Source: Butyrivibrio sp. AE2015 (GTDB lineage Bacteria; Bacillota; Clostridia; Lachnospirales; Lachnospiraceae). Taken from it: a DNA stretch of 64,000 nt. The position numbers were made by a program, and so were the translations under genes. The DNA lies in assembly GCF_000420825.1 (NCBI RefSeq), contig NZ_ATVR01000002.1, positions 62,001-126,000 of the forward strand. The letters run 5' to 3'. Below the pieces are notes generated by a model. That model had not been told where the DNA came from and ran no database searches. It worked only from the letters and a program-made list of their open reading frames with translations. Numbering within the stretch: the first letter of the stretch is position 1; each line of letters opens with the position of its first letter. Shown piece by piece: positions 1 to 64,000 of the stretch.

Positions 1-1510
1 TTGGTTCTTTTACAGTGGGATGAAGGTCATTGTCCTCTCCAAGTCCCAATGTCACGATAAGCCCAGTCATTGGAATATCCAGTATCCTATTCTGAACAAG
101 TCTGAATCTTCCCCAATCATCCGTGCAAGGAAGCTGGTCTATTACAAAGTTTGGAAGCTGAACTGCAATGAAAGGAAGGTTCTCATCATTCCAAAGCTTT
201 CTGTATCCAAGGACCATTCTCTTAGTAAGATCCGCATAGTCCTCGTCTCTCTCAACATTTGACTCACCCTGATACCAAACCACACCATCAATAGGATAGT
301 TTTTGCAGGGAGCTGTCATGCCATTGAAAAGACCTGTCGCTTTCCAGTTTACAAAGTCTGTTGGCTGTATCTTTTCGCACTCTGCGGCGATCCTGTATTT
401 ATAAGTACCATTCAGATAAACGGTTGCATCCTGATTAAAGATCTTTAGCTCTTTTTCCGGAGTAAATCTTCCAAGGCCGTTCTCCACACAAAGTCTTATA
501 ACTACTTCGTTATCCTTTTCTCTTGTAAGTCCTTCAGGAATATCGTACTTACGTGGTGGATACTGATAAGCGGTCTCACCGAGTTTTTGCCCGTTTACAA
601 AAATAGTGTCGCTGTCTACCATTGTTCCCATAAAGAGCCTTGCTGATTTTCCCGCAAGTTCTTTTGGCAGGTCAAATTTCTTTCTAAACCACACAGAGCC
701 TATAAAGCCTTCAAGCTCAGTTCCCTTGAAAAATCCCGGAACTTCAAAGGTTTTCCAGTTACTGTCATCTGTGCTTTCCAGCTGCCAGTTGTTCTTTATT
801 CCTTCATCTTTCTGATAAAGAGTATTTCTCCATGCATCGCCGTTTGCAATATTCTTTGCAATCTGTCCATCGTAGAACTCTTTATCTGCATATCTGTCAG
901 CCTCTTCCAAGAGCTCATCATAACCCTCAAGCATTTCTCTGCCCATCCAGCCAAAAATCCTTGAGCCACCAAGGCTTGCATTGATTATTCCTACGGTCTG
1001 ACCTGTAAGTTTTTGAAGATGCTTGGCAAAAAAGTACCCAACAGCGGAAAAATCCATTATTGTCTCGTGTTTTACTTCTGTCCAGCTGCCTGTGTGATGT
1101 TCCTCCAAGGGTCCACTATAAGAGGTTTCCTCAACAATCTTGAAAGTACGTATTCTGTTATTAACATCGTTTTTTACAACTTCAGGATACTGATCCTTAC
1201 ACCTTGTAAGGGGAAGTTCCATATTAGACTGACCTGAGCACAGCCAGACAAGACCAAGCATTACATCCTTAACAACCTTTTTCTCACCCTTATCATCACT
1301 TACTACAAGCTCATAAGGGCCACCGCTCTCGCGGGCCGGCAGATACAGATCGAATCTTCCATTTCCATCTGTCTCTCCACTTACCTGATCCTTTTCAAGC
1401 GTTGCTGTAACCTTTGTGCCGGGTTCATCCCAGCCCCATATATGAATGCTCTTTCTTCTCTGAATAACTGCTCCGTCAGATAATAAACGCGGTAATCTAA
1501 GCGTAGACAT
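1..1510 (-). CDS. Sialate O-acetylesterase-family carbohydrate esterase (3' part beyond window)
   Basis: The reading frame is open from 1510 to the left edge, so the C-terminus is missing. The protein begins with a short beta-sandwich-like stretch, followed by the SGNH-type motif WLCSGQSNMEL with its nucleophile serine, and later VVWYQGESN. Both are typical of the sialate O-acetylesterase/acetylxylan esterase (SASA) family. These enzymes remove acetyl groups from sugars. In a xylanase locus the likely substrate is acetylated xylo-oligosaccharide, which is an inference. No signal peptide is visible, so action in the cytoplasm is likely. An in-frame ATG also lies at 1516, but AAAGGG is better spaced to the ATG at 1510. 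A terminator separates it from the operon upstream, so it probably has its own promoter. Confidence 0.85.
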   Translation of the reverse strand, partial: MSTLRLPRLLSDGAVIQRRKSIHIWGWDEPGTKVTATLEKDQVSGETDGNGRFDLYLPARESGGPYELVVSDDKGEKKVVKDVMLGLVWLCSGQSNMELPLTRCKDQYPEVVKNDVNNRIRTFKIVEETSYSGPLEEHHTGSWTEVKHETIMDFSAVGYFFAKHLQKLTGQTVGIINASLGGSRIFGWMGREMLEGYDELLEEADRYADKEFYDGQIAKNIANGDAWRNTLYQKDEGIKNNWQLESTDDSNWKTFEVPGFFKGTELEGFIGSVWFRKKFDLPKELAGKSARLFMGTMVDSDTIFVNGQKLGETAYQYPPRKYDIPEGLTREKDNEVVIRLCVENGLGRFTPEKELKIFNQDATVYLNGTYKYRIAAECEKIQPTDFVNWKATGLFNGMTAPCKNYPIDGVVWYQGESNVERDEDYADLTKRMVLGYRKLWNDENLPFIAVQLPNFVIDQLPCTDDWGRFRLVQNRILDIPMTGLIVTLGLGEDNDLHPTVKEP

Positions 1511-1573
1511 GATCATACCCTTTCCCATTTATATTTATTTTGATTATACTTTGTGCACGCATTTTTTTACCTC

Positions 1574-1603
1574 ATTATAAGTGCGAATAACTCCCCAGTT
1601 ATT
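1574..1603 (-). promoter_or_regulatory. Possible promoter with operator-like dyad before the O-acetylesterase gene
   Basis: On the minus strand a TATAAT box (1574-1579) lies about 60 bases before the start codon. Just upstream is a perfect inverted repeat, AATAACT-4-AGTTATT (1586-1603), where a repressor or activator could bind. The -35 region is weak. A second TATAAT lies nearer the gene. Confidence 0.4.
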
Positions 1604-1608
1604 GCTTG

Positions 1609-1652
1609 CAAAAAAAAGTGCCTGTAGAGCTTTTTCCTCTACAAGCACTTTT
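1609..1652 (-). terminator. Rho-independent terminator ending the xylan operon
   Basis: A stem of 16 positions with one mismatch (1614-1629 with 1637-1652) and a 7-base loop is followed on the minus strand by a run of T. It sits a few bases after the GDSL esterase stop codon. Confidence 0.85.
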
Positions 1653-1658
1653 CTCTTA

Positions 1659-3320
1659 TTATCTTACAACTCCGAACCCCAGGATTGTAAACTTCTTATC
1701 GTTCATGCCGTCCGCCATCTTAATCTCGACTTTGTGCTGTCTGTTTTTCTCTTCATTGAAGAGAATCACGGCATTACAATGTGTCCATCCAACCTCTAAT
1801 GGATTGACATCCTTTATCTTTTTTTCATCCACGAAAACCTGTGCCGTTCCGAAGGATGCGCTTCCTGAATCCTTGAACACCAGTAGCAGCTTACTGCAGT
1901 TAATGTTCATGACAAATGGTTCAGGATCTGAGCTTTTCCCATTATAAGCCCAGTTATTTGGAAATTCAGGTCGTGGAATAATATCTTCGTCCATCTCCAC
2001 AAGCTGAACATCCTTATCAACATCGTCAAAAGAACCTGACGCAAGTTTTGTAATCTTGTATTTCTTTTTAAGAGCCTCTAACTCTTTTTTATCAAGCAGT
2101 TCAACCTTTTCAAAGTCCCCACCTATTACCGGATGTGGAAGTTTCTCATCTTCTTCATATGAAGTATCCCTTGATTCATTGACGTTATCGATCAGATTTA
2201 TGAGGCAATCGCTCATTATCTGATGACCAAGATTACTTGGGTGGTATACATCATAAAAGAACTGATTCTTGGATATAACCCTTCCATCTTCCGGAAGAAG
2301 CTTAAACTGCTCTGTTACTGCATCCAGGACACTCACCATAGGAAGATCATATCTGATTCCTACAGGCCCCAATCTGTCCTGAAGATTCCAGTCAAAAGAA
2401 AATACTGCAAAAAGTAAAACCACTGCCGGCTTCCATGGAAGTGCCAAGGCCTTTCTTACAAGGCTTTCATAACAGACTCCCTTTGTCTCATCGCCTTCAT
2501 CATTTACAGCAAATTCAATGACTATAAGGTCGGGCTTTTCGGCGTAGTCCCTAAGGACATCGCGCTCAAATCTTATCATTCCAAGTTCTGAGGGAGTTCC
2601 TCCAACACCTGCCTTGATAAAATTTACTTTCCCGCCTTTGATATATCTTTTCTGAAACTCGTCTGCAAAAACTTTTGCATAGCATTTCTCATTTATTGGT
2701 ATAGCTCCGGCTCCCTGTGTAATAGATCCTCCAATAAAAGAAAGTGTGACATTCTCACCACTTCCGGCCTTACTTAAAACTTTTTCAAGCCTTGCGGTGT
2801 TTCCGGCATGCAACAGACTCCGTGAGATCATCTTTTTATATCTTGAAGACTTAAAATCAACAAGCTGTTCCATTGGCTGAACAGGAGCAATGAAGCCCTG
2901 ATTAAGATAGAATCTGACATCCGCTGCTGCCTGGATTCCTGAAGTTCCAAACTCAAATCTTATCTGCCCCACTTCTTTATCTGAAGCTTCCCATTCTATA
3001 TCCTCAAGATTTATGACTGTCTCCATCCCATCCATGTAAAGCTCCTTTTTTATCTGGGTAGCTTTTTCTCCCGGATGTTCAGGATACATTTCAAGTACGA
3101 ATTTCACCGGCTCTTTGGCATCGCGACCTGAAACACTGACACCTATGCTGTGTACAACTGTCTTAAAGCCCTGAGCTGACTTAAGCAGCTCTAACATGTA
3201 GTCATCTTCGATGTTGCCTGATAATCTTGCAGCATCTATAAGTCTTCCACAGTCCATATAAAGAAACTGAACGCCCCGGCCATCAGGCTGAGGCGCTCCA
3301 AATATTTCTTTACCCTGCAT
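1659..3320 (-). CDS. SGNH/GDSL-type carbohydrate esterase
   Basis: Counting from the ATG at 3320 the protein has 553 residues. An N-terminal beta-rich domain (about 1-170) precedes an SGNH hydrolase domain. That domain has GGSIT with nucleophile Ser199, a VGGTPSELG block, FAVND and a C-terminal DVYHPSNLGH block carrying the Asp/His pair. A further beta-rich domain follows. Deacetylation of xylan fragments is inferred from the locus. No signal peptide is present from this start. The start is uncertain: the frame stays open upstream to an ATG at 3407 and a GTG at 3425, both inside the preceding gene, and no start has a good ribosome site. It is the last gene of the operon before the terminator at 1609-1652. 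Confidence 0.8.
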   Translation of the reverse strand: MQGKEIFGAPQPDGRGVQFLYMDCGRLIDAARLSGNIEDDYMLELLKSAQGFKTVVHSIGVSVSGRDAKEPVKFVLEMYPEHPGEKATQIKKELYMDGMETVINLEDIEWEASDKEVGQIRFEFGTSGIQAAADVRFYLNQGFIAPVQPMEQLVDFKSSRYKKMISRSLLHAGNTARLEKVLSKAGSGENVTLSFIGGSITQGAGAIPINEKCYAKVFADEFQKRYIKGGKVNFIKAGVGGTPSELGMIRFERDVLRDYAEKPDLIVIEFAVNDEGDETKGVCYESLVRKALALPWKPAVVLLFAVFSFDWNLQDRLGPVGIRYDLPMVSVLDAVTEQFKLLPEDGRVISKNQFFYDVYHPSNLGHQIMSDCLINLIDNVNESRDTSYEEDEKLPHPVIGGDFEKVELLDKKELEALKKKYKITKLASGSFDDVDKDVQLVEMDEDIIPRPEFPNNWAYNGKSSDPEPFVMNINCSKLLLVFKDSGSASFGTAQVFVDEKKIKDVNPLEVGWTHCNAVILFNEEKNRQHKVEIKMADGMNDKKFTILGFGVVR

Positions 3321-3354
3321 TATGAAAAAGAAAGGTCTTTTCTTTGTAGGATCT

Positions 3355-3379
3355 TTGGGGGCCTTAGGACCCCCAACAG
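3355..3379 (-). other. GC-rich hairpin between solute-binding-protein and esterase genes
   Basis: TTGGGGG and CCCCCAA pair around an 8-base loop directly after the binding-protein stop codon. No T-run follows, so it looks more like a transcript-stabilising or processing element than a terminator. Such elements are common behind binding-protein genes that need high expression. Confidence 0.5.
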
Positions 3380-3381
3380 TT

Positions 3382-4872
3382 TTACTGAGCGTTTGCCTCG
3401 TCAACATAAGCTTTCCATGTGTCACGGATTGCTTCTACCTGCTCTGAAACAACTACGCCTGGTCCAATGTTCCATACAAAGTCTGAGCCAAGACTGAGGT
3501 TAGGAATCATTCCGTGGTAAGCAATTGTTCCCTTTTCTGTCATCATAGCGATTGTCTCATCAACTGCTCTCTCATCAAAGACACCATTTCTGGCTGTTGA
3601 AAGATATCCGTTGTAATCAAGGTACTCAGCTGAAGGAGCGTTTGTATAAAGGTTCCATGCAAATGCGATCTTCCAAGCCTTGTCTGCATCGTAGCATGCT
3701 GGAATAGCAATTGGGTTGTTTGTCCAAACGTTGATGTAGTCGTCCATCTTAGGTCCCTTAGGGAACATAACGAATCCAACTTCATCCTGCATATCCTCAA
3801 GGAAATTACCAGGTGTTGCGCAATACTCATCATCAACCATGAATGCTGCCATACCATTGATAAATGCTTCCTTGTAGTAATCCCACTCAGCGCCCTCTGG
3901 ATCTGGCATGTCATAGTTTGTAAACATGTTTACTGTCCACTCAAGAGCTTCAAGTGTCTCAGGAGACTCAAGGTTATATACATACTTGCCGCTTGCATCC
4001 TTGTCGATGTATGATCCGCCGTTTGAGAATACAGCTGCTGTTGTCATGTTACCTTCGTTAAGTGTAAGGCCCCAAACATCTACAGTACCATCGTTGTCCT
4101 TATCCTGCTGAACCTTCTGCATAAGCTCTTCGAACTTATCCCATGTCCATGTTCCATCTGCCTGCATATCGTAAAGTGACTCAGGATCGATTCCGGCATC
4201 CTTAAGAAGTCTCTTGTTGAAATATACACCTGTACGTGCTTCTGAATATCCAGCGAACATAGCATAGATGCTGTTTCCTTTAGAATACTGCTCATGGAGC
4301 TTGTTTCTCTGGAACTTAATGTCATTAAAATCAAGGCAGTCAAGTGTTGCAAGGTCATACATAAGACCATTAGCCATAGCTGATGTGATAGCCGGGTCAT
4401 CACGAAGTGTGAAGAGATAGTTCTCATCGCCACCTGTTGTTGCATAGTCTACGAAATCTGTAGGTGTTGAACCCCAGTCTCCAAATGCCTGAGACTTGAT
4501 TGTGAAGTTGTATGTCTGCTGGATCCAATCTCTGTACTCCTGAAGAGCTTCTTCATAATCGTTAGCTGGAGCTGCAGGCTCATCTGATGACCACCAGTCA
4601 CGGATGATGATCTCCATTCCGCCAAGGTCGATTGGGTTGCCGCTTGCATCTGTGATTACCTGATATGGATCATATTCATCAGATGGTGCTTCTGTAGCTT
4701 CTGCAGCTGCTTCTGTTGTAGCTTCTGCGGTAGCTGTTTCTGTGTTTGCTTCTGGCTGAGCAGTATCAGTTGCTGCTGGTGCTGCTTCCTGTGAGCCACA
4801 AGCTGCCATGCTGAAAAGCATAGCTGCCATTGTAATAACGGCTGTTGCTTTGTTTGTTAGAGACTTTCTCAT
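3382..4872 (-). CDS. Extracellular sugar-binding lipoprotein of ABC importer (family 1)
   Basis: This 496-residue protein has a lipoprotein signal (hydrophobic stretch, then MAAC with Cys25). An Ala/Thr/Glu-rich linker to about residue 65 is followed by a family 1 solute-binding fold, with segments such as VYFNKRLLKDAGI and WTWDKFEELMQKV typical of oligosaccharide-binding proteins. It would capture sugar outside the membrane and deliver it to the permease pair encoded immediately upstream (4943-6854). AAGGAGG precedes the ATG at good spacing. The ligand cannot be read from sequence. Xylo-oligosaccharide is inferred from the neighbouring xylanase. Confidence 0.92.
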   Translation of the reverse strand: MRKSLTNKATAVITMAAMLFSMAACGSQEAAPAATDTAQPEANTETATAEATTEAAAEATEAPSDEYDPYQVITDASGNPIDLGGMEIIIRDWWSSDEPAAPANDYEEALQEYRDWIQQTYNFTIKSQAFGDWGSTPTDFVDYATTGGDENYLFTLRDDPAITSAMANGLMYDLATLDCLDFNDIKFQRNKLHEQYSKGNSIYAMFAGYSEARTGVYFNKRLLKDAGIDPESLYDMQADGTWTWDKFEELMQKVQQDKDNDGTVDVWGLTLNEGNMTTAAVFSNGGSYIDKDASGKYVYNLESPETLEALEWTVNMFTNYDMPDPEGAEWDYYKEAFINGMAAFMVDDEYCATPGNFLEDMQDEVGFVMFPKGPKMDDYINVWTNNPIAIPACYDADKAWKIAFAWNLYTNAPSAEYLDYNGYLSTARNGVFDERAVDETIAMMTEKGTIAYHGMIPNLSLGSDFVWNIGPGVVVSEQVEAIRDTWKAYVDEANAQ

Positions 4873-4942
4873 ACTCTAAAAATCCTCCTTTACCCCCTAA
4901 GGTAATATTATTGTTATCCAGACTTATTGTCCGGGTGGAACC

Positions 4943-5953
4943 TTACATCTTTATACCTGTGCTACTGATACTCTCAACAAATGCTCTCTGTGCAAAAAGA
5001 TAAAGAACAATGAGCGGAACGATGATCATAAGTGTTCCTGTTGCGAGAATACAGTTTGAATATGCTATTGAAATTGTTGTCTTTACACCATTTATTCTCT
5101 GAATATATGCTCCGAGACTGTCCACAATTCTTGAAAGACCAGTGCTTATAAGCTTTGTGTTTCCAAGGAACATTCTTGAATAAAAACCATCTGTCCACTG
5201 CCAAACAAAGGCAAAGAGGAAACATGATGTAAGAATAGGTTTTGCCTGTGGAAGCATGATCCTTATAAAAGTCTTAAATGTTCCGCAGCCATCTACATAA
5301 GCCGCTTCTTCCAAATCTCCCGGAATATTTCTGAAGTACTGTCTTATCATGTATATATAAAGACCATTCTTAAGTCCCATACATCCAGCGCTCATAAGAT
5401 AATATGGAAGTTTTGACCCCCTCAGGTTAATAGTCTGACCTGTTATGAGCTGTGAAAGACCAAGTACATCAAAAAATCTGAAGTGCAGATGGAGTGAGCT
5501 GGCAATGGTCTGTGGTGGAATAAGGATTACCAGTATCACACATGCAAACCAGAATTTCTTTAATGGAAATTCAAATCTTGCGAACCCGTATCCAACCAGT
5601 GTGCACATTGCAATCTGAAGCGCTGCGATTGTAAGCGAAATAAGTGTTGAGTTTAAAAGCGCCTGCTTGAAGCTTATGAGCTCTGCTGCCAGTCTGTAGT
5701 TAGCTGTTGTAAAGTGCTCAGGGATCGAGATAACAACCGGATTATAAAGATCCTGCTCTGTCATGAAGCTGACAGATATTTTATTCAGGATCGGCTGAAT
5801 GATCATGAAGCACATTCCAAAAAGAAGAATGAATCTTATAATGCTTACAGCTCTTTCTCCTATTACTTTTCTAAGCAGATATCCTCCGGACTGTTTGTTC
5901 CTCTCCCAAAAGCTCTGCTTTGCGTAGGCACTATTTGTTTTTACATTAGTCAT
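4943..5953 (-). CDS. Carbohydrate ABC transporter permease (MalG/AraQ-like)
   Basis: The 336-residue integral membrane protein has about six hydrophobic segments. It carries the cytoplasmic EAA loop (EEAAYVDGCGTFKTFIRIMLP), which docks the ATPase. Its start overlaps the end of the preceding permease gene by 8 bases, so the two are translationally coupled. The N-terminal extension of about 30 residues before the first membrane segment is somewhat long for the family. With the 5946-6854 product it forms the membrane channel for the binding protein at 3382-4872. No ATPase gene lies in the locus, so a shared MsmK/UgpC-type ATPase is presumed. Confidence 0.92.
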   Translation of the reverse strand: MTNVKTNSAYAKQSFWERNKQSGGYLLRKVIGERAVSIIRFILLFGMCFMIIQPILNKISVSFMTEQDLYNPVVISIPEHFTTANYRLAAELISFKQALLNSTLISLTIAALQIAMCTLVGYGFARFEFPLKKFWFACVILVILIPPQTIASSLHLHFRFFDVLGLSQLITGQTINLRGSKLPYYLMSAGCMGLKNGLYIYMIRQYFRNIPGDLEEAAYVDGCGTFKTFIRIMLPQAKPILTSCFLFAFVWQWTDGFYSRMFLGNTKLISTGLSRIVDSLGAYIQRINGVKTTISIAYSNCILATGTLMIIVPLIVLYLFAQRAFVESISSTGIKM

Positions 5954-6854
5954 AGTAGTAAACCCTCTTAGAAATAAAGAATGATGTTATTCCCACAAAT
6001 GCAAGTACCAGGATGAAATAGATCCATGACATTGCCGAAGCATTTCCATATTGCTGCTGCTCGATCATTACCTTCTGGATCTTTTCAATTACTCCGTTAT
6101 CTGATCTCATACAGAAATCAACAACTGTGTAGATCCAGTTAACAAGGAACAATGAGCTTATCATCGGGAATGTTATCTTCCACAAACTCTCCCACTTTGT
6201 ACATCCTTCTATATCAGCAGCTTCATACATACTTGATGAGATTGTCTGAAGACCTGATAAAAAGATAATGATCTGAATTCCGGAAGCAAGTGCCACATCA
6301 TAAATGTTATCTATGACTTCAAATACCTGCTCAAAAGCTCTTACACCGACGCCTGTTGTTCTAAGTATTGATTCAAGAGCTCCTGTAATACTTACGCCCT
6401 CTGTTGTCTGTTCAATACTCTGTGCCAGGTTTGCCATGAGCTGGTTGTTTGATTCAAGTCCTACGATAACGCCGGATGAAAGGATAACAGGTAAAAAGAA
6501 TATTGCTCTTACAAGAGCTCTTCCTTTAAACTTCTGATTCAGGACAAGTGCCACAAAGAAGCTGAACACTATGATCGCCAGTGAATAAACCATCATTCTT
6601 GAAAGTTCCTCCCACAAAAGCCTGTTGTATTCCGGGTCAACCCTGAATGCAAATATGTAATTGGTGATTCCTGAAAATGTCTTTGTAACTTTTCCTGCTG
6701 ACAGATCAACGTTACAAAAACTCATGTAACAGGATTCAAAAAGAGGTTTTATCATGAACAGCAAAAAGCCAAGAATAAATGGTGATATAAAACAATATCC
6801 CGATATGGCTTTTCGCTTTTGTAATCCTGCCAGTTTATTTTTCTGCTTACTCAT
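5946..6854 (-). CDS. Carbohydrate ABC transporter permease (MalF/UgpA-like)
   Basis: This 302-residue membrane protein has a typical first helix (CFISPFILGFLLFMIKPLF) and the EAA loop YEAADIEGCTKWESLWKITFP. It pairs with the next gene to form the importer channel. The periplasm-facing loop after helix 2 to 3 (about residues 130-190) is longer than usual. AAGGAAGG lies before the ATG. The gene starts 14 bases after the DUF5696 gene ends, consistent with one transcript. Confidence 0.92.
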   Translation of the reverse strand: MSKQKNKLAGLQKRKAISGYCFISPFILGFLLFMIKPLFESCYMSFCNVDLSAGKVTKTFSGITNYIFAFRVDPEYNRLLWEELSRMMVYSLAIIVFSFFVALVLNQKFKGRALVRAIFFLPVILSSGVIVGLESNNQLMANLAQSIEQTTEGVSITGALESILRTTGVGVRAFEQVFEVIDNIYDVALASGIQIIIFLSGLQTISSSMYEAADIEGCTKWESLWKITFPMISSLFLVNWIYTVVDFCMRSDNGVIEKIQKVMIEQQQYGNASAMSWIYFILVLAFVGITSFFISKRVYYYD

Positions 6855-6868
6855 AAAGGATGCCTTCC

Positions 6869-9466
6869 TTATCTCTTAACGATATAGTCTCTTGCCGGTA
6901 CTTTTACGCCTTCATCTGTAGTAAAATCGCTGTAACCGTAATTGACGTATACTTGTGTTCCATCTGCATATTCTGTACATGAAACATCTGAATTTAAGTT
7001 CTTATGTCCAACCATTTCCTGATTGAATGTGTGTCCCAGTTCTGCATTGTATCTGTTGTAGATACCAAGCATCTTGTCTTTCCAGGAATCATATGTTGAA
7101 CCATAGTAATCTGTGTACAGAGTTTTCTGAGTGGCAAAAGAGCTCTCTTCCATAAATGAGAAGCAAAGGCCTGCTCCATACTCAGCGCTATATAGAACTT
7201 CGTTTTCAGCGTTACCGCAAATGTTTATTGGATTGCCTGTATAATCAACTCTTCCGTGAACTGCTATCTGGAAGAATGGAACACATTCATCAAGGATCGT
7301 GTATTCACTTCCTCTTAAATCCATCTCTGTAACCATGGAACAGAAAGGAATTGCATAATCATTACCCATGTTTATCATGAGCTTTGATCCGCCATCTGCG
7401 TATCCTTTAAGCTGCTCAACCTGGAGGTTCTTTACAGCTTCTCTGCTGTAGGTCTTCTTTCTGGAGAAGTCAGAAGAAAGATCCATTCCCAAGTCTTCAA
7501 AGCAGGCACCTGCGCCAAGACTGTTACTGCTCTTTACAAGTACATCTGACAATTTCTTTGAAAGATCTGTGTGAAGAAGGAAGTAGTTGTTATCTGTGTT
7601 TTCCCTCTGTGCATAAGTTACATGGCTGTAATTGTAAAGCTCAGCTCTTTCCTTACTTATGAATTTTGCTGCATCTCTAAAAGAGAAGAATCCATCGAGA
7701 AGGTTGCTGTCATATGCATACTCTGTTACACCGTTGAGGTAGACTTCAGCTCCTTTTTCATCAGCAGAAGCTATCATGTTCTTTAGATCTTTTTTACTTC
7801 CAAGATCAGAAATTGTTTTTGTTTTCTTAAGTATTTTTTGCTGAACACCGCCGTTGCACCAGCCAAGCATTTTTACTTTCATGTTTGAAACGCCGTTTGC
7901 ACTAAGGTCTTCAACTATATTTGCTGCATCTTTATAACTTGTGAGCTTAAGTGGTCTTGATACAGGAACACCCACAACCTGCTTAACCTTATCGATGGCT
8001 CCTACCATTTCAATAGCAACAGGAGTGCTTTCATCGCTAACAAGGTCCATATATCCTACGTACTTGTCCTGGAGATATTTGCCATAGCACTTTGCCATGT
8101 CCACATAATCTCCTGAATTTACGAAGGTGTACCTCTGAGTCAGAGTCTCATCAGGTAACTCCTTTATGTATTCATAAATATCTGAATTGGCGATATCGCC
8201 TACATCATATTTTTCTCTCTGGCAGATGCTGTATTTTGCATTTACGTAGTTGTAACTGTGGTTCTTTCCTGCTATGTCTGCCTGAATAGAAGCGTATGGG
8301 CTTCCTTCTTCAAGGATACAGATAAAAGAATCATTTCCTTCAGATACACCGTACACACCGTAATATGCTCTTGTGTTGTGTACCACAGCATCTCTTGAAA
8401 GGCACATATCCCAGCCATATACATTTGTGTAATAGCTACTCTGTGAATTCTTACCGTTGTTGAAGTTAATTGTTGCTCCGCCACCTTCAGGAACAAACAT
8501 AAATCCTTTATCGTTTGGACCGCCTGCTCCAAAATATGGAAGAGGAGTTATTGTGTAGATAGGTGTTTCTTTGTCGTACTCAAGGTCTTTAAGTGGAACT
8601 TCTACAACCAAATCTTTTCCCTCGAGCTTGTAAACTACGCTGACATTGAACACTGGGTTTTCTGAAGTCTTAACTGAAAGATCAAGCTCTTTGTCCGCAA
8701 GGAAGTTCTCATATGTGTAACCAACTGCTGCAAACTTCTCTTCAATGGTCTTTTTCACATTTTCTTTTGTTCCGCTTCTGAGAACGTAGATAACTTCATT
8801 TTCCATGCTTGGATAATTTGCTAAAAGCTCATCCTTGTTATCTTTTGCTGTGAGCTTGTTGATGTCGTATTTCTTGTAGTACTGCTTAACAAGATCAGCT
8901 TCTTTCTTATCCATCTTTGAAAGCCAGTCATTCATCTCTGTTTCAGTGATAACCGGCGGTACCACATATTCTTTTTCTACATTACCAAGAGAGTAGTTGA
9001 CTCTTATCTCATTGTCGCCCGGAATGATCTCGTATATTCCGTTATTGGTGCTATAGCCAAAAGTGCTGTAGGTTGTCTCAAGTCCCTGTGTTATGGAATA
9101 TGACATAACAAGTGGAGACTGAAGGAATGTCTTCTGATCATCAAGAGCTGCTGTATCCTCTAAAACGTCAGCAGGATTTGAGCGCCATACTTTTCCAGAA
9201 TCCTTAACCTCAAGCTCGAAGGCTGTTGTCAAAGGATCCATGGTGAGTTTCAGCTCACCGTTGTCTACTACAACCGGTGTGTCATTTCCCTCAAATGTAT
9301 AGGGCTGAACCAGCTCTTTTTCCTCTGCTACAGGCTTGTAGTTAATAACAAATATGGCTGCAATAACTATGATCAAAGCCAGAATAATCGAGGGCAAATG
9401 CTTTATTATAGTTGTCAGGAATGAACCTATATATATTTTTTTTGGTTTCTTATTTTCTGTCTTCAA
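6869..9466 (-). CDS. DUF5696-type membrane-anchored surface protein, possible glycosidase
   Basis: About 865 residues are encoded. A basic cytoplasmic tail and one membrane helix (about residues 17-45) are followed by a large extracellular part. The N-terminal half is beta-rich. The second half has alternating strand/helix blocks such as VKMLGWCNGGVQQK, GAEVYLNGVTEY and GACFEDLGMDLSSDF, which look like a TIM barrel. I recall this protein type as DUF5696, found beside sugar ABC importers in Paenibacillus and Lachnospiraceae and without an assigned activity. The first possible start is GTG at 9475, but AGAGG is spaced correctly only for TTG at 9466. It lies between the two importer modules, so a role in presenting or trimming glycan at the membrane is inferred. 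Confidence 0.75.
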   Translation of the reverse strand: MKTENKKPKKIYIGSFLTTIIKHLPSIILALIIVIAAIFVINYKPVAEEKELVQPYTFEGNDTPVVVDNGELKLTMDPLTTAFELEVKDSGKVWRSNPADVLEDTAALDDQKTFLQSPLVMSYSITQGLETTYSTFGYSTNNGIYEIIPGDNEIRVNYSLGNVEKEYVVPPVITETEMNDWLSKMDKKEADLVKQYYKKYDINKLTAKDNKDELLANYPSMENEVIYVLRSGTKENVKKTIEEKFAAVGYTYENFLADKELDLSVKTSENPVFNVSVVYKLEGKDLVVEVPLKDLEYDKETPIYTITPLPYFGAGGPNDKGFMFVPEGGGATINFNNGKNSQSSYYTNVYGWDMCLSRDAVVHNTRAYYGVYGVSEGNDSFICILEEGSPYASIQADIAGKNHSYNYVNAKYSICQREKYDVGDIANSDIYEYIKELPDETLTQRYTFVNSGDYVDMAKCYGKYLQDKYVGYMDLVSDESTPVAIEMVGAIDKVKQVVGVPVSRPLKLTSYKDAANIVEDLSANGVSNMKVKMLGWCNGGVQQKILKKTKTISDLGSKKDLKNMIASADEKGAEVYLNGVTEYAYDSNLLDGFFSFRDAAKFISKERAELYNYSHVTYAQRENTDNNYFLLHTDLSKKLSDVLVKSSNSLGAGACFEDLGMDLSSDFSRKKTYSREAVKNLQVEQLKGYADGGSKLMINMGNDYAIPFCSMVTEMDLRGSEYTILDECVPFFQIAVHGRVDYTGNPINICGNAENEVLYSAEYGAGLCFSFMEESSFATQKTLYTDYYGSTYDSWKDKMLGIYNRYNAELGHTFNQEMVGHKNLNSDVSCTEYADGTQVYVNYGYSDFTTDEGVKVPARDYIVKR

Positions 9467-9487
9467 ATCCGTCACCTCTTGTTATTA

Positions 9488-10147
9488 CTACATTCGGAAC
9501 ATCAATTCTTTTCCCAGGGAAATGAAATATGCAATTCCCTGAGCGACCATGCTAAAGAAGATCATCAGGATAAATATCATTACCAGCATTGCAAAAAGTG
9601 TTGCTACAACGAACAATAAGTTCTTGCCTGCGGAATACTCGTGGATCTGCCCCATTGCCGCTATTATCAAAAGAGCTGAATAAACTAATGATAATAAGCT
9701 TACAACCGAGTAGAATTCTGCTTCCTGAACTGTTACAAAATTACTGAATATCATGAGCGGAAACTGTATCAGGACGTATGGAGTAAATGCATAGCAGGTT
9801 GCCATGTAAACCTGTCCAAGTCTTCCTTTTCCATCAAACAGTGTTGTAAGTCCCCAGTTTCCAAGTACCCAGAGAGCAAGCGGAAAAACTACACTTGCCA
9901 GATACATGAAGATATTTAAGTCTTCCCAGTAAACTTCCATAAACAGAAAACTTGTATAGCGAAGCTTTAATATTCTTATGAGAAGCGCCAGCGCAAGTAT
10001 GGTATTGGCTGCTGCATATGTGCCTCTCTTTTCATGAGTAAGATCCCAGAAGCCATCCAGAGGATGAGTCGTGCAGTAAAGTGCAAACTTGAGGGAATCT
10101 ATATATTTTTCTTTTGGAGTAAGATTTTCTCTAACATTTGCTATCAT
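9488..10147 (-). CDS. YIP1-family integral membrane protein
   Basis: The 219-residue protein starts with a cytoplasmic segment (about 1-40) containing DGFWDLTHEKRGTY. Roughly five membrane helices follow, the arrangement of Yip1/YIPF-domain proteins. Bacterial members have no established biochemical role. The start has AAAAAGGTG at good spacing. It sits 4 bases after the NHL-protein gene and 12 bases before the DUF5696 frame, so the three are very probably co-translated. A scaffold or assembly role for the surface proteins encoded next to it is inference only. Confidence 0.75.
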   Translation of the reverse strand: MIANVRENLTPKEKYIDSLKFALYCTTHPLDGFWDLTHEKRGTYAAANTILALALLIRILKLRYTSFLFMEVYWEDLNIFMYLASVVFPLALWVLGNWGLTTLFDGKGRLGQVYMATCYAFTPYVLIQFPLMIFSNFVTVQEAEFYSVVSLLSLVYSALLIIAAMGQIHEYSAGKNLLFVVATLFAMLVMIFILMIFFSMVAQGIAYFISLGKELMFRM

Positions 10148-10151
10148 AGCT

Positions 10152-11666
10152 TCACCTTTTTTCTTCTACTTTGAATATGTCAGCATTATCAATCTGCCAC
10201 CTGATGCTCTTTATCTTTCCTATGGAAAGAGGAACCAAAAACAGTATAATGACAAATGCTACTATCCATCCGATGTGAGCCTCAACCCACTCTTTTCTGT
10301 ACTGCTTATAGGCCTTTGAGTAGTTCTCTCTGTCATATTTAAGTTCGAAATACTTCATGGCATCTTTGTATTGTTCCTGACGAAGAAGTGCTCTTCCGAT
10401 TCCGATGTAAGCAAGGTCGTAGTTGCCATTCTGGTCCATGACCTGCTGCCAGTAATTACCTGAAGCCTCGTAATTGCCCTTATCAAATTCCTCTATTGCG
10501 CTATATACAAGGTTTCCAAATTCAGTAGGAACAAAAGATGTTATTGAGCAGTCAAGACTGTCTACAACATAAAGCTCATGGCCGATGTGCTCAATTGCTG
10601 ATGGTCTTCTAAAGTATCCATCCATGTTACCGTTTCCACCGAAAGCAAATACCATTCTGCCCTGGTCATCATATGCAAAAAGTCTTCCTCTGTTTCTGTC
10701 CAGGCATACATAGATGTCATTGTCCATAACTGTTACATCTGTGAGGATTGAAGGTCCTTCATATCCACCGCCGGATCCAAGATAAAGATCTCCACCCACT
10801 GACCAGTTGCCGTTGGAAACCAGAATATCGTCACCCATGAGGTTCAATTTTCTTACAGCATTCTCATCTGATCTTGCCTGATCTTCCGTACGGGCTTTTG
10901 TTGCATATATGAAACCTTCATAGTCCATGTAGATGTTTTCATACTCTGTAGGAACGAATGACTCAAGTTTTGCTCTCTGTTCCTGAGAAGCAAGTTTCTT
11001 CCATATATAATCTGTCCACTCAAAGCTAACAGGTGTCGCTCCTACAAATCCTGAGAAAGTGCCGTCATTTTCGTACTTCACAAGACCTTTGTTTATTCCT
11101 GATGCGATACAGTAAACTCTCTCTGCCGTATCAACTACCAGTTTATTTGGCTGAAAAACAAGTGAAGGATCAAGGGTATTATCTGTGGGTTTGATAAATT
11201 CCATCAGATAGTTGAAGTCCTTATCAACCTTCAGTATCCTTGCATTTCCCTGATCTGCTATGAAGATATTTCCATCTTCTGAAACTGAGATATCAGTGGG
11301 ATTGTTAAAGGTTGCAGGTCCTGATCCGCCTTTTATTGAATCTACAACTCTTACAACTTCAAGCTTCTCAGGTGATACTCTGTTTAATTCAATGATCCTG
11401 TTATTACCGCTATCGCACAGATAAAGGGAATTACCGTCAGCAAACAACCCTTGAGGATTTTTAAGTTTGACATCAAGTCCAAGCTCTGAAGATGTGAGTA
11501 CTTTGCTGACAGAATACAGATCAGGACTCTCCTGAACATCTCCCCAATAATCGTAGTTATACGTGTAGTGTTTCTCTTCTGCGCAGGCCGTAACAGGCTG
11601 GAAAAGCACAACTGATACACCAATGAATGCTGCTAAAGTTTTTATGAATAAATTCTTTTTACGCAT
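10152..11666 (-). CDS. Secreted NHL-repeat beta-propeller protein with TPR and C-terminal membrane anchor
   Basis: From the ATG at 11666 (AAGGTCAAGG upstream) the protein has 504 residues. It has a signal peptide ending near TACAEE. NHL-type blades follow, with repeated patterns such as GLFADGNSLYLCDSGNNRIIEL and DISVSEDGNIFIADQGNARILKV. A TPR-like helical region (ALLRQEQYKDAMKYFELKY) and a C-terminal membrane helix (IGWIVAFVIILFLVPL) complete it. An upstream in-frame start at 11744 lies inside the permease gene and is rejected. The layout suggests an outward-facing propeller used for binding or sensing. Function is unknown. It lies between the permease gene and the YIP1 gene of the same operon. 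Confidence 0.8.
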   Translation of the reverse strand: MRKKNLFIKTLAAFIGVSVVLFQPVTACAEEKHYTYNYDYWGDVQESPDLYSVSKVLTSSELGLDVKLKNPQGLFADGNSLYLCDSGNNRIIELNRVSPEKLEVVRVVDSIKGGSGPATFNNPTDISVSEDGNIFIADQGNARILKVDKDFNYLMEFIKPTDNTLDPSLVFQPNKLVVDTAERVYCIASGINKGLVKYENDGTFSGFVGATPVSFEWTDYIWKKLASQEQRAKLESFVPTEYENIYMDYEGFIYATKARTEDQARSDENAVRKLNLMGDDILVSNGNWSVGGDLYLGSGGGYEGPSILTDVTVMDNDIYVCLDRNRGRLFAYDDQGRMVFAFGGNGNMDGYFRRPSAIEHIGHELYVVDSLDCSITSFVPTEFGNLVYSAIEEFDKGNYEASGNYWQQVMDQNGNYDLAYIGIGRALLRQEQYKDAMKYFELKYDRENYSKAYKQYRKEWVEAHIGWIVAFVIILFLVPLSIGKIKSIRWQIDNADIFKVEEKR

Positions 11667-11685
11667 ATCGCCTTGACCTTTCGCT

Positions 11686-12549
11686 TTAATCTTTAAGACC
11701 TGAGCTAGCCATTGTTTCAAGGATCTGGCTCTCAGAGAATACAAAGATAATGATTGGAACGATCATAACAACAACAAGAACGGCTGCTCCCTGTCCTGTT
11801 CTTGCAATTCCTCCGCTCTGAATCTGCTGAAGGGCATATACAAGAGTTTTTCTTTCTTCTGAATAGATATATGTTGATGCCTTGTTGTTCCAAAGAGCCT
11901 GAACCGAGAAGATAATAAGTGTCATCCACGCAGGCTTAACGTTTGGCATTACTATTCCTGAAAATACTTTCCACTCATTGGCACCGTCAATCTTGGCTGC
12001 TTCTATAAGTGATGTAGGAAGTCCTTCCATGAACTGCTTCATAAGGAAAAGACCCATTGGTGAAGCGAAGGCCGGGATGATGATTGACCAGTAAGTATCG
12101 ATCCATCCGAGTTTGTTAAGTATCAGGTAGTTAGGAATCTGTGTTACCCAACCTGTGAACATCATGGCTACTGTTACAAGTTTGAAAAATGCCTTGTTTC
12201 CTGGGAAATCATATTTCGCAAGAACGAAAGCTCCCATTGAGGCAATGATAAGGTGCCCTGCTGTTCCAACAAATGTGATGAAAACTGTGTTGAACAGGTA
12301 TCTTGTAAATGTGACCCAGGATTTTCCCATTGTTACAAACAAATCTGAGAAGTTATCAAGCGTAGGATGCTGAGGAAAAATTCTCGGTGGGAATTTAAAA
12401 AGTTCATCCAGAGGCTTAAGTGCACTGCTGACTGCGTATATGATCGGAAAAGCCATGACTATGGCAACAAGTACAAGGAAAACGTAAAGTGCTATATCTC
12501 CTGCAATTGATCTGTTCGGTTTTCTTTTCTTAATTAGCTTCTTGCTCAT
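11686..12549 (-). CDS. Carbohydrate ABC transporter permease (MalG-like), second importer
   Basis: This 287-residue permease has the usual six membrane helices and the EAA loop IEAAKIDGANEWKVFSGIVMP. I chose the ATG at 12549. A TTG at 12561 directly abuts the AGGAG sequence and is too close to be used. The chosen start follows the previous stop codon by one base, indicating coupling. It partners the 12551-13489 permease and the 982-residue binding protein. It is clearly different in sequence from the first importer's permease at 4943-5953, so the two importers are not a recent tandem duplication. Confidence 0.92.
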   Translation of the reverse strand: MSKKLIKKRKPNRSIAGDIALYVFLVLVAIVMAFPIIYAVSSALKPLDELFKFPPRIFPQHPTLDNFSDLFVTMGKSWVTFTRYLFNTVFITFVGTAGHLIIASMGAFVLAKYDFPGNKAFFKLVTVAMMFTGWVTQIPNYLILNKLGWIDTYWSIIIPAFASPMGLFLMKQFMEGLPTSLIEAAKIDGANEWKVFSGIVMPNVKPAWMTLIIFSVQALWNNKASTYIYSEERKTLVYALQQIQSGGIARTGQGAAVLVVVMIVPIIIFVFSESQILETMASSGLKD

Positions 12550-12550
12550 A

Positions 12551-13489
12551 TCAAGTTCCAACTCTCCTTAAAAGACTCTGGATTGCCTTGTTGCAAAGTA
12601 TCATCATAAGGAACAATATTGTTGCTATTGCGCAGGCATAACCCATTTCAAATCTTGAAAAACCATAGTCAAACAAATGAGTAACAATTGTACGTGCAGC
12701 ATAATCTGTACTTGGATATCCACAAAGAGCCATAGTCACATCTGCGACACCAAATGATGATGTGATGGACATAACTGCACCGAACATAAGCATTGGTTTC
12801 ATGTTTGGAAGTGTGATATACCAAAGCTCCTGCCATCTGTTCTTTATTCCATCCATGTACCCGGCTTCGAACTGAGCTCTGTCTACGCCCTGAAGTCCGG
12901 CTACGAATGAAAGGAATCCTGTTCCCAAACTCATCCAGAGGATAACCAGCATACATATTGGAAGCATGTAATGTGGATCAATAAGCCAAAGCTTAGGACC
13001 ATCAATGATTCCCACACTCATCAGGAAAGCGTTTACGTATCCGTAAGCATCTCCTCTAAAGAACACTGAGAAGATAACATAACAGTTACCTGCAATTGAT
13101 GGCGCATAGAACACGATTACCGCTATACTTCTGATCCATCTTGGAAGCTCATTTATAAGCCATGCAAACAGGAAAGAAAGAATGTAGCCCAAAGGTCCTG
13201 TTATCAGTGCTATCATCAGTGTGTTTTTTACACCTATCAGGAAGATATCATCCTGGAGCACAAGGCTTATGTAGTTCTGAAGTCCGATAAATCTCGGCGG
13301 TTCAAGGATGTTGTAATATGTGAAGCTGTAGTAGATTGATGCAACTACAGGGAACACATAGAACATAGTGAACAATATTGCATATGGAGCAAGAAAGAGA
13401 TAACACATCTTGCGGTTTTTGGCCTTTTTAAGTGCCACTGTAAAATTATGCTTTCGAAGCTTTATATACTTCTGCAGATATTCCTTCAT
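12551..13489 (-). CDS. Carbohydrate ABC transporter permease (MalF-like), second importer
   Basis: The 312-residue membrane protein has an N-terminal basic stretch, a first helix (YLFLAPYAILFTMFYVFPVV) and the EAA-type loop FEAGYMDGIKNRWQELWYITLP. GGAG lies 8 bases before the ATG. It lies 26 bases after the large binding-protein gene, matching the usual order binding protein, MalF-like, MalG-like. It forms half of the membrane channel of the second importer. The substrate is inferred to be a xylan-derived oligosaccharide. Confidence 0.92.
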   Translation of the reverse strand: MKEYLQKYIKLRKHNFTVALKKAKNRKMCYLFLAPYAILFTMFYVFPVVASIYYSFTYYNILEPPRFIGLQNYISLVLQDDIFLIGVKNTLMIALITGPLGYILSFLFAWLINELPRWIRSIAVIVFYAPSIAGNCYVIFSVFFRGDAYGYVNAFLMSVGIIDGPKLWLIDPHYMLPICMLVILWMSLGTGFLSFVAGLQGVDRAQFEAGYMDGIKNRWQELWYITLPNMKPMLMFGAVMSITSSFGVADVTMALCGYPSTDYAARTIVTHLFDYGFSRFEMGYACAIATILFLMMILCNKAIQSLLRRVGT

Positions 13490-13515
13490 TGTCAGTTCTC
13501 CATCGGTTTTTGTTT

Positions 13516-16464
13516 TTATTCAACCGGCATACCAAACTCAATACGTTTCTTCTTGATTTCTTCATCAATCAGAATTGAGTAATCGATGATTGTCTCTCTG
13601 GAATCAACCTTATCGTTGATTACTTTTCTTATGGCATTTGAGATGTGTCTTCCTGTGAAGTATCCACCTGGCACTTCTCTTATACCAACTGTGTTGTCCC
13701 ACTGCTCACTTAATACTTTGATATCATCTGCGCTCCAGGAAAGATTTTCGAATGCATCCCTGTTTGCTGTTGCATATCTTGCAGATGAACCAAGGAGTGC
13801 CTCGATCTCTCTACCGAATCTTACCTGTGTATCAGCATTTGCCCACCACTTCATGAACTCCCATGAATTTTGTCTGAGCTCTTCATCCTCTGTTGCGATC
13901 ATCATTGTTGCGGTTCCTGTGATGAAGTCTGATCTGTCGATATATTTTTTACCGTTTGCATCTACTCTCTCGGTTCCCGGGATCAGTGTGAAGTCCCAGA
14001 GGCCTCTTATTTCAGGAGCTGAAACCATAAGTGTGTTGTAGGTTGAATATGGTGCTACACCTATTGGCATTTCTCCTGCACGGAATCTGCTTACAAAGTC
14101 ATAGATAGTTGGGATTCCATAGTCGTTAAAGTATCTTACGTAGTCATCGAATGCCTTTACTCCGGCTTCGGTATTAACCGTTGTCTTTGTTCCCGCCTCG
14201 TTGTACATGTCTCCGCCATACTGGTAAAGTAGTGAGAAGTACATTGAAAGGTCAGGCACATTTGACATGATCGATGTTGACGCTGCTGCAGCTCCGCTAC
14301 TTCCTGCTGCTGTCGGGATACCGATTGAAAGGTTATTTCCCTGAATCGTAGGAAGCATCTCGATCAGCTCTTTCCATGTCTGTGGTGTTTCAAGCTCAAG
14401 CTCTTCCAGTACATCTTTTCTATAGAACATTACGTTGAAGCCCTGTGTCTCCGGAATACCGTAAATATGTCCGTCAAGTCTATACTGTTCATATGAACTC
14501 TCTGAATAGTGAGATAAAACTTCTTCCCATCCATCAAACTGTGTTATATCCTCTGCTGCACCTCTGAGGGCGTAGTTTACAGGCTGATCGGCACCAACTG
14601 ATAAAACTACGTTTGGTCCTCGTCCTGCAAGTACTGCGTTAAGGAGTGCGCCGGGATCTACAATCTCTACGTTTACCTTTACTCCTGAATTTGGAGTAAA
14701 ATCATCATCAACCATGGACTTAAGGATTGTTCCCTGGTCTCTACCTGTGAGTACCCAAACCTTTACTACTTTATCGCTTGAGTTCTCATCGTAAACATCA
14801 CCAACTGAGTTATAGTCCACAAAGAATGATGCGATGAAAGACTTTACTTCATGGCCTGCTTTAGTAAAGAAGTTGGCCTTATCTTTTTTTACCTTGGCAT
14901 CAGTTCCTGAAATCACCAGGTAATCCACATCAAGCTTTGTTTCACTCATCTTAAGAGATGCTGTACCAAGAGCTGTTATGTTGTCCTTGAATGTAACAAA
15001 CTCTGTTGTGATCTTTTGAGGCTTTTCTATAAATCTTTCAAGCTGCTGGGCGATAGTCTGCGCTGTTGCGATGTTATCTGCTTTCTGTCCGGAGTAAGCA
15101 ACCATATCATCAACGATCTTGTAAAGTCTTTTTGCTTCAAGATCCATGGCCCTCATAATTTCCGGATATGTTGTATCAATATGATAATCTCTGTACACAT
15201 CAGGTCTTGCACCTGTGTATACCAGAATTCTTCTGTATATCTGATTCAGTCTGTAAGTTGAATCTTCCATTTCCTCAAGGATTGCACCCATACCGCCAAG
15301 AGTTGCCTCTAGTCTTACGTTGTGTGTTCCTTTTGTCAGATAGAACTTATAAGGATTTCCCTCTGCATCTGAGAGTGTCATTGAGTCCCAGTCATTGCTA
15401 TAGGCAAAAGAGATTTCTTCAAGTTCTTTAAATGGAATCTTTCCATCTATGAGTACGCTTCTGTTTGATACAGAGCCTCTTGCATAGTTCTGTCTTGCCT
15501 TGACTGTGATGTTGTAATATCCATCTTCAGGTACTTCAAAGTTCCATTCGATCCACTGTCCGGAAGCTCTCCAGGCCTCACCGCCTACGTAGTTAAGGAC
15601 TGTTGTTGTAACACTGTTTGGAACTGTTGTAGGTGATGATCTGTCATATTTTGCATAAAGTGAAGATTCTGACCTTAATGTTGAATCCTCGCCCTGAACT
15701 ACTTCAAGATAAGTTTTTGCAGCTTCTGTTCCTTCGCTGCCCTGATTGCTTGCGATATACTGCTCGTAGCTCGGTGTTTCTTTTACTCCACAAAGCTCAA
15801 CCCTTGAAAGGACCATAGGTTCATTGTCTGCTACAAATGTCAGAGTGTTGTCACCTTTTTCAAAGTAGAAAACATAAGGCTCAGCTACGAATCCCATGTC
15901 ATCTCTAAAGAATGCACTCTGCCAATCGAAGTACTCAACCTGCCTTGGACGGATCTCATTTCCCTGGTTATCTATCTTTTTCTCTCCACCGTCCATCCAC
16001 ATTCTGGTAAAAGAAATGTTTCTTGCATCTTCAAATGGAATCTCGCCGTTTACCAAAACAGTTCTCTCTGCAGGAACGCCTCTGGATTCCGGTATGTAGT
16101 AGTCGATATCTATCTGATACATTCCGGCCGTTGGAACATTTACATTCCATGTGATCTCTGAACCGGTTCCTGTGAAAACGCCATCTCTTGATGCAACTGA
16201 TTCTTTGTGCACCTCACCTGTTGACTGATAATCAAAAAGGCTGACTTCCACGTTTTCCTGTGGATAAGCATCTTTTGCATGTTCATTTATATATCCGGTG
16301 TAGGCACCAACTCTTTCCATGCCTTCAATTTCTTCGGTAAGATCGGCATCTGCATATTTGGCACTGAAGTCTTCGATTTTTCTGCTTGAAAGACCAATGC
16401 ATATGCATACTATAACTGCCAGGATTCCCACAACTATTAAAACTTTTTTAAGTGTTTTGTTCAT
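13516..16464 (-). CDS. Membrane-anchored solute-binding protein with two carbohydrate-binding-like modules
   Basis: At 982 residues this is about twice the usual size of a family 1 binding protein. Residues about 7-25 form an uncleaved-looking membrane anchor with no lipobox. Two related beta-sandwich modules follow (about 70-240 and 270-440), each with a GTYNI/MYQIDIDYY-type strand, a 'VLVNGEIPF' or 'VLIDGKIPF' turn and a 'GTHNVRLEA' or 'GDNTLTFVA' end, as in CBM6/35-like domains. A helical linker (440-560) leads to a complete solute-binding fold (about 565-982). It is the second gene of the operon, 26 bases after the xylanase. I infer that it grips a polymer or long oligomer and feeds the adjacent permeases. 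Confidence 0.85.
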   Translation of the reverse strand: MNKTLKKVLIVVGILAVIVCICIGLSSRKIEDFSAKYADADLTEEIEGMERVGAYTGYINEHAKDAYPQENVEVSLFDYQSTGEVHKESVASRDGVFTGTGSEITWNVNVPTAGMYQIDIDYYIPESRGVPAERTVLVNGEIPFEDARNISFTRMWMDGGEKKIDNQGNEIRPRQVEYFDWQSAFFRDDMGFVAEPYVFYFEKGDNTLTFVADNEPMVLSRVELCGVKETPSYEQYIASNQGSEGTEAAKTYLEVVQGEDSTLRSESSLYAKYDRSSPTTVPNSVTTTVLNYVGGEAWRASGQWIEWNFEVPEDGYYNITVKARQNYARGSVSNRSVLIDGKIPFKELEEISFAYSNDWDSMTLSDAEGNPYKFYLTKGTHNVRLEATLGGMGAILEEMEDSTYRLNQIYRRILVYTGARPDVYRDYHIDTTYPEIMRAMDLEAKRLYKIVDDMVAYSGQKADNIATAQTIAQQLERFIEKPQKITTEFVTFKDNITALGTASLKMSETKLDVDYLVISGTDAKVKKDKANFFTKAGHEVKSFIASFFVDYNSVGDVYDENSSDKVVKVWVLTGRDQGTILKSMVDDDFTPNSGVKVNVEIVDPGALLNAVLAGRGPNVVLSVGADQPVNYALRGAAEDITQFDGWEEVLSHYSESSYEQYRLDGHIYGIPETQGFNVMFYRKDVLEELELETPQTWKELIEMLPTIQGNNLSIGIPTAAGSSGAAAASTSIMSNVPDLSMYFSLLYQYGGDMYNEAGTKTTVNTEAGVKAFDDYVRYFNDYGIPTIYDFVSRFRAGEMPIGVAPYSTYNTLMVSAPEIRGLWDFTLIPGTERVDANGKKYIDRSDFITGTATMMIATEDEELRQNSWEFMKWWANADTQVRFGREIEALLGSSARYATANRDAFENLSWSADDIKVLSEQWDNTVGIREVPGGYFTGRHISNAIRKVINDKVDSRETIIDYSILIDEEIKKKRIEFGMPVE

Positions 16465-16490
16465 GTTTTTAGTCCCTATTTTTACAGTTA

Positions 16491-17939
16491 TTATTCTTGA
16501 GCAAATACCCAGAAAGCCGGCTTAGGCTCGTAATTTCCATCAAAAAGCAATGGGCATTGTTTTTGCTCTTTATTGCTTCCACCGCCTACATTTGATCTGA
16601 ACTGAAGCCATGAAAGCGTATCTATTGTTCCCCAGAAAGTCATGCCTGTTATGTTCACACCTGAGTTCTTGGCAGATTGAAGAGAATAATACATGAGGTT
16701 GTAGATCTTTCTTTGTTTCTCATACTCTTCTTCCATAGCTTCAGGGCTTCCATCATAACCATCTGTAGCTCTTAAATCCCACTCTGTAACCTGAACTGCT
16801 CCTACGACTTTTCCGTAAGCCTTTATTGATGTTTCCATCTCAGCTGCTGAAGGGCCTTCCATACTGTAATGTCCCTGCATTCCCATGGCTGAAATCCTTG
16901 TTCCTTCGCCCGGAGCTCCTTCATTTTCCTTTATCTTCTCAAGAAGCTTGATGATTCCTTCTCTCTTTTTGGCATCGCATTCGTTATAGTCGTTGTAGTA
17001 AAGCTCAAGGTCGGCAGGTGCATATTTGTTGGCATATTTAAAAGCATTTATTATGAAGTCTTCATTCTGATATACATGCCACCAGCTTGAATTGCCGCCG
17101 TGTCTGTCTTCCAAAAGATCCTCTTCAGGTCTTTCTGTATCGGTTCTGTAAGTTCCGGTTGAATCTGACACTGCTTCGTTTACAACATCCCATCCATAGA
17201 AGAGATCTTTGTAAGGGCTGCCCTCGCCTGTGAAATGTGTAAGGACTTCTCTTATGTACCACTCAAGTCTTTTGTCCATTTCTTCGGCTGTCACATAATC
17301 TTTTGTCTTGTCGTAGTCCACATGGAAGAACCACTCCGGTGTCTGTGAATGCCACAAAAGAACATGGCCTCTTACCTTTATCTGTCTGTCAGGATTTGCT
17401 TCGTTCCATTTAAGTATCTTATTAAGGATCTTTTCTGGATTAGTGTAATTAAGAACAGGAACTGTAATTGTTTCACCGTTTAGTTCTGCCTCTTTTGTTC
17501 CCGGACATTTACTTACGCTGTATCCGAAAAGTGAATCGGGTTTTAATTCATTTCCGAGGGTAACTGCATTAAAGTGAGTTGTTACCAGATCCCAAAGTTT
17601 TGAGTCCCAGGGTTCTTTTCCGGTTATGGCACATCCGATCCGGCATCCCATCTTTTTTTCTACTGCATCGCGAAGCGCCGGTATTTCTTTTGCCACATCT
17701 TGCTTTTCTGTACTCATCTGTGTACTTCCTTCTATATTCGTATCTTCTTTTGCAGATGCTTCTGTATTTGATGCTTCTTGTGTCTGTGCTTCCGCACCTG
17801 ACTCTATATTTGATTCTATGTTGGATTCTATGCTGGATTCTGCTGAAGATGCAGCTGTACTGCTCACGCTGCCGCAGGCCGATGTTGACATCATTACGGC
17901 TGCCAGAGCCATCACTGCCAGATACTTCCCCTTTACCAT
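16491..17939 (-). CDS. GH10 endo-beta-1,4-xylanase lipoprotein
   Basis: The 482-residue protein has a lipoprotein signal with Cys22 (STSAC). A Ser/Glu/Thr-rich linker (about 25-80) contains repeated SNIES-like units. A GH10 catalytic barrel follows. The acid/base glutamate is Glu255 in WDVVNEAV and the nucleophile is Glu386 in QVTEWDLR. It would cut xylan chains at the outer face of the membrane. GGGGAGG lies 7 bases before the ATG at 17939, so the upstream GTG at 17969 is not used. It is the first gene of the long operon and lies opposite the AraC regulator. Confidence 0.95.
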   Translation of the reverse strand: MVKGKYLAVMALAAVMMSTSACGSVSSTAASSAESSIESNIESNIESGAEAQTQEASNTEASAKEDTNIEGSTQMSTEKQDVAKEIPALRDAVEKKMGCRIGCAITGKEPWDSKLWDLVTTHFNAVTLGNELKPDSLFGYSVSKCPGTKEAELNGETITVPVLNYTNPEKILNKILKWNEANPDRQIKVRGHVLLWHSQTPEWFFHVDYDKTKDYVTAEEMDKRLEWYIREVLTHFTGEGSPYKDLFYGWDVVNEAVSDSTGTYRTDTERPEEDLLEDRHGGNSSWWHVYQNEDFIINAFKYANKYAPADLELYYNDYNECDAKKREGIIKLLEKIKENEGAPGEGTRISAMGMQGHYSMEGPSAAEMETSIKAYGKVVGAVQVTEWDLRATDGYDGSPEAMEEEYEKQRKIYNLMYYSLQSAKNSGVNITGMTFWGTIDTLSWLQFRSNVGGGSNKEQKQCPLLFDGNYEPKPAFWVFAQE

Positions 17940-18263
17940 CAACTTTCCTCCCCGCTTTCTAGTAATCACTTTTTGCTAAAACATATTAAAGTTGACAATG
18001 TATAGCATATAGGCTACAGGCCTGACTCGCTTACCAGTTGTTGCCAGACGACATTCAGATATTGCGATTAGGTGACAGAAATTGCCCTTCATTTTTTGTG
18101 CATTATTCACAATTGGCATAGGGATGTTCTAGAATGTATTATCTAATATGAGCAGAAAAGAATAGAGAATAGCAATTTTTGAGAAGTCTTGATAATCATA
18201 AAATGTTATCATAATTTATGAATTATTCGTAAAATAGTATCTGAAATAAGAGAGGTTACAGCT
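17940..18263. promoter_or_regulatory. Divergent control region between xylanase operon and AraC regulator
   Basis: This region of about 320 bases holds no gene. On the minus strand there is a TATACA box near 17998 with no clear -35, as expected of an activator-dependent promoter. The plus-strand promoter for the regulator is listed separately. Binding sites for the AraC-type regulator would be expected here, but I could not define a convincing direct repeat. Confidence 0.45.
18113..18142 (+). promoter_or_regulatory. Likely sigma-A promoter of the AraC-type regulator gene
   Basis: TTGGCA (18113-18118) and TATTAT (18137-18142) are separated by 18 bases, upstream of the gene at 18264. Confidence 0.5.
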
Positions 18264-19220
18264 ATGCCACCTAGGAAAGACCCAGCGGTTAAGCTTGAAT
18301 ATTATCAACAGAATACCGATTACAAAACACGAGTAATGGTTAACAATGTTGAAAAACAGATTTTTCCAAAAGATAGTGCGCTTCGTATCTGGTACAACGA
18401 ACTTTCATGCGACTATTCATCTCATTGGCACAATGCTTTGGAGATCATCTCTCCCATTGAGAATTATTATGATGTTGAGATTGATGGCGTTTCACACCAT
18501 GTAATGCCCGGCGAGATCATTATCGTCCCACCCAGGAAATCTCACGCTCTTCATGCGCCCAAGACAGGATGCAGATATGTATGCCTTTTTGACATTGACT
18601 TTTTTTCATCACTTCGAGGCTACACAAGCCTTATTCAGTTGCTTCAGGAATGCATTCACATCACACCTGAAAACTATGCACCTATTTATAATGAAATATA
18701 TGACAGCTTTTCTCTGATCTGGCAGGAATACTTCCAAAAAACAGAATTCTATGAGTTCTCGATTTATTCACACCTCTTCCAGATCATGACAATGCTTTCA
18801 AGATATCACCTCAGTAAGATCAATCTCTTTACCGAGAGCACTCCGGTTAAGAGGAATGAGTATTTTGAAAAACTCAATTCTGTCATCGACTATATTGATA
18901 ACAATTATGTATATGACATTACCCTTGAAGATGCTGCTGCCCTCAGCGGCTTTTCAAAGTTCCATTTTTCAAGGCTCTTCAAAGAATACATGAACTGCAC
19001 CTTCTATGACTACCTGATAAATCAGAGGATCAAGGCCACAGAAGTTCTTTTGACTGATGACCGCCTCTCAATTACAGATATTGCGCTGCAGGCAGGCTTT
19101 TCAAGTATTTCTACCTTTAACAGGACCTTCAAGCAAAAGAAGGGCTGTACTCCTGGCGAATACCGCGCCCTCTACTCCGGTGGCCTCGGCCGAGAACGCG
19201 GAGATGTAAGCGCCAAATAA
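18264..19220 (+). CDS. AraC-family transcriptional regulator
   Basis: The 318-residue protein has an N-terminal cupin-like sugar-sensing domain (about 30-130), including HWHNALEII and the MPGEIIIVPPRKSH block. Its C-terminal double helix-turn-helix domain (about 205-305) contains LEDAAALSGFSKFHFSRLFKEY and the closing ITDIALQAGFSSISTFNRTFK signature. AGAGAGG lies 9 bases before the ATG. Its position between the xylanase operon and the GH43 genes indicates that it controls this locus in response to a xylan breakdown product, which is an inference. Confidence 0.92.
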   Translation: MPPRKDPAVKLEYYQQNTDYKTRVMVNNVEKQIFPKDSALRIWYNELSCDYSSHWHNALEIISPIENYYDVEIDGVSHHVMPGEIIIVPPRKSHALHAPKTGCRYVCLFDIDFFSSLRGYTSLIQLLQECIHITPENYAPIYNEIYDSFSLIWQEYFQKTEFYEFSIYSHLFQIMTMLSRYHLSKINLFTESTPVKRNEYFEKLNSVIDYIDNNYVYDITLEDAAALSGFSKFHFSRLFKEYMNCTFYDYLINQRIKATEVLLTDDRLSITDIALQAGFSSISTFNRTFKQKKGCTPGEYRALYSGGLGRERGDVSAK

Positions 19221-19275
19221 GTTGTAGGATTGTGTATTTTTACTCACTACTCGTTGTCGTGATTTACTAAAATTC

Positions 19276-19333
19276 AAAACAGATAAATGTCTCCTTTCAT
19301 GCTTATTCAGAGCAGTCGACATTTATCTGTTTT
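19276..19333. terminator. Bidirectional terminator between convergent AraC and GH43 genes
   Basis: A perfect 16-base stem (19276-19291 with 19318-19333) has a 26-base loop. A T-run follows on the plus strand, and the A-start of the stem provides T on the minus strand. The loop contains the motif CTTTCATGCTTATTCAGA, shared with the terminator at 46120-46160. Confidence 0.75.
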
Positions 19334-19429
19334 TTCATTTTGTAAATCATCTCCGCCTGCGTATGATTCGTAAAAATGCGCAATCCATACTATCTATTTG
19401 TGAAATTCTGAGCTGTCAGAATCGCATCC

Positions 19430-21031
19430 TTATCTCGTAAATTCCCATGAGTAAACCTGATATCCTTCGCCTTCGAAAACAAAGAATACGTTATGCATAC
19501 CGGTTACTTTTTCATCAAGATCATAGTGAACTACTACAGGCTCTTTTGAGTCTACCGATACAGGAACAACTATAGCTTCATCAGATGATGGGGTGTCAAG
19601 GCAGATTCTTATAGAGCCCTTTCCACTTCCAAGTACTTTAACGTCAACTGCGCTCGCACCGCCATTTCCAAACTCAACTCCTGAAAGGCTTGTCCATGAT
19701 CCGTTCTGGATTCCTGTGAGGATCATCTCACCTGAACCATACTTTTTAGCAACATCGCCATACTGTGTAGTCTTGATATCAGCGCAGTTGCTCATGGTTA
19801 CTGCAGGAATTTCTTTATATGGATCAAAGGCTTTTGTCTGGTCAACGCCATGTCTTGTGCCTATACTGGCTGTTGGTTCAAGGTCTCCGCCCAGCATCAG
19901 GCTGTCGATATTTGTGCTTCTGTATCCCTGAAGGATTCCCATTTCTTTTTCAAGAATTCTTGAATGGTATGTGATATACCACTGTCCGTCAAATTCAAAC
20001 ATGCAGTGATGGTTGTTTCCACCCTGACCAAAGAACACCTGAGGATTCTTAAGAACGGCGTGGGCCGGTTCAAAAGGTCCCATAGGAGAATCTGACTTCA
20101 TTGTCACTATTTCTCCCTGTGAGAAGCCAAGTTCAGACTCTGCTCCCTGTGGCACATCAAAGTTAGAACAATATGAATAGTAGTAAACTCCGCCAATTTT
20201 GTTTATTCCTGAATCCTCAAACAGATATGGCACATTCTCGATTGGCTTTGGATCACCATCGATGCTTATCATGTCTTTTCCTAGTTTTGCAACTCTTGCT
20301 GTTCCCGGATTTGAAGCTTTTTCCTTACAAGGAACTCCTCCGCCAAAATAGATATAGGCTTCTCCGTCATCGTCCATAAGTACAGCAGGATCAAAGAGCC
20401 ATGTTACTTCCGCACATGTAGGCGTATCTCTTGAAATCAGTGGGCCATTTAAAGGATCTGTAAATGGTCCAACCGGGCTGTCTGCTGTGAGAACAGCGAT
20501 TCCGTTACCATTATTTGCAAAATATAAAAAGAACTTATCCTTGCCATCTATTTTCTTGTAAGCTGCTGCGGGCGCCCATGAATTAGCTCCCCAGGAAGCT
20601 GCTCCCTTTGTTCCTGCAGCATAAATAGTCCCATGGTCTGTCCAGTTAACAAGGTCCTCTGAAGACACCACATTAATTGTATTTATATTGCTATAAGTAT
20701 TCTCTTTTACTGTTCCATCAACATTGTAAGAAGGCTTATCTCCTGTCATGTAGATATAAACTCTATCACCATAAACAAGGGCATATGGATCTGCCCCAAA
20801 TCTCTGTACCATAATTGGATTGTGTTCTGTAATCTTCTTGTAGCTTTTCATAATCTCCACTCTATCTAATACTTCCATCGAAATTTCCCCCGCCATCTCA
20901 GTATTCGCAAAAGATGGCATCTCTCCCTCATAATATCCACAACCTCCAAGAAGCAATAGCGCAAAAGTAGCAATAATTAGGTGTATAAGAGGATTCCCGG
21001 TTTTTATCGATTTAAACCAATGCATAGCCAT
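19430..21031 (-). CDS. GH43 family lipoprotein (beta-xylosidase / arabinofuranosidase type) with C-terminal CBM-like domain
   Basis: The 533-residue protein has a lipoprotein signal with Cys31 (LLLLGGC). A five-bladed GH43 catalytic domain follows, with the expected acidic triad Asp81 in FGADPY, Asp214 in WLFDPAV and Glu272 in LFEDSG. Residues about 430-533 form a beta-sandwich resembling CBM6/35 (GSGKGSIRICLD, GMHNVFFVFEG). It should remove side chains or terminal xylose from xylan fragments at the cell surface. Exact substrate specificity cannot be read. A second ATG six bases in is equally possible. It is transcribed towards the AraC gene and away from the esterase-GH43 gene. Confidence 0.9.
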   Translation of the reverse strand: MAMHWFKSIKTGNPLIHLIIATFALLLLGGCGYYEGEMPSFANTEMAGEISMEVLDRVEIMKSYKKITEHNPIMVQRFGADPYALVYGDRVYIYMTGDKPSYNVDGTVKENTYSNINTINVVSSEDLVNWTDHGTIYAAGTKGAASWGANSWAPAAAYKKIDGKDKFFLYFANNGNGIAVLTADSPVGPFTDPLNGPLISRDTPTCAEVTWLFDPAVLMDDDGEAYIYFGGGVPCKEKASNPGTARVAKLGKDMISIDGDPKPIENVPYLFEDSGINKIGGVYYYSYCSNFDVPQGAESELGFSQGEIVTMKSDSPMGPFEPAHAVLKNPQVFFGQGGNNHHCMFEFDGQWYITYHSRILEKEMGILQGYRSTNIDSLMLGGDLEPTASIGTRHGVDQTKAFDPYKEIPAVTMSNCADIKTTQYGDVAKKYGSGEMILTGIQNGSWTSLSGVEFGNGGASAVDVKVLGSGKGSIRICLDTPSSDEAIVVPVSVDSKEPVVVHYDLDEKVTGMHNVFFVFEGEGYQVYSWEFTR

Positions 21032-21252
21032 GCCCCATTGCTTCTTTAGAGTTTGTCAAAAGAAAATATATCGAATTTAACAGGTTCAAAGCCACCAAAA
21101 AGTTGCTGATTTTGTTTCAGTAATTGCGGAAGTCCCCAATTTAGCAAGCTTTACGCAGTGTGTAGCAATATTTGATTGGAAGGCAAAGCCGAAAAAATAG
21201 AAAATTACGGTAGGGTATAAACATTATTATTATGTATTGGGGAGATTATAAA

Positions 21253-24018
21253 ATGCTTAGAAAAACACGCGTAGAAAACGGGCTTGTTAATGGCCTTCCG
21301 GGCAATGACCCGAGGGTAACTGTTTACCGAGGCATTCCTTTTGCTGAAGCACCTATTGGGGAAAATCGTTTCAAGGCTCCACAGCCATGTAAAGACTGGG
21401 AGGAACCTCTTGATGCCTTTGAATTTGGGCCGATCTCATATCAGGATACTCCCGGAACCGGAGACGGACTCTACGACAGAGAATGGCACGTAGATCCTGA
21501 CATTGCCAAGTCCGAGGACTGCCTGTATTTAAACATCTGGACACCAGCCAAAAGAGCTGATGAGAAGCTTCCTGTTTTAGTATGGTACTACGGCGGCGGA
21601 TTCCAGTGGGGTTACACCGCTGAAATGGAATTTAACGGAGAAGCTCTTGCAAGAAAAGGAATCGTTGTAGTCAGCATAGCCTACAGACTTGGATGCTTTG
21701 GCTTTTTGGCTCACAAAGAGATAACAAAAGAAAATCCTGATGCTCCTGCAAACTTTGGTCTTCTTGACCAGAAGGCAGGCCTTCACTGGGTTAGCAGAAA
21801 TATTTCTTCTTTTGGCGGAGATCCTTCAAAGATCACAATAGCAGGTCAGTCTGCCGGCGGATCAAGCGTTATGCACCAGCTTACTCACGATGGCAACCGT
21901 GACATTATTAAGGGCGCTGCCATTTTTAGCGGGATTATCAGACATGTAAACGCAGAAGATGATATATTCAGGCCCCTTAATCTTGAACAGGCCGAGGACC
22001 TTGGCGAGAAATTCTTTGAATCTCTCGGCGTAAAAGATCTTGAAGAAGCAAGAAAGCTTACTTCCAAGGAGCTTCTTGACGGATACAACAGATTTATCAA
22101 AGACCATCCCAGAATGTATCCAATTGTGGATGGCAAGTTCTGTACAGGGGATCCTGTTGAGAGATTTGTTAAAAGGGATTGCGCAGACGTTCCTGTTATC
22201 TCAGGAAACACTGCAGATGAGTTTACAATTGACGGAATCAGTATGGTTGAGTCCTCTGTAAAGAGCGCATTTACTGATGCAAATAAAAATGATGCAGGTC
22301 AGAAGTTCTACTACTACAGATTCAATCCCGATATTCCAGGTGATGGACACAAGGGTGATGCTTATCCCGGAACCTTCCATTCATGCGATCTGTGGTTCTT
22401 CTTTGACACACTTGGAATGTGCCACAGACCTTACAAGGGAAGACATTTTGATCTGGCAGACCAGATGAGCAGCTATTTTGCAAACTTTGTAAAGACAGGT
22501 AACCCGAATGCAGAAGGTCTTCCTGTTTGGGAGCCTTATAAGACCTCATCTCCTCACGAGATGGAGTTTCTTGGCAGAGGCGCTACGCCAAAACTTGAGG
22601 GCGGCATAAGACAGAACAGCCGCAATCAGGCAGTAAATCCTTATCTTCCTTCATGGGAATATATCCCGGATGGCGAGCCTTACGTATTTGGCGACAGAGT
22701 TTACGTATATGGATCACACGATCTGTATCAGGGCGAAACCTTCTGCCTAGGTGATTACGTATGCTGGTCAGCACCTGTTAAAGACCTTGGCAACTGGAAA
22801 TATGAAGGCGTGATTTATCCAAAGACAGCTGACCCACTTAACCCTGACGGACATATGTGCCTCTATGCACCTGACATCACAGTGGGTCCTGATGGCAGAT
22901 ATTATCTGTACTATGTTCTTGATAAAGTCTGTGTTGTATCTGTTGCTGTAAGTGATACACCTGCAGGACCTTTTGAGTTCTACGGATATGTGCACTATGA
23001 AGATGGTACAAAGCTTGGCGACAAGGAAGGCGATGAGCCACAGTTTGACCCGGGCGTATTAACTGAAGGGAATGAGACATATCTTTTCACAGGCTTCTGC
23101 GGACAAGGCGATAAGTCAAGACATGGTGCAATGCTCACAGTCCTTGATAAGGATATGCTCACAATAAAAAAAGCTCCCGAGTTTATTGCTCCCGGCAATT
23201 GCTACAGCGAAGGTACAGGCTTTGAAAAGCACGCTTTCTTTGAGGCACCTTCTATCAGAAAGCATGATGACACCTACTATTTTGTTTACTCTTCAGAAGT
23301 TATGCATGAGCTCTGCTATGCTACTTCAAAGAGCATTTACGGACCATACACCTATGGCGGTGTTATTGTAAGTAACTGTGATCTTCATATCGACAGCTAT
23401 AAAAAGGCTGACGAAGCTACAGCTTATGGTGCCAACAACCACGGCAGCATTGTGGAGATTGACGGCGATTGGTATATCTTTTACCACAGACATACAAACG
23501 GAACCTGGTTCAGCAGACAGGGCTGCGCTGAAAAGATCCACTTTGAAAGCGACGGATCCATCAAGCAGGTTGAGATCACTTCCTGCGGACTTAACGGCGG
23601 ACCGCTTTCTGATGTTGGTGAATATCCGTCATATATAGCTTGTAACATATTCACTAATGACCATAAAATATATGTTGAAGCAAACGCCCCTAGAGTTGTA
23701 CAGGAAGGCGGCGACAACACACCAAACAATGGCTACATCAAGGATATCGTGGATGGCACAACCATTGGATTTAAGTATTTTGAGTTAAAGGATGCAACAG
23801 GTCTTCGTATTAAGACCCGAGCATATTTTAGCGGTACATTTGAAGTAAGAACATCTCTGGATAGTGAGCCTATATGCAGCATCAGTGCTCATGGTTCAAA
23901 TATCTGGACTGCATTTGAAGGCTCTTTTGCCAAGGTAAGCGGAACATATCCGCTCTATCTCACATACAAGGGCACAGGGAATTGTTCACTTGCTTCTATA
24001 GAAATTTTGCATTCTTAA
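21253..24018 (+). CDS. Fusion of type-B carboxylesterase, GH43 glycosidase and CBM-like domain
   Basis: The 921-residue protein joins two enzymes. Residues about 1-445 are a carboxylesterase type B domain with Ser200 in GQSAGG, Glu323 in NTADEFT and His376 in GTFHSCDL. Residues about 460-760 are a GH43 domain with Asp473 (IPDGEP), Asp599 (QFDPGV) and Glu664 (FFEAPS). The last 150 or so residues form a CBM6-like beta-sandwich. GGGGAG lies 8 bases before the ATG at 21253. The in-frame ATG at 21232 lies before that ribosome site and is rejected. No signal peptide is present, so it should act in the cytoplasm on imported, ester-decorated oligosaccharides. The esterase domain is shorter than the usual 500 residues. 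Confidence 0.9.
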   Translation: MLRKTRVENGLVNGLPGNDPRVTVYRGIPFAEAPIGENRFKAPQPCKDWEEPLDAFEFGPISYQDTPGTGDGLYDREWHVDPDIAKSEDCLYLNIWTPAKRADEKLPVLVWYYGGGFQWGYTAEMEFNGEALARKGIVVVSIAYRLGCFGFLAHKEITKENPDAPANFGLLDQKAGLHWVSRNISSFGGDPSKITIAGQSAGGSSVMHQLTHDGNRDIIKGAAIFSGIIRHVNAEDDIFRPLNLEQAEDLGEKFFESLGVKDLEEARKLTSKELLDGYNRFIKDHPRMYPIVDGKFCTGDPVERFVKRDCADVPVISGNTADEFTIDGISMVESSVKSAFTDANKNDAGQKFYYYRFNPDIPGDGHKGDAYPGTFHSCDLWFFFDTLGMCHRPYKGRHFDLADQMSSYFANFVKTGNPNAEGLPVWEPYKTSSPHEMEFLGRGATPKLEGGIRQNSRNQAVNPYLPSWEYIPDGEPYVFGDRVYVYGSHDLYQGETFCLGDYVCWSAPVKDLGNWKYEGVIYPKTADPLNPDGHMCLYAPDITVGPDGRYYLYYVLDKVCVVSVAVSDTPAGPFEFYGYVHYEDGTKLGDKEGDEPQFDPGVLTEGNETYLFTGFCGQGDKSRHGAMLTVLDKDMLTIKKAPEFIAPGNCYSEGTGFEKHAFFEAPSIRKHDDTYYFVYSSEVMHELCYATSKSIYGPYTYGGVIVSNCDLHIDSYKKADEATAYGANNHGSIVEIDGDWYIFYHRHTNGTWFSRQGCAEKIHFESDGSIKQVEITSCGLNGGPLSDVGEYPSYIACNIFTNDHKIYVEANAPRVVQEGGDNTPNNGYIKDIVDGTTIGFKYFELKDATGLRIKTRAYFSGTFEVRTSLDSEPICSISAHGSNIWTAFEGSFAKVSGTYPLYLTYKGTGNCSLASIEILHS

Positions 24019-24071
24019 ATCAAAAATTCAAGAGTGTAGAAATATATTCATTGATTTACAAGGAGTTTGTT

Positions 24072-25388
24072 ATGAAAAGAAAAAAATTATTGACCTTACC
24101 TCTTATTCTGGCTCTTTTGACAGGGTGCGGAGCGCCTGCTGCACAGCCTGCTTCCGGAAATGCAGGTAATGAAGCTGCCAGCAATGGTGCAGAAACTGCC
24201 ACTGAGCAGGCATCAGTAGAATCCTCAGATGCAGCGGCATCTACTACTGAAGTAAGTGCGAATGCGGCAAACGACGCTTCTGCAGAGGCAAGCAACGAAT
24301 CAACAGCCGACGATGTAACTGCAAAACCAGAACCAGCAAAGGACAAATACGATATGCGAGATATCACACCAACAGATCTTGTTGCAGAGATGAAAACAGG
24401 ATGGAACCTGGGAAACACATTCGATTCCTTCGGAACTTCAGGCGTTGAAGCCGAGACCTATTGGGGCAACCCAAAGACAACAAAAGAGATGATCGATGCT
24501 GTTAACGAAAAGGGCTTTGACTGCATAAGAATCCCTGTGACATGGGCTGACCATTTAGGCGCAGCACCTGACTATACCATCGATGAAGCTTGGTTTGACA
24601 GGGTTGAAGAAGTTGTAAATTATGCTCTTGATGACAATATGTACGTTATCATCAATTCTCACCACGAAGAGGAATGGAGAATTCCTGATGATGCCCACAT
24701 CGATGCCGTAGATGAAGAAGTAAAAGCTATCTGGGTTCAGATTGCAAACAGATTTGAAAAATACGGCGACCACCTCATTTTTGAAGGCTTAAACGAGCCC
24801 CGAGTAAAGGGCGGCACAAACGAATGGAGCGGTGGAACAGGTGAAGGCAGAAAGTGCCTGGACAGACTTAATCAGACTTTTGTAGATGCTGTTCGTTCAA
24901 CAGGTGGCAACAACGAAAAGAGACTTGTTCTCATTACAAGTTTTGCATCATCCCACGTTATTCCTACCATTGGAAGCATGAAGATTCCTGAGGATGACCA
25001 TCTTGCTGTTTCAATCCACGCATATACACCTTATGACTTTACTTACTCTGCATCCGGCAATTCCTATGACACCTGGGACGGTTCCCACAAGGGAGATATT
25101 GCCGGTGTAATGCAGGATCTTCAGAGAATCTTTGGAGTTAAAGGCATTCCGGTACTCCTTACAGAGTATGGCGCCGAAGACAAAAATGGAAATACTCAGG
25201 AAGTATGCAACTGGGTTACAGAATATCTTACAAGAGCAAAAAAGGCTGGCATCCCATGCTTTTGGTGGGACAACGGTCTCTTCGAATCAGGCAATGAGCA
25301 CTTCGCTATCTTCAACAGAAATGACTGCTCATGGTACAGAGAAGACGTTGCAGACGCCATAATGGCTGTATACAACGAAGAAAAATAA
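24072..25388 (+). CDS. GH5 endoglucanase lipoprotein (subfamily 4-like)
   Basis: The 438-residue protein has a lipobox (LTGC, Cys19) and an Ala/Ser/Glu-rich linker to about residue 90. The GH5 barrel follows, with GWNLGNTFDS, RIPVTW, acid/base Glu242 in GLNEPRV and nucleophile Glu365 in LTEYG. Members of this type cut beta-1,4-glucans or xyloglucan. AGGAG lies just before the ATG at 24072, and the upstream in-frame start at 23982 is inside the previous gene. It follows the esterase-GH43 gene by about 50 bases, so the two are probably co-transcribed. The stop codon overlaps a long inverted repeat. Confidence 0.92.
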   Translation: MKRKKLLTLPLILALLTGCGAPAAQPASGNAGNEAASNGAETATEQASVESSDAAASTTEVSANAANDASAEASNESTADDVTAKPEPAKDKYDMRDITPTDLVAEMKTGWNLGNTFDSFGTSGVEAETYWGNPKTTKEMIDAVNEKGFDCIRIPVTWADHLGAAPDYTIDEAWFDRVEEVVNYALDDNMYVIINSHHEEEWRIPDDAHIDAVDEEVKAIWVQIANRFEKYGDHLIFEGLNEPRVKGGTNEWSGGTGEGRKCLDRLNQTFVDAVRSTGGNNEKRLVLITSFASSHVIPTIGSMKIPEDDHLAVSIHAYTPYDFTYSASGNSYDTWDGSHKGDIAGVMQDLQRIFGVKGIPVLLTEYGAEDKNGNTQEVCNWVTEYLTRAKKAGIPCFWWDNGLFESGNEHFAIFNRNDCSWYREDVADAIMAVYNEEK

Positions 25389-25479
25389 ATGGACCTTGGG
25401 GACGGGGTTTGTGGTCCATTTACTCAAGTGCGGTATAATATACGAAAATGGACCACCAACCCCGTCCCCATGGTCCATT
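25388..25479. repeat. Long inverted repeat (two 34-bp REP-like arms) between convergent genes
   Basis: Arms 25388-25421 and 25446-25479 are reverse complements with two mismatches, around a 24-base spacer. Each arm contains GGGGACGGGGTT flanked by GGACC/GGTCC. It spans exactly the gap between the GH5 stop codon and the stop codon of the convergent phosphorylase gene. A third copy of the arm is at 59678-59711. It may act as a two-way terminator. The family resembles the palindromic elements mobilised by REP-associated transposases. Confidence 0.8.
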
Positions 25480-26245
25480 ACTTGTATTCTCTCAGGATAT
25501 CAAGTCCCAATAGCAGTGCTTTTTCATGTGAATCCGCTCCAAAGTCTCTTGCATCGTACTCATGGACATTTGCAAGTGAATCGGCTGTAAACAGGAATTG
25601 TCCGAAGCTTGCGCCTCGCTTTCTGCAGCATGCTGCAAGAGCAGAGCACTCCATCTCTACTACGGAACAGCCTTCATCCAATCGGTACTTCACCATATCT
25701 TTTGTCTCTCTGAAAAAGCCATCAGTAGTCCAGGTTGTGCATGTCTCAAAAGGAAGTCCGTGCTTGGCAAAAGTTTTCTCGATAACACCCTTTGGTTCTT
25801 CATCAAGCTCAATGTACCTTGAGGGCAGAAGATAATGATAAGATGTTCCCTCTGCCCTAAGCGCCTTGGTTGGGACAAGAAAAGCATTTTCCGGTATCTT
25901 AGCCAATACTCCGCAGGACCCTACTGCTATTACTTTCTTGCAGCCGCAGCTTACCAGAGTATCCAGGACCTGTGTTGATGATGCTGCGCCTATCGGGGAT
26001 TGCACAAGGCAGATATCTTCATTTTCTTCGTGAAGCACATATATCTGGATATTGTGAGATACTGTGATCAGCTCTTTTACCACTTCAGCCTTCTTCTCCC
26101 TGGCATACCTATGGACCACATCTCCAAGGAAAGCAAACAGACACTTTTCAGGTAATGCTACTTCTTCCAAGTCATGATCTGGGGCGATGACCTCCGGTGA
26201 AAAATCGTCATATTCCAGTATTGGTATCTCGTTTTTTATAATCAT
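25478..26245 (-). CDS. Nucleoside phosphorylase (PNP/UDP superfamily)
   Basis: The 255-residue protein has the phosphorylase-1 fold. SPIGAASST and KKVIAVGSCGVL form the phosphate and base region, and the VVEMECSALAACCRKRG block matches the ribose/purine-binding Met-Glu motif. It would split uridine or a purine nucleoside into base and ribose-1-phosphate in salvage. The ATG overlaps the stop codon of the acetyltransferase gene (ATGA), with GGAGG upstream, so the two are coupled. Its stop codon lies in the end of the inverted repeat. The substrate base is not certain. Confidence 0.85.
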   Translation of the reverse strand: MIIKNEIPILEYDDFSPEVIAPDHDLEEVALPEKCLFAFLGDVVHRYAREKKAEVVKELITVSHNIQIYVLHEENEDICLVQSPIGAASSTQVLDTLVSCGCKKVIAVGSCGVLAKIPENAFLVPTKALRAEGTSYHYLLPSRYIELDEEPKGVIEKTFAKHGLPFETCTTWTTDGFFRETKDMVKYRLDEGCSVVEMECSALAACCRKRGASFGQFLFTADSLANVHEYDARDFGADSHEKALLLGLDILREYK

Positions 26246-26808
26246 GCGTTTCCTCCTGTCTCAAATATGTTCGCCATGATGATCTCGTCTCTGTAGGTTC
26301 CGTCCTTTAGCTTGAAAGCTCTTGGATTCATCCCGTATTCCTTGAATCCCATCTTCTTGTACATATGCCTGGCTCTGTCATTGTCAGAGAAAACTCCCAG
26401 CTCTACCTGCTCAAAGCCATTTGCTTTCGCCTGCTCAAGCGCGGTCTTCATCATGAAACTTCCAAGTCCCATTCCTGTGTACATCAGGCGAATAGACATT
26501 CCAAGATATGCGCGGTGAAGATATTTTACATGTGGCCTAATGAGCGTTATTCCAAGATCTCCAATCAACTCATCTCCGAGATAAGCGCTTACCATGAAGT
26601 CTCTGTCGCTTTCTGCAATACTTCCAAGTATCTCTTTGATTCTCTCAAGATTGAATGGACCATCTTCAGGTTCCCTCGCCATAAAATGCGTCTCAGCTGA
26701 AACTGCCTCCCTGTGAAGTTTTACCTTCATTGCATCCTCAGGACCTGCACTCTTTATAGTTACTTCTCGTCCATCAGGTAAAAGAAATTTCTGCTCTTTT
26801 ATTCTCAT
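26242..26808 (-). CDS. GNAT-family N-acetyltransferase
   Basis: The 188-residue GNAT protein has the acetyl-CoA region GMGLGSFMMKTALEQAKANGFEQ, followed by VELGVFSDNDRARHMYKKMGFKEYG, the classic motifs A and B. GGAGG lies 5 bases before the ATG at 26808. The ATG at 26820 lies before that site and is rejected. The substrate is unknown, and ribosomal-protein or small-molecule acetylation is possible. It is co-transcribed with the nucleoside phosphorylase. Confidence 0.88.
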   Translation of the reverse strand: MRIKEQKFLLPDGREVTIKSAGPEDAMKVKLHREAVSAETHFMAREPEDGPFNLERIKEILGSIAESDRDFMVSAYLGDELIGDLGITLIRPHVKYLHRAYLGMSIRLMYTGMGLGSFMMKTALEQAKANGFEQVELGVFSDNDRARHMYKKMGFKEYGMNPRAFKLKDGTYRDEIIMANIFETGGNA

Positions 26809-26837
26809 AGCCACCTCCATAAGTTTTTATATTTTTT

Positions 26838-26877
26838 GAAATAAAATAAGCCTCATCAAACTATCGCTTGATGAGGC
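26838..26877 (-). terminator. Terminator of the 37-codon small gene
   Basis: A perfect 10-base stem, GCCTCATCAA with TTGATGAGGC (26850-26877), is followed on the minus strand by TTATTTTATTT. It lies 30 bases after the small ORF's stop codon. Confidence 0.8.
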
Positions 26878-26907
26878 CATGCATACTATTTAGGTTTAAA
26901 GCACTAT

Positions 26908-27021
26908 CTATGCCTTACAAATAATCCTATCCTCATCACACATATCAAAAACAGACCCCTGAATCACATTCACGGATGTCAAATTGACTATATTCATTGT
27001 GACGAGATTAAGTCTTATCAT
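26908..27021 (-). CDS. Putative 37-residue small protein or peptide
   Basis: This short minus-strand ORF begins MIRLNLVTMNIV and ends DEDRIICKA, with two cysteines near the C-terminus. Its support comes from its signals. AGAGGAAC lies before the ATG. A near-perfect promoter (TTGACA, 17 bases, TATACT) lies 34-62 bases upstream, and a strong terminator follows. No family is recognised. It could be a small protein, a secreted or modified peptide precursor, or a reading frame that happens to lie on a small regulatory RNA. The N-terminal half is mildly hydrophobic but not a clear signal peptide. Confidence 0.5.
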   Translation of the reverse strand: MIRLNLVTMNIVNLTSVNVIQGSVFDMCDEDRIICKA

Positions 27022-27054
27022 ATTGTTCCTCTTTCTGAAAAATTATTAGTTGTT

Positions 27055-27083
27055 AGTATAATTGACAGAAAACTTAATGTCAA
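27055..27083 (-). promoter_or_regulatory. Consensus sigma-A promoter of the small gene
   Basis: On the minus strand TTGACA (27078-27083) and TATACT (27055-27060) are separated by 17 bases. This is one of the best promoter matches in the window and serves only the small ORF. Confidence 0.8.
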
Positions 27084-27102
27084 CCGTTTTGTTGTTACGA
27101 AA

Positions 27103-27969
27103 TTATTTTGATGTTATCGTCTTACCGTCAATCAATGGATACAACCAGTCATTAAGCTCACGGAATCTATAACCGGTTGATTCAGCTTTTTTGGTATTAA
27201 AACTTAGTGTATCTTCAAGACCATTATATGGGGCTTCATCCCCATGACTACTTATCACAGCACTTTTGCCGAAACGTTTCTCTATATGATCAATGATATC
27301 TGAAATCTTGACAGTTTCTTTTGAACAGCCATTTACCGGACCTGGTACAAAATGATCAGCCAGATATGCGATGAAGTCACCGGCATCTTTTTCATATATG
27401 AATGACATCTCCTTGTCAAGATCATCAACATTCATCGGCTTTTGATCTCTTATGTGCTCTATATAGAAATCCAATCTTCCGGTGTAATCATTCTCCCCCA
27501 TAACAATCGGATATCTGACAAAAGAAATATTGGCAGGGTCCATATACTCAAATACTGCTCTTTCTGCCTGCCTCTTTGACTCTCCATAGTTCTGTATCCT
27601 ATCAATCCAATGAAGTTCATATTCTTCAGCTTTAAATTCATCTTCCACAATCTCAGCGTGATCTTGAAAATAAACAGAACATGTAGACATCTGTATATAT
27701 CTGTCACAGCTTACGTTTTCCAAAAGCGCCTTTACATCATTGGAACTGTAGGCAATTTTATCTACTATCAAATCAAAATGTTGTCCATCCAAAGCGGCTT
27801 TGACACTTGCCCCATCCGTCCTATCCATTACAACATAGTCTACGGAACCTTCAAAAATCGGTTTTGAATTACCTCTTGTCGCAATTGTAATTTCATGTCC
27901 ATTTTTGAGCAATGTATTAACCATAGGTATCCCAAAATATCTCGTTCCACCAACAACAAGTATTTTCAT
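27103..27969 (-). CDS. NAD-dependent epimerase/dehydratase (extended SDR)
   Basis: The 288-residue protein begins with the nucleotide-binding motif MKILVVGGTRYFG (GGxxxxG) and carries a strand ending in RGNSKP. It also has an SDR-like active-site region around YFQDHAE...YGESKRQAE, with the Tyr/Lys-type YGESK. It resembles nucleoside-diphosphate-sugar epimerases or reductases. The substrate is unknown. AAGGAG lies about 6 bases before the ATG at 27969. An upstream start at 28014 has no ribosome site and is not used. Confidence 0.82.
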   Translation of the reverse strand: MKILVVGGTRYFGIPMVNTLLKNGHEITIATRGNSKPIFEGSVDYVVMDRTDGASVKAALDGQHFDLIVDKIAYSSNDVKALLENVSCDRYIQMSTCSVYFQDHAEIVEDEFKAEEYELHWIDRIQNYGESKRQAERAVFEYMDPANISFVRYPIVMGENDYTGRLDFYIEHIRDQKPMNVDDLDKEMSFIYEKDAGDFIAYLADHFVPGPVNGCSKETVKISDIIDHIEKRFGKSAVISSHGDEAPYNGLEDTLSFNTKKAESTGYRFRELNDWLYPLIDGKTITSK

Positions 27970-28043
27970 ATCATTCTCCTTCAGCATTTGCTTATATAAT
28001 GTGCTATTTATCATATATTCTGAAGAAACTCCACATTAGCATA

Positions 28044-28082
28044 AAACTTAAAAGCCGCCAGGGCTTTGGCTCTGACGGCTTT
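28044..28082 (-). terminator. Terminator of the ATP synthase operon
   Basis: AAAGCCG and CGGCTTT (28051-28057 with 28076-28082) form the base of a longer imperfect stem just after the atpC stop. A short T-run follows on the minus strand. Confidence 0.75.
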
Positions 28083-28087
28083 AGATA

Positions 28088-28510
28088 TTAGTTATATTTA
28101 CTTTCCTGTCCGGAGGAACCGATTCTTACGAGAGCTCTGTAGAGCTTGGCTTCTGCACGGATACGTGTTTCTTTATCAAGCTGCTGGTTCTTAAGAGCTT
28201 CTTCAGCTTTTGCCTTAGCAGCTTTAGCACGATCTACATCGATGTCTTCGCTCCACTCCCACGTAGTAGGAAGAACTCTGACTTCTCCGTTCATAACCGA
28301 AAGCATTCCACCGATACAGGCAGCCTTTCTTTCCTGGCCGTCGTCCATGGTCACTTTGGCAGTTCCCATACCAATAGCAGTACAGTAGTTGGTGTGGCGA
28401 GCAAGAATCTCCACATCACCATCTATTGTACGGAGCAGTATTTTCTGAACTTCACCTTCAAATTCCAGACCATCCAGGGACACAACCTGTAAATGATAAG
28501 AAGTGGACAT
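28088..28510 (-). CDS. atpC: ATP synthase epsilon subunit
   Basis: The 140-residue protein has the N-terminal beta-sandwich of epsilon (LDGLEFEGEVQKILLRTIDGDVEILARHTN) and the C-terminal two-helix region (DVDRAKAAKAKAEEAL). It belongs to the central stalk and regulates rotation. AAAGGAG precedes the ATG. It is the last gene of the operon, 17 bases after atpD. Confidence 0.96.
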   Translation of the reverse strand: MSTSYHLQVVSLDGLEFEGEVQKILLRTIDGDVEILARHTNYCTAIGMGTAKVTMDDGQERKAACIGGMLSVMNGEVRVLPTTWEWSEDIDVDRAKAAKAKAEEALKNQQLDKETRIRAEAKLYRALVRIGSSGQESKYN

Positions 28511-28527
28511 AGGTTACTCCTTTGCTA

Positions 28528-30085
<1,558 letters not shown>

Positions 30086-30943
30086 TCAGCTTTCTGCTCC
30101 AGCAACAATCTCAGTAATTTCCTGAGTAATGCTTGCCTGACGGGCTCTGTTATAGTACAAGCTCAAGTTATCGATCATCTCTTCTGCATTGTCTGTAGCT
30201 GCTTCCATAGCTGTTCTACGAGCAGCAAGCTCTGAAGCATAAGAAATATTGATACTTGAATATAGTATTCCTGCCAGATACTCTGGAACAATCTCATTGA
30301 ACACTGTCTCACTGTCAGGTTCATATAGTATCAGGTCTTTTGCCTTTCCATCTTTTTCCAGGTTTTCAGATTTCAAATCTGAAAGAGGAAGAAGCGATGT
30401 GGATGTAGGTACCTGAGACAACATGGACACGAAGTTTGTGTAGCACAGGAAAACGTGTCCGAAGCCATCGCCACCATATGATCCGCAGATAAGCTTTGCT
30501 ACCTGGAAACAGTCTGAAATGTTTACCTTGGCAACTTCGGCGTATTCCTCTGTGAGGATAGGCACATTTCTATGCTTAAAGAACTCCACAGATTTTTTAC
30601 CGATAGGGAGAACTGTTACATTATTCTTGTCCTTGATCTCAGCTTCAACAAATTTAAACAGGTTTGAGTTGTATCCGCCTGCAAGACCTCTGTCTCCGGC
30701 AATTACAACATACAGCCATCTGTCATTTCCACTCTTGGTGTAAATTGAACGGAAATCGTTATTTCCGTTGGCTATATCTGTAAGTGTTGCAAGCATTGTC
30801 TCAAGATAAGGTTTCGAATTATCAGCTCTCTCTTTAGCTTTACGAAGCTTTGAAGCTGCAACCAGCTGCATTGCTTTCGTTATCTGCATTGTGCTCTGGA
30901 CGCTTTTTATTCGGAGTTTAACAGCTTTCATTGATCCAGCCAT
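30086..30943 (-). CDS. atpG: ATP synthase F1 gamma subunit
   Basis: The 285-residue rotor-shaft protein has the typical N-terminal coiled coil (LRIKSVQSTMQITKAMQLVAASKL) and the matching C-terminal helix (RRTAMEAATDNAEEMIDNLSLYYNRARQASITQEI). The central Rossmann-like part contains VVIAGDRGLAGGYNSNL. AGGAGG precedes the ATG. It follows atpA by 16 bases. Confidence 0.97.
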   Translation of the reverse strand: MAGSMKAVKLRIKSVQSTMQITKAMQLVAASKLRKAKERADNSKPYLETMLATLTDIANGNNDFRSIYTKSGNDRWLYVVIAGDRGLAGGYNSNLFKFVEAEIKDKNNVTVLPIGKKSVEFFKHRNVPILTEEYAEVAKVNISDCFQVAKLICGSYGGDGFGHVFLCYTNFVSMLSQVPTSTSLLPLSDLKSENLEKDGKAKDLILYEPDSETVFNEIVPEYLAGILYSSINISYASELAARRTAMEAATDNAEEMIDNLSLYYNRARQASITQEITEIVAGAES

Positions 30944-30959
30944 TTAGTTTTCCTCCTGA

Positions 30960-32480
30960 TTATTTTCTCTTTAAAAAGTTTTCAGTATAAGCGTTCAGTG
31001 TCTCTTTAAGCTTTTCTTCTGTTTCAGCTTCAAGCTTTCCGCTCTCACGGATCTCGCGCATAGCTGCGATTCCGGTAGGATTGCTATCAAGGAATTCATA
31101 AAGTCCGGCTTCATATTCTGCAACATCAGAAGCAGCAACCTTGATAAGAATATTGTTGACAACAGCATAAAGAATAGCTACCTGCTTTTCTACAGGAACA
31201 GGCTGATTCTTGTCCTGCTTAAGAACTTCAACAATACGTTCACCTTGAGCAAGACGTGCCTTGGTATCCTCATCCAGATCTGAACCGAACTGAGCGAAAC
31301 TCTGAAGTTCACGATACTGTGAATATACAAGTTTAAGTGTACCGGCAACCTTCTTCATAGCCTTGATCTGAGCATTACCACCAACTCGGGATACTGAAAT
31401 ACCAGGGTTAACGGCTGGCATGATTCCTGAGTGGAAAAGCTCTGTCTCAAGGAATATCTGTCCATCAGTGATGGAGATAACGTTTGTAGGGATGTATGCT
31501 GATACATCACCTGCCTGTGTCTCAATAATAGGAAGGGCTGTAAGTGAACCTCCTCCATTTTCTTCTGAGAGTTTGGCAGCTCTTTCAAGAAGTCTTGAAT
31601 GCAGATAGAAAACGTCTCCAGGATAAGCTTCACGTCCCGGTGGTCTTCTGATCAGCAAGGAGAGTGCACGGTAAGCTACGGCATGCTTGGACAAGTCGTC
31701 GTAGATACAAAGCACGTGTTTTCCTTTATACATGAAGTACTCACCCATAGCACAGCCTGTGTATGGTGAAATGTACTGCAGTGGGCTTGGTTCTGAAGCT
31801 GTAGCTGCTACAACGATTGTGTAGTCCATAGCTCCGCCCTTTTTAAGGTCTTCAACAAGAGCTGTTACTGTAGAACGTTTCTGTCCGATAGCAACATAAA
31901 TACAGATAACATCCTTGCCCTTCTGGTTAAGGATTGTATCTATAGCAATTGTTGTCTTACCTGTCTGTCTATCGCCAATGATAAGCTCACGCTGACCTCT
32001 ACCAATAGGGATCATTGAGTCGATAGCCTTGATACCAGTCTGGAGAGGCTCCTTAACCGGCTGTCTGGCAATAATACCAGGAGCTGGTGATTCAACTGGT
32101 CTATACTCTGTTGTTTCGATTGGGCCAGCTCCGTCGATTGGCTGACCAATGGCGTTAACAACACGTCCAATCATTTTTTCTCCTACAGGAACAGATACGA
32201 CTCTTCCTGTACGCTTAACGGTTTGTCCTTCGCTGATTCCTACATCCTCGCCGAACAAAACCGCAGATACTACTGTTTCCTCGAGGTTCTGAGCCATTCC
32301 GAATGTACCATTCTCAAACTCCAAAAGCTCACCGGACATACAGTTCAAAAGTCCGCTTACACGTGCGATACCATCACCAACTGTAAGAACTGTACCAGTC
32401 TCATTCTGGATAATTGCATTCTGATAATTCTTTATCTGGCTTCGAATGACCTCGGATATTTTTTCTGGTTTTAGTTCCAT
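30960..32480 (-). CDS. atpA: ATP synthase F1 alpha subunit
   Basis: The 506-residue non-catalytic nucleotide-binding subunit has Walker A GDRQTGKT at 169-176. The alpha signature [23 protein letters not shown] and the [14 protein letters not shown] block (subunit I-type ATPase signature) are present. It alternates with beta in the F1 head. GGATGAT lies before the ATG, 20 bases after atpH. Confidence 0.98.
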
Positions 32481-32500
32481 ATCATCCTCCGATATATTTT

Positions 32501-33040
32501 TTAGATGACTGTCTCATCGACTCTTCTGCGAAGCTCGGATAACCTTCCCTTTACTGTTCCGTCAAAGAGCTGTCCCTCAAGATCTACTCTCACGCCGCCA
32601 AGAACGCTGCTATCAACCTTCTGTCGTAGCAATACTTTCTTGCCGCTTATGTTCTCAAGTTTGGCCTTGAGAAGTGAAAGCTGAGAATCATCTAAGGCTA
32701 CTGCCGTGGTAACAAGGGCATCAGCGATGCCGTGTTCCTCGTTGTAGCATCTTCTGTATCTCTTTTGACATGCAGAAAACTCTCTTAGGATTCCCTTCTC
32801 AATGAGAATCTTGATGAAGTTTAAAAGGTACTCCTGGCAACCATCACCAAGTGCCTGGTCAACCAGCTGAAGCCTTTCCTTCTTTGGGACTGAGGGTTCC
32901 GAGAGGAGTGTTACATAATCCGGATTCTCTTTGAAGATTCCGTTTATTACCTCCATTTCGCCCAATATTTCATCCGATAGGTTTGATTCCGCTGCCAGAT
33001 CATATAGGCTCTGCCCATAAAGATCTCCAGCTTTACTCAT
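32501..33040 (-). CDS. atpH: ATP synthase delta subunit
   Basis: The 179-residue protein has the N-terminal helical domain that caps F1 ([19 protein letters not shown]). Its conserved C-terminal region is [32 protein letters not shown]. It joins F1 to the peripheral stalk made by AtpF. The gene order F-H-A-G-D-C is the standard one. Confidence 0.96.
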
Positions 33041-33094
33041 AGTTTCTCCTTATTACCCCCTCAGCAGTAAATGCTTTCGGGCTGTTTTATTCCT

Positions 33095-33625
33095 TTATGC
33101 TCCAACTTGATTGATGAACTCATCAATAAGTTTCTTGTGATCGGCTTCGTTGATCTCTTTTTCAACAACCTTGCCTGCAATATCCATTGCAAGTGAGCCA
33201 ATCTCGTCTTTGGCCTCGTTGACCGCCTTTTTCCTTTCCTGCTCAATATCAGCAGCCGCCCTGGCTTTGATGCCTGCTGCCTCTTCCTGTGCCTCTTTTA
33301 CAAGGGCATCAGCTTTGCTCTGCGCCTCTTTCTGTGCGTCAGAAACAATCTTTGCAGCCTCAGCATGAGCGCTGGTCAGGCTATCTTCGTATTGATCTTT
33401 AAGAGAATCGGCTTCTTCCTTGGCCTCTCTAGCTTCCCTGATCGTCTTATCAGCAAGATTTTTTCTCTTTTCAAGAATGTCATTGATAGGCTTGAAAAGA
33501 AACTTCTTTATCAGGAACATCTGAATGAACAAGTTGATTATCGTTGCGATAAATGTCCAGGGAACCAATGTAACCAGCTCCTGCGTGTTTTCCGCAGAAA
33601 GCATCATTAGAGCCTGTAATTGCAT
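33095..33625 (-). CDS. atpF: ATP synthase F0 b subunit
   Basis: The 176-residue peripheral-stalk protein has one membrane helix (about residues 22-45, WTFIATIINLFIQMFLIKKF). A long charged Ala/Glu/Lys coiled coil (about 50-160) follows and dimerises. It sits between atpE and atpH as expected. The N-terminus is slightly longer than in many homologues, with an extra segment before the membrane helix. Confidence 0.96.
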   Translation of the reverse strand: MQLQALMMLSAENTQELVTLVPWTFIATIINLFIQMFLIKKFLFKPINDILEKRKNLADKTIREAREAKEEADSLKDQYEDSLTSAHAEAAKIVSDAQKEAQSKADALVKEAQEEAAGIKARAAADIEQERKKAVNEAKDEIGSLAMDIAGKVVEKEINEADHKKLIDEFINQVGA

Positions 33626-33653
33626 ATATATTCTCCTTTTAAAAAATTAGAGA

Positions 33654-33947
<294 letters not shown>

Positions 33948-34003
33948 CTAAAATATGGTTTTTTGATTTAATAAATGATTCAATATTTAGTTTTAAATTT
34001 TGC

Positions 34004-34774
34004 TTAGCCTTCTTCTGCCGCATTGGCGATGTACATGACGGTCAGCATACAGAAGATAAATGCCTGCATGCATCCTGAGAACCAGTCAAAATATACGCCT
34101 GTAATTGCCGGAATACCTACGCTAAGAATTGGTATGTTGGATAAGAAATTGCCAACAACACCGGGGATGAGTCCGAACAATGCTGCGGACGCAAGACCCA
34201 AAGCCCAATAGATAAGTCCGTCGATTACTACGCCTGAAAGGATATTTCCAAAGTGACGGCAAGCCATACTAACCGGTGTAGCAAGCTCTGACAAGATGTT
34301 AAATGGTGTCATAACTGCTATAGGTGTTGTGAATCCCTTTAAGTATCCGCCAACTCCATTGGTCTTGATCTTAGTAGCTGTGATCATGATGAAAACAACT
34401 ACAGCCCAACCGGCTTCTGTCGATAAGTCTGCTGTAGGACTACGAAGCCCCACAAGGCTGATAAGATTTGATATTACACTTGTGGCAAAAAGAGCTGACA
34501 CAAATGGTATCAATTTATCGAACTTATTGCCTCCAGTATTGTTACGGACAAAATTATTGCCCATTTCCACAAGCATTTCTGCAAATGCCTGTCGTTTGGA
34601 AATATTCTCAATGCGTAGGTCTCTTGTGAGGAAGATACACAATCCTGTGATAATTATCATTACAAGCCAGCTGACGATCAGCGTCTCTGTAATGTTAAAA
34701 TCTCCAAGAATCGGAATTCCTGTGTGGATCGTATAGTATATCTTCGGTCCAACGACTGAGAAATCATTACTCAT
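34004..34774 (-). CDS. atpB: ATP synthase F0 a subunit
   Basis: The 256-residue polytopic protein forms the ion channel beside the c ring. The essential arginine of the stator is in SMACRHFGNILSG. The C-terminal helices (FDWFSGCMQAFIFCMLTVMYIANA) match the family. It follows the subunit I gene by 10 bases. A long GGAGG-to-ATG spacing suggests the closer AAGG is used. Confidence 0.96.
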   Translation of the reverse strand: MSNDFSVVGPKIYYTIHTGIPILGDFNITETLIVSWLVMIIITGLCIFLTRDLRIENISKRQAFAEMLVEMGNNFVRNNTGGNKFDKLIPFVSALFATSVISNLISLVGLRSPTADLSTEAGWAVVVFIMITATKIKTNGVGGYLKGFTTPIAVMTPFNILSELATPVSMACRHFGNILSGVVIDGLIYWALGLASAALFGLIPGVVGNFLSNIPILSVGIPAITGVYFDWFSGCMQAFIFCMLTVMYIANAAEEG

Positions 34775-34784
34775 ATCTTCGCCT

Positions 34785-35195
34785 TCAACCTCCTTTCCCC
34801 GCAGACAAAATCCCGCGTAGTTTGATTATGATGCTCGGGATGAAAAGCGGTGCAATTCCTGACACCAGGTTGAATACCGGCAAAACAATAGCAAGTATCA
34901 CCCACAGGAACTGGAGCATGGTCCTATATCTATAGCTTACGCTCATAGTCCTTCTTGCTCTCTCTTCATCCGTTATAGATGCAACTTTTTGCACTGATAC
35001 AGCCATCCAGAAAAAATTACCAACGGCCACTATAAAGCCGCCAATTCCACCTAAGATGACCTTTATATCAAATGGTGCCCAACTTGGAACAACCATGTGC
35101 AAAACATAAAACACTACATATATCACAAGAACCCCAACTGCTGTTCCTGCTGCAATTATCCCCGTTTCTTTCTTTACAGCATCCTGTAATTTCAT
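34785..35195 (-). CDS. ATP synthase subunit I-like membrane protein
   Basis: The 136-residue protein has four membrane helices and sits between atpZ and atpB, where the ATP synthase I chain (c-ring assembly factor) is usually encoded. The sequence is weakly conserved, so the call rests on size, topology and position. The link to c-ring assembly is established for the family in sodium ATP synthases. Confidence 0.8.
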   Translation of the reverse strand: MKLQDAVKKETGIIAAGTAVGVLVIYVVFYVLHMVVPSWAPFDIKVILGGIGGFIVAVGNFFWMAVSVQKVASITDEERARRTMSVSYRYRTMLQFLWVILAIVLPVFNLVSGIAPLFIPSIIIKLRGILSAGKGG

Positions 35196-35225
35196 ACTTT
35201 CCTTTGTCTCCTGTCGAATTAAGTA

Positions 35226-35504
35226 TCAGAAGTGTTTATTAAAATAAACTTCTGTACCGGATTTTTCTTTTTTCTTTTTCTCTTCCCTGTGAATCACTGC
35301 CAGATAAACTTTATAGGCAGTTGTCATAGATCCTCCCAGGCCCAAAATGAACCCCGGTATATAAACCCAAGCCCCGACCGAAAGTCTGGTGCATAGAAGA
35401 TAACAGATGAATAAACACATAAGTAGTGGCATAAGGAGTGATAGGCCAAGTTGTCCGACCATAGCAAATTGACTTAATATTTCTGACATTCGCTTTGCCT
35501 GCAT
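35226..35504 (-). CDS. AtpZ-like small membrane protein, first gene of atp operon
   Basis: The 92-residue protein has two hydrophobic helices (FAMVGQLGLSLLMPLLMCLFICYLL and IPGFILGLGGSMTTAYKVYLAV) and a Lys/Glu-rich tail. Size and position match AtpZ/AtpI-type accessory proteins. In other bacteria these are linked to ATP synthase assembly or magnesium/calcium transport. AGGAG lies 11 bases before the ATG. An internal ATG at 35489 has no ribosome site. Confidence 0.8.
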   Translation of the reverse strand: MQAKRMSEILSQFAMVGQLGLSLLMPLLMCLFICYLLCTRLSVGAWVYIPGFILGLGGSMTTAYKVYLAVIHREEKKKKEKSGTEVYFNKHF

Positions 35505-35576
35505 TTGGGGCTTTACTCCTTTCGCTGTTGTCGCAAAACCGTTTATTGAGCATAAAATAAACAGTATAACAAGTTA

Positions 35577-35605
35577 ATAATACACTTTTTGCCTATAATT
35601 CTCAA
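35577..35605 (-). promoter_or_regulatory. Promoter of the ATP synthase operon
   Basis: On the minus strand TTGAGA (35600-35605) and TATTAT (35577-35582) are 17 bases apart, about 75 bases before atpZ. Both boxes match consensus at five of six positions. Confidence 0.7.
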
Positions 35606-35644
35606 CCTTGTTAGACAATTTAGTGTATCTGTAGTTTTTGGCAT

Positions 35645-35691
35645 AAAAAAGCCGGAGACCGCGCAAATTCTACGAATTTAGCGGCTCCGGC
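35645..35691 (-). terminator. Terminator of the chemoreceptor gene
   Basis: GCCGGAG and CTCCGGC (35651-35657 with 35685-35691) form the base of a longer stem. TTTTTT follows on the minus strand, downstream of the gene ending at 35736. Confidence 0.88.
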
Positions 35692-35735
35692 CACAATATT
35701 TATAAATATTTTATCAAAATTTCGGTTATTGTTCT

Positions 35736-37766
35736 TTAAATCTTGAATTTACTGATGAGTTCCTCAATTGCATCTGAAGAATCTGATACAGCTGCAGCAC
35801 TGTTATCAACACCCTTAGAGTTTTCAGCCACCTGTTCTGCACTTGTTGCAAGTGTTGTTGCTGTAGCACTTACTTCCTGTGTACTTGCTGACTGTTCCTC
35901 AGAAATAGCTGCCATAGATGTTGCTATCTCATCTACATTTCCTACTTTTGCAATCATCTCACCAACGATATCGCTGGCCTCATCAAGGCTCTTGAAGATT
36001 TCTTCAAAGGTTGATCCTGCTGTAGTAACAGCATCCATGTTGTTACTGATCTCTTCCATGTTGGTCTTTGACTTATCTGAAAGATCCTGAATCTGAGATG
36101 TAATATCTTTTATGATCTCTGCGATCTGAGTAGTTGATTCAGCACTGTTATTGGCAAGCTGTCCGATCTCAGTAGCAACAACTGCGAATCCTTTTCCGGC
36201 CTCTCCCGCTCTTGCAGCCTCAATTGATGCATTAAGTGAAAGAAGGTTTGTCTGCTCTGCAATAGATGTGATCATTTCAATAATAGAATTGATCTTGTTA
36301 GCTGATTCTCCAACGTCACCGACAACTCTATTCATTTCTTCCATAGAAGAAGAAATATTATTCATTCCTGTCTGAACAGCTTCCATATCACGCTGTCCTT
36401 CTTTTGCCTTTGTTACAAGACTGGACATTGTAGCCTGAGTCTGATGGCTCTTGTCTGTAAGATTGCTAACTTCCTGAGCAAGCGTTGTTGCCTGATTTGC
36501 AAGCTCAGTAACTGCATCTGCCATATCATCCATAGCTCCCTGGATCTGCTGCATTGCCTTGCTCTGCTCACCAGCCTGTTCGTTAAGGTCACTGGATGCG
36601 CTCTTAGAGTTGCCTGCCTCGTCAGCCAGCTTATGTGTTACATTTTGAAGTTCAGCAAGAGTCTCTCTCATCTGGTTGACATAATCAAACATGTTATTGT
36701 TCATTACGCCAATCTCATTCTCATTGCCATTTCCTTTTTCTATCTCAACTGTAAAGTCGCCATTTGCAATTCTTGTAATATTGTCTGTAAGGTTGCTGAC
36801 AGGCTTTGTAACCATCTTTCCAATGATCATCGCAATAACTATTGCCATTGCAATTATCATGATCAATGCCATCAAAATACTAATATTGAGGAACTTATAA
36901 AGAGAGGACATAACGTCTGATACCTTAGTGAATGAAACAAGATACCAGTCAGTTCCTTCTACATTGTTAAAGGCAACATAGTAATCTTTTCCATCTGTTC
37001 CATGAATATTCTTTATCTCACTTGTTCCACCTGATGATACAATCTGCGCAACTTCCTGTATAAAAGAATCATTTGGATACTCAGATACATCTTTTCCTAT
37101 CTGATCCTCTGAAGGTGATGCAACCATCATTGAACCAGAGAACATCATTGATGAACCTGTACCAAGAGGCTTATATGCACTTGCAGTTTTGGATATATCG
37201 TTCAAGAACACGTCAGATGACATAACGCCGGTTCTTCCATCTTTCAGAGTGATCTTTCTTGATATGGTCGCTACCATCTCACCTGTATTAAGGTCAACTG
37301 AAGGTGGATTCAATGTCATAGTGCTATTTGAACTTCCTGAGATATACCAGGGTCTTGATGTTGGATCGTAGCCCGCATCAGGAACCCATCCAGATATGTC
37401 TATATAATCTTTATTTGAAAGTCCAATATAAAAACCTGTACCTGTTTCAGCAAACTGTGACTGAGTGAACTGGTAAGCGTTTATCAATTCCTGATCACTT
37501 TCATAGGCAGTATTTTGGATAGCCTCGCAGATGCCATCATAGAAAACCTTTATACTCTCTACTTTTCCACTAATCTCAGCAGCATTAGCTCTGGCTTCTT
37601 GCGAAAGTCCGTTTGTTGCCTGCTGTTCAATAACATTTTTCGCCTGAATTGCAATAAAGATTGTTACAATGGCAATAGCCGCAATAATCATGGGAACGAG
37701 CACAATAAGTAACTGTGCACTGATTCTCTTTCCCTTTTTCACGCTTTTTTTACTATTATCTGACAT
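35736..37766 (-). CDS. Methyl-accepting chemotaxis protein (dCache-type)
   Basis: The 676-residue receptor has a membrane helix near residues 15-38. A large extracellular Cache-type sensor follows (about 40-290), with [20 protein letters not shown] second helix (about 300-330), a HAMP domain and a coiled-coil signalling domain complete it. The signalling hairpin is [38 protein letters not shown] lies before the ATG at 37766, and the longer frame to 37889 is rejected. Cache receptors of this type often bind amino acids or organic acids. The ligand here is unknown. It is a single-gene unit with its own terminator. Confidence 0.95.
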
Positions 37767-37865
37767 ATCTGCCTCCTTATCTGAAAATGTCATACTAATA
37801 GTATACAAAGCAATAATTAACGAAATATAAATTAAGTCTATTTTTATTATTAAATAAAAACCTAG

Positions 37866-37891
37866 AAAAAATGCGGCTTTGCGCCGCATTT
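37866..37891 (-). terminator. Terminator of the membrane glycosyltransferase gene
   Basis: AAATGCGGC and GCCGCATTT (37869-37877 with 37883-37891) flank a 5-base loop. TTTTT follows on the minus strand, just after the stop codon at 37904. Confidence 0.88.
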
Positions 37892-37903
37892 AAAATTGTA
37901 TCT

Positions 37904-39493
37904 TTATTCATGTAAATATACTTTATAAGGTCCAAAATCATACTCTTTAAAATCAAGTCCAATCAGCGATTCTCTCTCGCTTTCCTCCGGAAGATACATC
38001 ACGTAATTGCAAGACACATCATATGGCTCCGGAGCCCAAAAACTGTATTTTAATCCATCTCCATTGTTGCCATATTTGTTGTGATCGTACTCGTATGGCG
38101 AAATTTCTTTTGCCCAAAGGTAGTAAATATAAGCTTCGTTGGCTCCACCCACGTAAGTAAGCCTTGATCTTACGCTTTCCGACTGACTATCAAGGAAGTT
38201 ATACACATCAGTAGGGTCTTCTGCAAAAAGCCTCTGTGGGTAAACTGTATCTGCATATTTATTGAAATAAAAATCTACAAACTGCACACCATTTATCAGA
38301 TAAAGTACCAAAAGGCAGATTGCAAGAGCACTTGACGCAAACTTCTGCCTGTTTCTGGCAAAAAGAAATTCAACAGTCACTACAATAAAGAAGGCCAGGC
38401 CAAAAAACGCGCTGTTAATCCTGTATGTGGTAACCCCCTGAATGAACAAGCCAAAAAGAAGTACTGAAAATGTATAGATAAGGATAACGCTTTCAAATCT
38501 TATCTTCTTTTCGCGAACACTTTTTACAAGCCTTGTCAGAGTATAGAGCCCACCAAAAGCAATAACAGGAAGTGAGAACATATAGAGCGCACCGAATTGA
38601 GGAAATGAATCAAAATCAGTGTTGTCCGCCCTAAAAAGACTATCAAAGGTCCATCTAAGGTTTGGTTTAACCTGGTCAAAGACGATATCATCAAGTCTGT
38701 AATTTAAGACTATAGGAATTGTCATGGGTCCTATGTGTATTGCAGGAAGGCCGTATATATTCACTATCTGCAAAAGTATCTGCGGAATAGCAAAAATAAT
38801 GACCGGGATTGCAAAGGCTATCATTGAGCTTATAGCGACTTTTTTTCTAATGGCGATGAGGTAGATTACCAGAAATAAGTAAAACAAAGGAAGTACAACA
38901 TCGCTGAGAGCATAGGAATAAAAGGTTATTCCTGTCACTGTCCCAAGAAGAACAAAACATGTCTTTTTACCATAGTTCTCATCCCTGAGGCAGTATTCCA
39001 AAATATTAAGCATAATGACACTAAGTCCAAGCATCAGATTGCAATCAAGGGCTATTCGTCCCGCCTGAGTAAAATAAGGTACCGCCAAAAAGACGAACAG
39101 ATAGATGAGACTGGCTCTTTTACCTGAAACTATGCGAATGAGGCGCCAGCCAAAGATTCCGGCAAGCATTGAAAAAATGACCGATGGAAGTCGTAGCATA
39201 AGCGGGGTAAATCCGCCTAAAAGAATAAACGGAACTGTGAGATAGCAATATAATGCGCTCTGTCCGCCGCCATAATTGCTTAAGTACATGGGAAAACTGT
39301 TAAGATATCTGTCCACGCCAAAGTGAGCTATGCACCAGGAATCATACCCCATGCCTATCTCATCAACGTGGAGGCCTCGTGGTATATCACTAAGTTTATA
39401 TAATCTCAAGATAAGCGCAAGAACCAGCATTACTACAGAAACAACTGTATAGAAATATTTTGAATCTTTTATTTTTCGAAGATTTAGAATCAT
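37904..39493 (-). CDS. GT-C type membrane glycosyltransferase (ArnT/PMT-like)
   Basis: From the ATG at 39493 the protein has 529 residues. A short basic tail and first membrane helix are followed by an extracellular loop carrying GLHVDEIGMGYDSW. The Asp-Glu there is the expected catalytic or metal site of GT-C enzymes. About ten further helices and a soluble C-terminal part follow. Such enzymes move a sugar from a polyprenyl-phosphate carrier to a protein or glycan outside the membrane. The start is uncertain: the frame is open to ATGs at 39562/39565, but those starts place the aspS terminator inside the gene. GGGGGAG precedes the chosen ATG but is close to it. Confidence 0.78.
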   Translation of the reverse strand: MILNLRKIKDSKYFYTVVSVVMLVLALILRLYKLSDIPRGLHVDEIGMGYDSWCIAHFGVDRYLNSFPMYLSNYGGGQSALYCYLTVPFILLGGFTPLMLRLPSVIFSMLAGIFGWRLIRIVSGKRASLIYLFVFLAVPYFTQAGRIALDCNLMLGLSVIMLNILEYCLRDENYGKKTCFVLLGTVTGITFYSYALSDVVLPLFYLFLVIYLIAIRKKVAISSMIAFAIPVIIFAIPQILLQIVNIYGLPAIHIGPMTIPIVLNYRLDDIVFDQVKPNLRWTFDSLFRADNTDFDSFPQFGALYMFSLPVIAFGGLYTLTRLVKSVREKKIRFESVILIYTFSVLLFGLFIQGVTTYRINSAFFGLAFFIVVTVEFLFARNRQKFASSALAICLLVLYLINGVQFVDFYFNKYADTVYPQRLFAEDPTDVYNFLDSQSESVRSRLTYVGGANEAYIYYLWAKEISPYEYDHNKYGNNGDGLKYSFWAPEPYDVSCNYVMYLPEESERESLIGLDFKEYDFGPYKVYLHE

Positions 39494-39516
39494 TGCTCCC
39501 CCAAAAAGTATAGTGT

Positions 39517-39556
39517 AAAAAAGCACCATCACCATTATATCAGTGACAGTGCTTTT
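39517..39556 (-). terminator. Terminator of aspS
   Basis: A 14-base stem with two G-T pairs (39519-39532 with 39543-39556) has a 10-base loop and TTTTTT at its end on the minus strand. It begins 14 bases after the aspS stop codon. It overlaps the longest reading of the following gene. Confidence 0.75.
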
Positions 39557-39569
39557 AATCATCATATTA

Positions 39570-41378
39570 TCAAGCTTCGTCTTCTGTCTTTGTAACAGCA
39601 ATATGGAGCTCTTCAAGCTGCTTGTCTGTAACGTATCCTGGAGCGCCCATCATAATATCCTGAGCATTCTTGTTCATAGGGAAAGGAATGATCTCACGGA
39701 TTGAATCCTCACCTGCAAGTAGCATTACCATACGGTCTACACCGGGAGCAATACCTGCGTGTGGCGGTGCGCCATAGCAGAATGCGTTGTACATAGCAGG
39801 GAACTTAGCCTTAACATCTTCCTCTCCAAGTCTTACCATCTCGAAGGCCTTGATCATGATCTCAGGATCATGGTTACGAACAGCACCTGATGAAAGCTCT
39901 ACACCATTACATACAAGGTCATACTGATCAGCAGTGATTGAAAGAGGATCTATCTCACCTCTCTCTGCCTTAAGAAGTGTCTCAAGTCCACCTGATGGCA
40001 TTGAGAATGGATTGTGGCAGAATTCAAGCTCTCCTGACTCCTCACCGATCTCATACATAGGGAAGTCTACGATCCAGCAGAATGCATACTGCTCTTTGTC
40101 CATATGTCCAGGTACTGCAGCACCGAATGTCTTAACAATAACGCCGGCTGTCTTCTGAGCTGCACCAAGTTTACCGCTTGAAAGAACTACGAGGTCGCCA
40201 GCCTTAAGTGAAAGAGCTGAAACAACTGCATCCTTAATAGGTGCAACAAATTTAGAGATACCACCAACAAGCTCTCCGTTCTCATCCATTCTGAACCAGT
40301 AAGCTTTATTGCCTGACTGAACTTCTACATCTGCGATTGTCTTGTCGATGAACTTTCTGCTTTCCTTGAAATCAGAAATAACTACAGCTTTGATTCTTAC
40401 GTTTGTATCGCTGCCGTCCTCAGCCTTTGTTGCAAATGGTCCGAAACCGCAATCAGCAAGGCTTTCTGTAACGTCATCAACTGTAAGATCTATACGAAGA
40501 TCAGGCTTGTCTGAACCGTATTTCTCCATAGCCTCAAGATATGGAATTCTCATAAATGGAGCGCCTGATGCACGATTGTATGTACCGTATTTTGCAAAGA
40601 TAGGAGGAAGAACATCCTCAAGTACTGCGAATACGTCTTCCTGAGAAGCAAAAGCCATCTCCATATCAAGCTGGTAGAACTCTCCCGGGCTTCTGTCTCC
40701 TCTTGCATCCTCATCTCTAAAGCAAGGTGCGATCTGGAAGTAACGGTCAAATCCTGCAGTCATAAGAAGCTGCTTGAACTGCTGTGGAGCCTGTGGAAGT
40801 GCATAGAACTTACCAGGATGCTTTCTTGCAGGTACAAGGTAATCTCTTGCTCCCTCAGGAGATGATGCTGTAAGGATAGGAGTTGTAATCTCCAAGAATC
40901 CGTGCTCTGTCATGGCCTGACGAAGAGCTGCAACAACATTGCATCTGAGAATAATATTCTTTTTAACTTCAGGATTTCTAAGATCAAGATATCTGTATTT
41001 AAGTCTTGCTGTCTCATCTGCTTCTCTTGAATGGTTAATCTCAAATGGAAGCTCATTGTAACGGCAGCGTCCAAGAACAGTAATGCTCTCAGGAACAACT
41101 TCAATGTCTCCTGTTGCCTGCTTGGGGTTCTTGGAGCTTCTCTCCCTTACTACACCCTTAACTGAAATAGTTGATTCCTTATTGATAGCCTTTGCTGTCT
41201 TGACCATCTCTTCTGTCTCAAGGACAATCTGTGTTGTGCCATAGAAGTCTCTTAAAACTACAAAGCCAAGCCCGCTTCCAACTTCACGCATGTTCTCGAG
41301 CCAGCCAACAAGAGTAACGCTCTCGCCGACATTTTCCATGCGCAGCTCGCCACAGTTATGTGTACGTGATTGCATCAT
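39570..41378 (-). CDS. aspS: Aspartyl-tRNA synthetase
   Basis: The 602-residue class II synthetase has an N-terminal OB-fold anticodon-binding domain (about 1-110). Motif 2 is in FRDEDARGDRSPGEFYQLDMEMAF. A bacterial GAD insertion domain (about 290-420) and motif 3 (APPHAGIAPGVDRMVMLLAG) follow. It charges tRNA-Asp. GGAG lies before a double ATG. Two ACTAAG dyads lie upstream, but no T-box could be identified. Confidence 0.98.
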   Translation of the reverse strand: MMQSRTHNCGELRMENVGESVTLVGWLENMREVGSGLGFVVLRDFYGTTQIVLETEEMVKTAKAINKESTISVKGVVRERSSKNPKQATGDIEVVPESITVLGRCRYNELPFEINHSREADETARLKYRYLDLRNPEVKKNIILRCNVVAALRQAMTEHGFLEITTPILTASSPEGARDYLVPARKHPGKFYALPQAPQQFKQLLMTAGFDRYFQIAPCFRDEDARGDRSPGEFYQLDMEMAFASQEDVFAVLEDVLPPIFAKYGTYNRASGAPFMRIPYLEAMEKYGSDKPDLRIDLTVDDVTESLADCGFGPFATKAEDGSDTNVRIKAVVISDFKESRKFIDKTIADVEVQSGNKAYWFRMDENGELVGGISKFVAPIKDAVVSALSLKAGDLVVLSSGKLGAAQKTAGVIVKTFGAAVPGHMDKEQYAFCWIVDFPMYEIGEESGELEFCHNPFSMPSGGLETLLKAERGEIDPLSITADQYDLVCNGVELSSGAVRNHDPEIMIKAFEMVRLGEEDVKAKFPAMYNAFCYGAPPHAGIAPGVDRMVMLLAGEDSIREIIPFPMNKNAQDIMMGAPGYVTDKQLEELHIAVTKTEDEA

Positions 41379-41415
41379 ACTAATGTACTCCGTTTCTATA
41401 AAATCGCTACAAGCT

Positions 41416-41446
41416 CAACTAAGCTCGATAAAACCTCGCTAAGTTG
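41416..41446. repeat. ACTAAGCTCG / CTCGCTAAGT dyad, copy 2
   Basis: An imperfect palindrome begins AACTAAGCTCG and ends CTCGCTAAGTT. The outer AAGTCAACTT-like pairing extends it towards 41411 and 41450. It lies in the aspS leader. Confidence 0.65.
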
Positions 41447-41460
41447 ACTTGTATGGTTCG

Positions 41461-41490
41461 CACTAAGTTCGTAAAACACCTCACTAAGTG
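41461..41490. repeat. ACTAAG dyad, copy 3 (diverged)
   Basis: CACTAAGTTCG and CTCACTAAGTG form a third, slightly diverged copy. It lies 14 bases from copy 2, upstream of aspS. Confidence 0.6.
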
Positions 41491-41495
41491 CTCTA

Positions 41496-41551
41496 CTCAA
41501 AAAAATGTTGTGCGTAATTTTGAAAAAATCCAATACTACGCACAACATTTT
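41496..41551 (-). terminator. Terminator of the secreted KPVIYLYP-family gene
   Basis: A perfect 15-base inverted repeat, AAAATGTTGTGCGTA (41502-41516 with 41537-41551), is followed by T7 on the minus strand. Confidence 0.88.
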
Positions 41552-41581
41552 AGACTATCATCGTAATAGTTTCAAGGACTT

Positions 41582-42259
41582 TTATTTCACCTTGTTTCCA
41601 CCCCATTCAACCACTGTAAATCCGCTTCTGTCAGCCCCCTCAATATACTGAGGATTGATCTTCACAAATTTATCTGTCGGATACCACGCCATAAATACTC
41701 TTATAACTGTATCCGGCTCAGGAGAAACTGAGAGTTTTGCCCCATCTTTATAAGTATCTGTCTGAAAGCTGATCATATTGTATTCGTTACCCTCCATCAT
41801 AGGTAACCAGAAATCCATAAATTCTGATGTCTCTGCGTCGTTAAGTCCCAGAGCGTGAAGTTTTTCATCAAGGAAAGCACTTGTATCCGCTCCTGCTACA
41901 CAGAAACCTGAGAAGAAATCATAGGAGAAGTTTGGATCTCCCTCCCAGAAAAGGTAATCATACTGCTGTCCTTCAAAGGTTATCTTTCCATCAGTGTTAG
42001 CAGTAACATTCCAGGTATTCTCCGCATTAAACTCAGGGATCAGATCAACAAGATTTCCGTCATAATCAAGCCTTACGGAGATCTCTGCGTTATCTTCCGT
42101 AGGGTACAAATAGATCACAGGCTTAAGATCGCGCCCTGCTATGCATTTATCACTTGGTTTCTGGGGAACATTGGCGACATTGGCAGCAAAAGCTGTTACT
42201 CCCACTCCTAACATTAATACGCCAGCTAGAAATATACCCACAATACTTTTCTTACCCAT
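41582..42259 (-). CDS. Secreted protein of unknown function with KPVIYLYP motif
   Basis: The 225-residue protein has a Sec signal peptide (GIFLAGVLMLGVGVTAFA). A conserved block KPVIYLYPTEDNAEISVRLDY comes next, followed by ENTWNVTANTDGKITFEGQQYDYLFWEGD. I know this motif set from a widespread but uncharacterised family, and no enzyme fold is evident. GGAGGT lies 7 bases before the ATG at 42259, so the ATG at 42274, which contains the ribosome site, is rejected. It is a single-gene unit with a terminator. Confidence 0.75.
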   Translation of the reverse strand: MGKKSIVGIFLAGVLMLGVGVTAFAANVANVPQKPSDKCIAGRDLKPVIYLYPTEDNAEISVRLDYDGNLVDLIPEFNAENTWNVTANTDGKITFEGQQYDYLFWEGDPNFSYDFFSGFCVAGADTSAFLDEKLHALGLNDAETSEFMDFWLPMMEGNEYNMISFQTDTYKDGAKLSVSPEPDTVIRVFMAWYPTDKFVKINPQYIEGADRSGFTVVEWGGNKVK

Positions 42260-42274
42260 AGAAAGTACCTCCAT

Positions 42275-42463
42275 TTCGTACTAATATTATAATTCTTTTT
42301 TCGAAGTTATTAAACGGTTTTTTGCGCGAATTTATCGTATTTTTTCAAATTTTATCAATTGTTTTCAGGTGTAAAAAATGCCACCACAACATAGCCTTAG
42401 AACATGGTTTTGGGGCACAAGATATTGATTTGTAAAAAGTATGAGTCTATTACAATCTGGCAA
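42275..42463. other. Intergenic region upstream of the secreted-protein gene
   Basis: About 190 AT-rich bases carry no convincing ORF. The promoter of the secreted-protein gene must lie here, but I could not single out a clear pair of boxes. Confidence 0.4.
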
Positions 42464-42506
42464 TAAAAAAGACTGCGAAAAAATGATCTCTCATTTTTCG
42501 CAGTCC
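42464..42506 (-). terminator. Terminator of the PTS operon
   Basis: GACTGCGAAAAAATGA pairs with TCATTTTTCGCAGTC (42472-42506, one bulge). TTTTTTATT follows on the minus strand, after the PTS stop codon. Confidence 0.88.
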
Positions 42507-42522
42507 CTTCTAAAGCATATTT

Positions 42523-43962
42523 TTACATCATTTTCTTTATTTCATCGAATACGAACTGAACCTTAGGTCCAACGATAACCTGAACAGTTGACTTGGATGG
42601 ACGTACAACTCCGGCAATTCCGGCTTTTTTGATAGTCTTTTCATCAACCTGAGTATAATCATTAACTTCTACACGAACTCTTGTAGCACAATAATCATAT
42701 TCCTTGATGTTCTCTTTTCCGCCAAGGCCTTCCAGTATGAACTTAGCCATTGTGGTGAAATCATCATTTGAAAGCTCGATCTTGTTTTCTTCTTCCTCGT
42801 CATCCTCACGGCCCGGTGTCTTAAGGTCGAATTTAACGATGACAATACGGAATACAACGTAATAAATTACTGCAAACACAAGTCCTACAGGAATAAGGAG
42901 CCAAGGATTAACTGCCATAGGTGCCTTAAAGCTCAGGAACCAGTCAACGAAACCTGCTGAGAAATTGAAACCAATTCTAAGAGGAAGCATTGCACATACG
43001 ATAGCTGAGATACCTGTGAGAACTGCATGTACAAGGTAAAGTCCCGGAGCCATGAACATAAATGCAAACTCAAGGGGTTCTGTAATTCCTGTAAAGAATG
43101 AAGCAAGAGCACCTGCAAGGAGAAGAGATGCAGCTGTCTTCTTTTTGCTGTCTTTTGCTGTATGATACATAGCAAGAGCTCCGGCAGGAAGGCCGAACAT
43201 CATAACAGGGAAGAAGCCTGTCATGTACTGTCCTGTAACGCCCTTAACTGCGCCATCAGCTCCTGACCAGAAAAGTCCAAGGTCATTGATTCCTGCTGTA
43301 TCAAACCAGAATACGGCATTGAGGGCATGGTGAAGTCCCAGAGGAATAAGTGCACGGTTAAGCATTGCATAGATACCTGCTCCGACAGGGCCAAGTCCTA
43401 AAATAGCTTTTCCGAAAGCAACAAGAGCACCGAAGATAATTGGCCATATAAAGTAAAGGATAACAGCACACACAATAGAAGCTGCGGCAGTTACAATTGC
43501 AACACATCTTTTTCCACTAAAGAATGCGAGCCAATCCGGAAGCTTGGTGTCTTTGTATCTGTTGTAGCAGCTTGAACCAATAACACCGGCCAGAATACCG
43601 ATAAAGGCATTGCTGATCTTGCCAAAGGCTGCTGGTACTTCAGATGCATCCACGCCTCTGTACATGGCAACCGCGCCTGTACTCAGCAAAGTGGTGATCA
43701 TAAGAAATGAAACAAGACCTGCAAGAGCACTTGTTCCATCGTGATCTTTTGCCATACCTACAGATACACCGATGGCAAAAAGAATAGGAATCTGGTCGAT
43801 AATAGCAGATGCTGCCTTGATGAAAAATGCTGCAACAACGCTGTTAGCGCCCCAACCAGTTGGATCGATCCAATAGCCGATACCATAAAGAATACCTGCT
43901 GCCGGTAAAACAGCTACTGGAAGCATCAGGGATTTCCCGATCTTCTGTAAATACTTCATCAT
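42523..43962 (-). CDS. PTS transporter, glucose/N-acetylglucosamine family, IICB subunit
   Basis: The 479-residue protein has an IIC membrane domain (about 1-370, with the KSLMLPVAVLPAAGILYGIGY start and a GITEPLEFAFMF substrate-site block). An acidic linker leads to an IIB domain with the phosphorylatable cysteine in YDYCATRVRVEV. It imports and phosphorylates a hexose, and glucose or GlcNAc cannot be separated from sequence alone. AAGGAGG lies before the double ATG. It is paired with the IIA gene upstream, a two-gene PTS. Confidence 0.93.
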   Translation of the reverse strand: MMKYLQKIGKSLMLPVAVLPAAGILYGIGYWIDPTGWGANSVVAAFFIKAASAIIDQIPILFAIGVSVGMAKDHDGTSALAGLVSFLMITTLLSTGAVAMYRGVDASEVPAAFGKISNAFIGILAGVIGSSCYNRYKDTKLPDWLAFFSGKRCVAIVTAAASIVCAVILYFIWPIIFGALVAFGKAILGLGPVGAGIYAMLNRALIPLGLHHALNAVFWFDTAGINDLGLFWSGADGAVKGVTGQYMTGFFPVMMFGLPAGALAMYHTAKDSKKKTAASLLLAGALASFFTGITEPLEFAFMFMAPGLYLVHAVLTGISAIVCAMLPLRIGFNFSAGFVDWFLSFKAPMAVNPWLLIPVGLVFAVIYYVVFRIVIVKFDLKTPGREDDEEEENKIELSNDDFTTMAKFILEGLGGKENIKEYDYCATRVRVEVNDYTQVDEKTIKKAGIAGVVRPSKSTVQVIVGPKVQFVFDEIKKMM

Positions 43963-43983
43963 ACTTTTGTTCCTCCTTATATT

Positions 43984-44003
43984 ATTGTAATTTTCATTAC
44001 AAT
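43984..44003. promoter_or_regulatory. ATTGTAAT dyad between IIA and IICB genes
   Basis: A perfect inverted repeat, ATTGTAAT-4-ATTACAAT, lies in the short gap between the two PTS genes. It may be a transcript hairpin or a regulator site. Confidence 0.4.
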
Positions 44004-44005
44004 GG

Positions 44006-44488
44006 TCACTGAGTCAAAAGAATTACTGTGTCCCCTGCGGATACGGCTCCGCTCTTCTTTTCGATTTTTGAAAACTTTCCTGAATTAGAAATGATGACAG
44101 GCGTAACAGTATCGAACCCCGCATTTTTAACGCCCTCAAGATCTACTTCGACGATCAGATCGCCTTTTTTCACATCATCGCCCTGTTTGGCATGAATGGT
44201 ATAGTGTTCACCATTTAACTTAACAGTATCAATTCCTATATGTACAAGTATCTCGGCACCGTCTTTGGTAGTCATAGCATATGCATGACCTGTTGGGAAA
44301 AGAGCCATAAGTTTCCCATCTGCCGGTGCATAAAATTTTCCTTCAGAAGGCTGAATGGCTACTCCTTTTCCAATCATTTCCTGTGCAAAGGTAGGATCGC
44401 TAACTGTCTCTATCGGTACCAATTCACCATTTACCGGTGATGATACTTCTATGTCATTTCCTTTAAACAACTTATCAAAAAGCCCCAT
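44006..44488 (-). CDS. crr: PTS glucose-family IIA protein
   Basis: The 160-residue soluble protein has the IIA-Glc fold. The active-site histidine is His83 in ILVHIGIDTV, with the partner His68 in PTGHAYA. It passes phosphate from HPr to the IIB domain encoded next. GGAGGT lies before the ATG. It is the first gene of the PTS unit and lies opposite mgtE. Confidence 0.93.
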   Translation of the reverse strand: MGLFDKLFKGNDIEVSSPVNGELVPIETVSDPTFAQEMIGKGVAIQPSEGKFYAPADGKLMALFPTGHAYAMTTKDGAEILVHIGIDTVKLNGEHYTIHAKQGDDVKKGDLIVEVDLEGVKNAGFDTVTPVIISNSGKFSKIEKKSGAVSAGDTVILLTQ

Positions 44489-44540
44489 ACAGCACCTCCA
44501 ATGTTACTATTAATATAACGCTAAACCGATAAAAATTCCA

Positions 44541-44570
44541 TTGAAAAACTTTATTTATTTTTAATATAAA
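44541..44570 (+). promoter_or_regulatory. Likely promoter of the mgtE leader
   Basis: TTGAAA (44541-44546) and TATAAA (44565-44570) are separated by 18 bases. This gives a leader of roughly 140 bases before mgtE. Confidence 0.55.
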
Positions 44571-44622
44571 TTGTGTTACATTAAACTCGGTATTAAATCT
44601 CGTATGAAAGGTGGTGGTTTTT

Positions 44623-44748
44623 ATGAAGTCTGATTCACATATATGCAGTAGTGATTCTGCTCCCGGTCGAAGTACCAATTTAACCACCATTAACAAATTC
44701 ATAGGAGATTATTATCATGGAATTACAAGAAGAAAAAACAATCGCTGA
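44623..44748 (+). CDS. Putative 41-residue upstream ORF overlapping mgtE
   Basis: The ORF starts MKSDSHICSSDSAPGRST and ends GITRRKNNR. AAGGTGGTGG lies 5 bases before its ATG. It runs past the mgtE start codon in another frame, overlapping by 32 bases, so translation of the two would be linked. GGTGGTT at its ribosome site (44613-44619) can pair with AACCACC at 44682-44688, giving a possible switch. A magnesium-responsive leader peptide is an inference based on the role of mgtE. No family is recognised. Confidence 0.45.
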   Translation: MKSDSHICSSDSAPGRSTNLTTINKFIGDYYHGITRRKNNR

Positions 44749-46081
44749 AATCTTGCAGGAGCTTCTTGAATCCAGACAGTATACTAAGCTTCGCCAGACT
44801 ATCTCTGAGATGAACACGGTAGATATCGCTACTGCTATGGGAGAGATGGAAAACGAGGATTCTCTTAAAATGTTCAGAATTCTCCCAAAAGACATGGCTG
44901 CAGATGTATTCGCTGATCTGGAATTGGATGCTCAGCAATATATTATCCGATCACTATCTGATCGTGAAGCTTCCAACATTATTGACAATCTGATGGCCGA
45001 TGATGCTACTGACCTGCTTGAGGAAATGCCCGCAAACGTAGTTAAACGTATTTTGGCCAATGCAAGCCCTGAGACCAGAGCTGATATCAATCACCTTCTT
45101 CAGTATCCTGAGGATTCTGCCGGTAGTATCATGACTGTGGAGTATGTAGATCTCCGCGAAGACATGACTGTAGCAGACGCCATTGAAAGGATCAGAAAAA
45201 AAGGCGTAGATTCAGAGACCATCAATATTTGCTATGTAGTTACCAGGCAAAAGGTACTGGTTGGTACTGTTGCACTTAGATATCTGCTCATAATGAAGCC
45301 TGATGAAATAATCGGCGACATCATGAACACCAACGTCATCAGCATCAACACCATGACTGACCAGGAGGAAGCTGCAAGAGTTTTCCAGAAATACGGATTC
45401 ACTGCTATGCCTGTAGTTGATAATGAGAGCCGCATGGTCGGTATCATTACTATCGATGACGTAGTAGACATCCTCGAAGAAGAGGCAACAGAGGATATCG
45501 AAAAGATGGCAGCTATCGTGCCATCCGACAAGCCATATCCCAAGGTTGGTATTTTTGAAACCTACAGAAGCAGAATACCCTGGCTCTTGTTTTTGATGAT
45601 AAGTGCTACATTCACAGGCGCCATCATCACAGGATTTGAAGATGCACTGTCCGCTTTCGTTGTACTCACCGCATATATTCCAATGCTTATGGACACAGGC
45701 GGAAATGCTGGTTCACAGGCAAGTGTTTCCATTATCCGTGGACTTTCACTTAAGGAAATAGAGTTTGAAGATATCTTTAAGATCATCTGGAAAGAGATAA
45801 GAGTTGCTGCTCTGTGTGGCCTTACACTGGCAGGTGCAAACTTCGTAAAGCTTATCTTCATTGACAGACTATCTATCACAGTTGCCGCAGTAATCTGCGT
45901 GACACTTTTGATAGTAGTTCTTATTGCAAAGATGGTTGGCTGCTGCCTTCCTATGCTTGCCTCAAAACTTGGATTTGACCCGGCTGTAATGGCAAGCCCG
46001 TTTATCACAACAATTGTTGATGCCCTTTCACTTTTGGTTTATTTCAACATCGCCACAAGGGCACTTCATCTGACAATATAA
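44717..46081 (+). CDS. mgtE: Magnesium transporter MgtE
   Basis: The 454-residue protein has the N-terminal superhelical domain (about 1-130) and two CBS domains (about 130-255). The membrane domain has five helices, with the signature AYIPMLMDTGGNAGSQASVSIIRGL. It is a gated magnesium channel. The cytoplasmic domains sense internal magnesium. ATAGGAGA lies 9 bases before the ATG. A leader with an overlapping small ORF precedes it. Confidence 0.96.
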   Translation: MELQEEKTIAEILQELLESRQYTKLRQTISEMNTVDIATAMGEMENEDSLKMFRILPKDMAADVFADLELDAQQYIIRSLSDREASNIIDNLMADDATDLLEEMPANVVKRILANASPETRADINHLLQYPEDSAGSIMTVEYVDLREDMTVADAIERIRKKGVDSETINICYVVTRQKVLVGTVALRYLLIMKPDEIIGDIMNTNVISINTMTDQEEAARVFQKYGFTAMPVVDNESRMVGIITIDDVVDILEEEATEDIEKMAAIVPSDKPYPKVGIFETYRSRIPWLLFLMISATFTGAIITGFEDALSAFVVLTAYIPMLMDTGGNAGSQASVSIIRGLSLKEIEFEDIFKIIWKEIRVAALCGLTLAGANFVKLIFIDRLSITVAAVICVTLLIVVLIAKMVGCCLPMLASKLGFDPAVMASPFITTIVDALSLLVYFNIATRALHLTI

Positions 46082-46119
46082 AAGACATGTATTTTTTGTC
46101 TCGTCTATCTACAAATAAC

Positions 46120-46160
46120 AAGCCTTGTTTTCTTTCATGTTTATTCAGAAAACAAGGCTT
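46120..46160. terminator. Bidirectional terminator between mgtE and gltD
   Basis: AAGCCTTGTTTTCT pairs perfectly with AGAAAACAAGGCTT (46120-46133 with 46147-46160), and TTGTTTT follows on the plus strand. The loop region carries CTTTCATGTTTATTCAGA, 17 of 18 bases identical to the motif at 19294-19311. Confidence 0.8.
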
Positions 46161-46175
46161 TTGTTTTATATCAGT

Positions 46176-47723
46176 TCATAGATTTGTATATCCCATGAGG
46201 TACTCATCTACTTCTTTTGCACAGGCTCTGCCTTCGGCAATGGCCCACACTACCAGGGATTGGCCTCGGTGCATATCTCCTGCAGAAAAGAGCTTTGTAT
46301 TTGGAATATGATAGCCATCATCAGCTGTTACTACTGTTCCGCGCGGGCTCCTCTTTAAAGAGAACGCATCTGCAGAGTAGTCTTCACATCCAATAAATCC
46401 GGCTGCGATAAGTAAAAGGTCGCACTTAAGTGTCTTTTCTGAACCGGGTACTTCTACAAGTTTTCCGTCTTTGAAAGAAACTTTTACAGTTTCAAGCTGC
46501 TTGATATTGCCTTTTTTATCGGTAACTACATTCTTTACAGTAGTTTCAAAAACTCTTGGATCGCTGCCATATACATAGATTGCTTCTTCATGTCCGTAGT
46601 CAGTCTTTAGAGTTTTGGGCCACTCAGGCCATGGATTATTTGCTGCCCTTTCAACCGGAGGCTTTGGCATCATTTCCAGTGCTGTTACGGATTTTGCTCC
46701 CATTCTGACAGCTGTTCCGATGCAGTCATTGCCTGTGTCACCTCCACCGACTATAACTACATTCTTTCCGTGAGCATCGATATAGCCACCTTGCTTTGCG
46801 AGGGATTCCACAGTTATGTCTTCACTCTTTAAAAGAGCCTTTGTTGTCCTTGTCAGGAAATCCACTGCAAAGTAAACGCCCTGCACTTTGTCCGGGTCTG
46901 CTGCTGGAAGTGGCCTTGGCTTTTTGGCACCGCAGCATAAAACTACGGCATCAAACTTATCAAGAATATCTTTGGATGACCATGTTTTATCCGCACTTTT
47001 TGTGGCACCGGATGCGCTATCTTTTTTACAGGAAATATCTCCGGCTCCAATATTCACTCCTGTATGGAATACTACTCCCTCTTCCTCCATGAGCTTTCTT
47101 CTGCGCTTTATGACTTTTTTATCGAGCTTCATGTTAGGGATTCCATACATCAGAAGACCCCCAACTTCATCTTCTCTCTCAAAAACCTCTACAGTATGAC
47201 CTCTGTGATTTAGTTCATCAGCAACTGCAAGGCCTGATGGTCCGGCCCCGATAACAGCAACCTTTTTTCCGCTTCTGATTGCAGGAACAACAGGCTTTAT
47301 ATATCCTTTTGAAAAAGCTGTTTCCACAAGATAGAGTTCGTTATCATGCACTGTTACTGAATCACCATTCTGTCCACACATGCAAGCCTTCTCACAAAGG
47401 GCCGGGCATACACGGCCGGTAAACTCGGGGAAATTGCTGGTTTTATAGAGTCTGTCAAAGGCGTGTTTTTCATGACCCTTATAAATTTCATCATTCCACT
47501 CAGGGATAAGGTTATGAAGTGGACACCCTGTTACCATTCCCCCAAGGTTCATTGCAGACTGGCAAAAAGGCACTCCACAGTTCATGCATCTGGCCGCCTG
47601 CTCCCTTCTTGGCTGTGTATCAAGAGGTGTATGAAATTCTTCAAAATTCTTTATTCTTTCTTCAGGTGGTATATCACCGTTATTAGTTCTTTTATATTCA
47701 AGAAATCCCGTATCTTTTCCCAT
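46176..47723 (-). CDS. gltD: Glutamate synthase small subunit
   Basis: The 515-residue protein has the N-terminal iron-sulfur region (CMNCGVPFCQS and CPALCEKACMCGQNG). Two nucleotide-binding motifs follow, KVAVIGAGPSGLAVADEL for FAD and NVVIVGGGDTGNDCIG for NAD(P)H. It passes electrons to the large subunit. AGGAG lies before the ATG. It is the last gene of the nitrogen operon, 32 bases after gltB. Confidence 0.95.
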   Translation of the reverse strand: MGKDTGFLEYKRTNNGDIPPEERIKNFEEFHTPLDTQPRREQAARCMNCGVPFCQSAMNLGGMVTGCPLHNLIPEWNDEIYKGHEKHAFDRLYKTSNFPEFTGRVCPALCEKACMCGQNGDSVTVHDNELYLVETAFSKGYIKPVVPAIRSGKKVAVIGAGPSGLAVADELNHRGHTVEVFEREDEVGGLLMYGIPNMKLDKKVIKRRRKLMEEEGVVFHTGVNIGAGDISCKKDSASGATKSADKTWSSKDILDKFDAVVLCCGAKKPRPLPAADPDKVQGVYFAVDFLTRTTKALLKSEDITVESLAKQGGYIDAHGKNVVIVGGGDTGNDCIGTAVRMGAKSVTALEMMPKPPVERAANNPWPEWPKTLKTDYGHEEAIYVYGSDPRVFETTVKNVVTDKKGNIKQLETVKVSFKDGKLVEVPGSEKTLKCDLLLIAAGFIGCEDYSADAFSLKRSPRGTVVTADDGYHIPNTKLFSAGDMHRGQSLVVWAIAEGRACAKEVDEYLMGYTNL

Positions 47724-47755
47724 AATTCCTATAATCTCCTATATGTGATCCCACT

Positions 47756-50700
47756 TTATGCAAGTTCCTTAAAGGCCTCAAGAACGGCATGTTCATGGTC
47801 TATTCCCTGTTCCTCAAACTTTCCAATTGCTGTTATCATCTTTTGGTAGTCGTTTGGAACTATCTTTTTGAAATCAGGAATATATGCTTCAAAGTTATCC
47901 AGTATTTCTTTTGCAAACTCAGACTTTGTTTCTTTTTCATAGTCCTCAAGAATGCTCTTAAGCTCTGCTATGTCATACTTCTCTGTCAGTTCATGAAGTG
48001 AAGCCATGTCTTTGTTCATACGAAGATATAGAGTGTGCTCTTTGTCCAGCACGTAAGCAATTCCGCCGCTCATACCTGCGGCAAAGTTCTTACCGGTCAT
48101 TCCAAGGATCACTGCCCGGCCGCCTGTCATATATTCAAGTCCATGGTCGCCGCAGCCTTCCGCTACTGCCACTGCACCTGAATTTCTTACACAGAATCTC
48201 TCACCGGCAACACCGCATACATAAGCCTTTCCTGCTGTTGCACCATAAAGAGCCACGTTTCCGACGATGATATTCTCATGGGCTTTGTAGGTCGCTTTCT
48301 CAGAAGGTCTTACGATGACTTTTCCTCCCGACAGGCCTTTTCCGAATCCGTCGTTGGCATCACCGTAGAGCTTTAAGGTCACGCCCTTTGGAACAAACGC
48401 GCCAAAAGACTGTCCGCCACCGCCAAAAGCTTCAACATAAACTGCATCATCACTTAAGGTATTGCCAAAGTCTCTTGTAACCCTGCTGCCAAGAAGTGTT
48501 CCAAAACTTCTGTCAGTACTTGATACTTCCACTTTCATTTTTATCTGTGATGCATTCTTTGACTTTTCAAGGCTGTTCTTGTTCTTCTCATACTCAGGAA
48601 TAAGGACTCTTGAATCCAAAGTTTTATCAAGTTCAAAGTTATAAACATCCTTGGGATCAAAATGGTTGTCTTTTCTCTCAGCGAAGGCCCTATCAAGTAT
48701 CCTGCTAAGGTCTGCTGCCTCTTTTCTCCTCTTGATGTCAGGGTCTTTGCCATCGTAGCTTCTGACTTTCAGGCAATCTGTGCGTCCTACCATTTCTTCT
48801 ATAGTCCTAAAGCCAAGGACGCTCATGATCTCACGGAGCTGCCTTGCAACAAAGAGCATAAAGTTCATGACATGCTCAGGCTTTCCCTTAAATCTTTTTC
48901 TGAGTTCTTTGTTCTGAGTGGCAATTCCCACAGGACATGTGTCCTTTGAGCAGACTCTCATCATCATGCAGCCCATGCATACAAGTGGCGCTGTAGCAAA
49001 GCCAAATTCCTCTGCACCAAGAAGTGCTGCGATTGCAACATCTCTTCCTGTCATGAGCTTTCCGTCGGTCTCAAGCACAACTCTGCTTCGCAGACCATTG
49101 GCCAAAAGAGACTGATGTGCTTCGCTTACTCCAAGCTCCCAGGGAAGTCCTGCATGGTGAACAGAAGATGAAGGAGCTGCGCCTGTTCCGCCATCATAAC
49201 CGGATACCAGAATTACCTGTGCTCCTGCCTTGGCAACGCCGGAAGCTATAGTTCCAACACCTGCTTCGGATACAAGTTTTACAGAAATTCTTGCCTTATC
49301 GTTGGCATTTTTAAGGTCATAGATAAGCTGGGCCAGATCCTCAATTTAGTAAATGTCATGGTGAGGAGGCGGGGAAATAAGCGCCACTCCCGGTGTTGAA
49401 AATCTGGTGCTTGCAACCCACGGATACACTTTTTTACCGGGAAGATGTCCACCTTCTCCCGGCTTTGCGCCCTGAGCCATTTTTATCTGGATTTCTTTTG
49501 CACTCAAAAGATACTGGCTGGTAACGCCAAATCTTCCGGAAGCCACCTGTTTAACAGCGCTGTTTCGCTCAGTTCCAAAGCGCTCCACATCTTCACCGCC
49601 TTCACCGGTGTTGGATTTACCACCAAGTCTGTTCATGGCTGTAGCAAGAGTCTCGTGAGCTTCCTTGGAAAGTGAGCCGTAGGACATGGCTCCTGTCTGG
49701 AATCTTTTTACGATCTGCTCTTCGCTCTCAACTTCATCAAGTGGCACTGGCTCTTTAGCCGGAACAAATGAAAGAAGGGCCCTTAAAGTATGAGGTCTGT
49801 CCTCATCATCAACCATCTGTGTGTATTCCTTAAAGCGCTCGTAATCTCCCTCTCTTACTGCTCTCTGGAGTGTTACGATCGTCTTTGGACTATACATGTG
49901 GTCTTCTTTGTCTTCTCCACTTCTAAGGGAGTGGAAGCCTATGGAATCAAGTGTCGTGTCGCTTGGAAGGCCCAGCGGATCGAAGGCTTTATTGTGCCTT
50001 GATTCTACGTCCTCGCCAATTTCTGCGATTCCAATACCGCCAACACGGCTCGTTGTTCCGGTAAAATACTTATCAACAAACTCTTTTGACAGTCCTATAG
50101 CCTCAAATATTCTTGCAGACTGATATGACTGGAGTGTTGAGATTCCCATCTTTGCAGCGATCTTCACAACGCCGCCAAGAAGTGCTTTATTATAATCTGC
50201 AATTGCAGTGTGGTAGTCTTTATCAAGTATTCCAATATCAATGAGCTCAGCTATGCACTCCTGGGCAAGATAAGGATGGATAGCTCTCGCACCAAAGCCA
50301 AGTAGAGTTGCGATCTGATGAACATCCCTTGGTTCACCGCTCTCAAGTATGAGAGACACTGCTGTGCGCTGCTTGGTCCTTACAAGGTGCTGCTCCACTG
50401 ATGAAACTGCAAGGAGTGATGGAATCGGCATATGGTTTTCATCTACACCTCTGTCTGAGAGAATGATGATGTTAACGCCATCTGCCACCGCTCTGTCCAC
50501 TGATACATCAAGCTGCTCAAGAGCTCTTTCCATTGGTGTGTTCTTATAGTACAAAAGAGATATCTTTTTCACCTTAAATCCAGGCTGATCAAGGGCCTCG
50601 ATCTTCATGAGATCAACACCTGTCAGGATTGGATTATTGACTTCAAGGACTCTGCAGTTATCACTTTTTTCTTTTAACAGATTTCCATCAGAACCAATGT

Positions 50701-52285
50701 AAACCGTAGTATCTGTGACCACTTTTTCTCTAAGTGAATCGATAGGCGGATTGGTTACCTGGGCAAAGAGTTGCTTAAAATAGCAAAAAAGCGGCTGGTG
50801 GTGCTGGGAAAGCATAGCCAGCGGGATATCTGTTCCCATTGAAACCGTTGGCTCTATGCCATTCATGGCCATCGGCATGATCTGATTTTTTACATCTTCA
50901 TAGGAATAGCCAAAGACTTTGTACAGCTTATCTCTCATCACCTGGGAGTGGGTCGGGATCTTTCTGTTGGGAATCGATAGTTTACCCAGATGAAGCAGGT
51001 GGCGGTCAAGCCACTCGCCGTAGGGTTTTGCCTTTGAGTATTTATCTTTGCACTCTTCATCTGAGATGATGCGCCCGGCCTTGGTATCGACGAGAAGCAT
51101 ATGCCCGGGGGACAGGCGTGATTTTTTCACAATGCTCTCTTCAGGGATGTCGAGCACTCCCACTTCTGATGAGAGGATAAGCCTATTGTCATTTGTCACA
51201 TAGTATCTGGATGGACGCAGTCCATTTCTGTCAAGGGTTGCACCGAACACCTCCCCATCGGTGAAAAGAACTGCTGCAGGGCCATCCCATGGTTCCATCA
51301 TTGTTGCATAGTAATGGTAAAAATCTTTTCTGTCCTGAGCCATGAAATCGTTGTGCTTCCAGGGTTCAGGAATTGTGAGCATCATCGCAAGGGGAAGGTC
51401 CATACCGTTCATGTACAAAAATTCAAGGGTATTATCAAGCATGGCGGAATCTGATCCTGAGGAAGCGATAACAGGATATACTTTTCCAAGCTCTTCGCCA
51501 AACATATCTGAAGACATGGTCTCCTCACGGGCCAGCATTCTGTCGCTGTTACCTCTGATAGTATTGATCTCACCATTATGTGCAATCATCCTGTATGGAT
51601 GGGCACGCTGCCAGGAAGGAGTTGTATTAGTAGAGAAGCGGCTGTGAACCATAGCAATCGCAGTAACATATTCCGGCGATAAAAGATCTTCGTAGAAATT
51701 ACGCAATTGGCCTACCAAAAACATTCCTTTATACACAATGGTTCTGGATGAAAAAGAGCAAATATAGGTGTCCTCAGAGGATTTCTCATACTCTCTTCTA
51801 AGGCAATAGAGCTTTCTGTCAAAGGGAATTCCAGCTTCTACATCCGAGGGTCTTTCGATGAAGCACTGCTCAATATATGGCATGCAGCTTATTGCAACTT
51901 CTCCAAGGATTTCAGGATGAACAGGTACTTCTCTCCATCCGATGACCTTAAGATTTTCCTTCTGGGCAATAACTTCAAGCATGCGCTTTGCAAACATGCG
52001 CTTCATGGAGTCCTGTGGAAAAAAGAACATTCCTATTCCATAATCTCCGGCATTTTTAAGTGTTATTCCCTGCTTCTTTGCTTCTTTTGAAAAGAACTTG
52101 TGAGAAATCTGAAGAAGTATTCCAACGCCATCGCCTACTTTACCTGTGGCGTCTTTTCCGGCTCTATGTTCAAGTTTTTCGACGATAGAAAGGGCATCGT
52201 CCAAAACTTTATTATCCGGTTTTCCATCTATATTGATAACTGCTCCGATGCCGCAGGCATCTCTTTCATTCATCCATGGTTCCAT
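47756..52285 (-). pseudogene. gltB: Glutamate synthase large subunit interrupted by an in-frame TAA
   Basis: The frame would encode 1509 residues, the normal gltB length, but codon 980 is TAA (49346-49348). The residues before it (SPPPHHDIY) and after it (IEDLAQLIYDL) continue the conserved family sequence in the same frame, where serine is normal. TCA to TAA is a single-base change. Upstream lies the amidotransferase domain with nucleophile Cys11 (ERDACGIGAV) and the central domain. Downstream lie the rest of the FMN barrel, the 3Fe-4S cysteines (CMGCMMMRVCSKDTC) and the GXGXG C-terminal domain. A truncated product would lack the synthase centre. A true mutation, a sequencing error and stop readthrough all remain possible. 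Confidence 0.9.
49346..52285 (-). CDS. Translatable N-terminal part of GltB (979 residues)
   Basis: This is the portion that can be made from the intact start (ATG at 52285, GGAAG upstream) to the premature TAA. It contains the class II glutamine amidotransferase domain, the central domain and only the first part of the FMN-binding barrel, ending HHDIY. It could hydrolyse glutamine but could not form glutamate. Confidence 0.7.
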   Translation of the reverse strand: MEPWMNERDACGIGAVINIDGKPDNKVLDDALSIVEKLEHRAGKDATGKVGDGVGILLQISHKFFSKEAKKQGITLKNAGDYGIGMFFFPQDSMKRMFAKRMLEVIAQKENLKVIGWREVPVHPEILGEVAISCMPYIEQCFIERPSDVEAGIPFDRKLYCLRREYEKSSEDTYICSFSSRTIVYKGMFLVGQLRNFYEDLLSPEYVTAIAMVHSRFSTNTTPSWQRAHPYRMIAHNGEINTIRGNSDRMLAREETMSSDMFGEELGKVYPVIASSGSDSAMLDNTLEFLYMNGMDLPLAMMLTIPEPWKHNDFMAQDRKDFYHYYATMMEPWDGPAAVLFTDGEVFGATLDRNGLRPSRYYVTNDNRLILSSEVGVLDIPEESIVKKSRLSPGHMLLVDTKAGRIISDEECKDKYSKAKPYGEWLDRHLLHLGKLSIPNRKIPTHSQVMRDKLYKVFGYSYEDVKNQIMPMAMNGIEPTVSMGTDIPLAMLSQHHQPLFCYFKQLFAQVTNPPIDSLREKVVTDTTVYIGSDGNLLKEKSDNCRVLEVNNPILTGVDLMKIEALDQPGFKVKKISLLYYKNTPMERALEQLDVSVDRAVADGVNIIILSDRGVDENHMPIPSLLAVSSVEQHLVRTKQRTAVSLILESGEPRDVHQIATLLGFGARAIHPYLAQECIAELIDIGILDKDYHTAIADYNKALLGGVVKIAAKMGISTLQSYQSARIFEAIGLSKEFVDKYFTGTTSRVGGIGIAEIGEDVESRHNKAFDPLGLPSDTTLDSIGFHSLRSGEDKEDHMYSPKTIVTLQRAVREGDYERFKEYTQMVDDEDRPHTLRALLSFVPAKEPVPLDEVESEEQIVKRFQTGAMSYGSLSKEAHETLATAMNRLGGKSNTGEGGEDVERFGTERNSAVKQVASGRFGVTSQYLLSAKEIQIKMAQGAKPGEGGHLPGKKVYPWVASTRFSTPGVALISPPPHHDIY

Positions 52286-52313
52286 GTGGGCTTCCTTCCT
52301 TTGTTGATCAAAT

Positions 52314-54422
52314 TTACCTTAATGAGAAAAGCATCTGGCCGTATGTCGGGTAGCTGAGGTACTTGTCAGGGATAAGGGCTTCAGCCTGATCTGCATATTT
52401 TCTGAGTTCATCCATATCTGTAAGGACTGTGCTCTGATAGAATGCTGCTATTTCAAGAGCATCTGTTTTTCCCTCAGCTGTTACAGTATCTTCTGCCAGT
52501 TTCTCAAGTGCCTTGCTCATCTCCAGGCTTGCTTCATCAAGCTTCTTTAAAAGAGAAATTTCAAGAGTTGCAGCCTTGTCTCCAAGAAGGCTCTTTTTCT
52601 GCATAGCCTCTTTGCTGAGGTCTTTTTCGTAAGCAACAATGCCTTCTGTAAGGTCTTTTCTTACCATCTCCTGCATGGTGAGAGACTCGATGTGGACTGA
52701 CTTTGAGTAATTCTCAAGAAGGATCTCGTATCTTGAATGGATCTCTTCTTTTGTGAAGATGCCGTGCTTTGTGAAAAGCTCAATTGACTCATCTGAAATC
52801 CAGTATGGCATTGCATCAGGAAGTGATTTAAGGTTTGGAAGACCTCTCTTTGCTGCTTCCTCTACCCATTCATCTGTATATCCGTTTCCGTTGAAAAGAA
52901 CTCTCTTGTGAGCTACAAGTGTCTCTTTAAGAACTTCTGCTATCTTTGTCTTAAGTTCCTCGCCCTTGAAAGGAGCAAGCTTTTCATAAAGCTTTGCAAC
53001 TTCTTCTGCAACTGCTGTGTTGAGGACGATGTTGGCATTTGCTACTGAAACTGAAGAACCGGGCATACGGAACTCGAACTTGTTTCCTGTGAAAGCAAAT
53101 GGTGATGTTCTGTTTCTGTCTGTGTTGTCTTTTGTAAAGTGTGGAAGGACTGTTGCACCCATTGCCATCTGAACCTTGCCTGCGCTCTGGTATGCACTTC
53201 CTTCTTCTACTGCCTTAAGTACTTCTGCCAGCTCATCACCAACGAAGATTGAGATGATTGCTGGTGGTGCCTCATTTCCACCAAGTCTGTGATCGTTTCC
53301 TGCAGATGCAACAGAAAGTCTGAGGATTGGTGCATACTCATCAACAGCTGCAATTACAGCCATAAGGAATACAAGGAAAGGAGTGTTCTCTCCAGGATTT
53401 TTGCCCGGATCAAGAAGGTTGATTCCAGTATCTGTGCAAACAGACCAGTTGTTGTGCTTACCTGAACCATTGATTCCTTCAAATGGCTTCTCATGCAAAA
53501 GACAAGCGTAATTGTGCTTGTCAGCAACTTTTTTCATAACTTCCATTGTGAGCTGGTTGTGGTCAACAGCGATGTTTGCTGTCTCAAATACAGGTGCAAG
53601 CTCATGCTGTGAAGGAGCAACTTCGTTGTGCTTGGTCTTTGCAGGGATTCCAAGTTTCCAAAGTTCTTCATCAAGGTCGTGCATGTATGCTGATACTTTT
53701 GGCTTGATAACGCCAAAGTAGTGATCTTCCATCTCCTGACCCTTTGTAGCAGGAGCACCGATAAGAGTTCTTCCTGTGAAAAGAAGGTCTTTTCTCTTTT
53801 TGTAATAATCTTTATCAATAAGGAAATATTCCTGTTCTGAACCGATTGTTGTATTTACTCTGTTTACATCCTCATAGCCTAAGAGATGAAGGAGTTTTAC
53901 TGCCTCACCCGACAGAGCTTCCATTGATCTTAAAAGAGGTGTCTTTTTATCAAGAGCTTCACCGCCGTAGGAGCAGAATGCTGTAGGAATGTAAAGTGAT
54001 CCGTCTTTGATAAATGCAGGTGATGATGGATCCCATGCTGTATAACCTCTTGCCTCAAATGTTGCACGAAGTCCTCCTGATGGGAAGCTTGATGCATCAG
54101 GTTCGCCCTTTACAAGCTCTTTTCCTGAAAATTCCATAATGACTCTTCCGTCATCTGTAGGTGAAATAAAACTGTCATGCTTCTCTGCTGTGAGACCTGT
54201 CATAGGCTGGAACCAGTGTGTAAAATGAGTTGCTCCGTTTTCAACAGCCCATTCCTTCATGGTTGCAGCTACGCAGTTAGCAACCTCAAGCTCTAAGTGT
54301 GTTCCTTTCTCAATTGTCTTATGAACTGCCTTATAAATGTCTTTTGGAAGACGCTCTCTCATTACTTTGTCGTTAAATACAAGGCTTCCAAATTCTTCTG
54401 TTAATTTGCTTGCTTCTATCAT
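52314..54422 (-). CDS. glnN: Glutamine synthetase type III
   Basis: At 702 residues it matches type III glutamine synthetase rather than the 450-residue type I enzyme. Signatures include HFTHWFQPMTGLTAEKHDSF, NEVAPSQHELAPVFE and HEKPFEGINGSGKHNNWS, which form the metal and ammonia sites. It converts glutamate and ammonia to glutamine. GGAGGAG lies before the ATG. It is third in the nitrogen operon, between asnB and gltB. Confidence 0.97.
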   Translation of the reverse strand: MIEASKLTEEFGSLVFNDKVMRERLPKDIYKAVHKTIEKGTHLELEVANCVAATMKEWAVENGATHFTHWFQPMTGLTAEKHDSFISPTDDGRVIMEFSGKELVKGEPDASSFPSGGLRATFEARGYTAWDPSSPAFIKDGSLYIPTAFCSYGGEALDKKTPLLRSMEALSGEAVKLLHLLGYEDVNRVNTTIGSEQEYFLIDKDYYKKRKDLLFTGRTLIGAPATKGQEMEDHYFGVIKPKVSAYMHDLDEELWKLGIPAKTKHNEVAPSQHELAPVFETANIAVDHNQLTMEVMKKVADKHNYACLLHEKPFEGINGSGKHNNWSVCTDTGINLLDPGKNPGENTPFLVFLMAVIAAVDEYAPILRLSVASAGNDHRLGGNEAPPAIISIFVGDELAEVLKAVEEGSAYQSAGKVQMAMGATVLPHFTKDNTDRNRTSPFAFTGNKFEFRMPGSSVSVANANIVLNTAVAEEVAKLYEKLAPFKGEELKTKIAEVLKETLVAHKRVLFNGNGYTDEWVEEAAKRGLPNLKSLPDAMPYWISDESIELFTKHGIFTKEEIHSRYEILLENYSKSVHIESLTMQEMVRKDLTEGIVAYEKDLSKEAMQKKSLLGDKAATLEISLLKKLDEASLEMSKALEKLAEDTVTAEGKTDALEIAAFYQSTVLTDMDELRKYADQAEALIPDKYLSYPTYGQMLFSLR

Positions 54423-54443
54423 CCTTTTCTCCTCCGTTAAAAT

Positions 54444-56027
54444 TTATTTACCTGAAGCTCCATAGTTGGAAAGGACTCTGGCTGATGGATCATTGACATT
54501 ACAGCCCTCCCAACTCTTATTTGGCATCCAGAAATCTATAACCATATCCGACTGTCCCGGATAGTATTTTTCAAATATCTCTCTATAAAGAAGTGATTCC
54601 TTTGTGAAGGGCTTCGCGTGAATGTATTTTTTCCTGAGGCCCTCATACTCCGCGTAGGTGTACTTCTCATCTGCATATTCCATGAGGTCGTCCCTAAGGG
54701 AATGTCCAACAGCATCTGAGAAAGCCGCCTTTTCTCTCATAAGGATTGAATGGGGTATCACTTCGTCCTTTTCAAAGGCCTTTCGCAAAAGAAATTTACC
54801 TATTCCGTAGGTGTTTAATTTCTTTTCAGGGTCAATGCTCATAACATAATCCACAAAATCCAGATCTCCGAAAGGAACTCTTGCTTCGAGTGAATTTACG
54901 CTTATGCATCTGTCTGCTCGCAGGACGTCATACATGTGGATTTCTCTGATTCTTTTGGCTGCTTCTTCCTGAAAAGCTTCCGCACTTGGCGCAAAGTCTG
55001 TGTACTTGTAGCCAAAGAGCTCATCCGATATCTCACCGGTAAGGACCACCTTGATATCAGTGTTTTCATGAATCCACTTGCACAGAAGATACATTCCGAT
55101 TGAAGCTCTTATGGTTGTGATGTCGTAGGTTCCAAGAGCATGTATAACAGGTTCTATGGCCTTAATGACATCTTCTTTTGTAATGATCACTTCATGGTGA
55201 TTGCTGTGGATGTAATCTGCTACTTCTCTGGCATATTTCAGGTCAATGGCATCTATATCCATGCCGATTGCAAATGTCTCAAGTGGCTTATCCGAAAGGC
55301 TCGCCGCCACACCACATACAAGTGATGAATCAAGGCCTCCGGATAAAAGAAATCCCACGGGCGCATCAGCGTCCAGTCGCTTTTTTATTCCATTAAGGAG
55401 TTTGTCGTGGATCTTCTCGGTTACGACTTCGAGACTGTCTGTTGATATTTCTTTTACCTTAGTCAAATCCCTATAGCAGACAAACTCTCCGTCTTCATAG
55501 TAATGCCCTGGTGGGAAAGGCATTATCTTATCTGTAACTCCCACCAGGTTTTTAGGTTCAGATGCAAAAATGATGTATCCTTCGCTGTCATAGCCGTAGT
55601 AAAGCGGTCTGATTCCGATCGGATCTCTGGCTGCTATGAATTTCTTTTTCTCCCCGTCATAGATAACGCATGCGAACTCAGCATCGAGGATACTGAACAT
55701 TTTGGTACCAAGTTTTTCATATAAAGGAAGCAGTATCTCACAATCGCTTTCGCTTTTGAAGCTGTAGCCAAGAGATGTCAGGTACTTTTTCAGATCTTTG
55801 AAGCCATAGAGCTCTCCATTACAGATAACGGTATTTTTTCCATTATTGAATGGCTGCATACCTTCCTCTGAAAGGCCCATGATTGAAAGGCGATTAAAGC
55901 CCATCCATCCGCCTTTTACCTTTTGGATCCTTGTCATGTCAGGTCCACGAGATGCTGTTTTTTCCAGCATTTCTTCAAAGAAATCTTCACTTACCGATTC
56001 TCTTGCGTATGTAAGAATTGCGCACAT
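54444..56027 (-). CDS. asnB: Asparagine synthetase, glutamine-hydrolysing
   Basis: The 527-residue protein starts with Cys2 (MCAIL), the amidotransferase nucleophile. The N-terminal glutaminase domain contains RLSIMG and NGELYG. The C-terminal synthetase domain has the ATP-pyrophosphatase loop LLSGGLDSSLV and GEISDELFGY. It makes asparagine from aspartate and glutamine. AGGAGG lies before the ATG. It is second in the operon, 25 bases after the transporter gene. Confidence 0.96.
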   Translation of the reverse strand: MCAILTYARESVSEDFFEEMLEKTASRGPDMTRIQKVKGGWMGFNRLSIMGLSEEGMQPFNNGKNTVICNGELYGFKDLKKYLTSLGYSFKSESDCEILLPLYEKLGTKMFSILDAEFACVIYDGEKKKFIAARDPIGIRPLYYGYDSEGYIIFASEPKNLVGVTDKIMPFPPGHYYEDGEFVCYRDLTKVKEISTDSLEVVTEKIHDKLLNGIKKRLDADAPVGFLLSGGLDSSLVCGVAASLSDKPLETFAIGMDIDAIDLKYAREVADYIHSNHHEVIITKEDVIKAIEPVIHALGTYDITTIRASIGMYLLCKWIHENTDIKVVLTGEISDELFGYKYTDFAPSAEAFQEEAAKRIREIHMYDVLRADRCISVNSLEARVPFGDLDFVDYVMSIDPEKKLNTYGIGKFLLRKAFEKDEVIPHSILMREKAAFSDAVGHSLRDDLMEYADEKYTYAEYEGLRKKYIHAKPFTKESLLYREIFEKYYPGQSDMVIDFWMPNKSWEGCNVNDPSARVLSNYGASGK

Positions 56028-56052
56028 ACTGTTTCCTCCTGGGTGGTTTAAA

Positions 56053-57822
56053 TTATTCTACGTCAGCCAAAGCAGCGGCACCTTCTTCTCCGGTGCGGAT
56101 CTTGACTACATTGTCGAGACTGTAAACGAAGATCTTGCCATCTCCAATGTGGCCTGTATAAAGAGTTTTCTTAGCTGCTTCTATAACGTCTTCAACCGGA
56201 ATCTTGCTCACAACAACTTCCAGTTTAATTTTAGGAAGGAGTGTGGCATCCATTTCGACGCCACGATACATGTCGCCGGAACCCTTCTGGACGCCACAAC
56301 CCATGACTTGAGTAACAGTCATTCCGGTTACGCCAAGGTCGTTCATAGCGCGTCTAAGCTTGTCGTAACGGGATAACTTTGCGATAATAACAACTTTGTG
56401 AATTCCTGATTCTGTATGTACAGGTGCTGTAACAACAGGAACTGAAGCTTTCTTCTGGAACTCTGAAGCCGCTTCGTAGTCGCTTACACCAAGATCTGTA
56501 TTTTCATTTACTGCCATGTTCAATGTGTTTGAAACATCCATGATTGCAAATCCTGAATATGCTGATGCAAGTCCATGCTCAGTAGAATCAAGTCCAAGGA
56601 TCTCCTCTTCTTCTGAAACACGAAGTCCAAGAACTGCCTTGATGGCAAGGAATGTGATGCTGATTGCTACTGCTGTCCAGGCTGCTGTAGCAAACATTCC
56701 AACAAACTGGATTCCCAGGAGTTTAAATCCGCCGCCATAGAAAAGGCCGACCATTTCGTTTCCTGCGGCATCAGCTATTGAATAGCCGGGTGCTGAATTT
56801 GTAGCAAAAAGACCTACTGCAAGTGTTCCCCAGATACCATTGAGGCAATGTACTGCAACAGCTCCTACAGGATCATCAATGTGGAGCTTGTAATCAAGCA
56901 GCCATACACCGAAGCAAACAAGAAGTCCTGCTACGATACCAATCACGATTGCACCAAAAGCATCTGTTACATCACATGGAGCTGTAATAGCTACAAGTCC
57001 TGCAAGTGAAGCATTGAGACACATTGAAACATCAGGCTTGCCATATTTAAGCCATGTAAAGATCATGCATGTTACTGTTGCAAGTGCAGGAGCAATTGTT
57101 GTTGTAACAAATACGCTGCCGAGCTGATCAACTGATGTACAAGCTGCTCCGTTAAATCCGTACCAGCCAAGCCAGAGAATGAATACACCAAGGGCTGCTG
57201 CTACAAGATTGTGACCAGGGAAAGCATTTACCTTTGTAACTTTTCCTGATTTATCTCTTTCGAACTTACCAATACGTGGTCCAAGGAAGGCTGCTCCGAT
57301 AAGAGCTGAAATACCACCAACCATGTGAATGCAGTTAGAACCTGCAAAATCGTGGAAACCAATCTGTGAAAGCCAGCCGCCGCCCCATGTCCAATGTGCT
57401 TCAATTGGATAAATGATTGCTGAGATAACTGCCGAGTACACACAATAGGAAATGAATTTTGTTCTCTCAGCCATTGATCCTGAAACGATTGTTGCTGTAG
57501 TAGCACAGAAAACAAGGTTAAATACGAAGTTTGACCAGTCAAAACCGGCATAATTTGTAAAAATATCAAATCCCGGTTTTCCGATTATTCCGGCTAAATC
57601 CTCCCCAAGAAATAATCCGAAACCGATAAGAATAAATACTACTGTTCCAATACAGAAATCCATAAGGTTTTTCATTATGATATTTCCTGTATTTTTGGCT
57701 CTTGTAAAACCCGCCTCACACATTGCAAATCCGGCTTGCATCCAGAAAACCAATGCTGCACCTATAAGAAACCAAACACCAAAAACACTGCTGTCTATTG
57801 CGCTTAAGATTTCCTCGCTCAT
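56053..57822 (-). CDS. Ammonium transporter fused to a C-terminal PII regulatory domain
   Basis: The 589-residue protein has an Amt domain (about 1-420, eleven helices, with HMVGGISALIGAAFLGPR and the conserved ammonium-path region). A linker of about 50 residues leads to a full PII domain from about 475 to the end. PII features are GMTVTQVMGCGVQKG before the T-loop and TGHIGDGKIFV as the B-loop. The residue matching uridylylated Tyr51 of GlnB is methionine (RGVEMD). The fusion makes gating by ATP/ADP and 2-oxoglutarate intramolecular, which is an inference. GGAGAGAGGAG precedes the ATG at 57822, and the longer frame to 57936 runs through the leader hairpin and is rejected. Confidence 0.93.
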   Translation of the reverse strand: MSEEILSAIDSSVFGVWFLIGAALVFWMQAGFAMCEAGFTRAKNTGNIIMKNLMDFCIGTVVFILIGFGLFLGEDLAGIIGKPGFDIFTNYAGFDWSNFVFNLVFCATTATIVSGSMAERTKFISYCVYSAVISAIIYPIEAHWTWGGGWLSQIGFHDFAGSNCIHMVGGISALIGAAFLGPRIGKFERDKSGKVTKVNAFPGHNLVAAALGVFILWLGWYGFNGAACTSVDQLGSVFVTTTIAPALATVTCMIFTWLKYGKPDVSMCLNASLAGLVAITAPCDVTDAFGAIVIGIVAGLLVCFGVWLLDYKLHIDDPVGAVAVHCLNGIWGTLAVGLFATNSAPGYSIADAAGNEMVGLFYGGGFKLLGIQFVGMFATAAWTAVAISITFLAIKAVLGLRVSEEEEILGLDSTEHGLASAYSGFAIMDVSNTLNMAVNENTDLGVSDYEAASEFQKKASVPVVTAPVHTESGIHKVVIIAKLSRYDKLRRAMNDLGVTGMTVTQVMGCGVQKGSGDMYRGVEMDATLLPKIKLEVVVSKIPVEDVIEAAKKTLYTGHIGDGKIFVYSLDNVVKIRTGEEGAAALADVE

Positions 57823-57881
57823 ACTTTTTCTCCTCTCTCCCGGGAAAATCATAAGATTCAAACCTTTACAGATTTCCCAGT

Positions 57882-57939
57882 AAAAAAAGCGATGCAACGG
57901 CACACTACGTTTTTGTAGTATGATGCCCCATTGCATCGC
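57882..57939 (-). promoter_or_regulatory. Attenuator in the amt leader: terminator overlapping ANTAR-like hairpins
   Basis: On the minus strand a long stem (57889-57939, outer arms GCGATGCAA and TTGCATCGC) is followed by T7 (57882-57888), upstream of the start codon. Within its 5' arm lies an alternative hairpin, GATGC-AATGGG-GCATC (57922-57937). Its six-base loop has A at position 1 and G at position 4, the known ANTAR target pattern. A second hairpin, ACTAC-AAAAAC-GTAGT (57904-57919), follows two bases later. Its loop has the A but not the G. Confidence 0.6.
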
Positions 57940-57958
57940 TTAGTCTTTATGATGTAAT

Positions 57959-58000
57959 ATTATAGTTTTTATGGAATACATGTATACACATTAGTGTGTA
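57959..58000 (-). promoter_or_regulatory. Promoter of nitrogen operon with dyad operator
   Basis: TATAAT (57959-57964) lies just before the attenuator and has no good -35 box. A perfect dyad, TACACATTAGTGTGTA (57985-58000), is centred about 40 bases before the expected transcript start, a common activator position. Confidence 0.55.
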
Positions 58001-58026
58001 GTCCGCGGATCATGCACCCATATATG

Positions 58027-58060
58027 CAAAAAGCGCCTTAGAGAGTACTCTCTAAGACGC
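58027..58060 (-). terminator. Terminator of the alpha/beta-hydrolase lipoprotein gene
   Basis: A long stem with one mismatch (58033-58045 with 58048-58060) is followed by TTTTT on the minus strand, about 80 bases after the stop codon at 58141. Confidence 0.85.
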
Positions 58061-58140
58061 CTTTGTCTTTATGAATATGAAGTTTACTCCTGTATAAAAA
58101 ACATGTCAAGAGATTTTGTATACAATTTTTTTCTCTTTTT

Positions 58141-59373
58141 TTACTGCTGGAACAGCCATTCCATAACTGCTATGCAATTATATGCGTAATCAAATGAAGC
58201 CATATGGTATGAAGCTCCACCGCCGGCGCCTCCACCATTTCCGCCCATCATTCCTTCAGGCTTCTCTCCGGTTATTTCCATTGTAGGCTTGTCTTCATTT
58301 ATATCTGAGGAAGCGTCTGTTGCAGAATTGGTAGTTGAAATATTGCCTTCTTCAGAAGGACTCATTTGTCCACCGCCCATAGGTGAATTGCCGGTTCCTG
58401 CGTCAATTGTTCCTGTTTTCCATGATATGAAATACGCTCCTGTGGCTTCTCCACTGAATAATTCTGATGCAGCCGATGAAAGTTCATCTGCTGACCAAGT
58501 ACCGTCCCACTGTGCATATGTGTATGTAACTCCATCCGCATCATATCTGGCCATTAGATCCTGCGCTCCGCTCCATGCACTTGTATCATCTTCTGCTGCA
58601 AAATAAACAAAGGTCTGTCCTTCCAGATTTGAAAGAAGTTCTGTATCCCACTGTCCATCAACAAACATGCAGCCTGCATACAGATCCGGGTATTCCGAAG
58701 CAAGAATAAGTGTTGTCATGCAGCCCATGGACTGGCCTGTTCCATATATCTTTTCTGTATCTACCGCATATTCTTCGGACATGTACTCAATAAATCTCTT
58801 CGTTAACTCAACATATTCTGTTGTAGTATATCCATCATGGTCATCAAGTATTGTTTCCGGATATGTTGGTACAGCTACGATCGTTGGGTATACTGACTGC
58901 CACTCTGACGATGCCCATACAATACCGCCCAAGCCCTGAGTAAGTGAGTACTCCGCATCGGTTCCAGCAGTTGTTGAATCACCAATGAACACCACCATCG
59001 GATATTCTGCATTTTCATCATATCCTTCAGGAAGGTATAGATTATATGTTATTGAAAGACCTGTTTCCTCATCGGTGTAGGTAAGCTGATCAAAAAAATC
59101 TGTATATGTCGCCACAAGACTTTCTTCATCTTCTGCAAGTGTATTACTTACAAGTCCCAGTTCTAACACCGCACCGGTATCTGATGCATTTGCAGTTTCT
59201 GATGTAGAATCTGTAGTTTCTTCTTTTGTCTCTTCAGAAGAATCGCTTGCTGCCTGGCTACTCTCAGATGACTCGGTCTGAGTATTATCTGCTTGCTGTG
59301 TTTGGCTTCCGCAGGCCACTGCAGAAGCTGTTATCACACAAGTTGTCAAAATAGTTACCAATCTCTTGAACAT
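58141..59373 (-). CDS. Alpha/beta-hydrolase lipoprotein (esterase or peptidase-like)
   Basis: The 410-residue protein has a lipoprotein signal (SAVAC, about Cys21) and a long Ser/Glu/Thr-rich linker (to about 65). The alpha/beta-hydrolase domain has LPEGYDENAEYPMVVFIGDS and the nucleophile elbow GTGQSMGCMTT. A Gly/Met-rich stretch comes before a C-terminal ASYHMASFDYAYNC, which supplies the likely catalytic His. Related proteins are esterases of feruloyl or acetyl type, so a hemicellulose role is plausible but not shown. GGAGGA precedes the ATG at 59373, and the start at 59388 lies ahead of it. Confidence 0.85.
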   Translation of the reverse strand: MFKRLVTILTTCVITASAVACGSQTQQADNTQTESSESSQAASDSSEETKEETTDSTSETANASDTGAVLELGLVSNTLAEDEESLVATYTDFFDQLTYTDEETGLSITYNLYLPEGYDENAEYPMVVFIGDSTTAGTDAEYSLTQGLGGIVWASSEWQSVYPTIVAVPTYPETILDDHDGYTTTEYVELTKRFIEYMSEEYAVDTEKIYGTGQSMGCMTTLILASEYPDLYAGCMFVDGQWDTELLSNLEGQTFVYFAAEDDTSAWSGAQDLMARYDADGVTYTYAQWDGTWSADELSSAASELFSGEATGAYFISWKTGTIDAGTGNSPMGGGQMSPSEEGNISTTNSATDASSDINEDKPTMEITGEKPEGMMGGNGGGAGGGASYHMASFDYAYNCIAVMEWLFQQ

Positions 59374-59677
59374 TATAAAATCCTCCATATATTTGTTCTG
59401 GTTATCGTTATATTATTGGAGTAATTTATAATGCGAGCTACCATTCGCAGTAAGTCTGTATGCGTTTTTTCTAAGAGCAGTGTTTTTTAACTTACATCCT
59501 CATGATAGATTTGTTAACTAAATCCAACCTAAAGAACTACTAAACGTATTCTAAAATCCTAAAGTACATTCAATTTACGCACTTGCCTCCAACAAGATCT
59601 GTTTATTTAGAAATTTTTTGGTTTGTTCCAGTGTAGCGTTCTTTTCCACGCCAATTAGGCATACGCTCTTTAAAAAA
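59374..59677. other. Intergenic region upstream of the hydrolase gene
   Basis: About 300 AT-rich bases contain no convincing ORF. The hydrolase promoter must lie here, but no strong pair of boxes stands out. Confidence 0.4.
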
Positions 59678-59711
59678 AAATGAACCATTAACCCCGTCCC
59701 CATGGACCATT
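59678..59711. repeat. Third copy of the 34-bp REP-like unit
   Basis: It matches the 25446-25479 arm with four mismatches and shares the core AACCCCGTCCCCATGG. As there, the repeat end provides the first bases of the TAA stop of the adjacent minus-strand gene. Confidence 0.75.
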
Positions 59712-61206
59712 AAAGGTTATAAATCTTCGAATACTTCTCTTTGAAGTGTCTGATGAGTGGCTTTGCAGAAAGTTCCTGGCCGCACACAGCTTCGAGAACT
59801 TCACTGGATATTCTGGTAGCGCCATACTGGTGGATCTTCTCATTGAGCCACTTTGTGATCTTCTTTATTTCTCCGGAAGCAAGGATATCATCAATACTTC
59901 CAAGGTCTTTCTCAATTGCTTCAAGGAACATTCCATCATATATGCTGCCAAGAAGGTATGATGGGAAATATCCAAAGCTTCCGTCCGACCAGTGCATGTC
60001 CTGCAAAACGCCCTGAGCATCAGTTTCAGGTACTACGTGAAGAAGCTCATCCATCTTTTCATTCCACATCTTAGGAAGGTCTTTTACATCTGCTCCATCA
60101 ATAAAGATTGCCCTCTCCATCTCGTATCTGAGGATAATGTGGAGACAGTATGTAAGCTCATCGGCTTCTGTTCTGACAAAGCTGTTTTCAATGTGGTTAA
60201 TTTCTTTATAGAATTCCTCAAGTGTTACAGCTTTAAGCTCCGGAACAATCTCGCATACCTTTGGCCAGATTGGTTTCCAGAAATTGATGTTTCTTCCAAG
60301 GATATTCTCATAGAATCTTGACTGGCTCTCATGAAGTCCCATGTAGCTGATGGAAGCGCCTTCAGTTCCTTCATACTTGTGGTCAACATTCTGCTCAAAG
60401 ATGGCATGTCCACCTTCATGAATAGCTGAGAAAATTGCAGAAATAACCTCATTCTCATAGTAATGATTTGTGATCCTGACATCATCAATTGACATGTTTG
60501 TGGTAAACGGGTGCTCAGTCTCAGCCTGGGCAAATCTTTCCATGTCAATTCCCATGTACTCCACAAGGAACTTGCAAAGCTCAGCCTGCTCGTGAGCAGG
60601 TACTTTCATAGTAAACTTGCTGTGATCCGGCTGTGGGCAGGCAAGAATCTTATCCAAAAGAGGGATCAGCTCTTCTTTAAGTTCCTCGAAAACTGCATCA
60701 ATCTTATCCTGTGTCATGCCTCTTTCGTAATCATCGATAAGGGCATCATAGGGCTGCATATCAGGGGAAACATATTTCTTGTATTCTTTAACCGCTTTGA
60801 TAGTTTTCTCAAGCGGTGCTTCGTATGACTTCCAGTCATTGTTCTGTTTAGCCTTAGGCCACGCAATTGAAGAAGCTGTGATTGTTTTTACATATTCCTC
60901 GTAGAAATCCTGAGGAACACGTCTCATCTTATCAAGCTGCTCCTTGGTTCTTGTAATGTCAAATTTCATTACGTCATCAAGTTTATCGAATTCTTCTTTT
61001 TCAGAAAGCTTGCACACAAGGCCATAGAACTCATCATCTGTTGCTTTCTTGAAATGCTCAGTTGAAAAGAATGAAATGGCATCTGATAATTTCTCTTTTC
61101 CACCATCAGGACATGTGGTCTCAAGATCCCAATGCATAAGGGACATTGCATGTCCAAGGTAGTTAAGTTCTTTCTGTTTTGCTTTGTATTTCTCAAGTAA
61201 TGTCAT
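59710..61206 (-). CDS. Metallocarboxypeptidase, M32 family
   Basis: The 498-residue protein is the usual M32 length and is almost all helical. The zinc motif HEGGH is at His263, Glu264 and His267. A downstream HENSFVRTEADELTYCLH-like block supplies the third ligand region. It removes C-terminal residues from peptides in the cytoplasm. GGAG lies before the ATG. It follows the GH42 gene by 49 bases, so the two may be co-transcribed. The stop codon lies in the REP-like repeat. Confidence 0.94.
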   Translation of the reverse strand: MTLLEKYKAKQKELNYLGHAMSLMHWDLETTCPDGGKEKLSDAISFFSTEHFKKATDDEFYGLVCKLSEKEEFDKLDDVMKFDITRTKEQLDKMRRVPQDFYEEYVKTITASSIAWPKAKQNNDWKSYEAPLEKTIKAVKEYKKYVSPDMQPYDALIDDYERGMTQDKIDAVFEELKEELIPLLDKILACPQPDHSKFTMKVPAHEQAELCKFLVEYMGIDMERFAQAETEHPFTTNMSIDDVRITNHYYENEVISAIFSAIHEGGHAIFEQNVDHKYEGTEGASISYMGLHESQSRFYENILGRNINFWKPIWPKVCEIVPELKAVTLEEFYKEINHIENSFVRTEADELTYCLHIILRYEMERAIFIDGADVKDLPKMWNEKMDELLHVVPETDAQGVLQDMHWSDGSFGYFPSYLLGSIYDGMFLEAIEKDLGSIDDILASGEIKKITKWLNEKIHQYGATRISSEVLEAVCGQELSAKPLIRHFKEKYSKIYNL

Positions 61207-61255
61207 GTAATTTGTCTCCTATTATAAATAATATTTTTCTTTTTCAATATTCAAT

Positions 61256-63370
61256 TTATAGCTTCAAAACACTTACTCCATATCCGGGAAGAGTTATCAT
61301 TCCTGAAGCATCTTCCCCTTTGAATACATCAAGCGCTTTTCCTTTAATTATGAAGTTCTTGGCATCCTTTGAATAGTTAAGTATAAATGCGAATTGATCA
61401 TCTCCATCCCCTCTTACCGCAAGCTCCAACTCCTCCGGTAGTTCAAGGTATTCTCCATATGGGTTCTTAACTCCAAGCTTGTCAAAAAAGACTTCAACTG
61501 ACTCTTCGTTAAAAGAACTGCCATAATAATATACTTCACCCTTGCCGTATTTATTTACTGTTAGGGCTCCGTATCCTCGATAATAGTCATCCTCATAAGT
61601 TGCCAGAACTTTGCAGTTTTGTCCACAATCTGCCTCTGATCCGCACTCATTATCCACAGTGAGCTGATCAGCAAATACACTTGCTGTGAATAATGTATCA
61701 TCCCACTTAATGTGGACATCACCTGTATCAGGTGCAATATAGGTGTACTCCGGGATGTCACAGCCTGTAAGTGGTTTGAGTTTTCCAGGAAGCTTCTCCA
61801 TTGTGCACTTTCCGGTTATTTCCTTATAGCCACTTCTGCAGCCAATTACGAGCTTTCCACCATTCTCAACATACTTTGTAAGTGCCGGCAAAAATCTGTC
61901 ATCTACAATTGTCATATGTGGATAGATCAAAAGATCATATTGGGAAAGCGTTTCAAATAGCAGCTCTGTATACACTTGTCCACTGGCATCATCTCTTCTG
62001 AGATATCCACTAAGATACACAAAATCAATTGGTGTATGGGTTTTCTGAGAGGCATTTATGATTGCCTTCTGGCTTTGCTCCTCAACACTTTTATGCCATA
62101 CATCATACTCAGCATCCCAGACATTATCGCAGTCCTTTAAAACAGCAACTTTTGCAGCATACCTGCATCCTGCAACAGCTGATAATTTCTGCACTTTAGT
62201 GTTAATATCCGCAATCTCTTTTAACCTTCTGTTGTCTCTTCCGGAATAATCAAGGATTCCATGCCAGTACATCTCCGTTCCGAAAGTCGCAGTTCTCCAC
62301 CTGAAATAGCTGATAAAATCTGCGCCATGAGCAATTGACTGCATTGTCCACAAGGTGATCTGGCCAGGTCTTGGAGTAGGCGCTCCCATCCCGGAATTCC
62401 AACCGTTGGCGCCGGATTGCTGCTCCATAATGCCAAATATAGGTGATATTGACCTTGTCTCTGTAAGATGCCTGCTCCACTTTCTGTCTCTGAGTGAATC
62501 TTCTGAAGGATCATATCCATCAAGAGTATATGCAAAATTCGGATAGGAATCATAGGTTATAAAATCGAGACTCTCATCTCTCATCCTCTGATAATCCACA
62601 TGTCCAAAAATACCATTGGTGGTAATGAAGTCATCTTCTTTTTTGTACTTGCGTATTATGTCCGCCTGCATTTTAGCCCAGCTGCAGGCACTATCAGATA
62701 CAAATCTGTAGTAATCCAAGGTCTGATGAGGGTTCACAACTCCCTGAATAGTAGTTCTCGGAATGTGAACCTCATTCCAGTCAGTATAGGTCTGGTTCCA
62801 GAAAACTGTTCCCCATGCATCATTTAATGCATCAAGGCTCTTATATTTATTCTGCAGGAATCTGTTGAAGGCTTTATCATCACTTTCTGAGTAAAACTCG
62901 GCTATTTCACAGTTTATCTCATTATCGATCTGCCAGCCTATTACGCTTTTTCTTTTACCATAGTGTTCTGCAAATTTCTCAACAATTCTTGATGACAATC
63001 TGCGATAATTCTCAGAGTTGTAATTATAATGACGACGCATTCCATGCCTGAAAAGAACTCCATCTTTCCTGGCATTTAATACATCAGGATATTTCTCAGT
63101 CAGCCACGCCGGAGGCGTAGCTGTAGGTGTTCCCATGATCACCTGCATCCCAATTTCATCCGTCAGATCAAGAAACTCATCAAAGAAATCAAAGTTAAAA
63201 TTGCCTTCAGTAAGCTCTACTTTACTCCAGGCAAACTCTGCTATTCTGACTGTCTTTATACCCACAGACAGCATCCTTTCAAGGTCTTCCCGCCACAAGG
63301 CCTTATCCCAGTGTTCAGGATAATAACAGGTCCCGAGCGTTATACTTTCCCCATTCAGTATCTTTCTCAT
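61256..63370 (-). CDS. GH42 beta-galactosidase
   Basis: The 704-residue protein has the GH42 N-terminal barrel (GTCYYPEHW, RIAEFAWSK). The acid/base is Glu151 in GWQIDNEI and the nucleophile is Glu316 in FGIMEQQSG. A trimerisation domain and a small beta C-terminal domain follow. No signal peptide is present, so it splits imported beta-galactosides, for example from galactan or galactose-decorated hemicellulose. The usual cysteine zinc cluster is not obvious. AGGGG lies somewhat far from the ATG. Confidence 0.93.
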   Translation of the reverse strand: MRKILNGESITLGTCYYPEHWDKALWREDLERMLSVGIKTVRIAEFAWSKVELTEGNFNFDFFDEFLDLTDEIGMQVIMGTPTATPPAWLTEKYPDVLNARKDGVLFRHGMRRHYNYNSENYRRLSSRIVEKFAEHYGKRKSVIGWQIDNEINCEIAEFYSESDDKAFNRFLQNKYKSLDALNDAWGTVFWNQTYTDWNEVHIPRTTIQGVVNPHQTLDYYRFVSDSACSWAKMQADIIRKYKKEDDFITTNGIFGHVDYQRMRDESLDFITYDSYPNFAYTLDGYDPSEDSLRDRKWSRHLTETRSISPIFGIMEQQSGANGWNSGMGAPTPRPGQITLWTMQSIAHGADFISYFRWRTATFGTEMYWHGILDYSGRDNRRLKEIADINTKVQKLSAVAGCRYAAKVAVLKDCDNVWDAEYDVWHKSVEEQSQKAIINASQKTHTPIDFVYLSGYLRRDDASGQVYTELLFETLSQYDLLIYPHMTIVDDRFLPALTKYVENGGKLVIGCRSGYKEITGKCTMEKLPGKLKPLTGCDIPEYTYIAPDTGDVHIKWDDTLFTASVFADQLTVDNECGSEADCGQNCKVLATYEDDYYRGYGALTVNKYGKGEVYYYGSSFNEESVEVFFDKLGVKNPYGEYLELPEELELAVRGDGDDQFAFILNYSKDAKNFIIKGKALDVFKGEDASGMITLPGYGVSVLKL

Positions 63371-63418
63371 TATGTCGTTTTCCCCTTTTTTCCCATTTAT
63401 ATATGAATTACCTTTTCC

Positions 63419-64000
63419 TTACGCAAATACCTTAGTGCGCCATCTTCCCTTCATATATCTGATAACGCAGCCAAGTCCTGTGATTGCCCAGGTAAGACCG
63501 TTAGTGTACCAGCATCCCCAAAGTCCCACGCCGGGAATAGCCATAAGTATAGTTGCAAAACCGATTCTTCCAACGACTTCTATAAGACCATTTATCAGCG
63601 CAAATGCGGCATCACCGACGCCATTAAGCATTCCTCTGAACACATAGATAAGACCAAGTGTAAAGTAGAATAAACTTGTTATTCTAAGACCTCTTGCACC
63701 GATCCTTATGGCCTCTGCGTTTGGTGTAAAGAATCTGATTATGTTCTCACCAAATGCAAACATAACAAAGATCATAAGAGCACTAAATGCTGCAACAAGG
63801 AAAACGCTCTTGATACATCCACTCTTTACTCGGTCAAGCTTTTTAGCTCCTGCATTCTGGCCGGCAAAAGTTGAAACTGCTGTTCCAAGAGAGCCAAATG
63901 GCTGCTGAACAAGCTGTTCAATACGTCCTGTAGCAGTATAAGCTGCCATTACGTTACTTCCGAAGCTGTTAACAACTCTCTGAAGAGCCACACATGAAAA
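63419..64000 (-). CDS. MATE-family efflux transporter, C-terminal part
   Basis: The frame is open to the right edge, so the N-terminus is outside the window. The visible part has MATE features: GSLGTAVSTFAGQNAGAKKLDRVKSG, then several membrane helices and the VFRGMLNGVGDA block. It exports drugs or metabolites in exchange for sodium or protons. It ends 48 bases before the GH42 gene. Confidence 0.9.
   Translation of the reverse strand, partial: FSCVALQRVVNSFGSNVMAAYTATGRIEQLVQQPFGSLGTAVSTFAGQNAGAKKLDRVKSGCIKSVFLVAAFSALMIFVMFAFGENIIRFFTPNAEAIRIGARGLRITSLFYFTLGLIYVFRGMLNGVGDAAFALINGLIEVVGRIGFATILMAIPGVGLWGCWYTNGLTWAITGLGCVIRYMKGRWRTKVFA

Follow-up and report, generated by a model that had tools for sequence, protein, structure and literature searches.

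The CUT1 importers described for Anaerocellum bescii and R. cellulolyticum combine a family-1 solute-binding protein (SBP) with two permeases and an ATPase that is encoded elsewhere, as far as the available text of both papers goes. According to that of PMC12838199, A. bescii MsmK serves the cello-oligosaccharide permease from elsewhere in the genome (Athe_0595-0598), and that of PMC9675976 describes XuaABC of R. cellulolyticum as an importer of large arabinoxylodextrins with glycosidases and esterases encoded alongside. The xylan PULs of Butyrivibrio B316 include the SBP genes bpr_I0182 and bpr_I0313 (PMC6344614, consulted portion). The locus analysed here, from Butyrivibrio sp. AE2015, lies in a window of 64,000 nucleotides, this term denoting the whole stretch of DNA analysed. 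It codes for two importers of the CUT1 layout, each with a family-1 SBP adjoining two BPD_transp_1 permeases (Pfam), whose genes enclose those of three membrane or surface proteins: an NHL/TPR protein, a YIP1-family protein and a DUF5696 protein (Table 1). The ORF list and Pfam bear out the initial annotation in that all genes it named are present on the minus strand at the positions it gave.

Table 1. Features of the uptake locus and its surroundings, in window coordinates.
Feature	Position	Strand	Evidence and remarks
GDSL esterase, next downstream of SBP2	1659..3425	-	Pfam Lipase_GDSL_2
GC-rich hairpin, directly after SBP2 stop	3355..3376	-	One scan flagged the + strand only
SBP2, importer 2 solute-binding protein	3382..4872	-	SBP_bac_1
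MalG2, importer 2 permease	4943..5953	-	BPD_transp_1
MalF2, importer 2 permease	5946..6854	-	BPD_transp_1
DUF5696, N-terminal transmembrane anchor and GH129-like ectodomain	6869..9475	-	PF18952
YIP1-family multispan membrane protein, 219 aa	9488..10147	-	Pfam Yip1 47.4 bits, cut-off 28.6
NHL/TPR protein	10152..11666	-	Pfam NHL; listed ORF begins at 11744
MalG1, importer 1 permease	11686..12561	-	Pfam BPD_transp_1
MalF1, importer 1 permease	12551..13489	-	Pfam BPD_transp_1
SBP1, 982 aa	13516..16464	-	Pfam CBM_35 and SBP_bac_8/SBP_bac_1; N-terminal membrane anchor, hydrophobic segment 8-26
GH10 xylanase	16491..17969	-	Pfam GH10 2e-61; N-terminal hydrophobic segment 17-35
AraC-family regulator, divergent, beyond GH10	18264..19220	+	Pfam HTH_AraC/HTH_18
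COesterase and GH43 domains in one 928-aa protein	21232..24018	+	Followed by GH5

The genes are closely packed. Intervals in bases are 26 (SBP1-MalF1), -11 (MalF1-MalG1), 19 (MalG1-NHL), 4 (NHL-YIP1), 12 (YIP1-DUF5696), 14 (DUF5696-MalF2), -8 (MalF2-MalG2) and 70 (MalG2-SBP2), where the third is counted from the ATG at 11666 (504 aa), the likelier start of the NHL protein. Such spacing suggests a single transcript across the operon, whose first gene is probably that of the GH10 xylanase, 26 bases upstream of SBP1. At the other end, the listed GTG start of the GDSL esterase gives a 44-base overlap with SBP2 and the true start is probably further in; the hairpin after SBP2 may be a terminator or attenuator that ends the operon before this gene. 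An Rfam scan of the window gave no match above the gathering threshold. Farther past the AraC regulator Pfam identifies a GH43-CBM6 protein, the carboxylesterase-GH43 protein and a GH5 protein. Importers, glycoside hydrolases and a regulator thus lie in one cluster, as in PULs.

All four permeases keep the EAA loop (MalF1 in 119 of 125 loci, MalG1 in 120 of 125, MalF2 in 113 of 126 and MalG2 in 119 of 125), so that coupling to an ATPase is possible in principle for each of them. The genome of Butyrivibrio sp. AE2015 has one UgpC/MsmK-type ATPase above the NCBIfam cut-off, on a different contig, and in Paenibacillus cellulosilyticus ugpC directly precedes the module operon; a shared ATPase of this type would drive both importers. 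SBP1 carries one CBM_35 match (95-142) within a long amino terminus that can be aligned between distant loci, and its solute-binding domain begins at about residue 570. SBP2 is the least constant member, lying no more than three called genes downstream of DUF5696 in 66/68 close and 18/37 divergent loci (sets defined below). At one divergent locus (L145) MalG2 is followed by six SBP2-like ORFs in a row.

The distribution of the module was surveyed in 398 genomes sampled evenly across the phylum, copy numbers per genome being "at least" values. DUF5696 scores above the cut-off in 42 of them, near-full-length in 40 (18 families) and as short matches of 26 bits in G343 and G365; within the genus it is found in 34/61 genomes. 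The NHL protein, aligned at 1e-25, occurs in 41/398 genomes, namely all 40 DUF5696 carriers and G289, whose match was discarded: its 284-aa ORF lies at one end of an 8.5-kb contig that lacks the other parts (L179). The SBP1 amino terminus, at 1e-30, is found in 47/398: the 40 carriers (G159 having just a partial match where a contig begins), G160 and G202, where it stands without the trio on contigs that break off within MalF1, and five genomes from family f18. The f18 proteins (L188-L194) are stand-alone homologues of 396-561 aa with neither an SBP domain nor the module.

Gene order was compared in two sets of loci. The close set (L031-L110) comprises the best 80 of 127 relatives from a peptide-pattern scan of genome contigs, labelled as Butyrivibrio, Acetatifactor, Eisenbergiella, "Lachnospiraceae bacterium", one "Clostridium sp." and one "Bacillota bacterium"; the closest loci are those of Butyrivibrio P18, Su6 and a water-deer rumen MAG, with DUF5696 proteins 98-99% identical. 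The divergent set holds 46 more DUF5696 places within L139-L187, L175-L178 being additional copies in the genus of the window. Carriers include rumen and gut Lachnospiraceae as well as Paenibacillus, in agreement with the similar neighbourhoods named for both groups in the initial annotation. A plasmid collection yielded two module records, both from Bacillota, and one of them (L203, NZ_CP146964.1, Butyrivibrio fibrisolvens D1 pNP243) is a complete plasmid-borne module accompanied by GH43 and by a histidine kinase/response regulator.

The close set follows the order SBP1-MalF1-MalG1-NHL-YIP1-DUF5696-MalF2-MalG2-SBP2 as far as contigs extend, except that SBP2 was not called in L098 and that L055, L059, L068 and L109 have frames broken into two parts. 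NHL and YIP1 stand directly upstream of DUF5696 in all places with enough sequence (75/75 close, 41/41 divergent) and MalF2 directly downstream (79/79 and 43/43); four upstream and two downstream cases of the divergent counts were read by eye, as ORF overlap hid them from the script. MalG2 comes after MalF2 in 79/79 close and 40/43 divergent loci, the exceptions being L162, which has a MalG2-like gene elsewhere in the locus, L173 and L174. In the latter two (L173:5338-10200 and L174:2483-8086, both from G451) MalF2 is followed by proteins of 1600-1870 aa with CarboxypepD_reg/SdrD_B- and CBM4_9-type domains. The same order in most loci examined, across 18 families, places this arrangement far from chance, and the survey confirms the anticipated co-occurrence of the three middle genes, both among themselves and with the permeases described here. 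We judge the unit to be real, old and coherent.

Its relation to the two importers is unequal. SBP1 is present in 68/68 close and 33/37 divergent loci with enough flank. The remaining half loci keep importer 2 and come from two genomes, L146-L148 from G119, which also has a complete locus (L181), and L153 from G098, in which a MalF1-like gene is part of another importer. G098 further carries L185, which runs SBP1-MalF1-MalG1-NHL-YIP1-DUF5696 before reaching a masked stretch; the 2906-aa DUF5696 ORF listed there is a frame running through masked N and not a genuine length. Linkage to SBP1 and importer 1 is therefore dispensable. The initial description of a module bracketed by two importers stands in that both are usually present, but the tie is to importer 2 and not equally to both. 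These data are best explained by a constant core of MalF2/MalG2, NHL/TPR-YIP1 and DUF5696, with SBP1-MalF1-MalG1 as the usual second pump. The permease pairs are clearly distinct, as was noted from the outset (MalF1/MalF2 21% and MalG1/MalG2 20% identity). Together with the half loci holding importer 2 alone and the variable SBP2, this would suit a super-operon that makes no common complex, in which two ordinary importers, each for its own oligosaccharides, are inherited together with membrane assembly factors. Such an explanation is improbable, since the SBP1 amino terminus never occurs without the trio in the 398 genomes, barring G160, G202 and the five f18 genomes, the parts stay together even where their order is permuted (L157, L159, L161, L167 and L168), and NHL and YIP1 can be fused. 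In L170, MalF1 and MalF2 seem to be extended by fusion (929 and 842 aa), but this was rejected because a GC-rich frame lacking stops appears to precede a normal permease in each case. Mean-field DCA was run on pairs from 124-125 loci, with an effective number of 43-49, and dropped as uninformative: in the positive controls MalF1-MalG1 and MalF2-MalG2, inter-protein couplings accounted for 49% and 45% of the top-ranked pairs vs 51% expected. With the controls failed, the evidence for interaction consists of gene context and one fusion.

That fusion joins the NHL/TPR and YIP1 proteins, which form a single protein in 22/41 divergent and 0/75 close loci. In one fused protein of 717 aa Pfam finds NHL, TPR and Yip1 (63.9 bits), the Yip1 domain exceeding the curated score both there and in the window protein, and a P. 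cellulosilyticus gene annotated "YIP1 family protein" (719 aa) has the length of the fused form. The AlphaFold2 model of the NHL protein (pLDDT 83.5) features a propeller at about 35-380, four TPR-like helices (382-442) and a long helix (446-494), and Foldseek matches it to NHL propellers. Hydrophobic segments lie at 7-25, resembling a signal peptide, and at 465-483 within the long helix, while the YIP1 protein has four (Kyte-Doolittle). In five fused proteins the hydrophobic segments fit a predicted topology with the propeller/TPR part outside, one crossing and then the YIP1 bundle. The sequence relatives of the NHL protein include the NHL domain of PknD (1rwi/1rwl). This relationship, the resemblance of the propeller, the C-terminal transmembrane helix and the membrane bundle to a transmembrane signal path, and the regulators close by (AraC in the window; histidine kinase and response regulator in B. 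fibrisolvens) would agree with NHL-YIP1-DUF5696 being a surface sensor or gate that signals polymer to the cell or to the permeases and is no part of transport. This is unlikely, as Pfam, at the thresholds used, assigns no cytoplasmic signalling domain to any of these proteins, dedicated regulators already exist, and the strictest linkage is to MalF2 and not to a regulator.

DUF5696 is of GH129 ancestry judging by modelled fold and by sequence profile, which the initial annotation had missed. Structure comparison finds the GH129 fold over residues 67-868, with VIA-align rows that cover mainly 378-868, and the profile search matches as well. Pfam PF11308 (GH129) gave no match to DUF5696 at E<=0.001, only PF18952 being reported; a Pfam GH129 search of 249 phylum genomes returned zero matches, with controls that were equally silent. 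An N-terminal hydrophobic segment is present in 86/90 DUF5696 representatives. The reference carboxylates for comparison are NagBb D435, equivalent to ZgGH129 D486, and their partners. The PDB profile alignments end before the catalytic strands, so that the nucleophile position is inferred: the equivalence of position 661 to D486 follows strand order and not residue-level superposition.

An Asp directly follows barrel strand 4, at position 661, in 55/90 representatives, and D669 (85/90, 94%) and D729 (82/90, 91%) are frequent. These residues weaken the case for a non-cutting DUF5696 (the first two in particular) and, together with the GH129 fold over the ectodomain, true sequence homology and operons that often lie among glycoside hydrolases, speak for an active enzyme: a membrane-bound alpha-glycosidase from a new family related to GH129, which would remove side groups near the importer while NHL and YIP1 merely anchor or assemble it. 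We consider such an enzyme rather unlikely. The sole acidic residue in columns conserved at >=95% among the 90 representatives is D356, which is outside the barrel; no barrel Asp or Glu reaches that level. An Asp at 658-663 is combined with a Glu at 699-708 in 6/90, acidic residues occupy both 661 and 702 in 11/90, and proteins closely related to that in the window have, at 661, Asn (L060, L068, L069, L074) or Glu (L086, L090, L096), whereas ZgGH129 is reported to need four acidic residues including D486 (PMC5698469, available text). DUF5696 is built like a sugar-cutting enzyme whose cutting residues may have been lost, and a pseudo-glycosidase of this kind would be the most testable part of the hand-over mechanism proposed below.

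We tentatively favour, at somewhat less than even chances, a conserved carbohydrate-uptake machine whose core of importer 2, NHL/TPR-YIP1 and DUF5696 passes long or branched oligosaccharides inward. The CBM35-like region of SBP1 and the surface GH10 would hold and shorten the glycan, and the GH129-type cleft of DUF5696 would bind a chain or chain end, cutting little or nothing. In a physical complex, the propeller/TPR part and YIP1 would keep DUF5696 and a binding protein above MalF2/MalG2, so that long or branched oligosaccharides could be handed into the importer, with the shared UgpC/MsmK-type ATPase supplying the energy. The uptake machine is supported by DUF5696, NHL and the SBP1 amino terminus being held together in 40/40 carriers, by NHL-YIP1 upstream and MalF2 downstream of DUF5696 in every testable locus, by the NHL-YIP1 fusion, the intact permuted loci and the half loci that keep importer 2, and by the GH129 homology, N-terminal anchor, EAA loops and single UgpC-type ATPase. 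It is weakened by the half loci, the MalG2 exceptions (L162, L173, L174), the failed DCA and the Paenibacillus plasmid locus flanked by oxidoreductases instead of glycosidases. A bolder proposal, which we hold to be doubtful, is an ABC import supercomplex of a new class, in which the propeller-YIP1 scaffold and the pseudo-glycosidase lock together two CUT1 permease pairs served by one ATPase type; DUF5696 would then thread long or branched chains from surface CBM/SBP receptors into the permeases. Such an assembly would be a Gram-positive counterpart of the SusCD outer-membrane glycan system in function, not in parts.

The nature of the glycan may vary between loci. Xylan was the substrate first proposed, and flanks of the close set (82/252, hand-picked; best 25 of 51 families) agree with it in coding for GH10 (7), GH43 (10), GH5 (6) and GH115 (3), besides GDSL (4), GH3 (3) and GH39 (2). 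The proposal is nevertheless too narrow, as other loci differ, with GH26, apiosidase, GH106-type rhamnosidase or flavin oxidoreductases. Divergent-set flanks (111/116; best 25 of 127 families) contain SBPs, permeases, GH26 (4), LacI (4), GDSL (4), GH10 (3), GH43 (3) and apiosidase (2). On the P. cellulosilyticus plasmid (L204, NZ_CP054609.1) the module, placed after ugpC, precedes LLM flavin oxidoreductases and another two SBPs, and the stretch shown has no glycoside hydrolase annotation, which suggests that its substrate is not xylan. From this mixture of flanking enzymes, xylan is the likely substrate class in the window, while the machine as such looks general.

The gene set, for which no description was found in the literature searched, is carried by about one in ten members of the phylum sample (40/398 genomes). 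The term "DUF5696" was not found there, nor was the module in titles and abstract beginnings on YIP1, NHL, solute-binding proteins, Butyrivibrio, Paenibacillus and Caldicellulosiruptor (mostly open-access literature). "NHL" and "YIP1" are absent from the main texts, supplements apart, of PMC12838199, PMC5217386, PMC4765114 and PMC4510573, and "NHL" from the main text of PMC2914790. If it is true that the accessory unit lets an ABC importer admit long or branched glycans, "selfish" uptake in Gram-positive gut bacteria would be re-explained. DUF5696 gains a structural identity as a GH129-like protein, and bacterial YIP1 proteins gain a concrete candidate partner.

The locus combines traits of several described systems. 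It resembles the Gram-positive PULs of Butyrivibrio in bringing together ABC importers, GH10, GH43, GH5, esterases and a regulator, and the module is absent from the consulted portion of the PUL paper's text on Butyrivibrio (PMC6344614). PknD is a membrane-tethered receptor kinase. The NHL protein shares its propeller by sequence (1rwi/1rwl) but differs in its TPR-like helices, its YIP1 partner or fusion and the lack of a kinase domain by Pfam. DUF5696 matches GH129 proteins (NagBb; the 3,6-anhydro-D-galactosidase ZgGH129) in fold and profile, the ZgGH129 protein ZGAL_3152 having been proposed as a family of its own by the authors of PMC5698469 (available text); unlike them, DUF5696 is membrane-anchored, has MalF2 encoded directly behind it and does not strictly conserve the barrel acids. 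Likewise, the importers have the components of the CUT1 systems of A. bescii and R. cellulolyticum, and the xua gene list, in the accessible part of PMC9675976, shows no NHL/YIP1-type partner. Here, in contrast, two permease pairs and three membrane or surface proteins are encoded together in conserved order.
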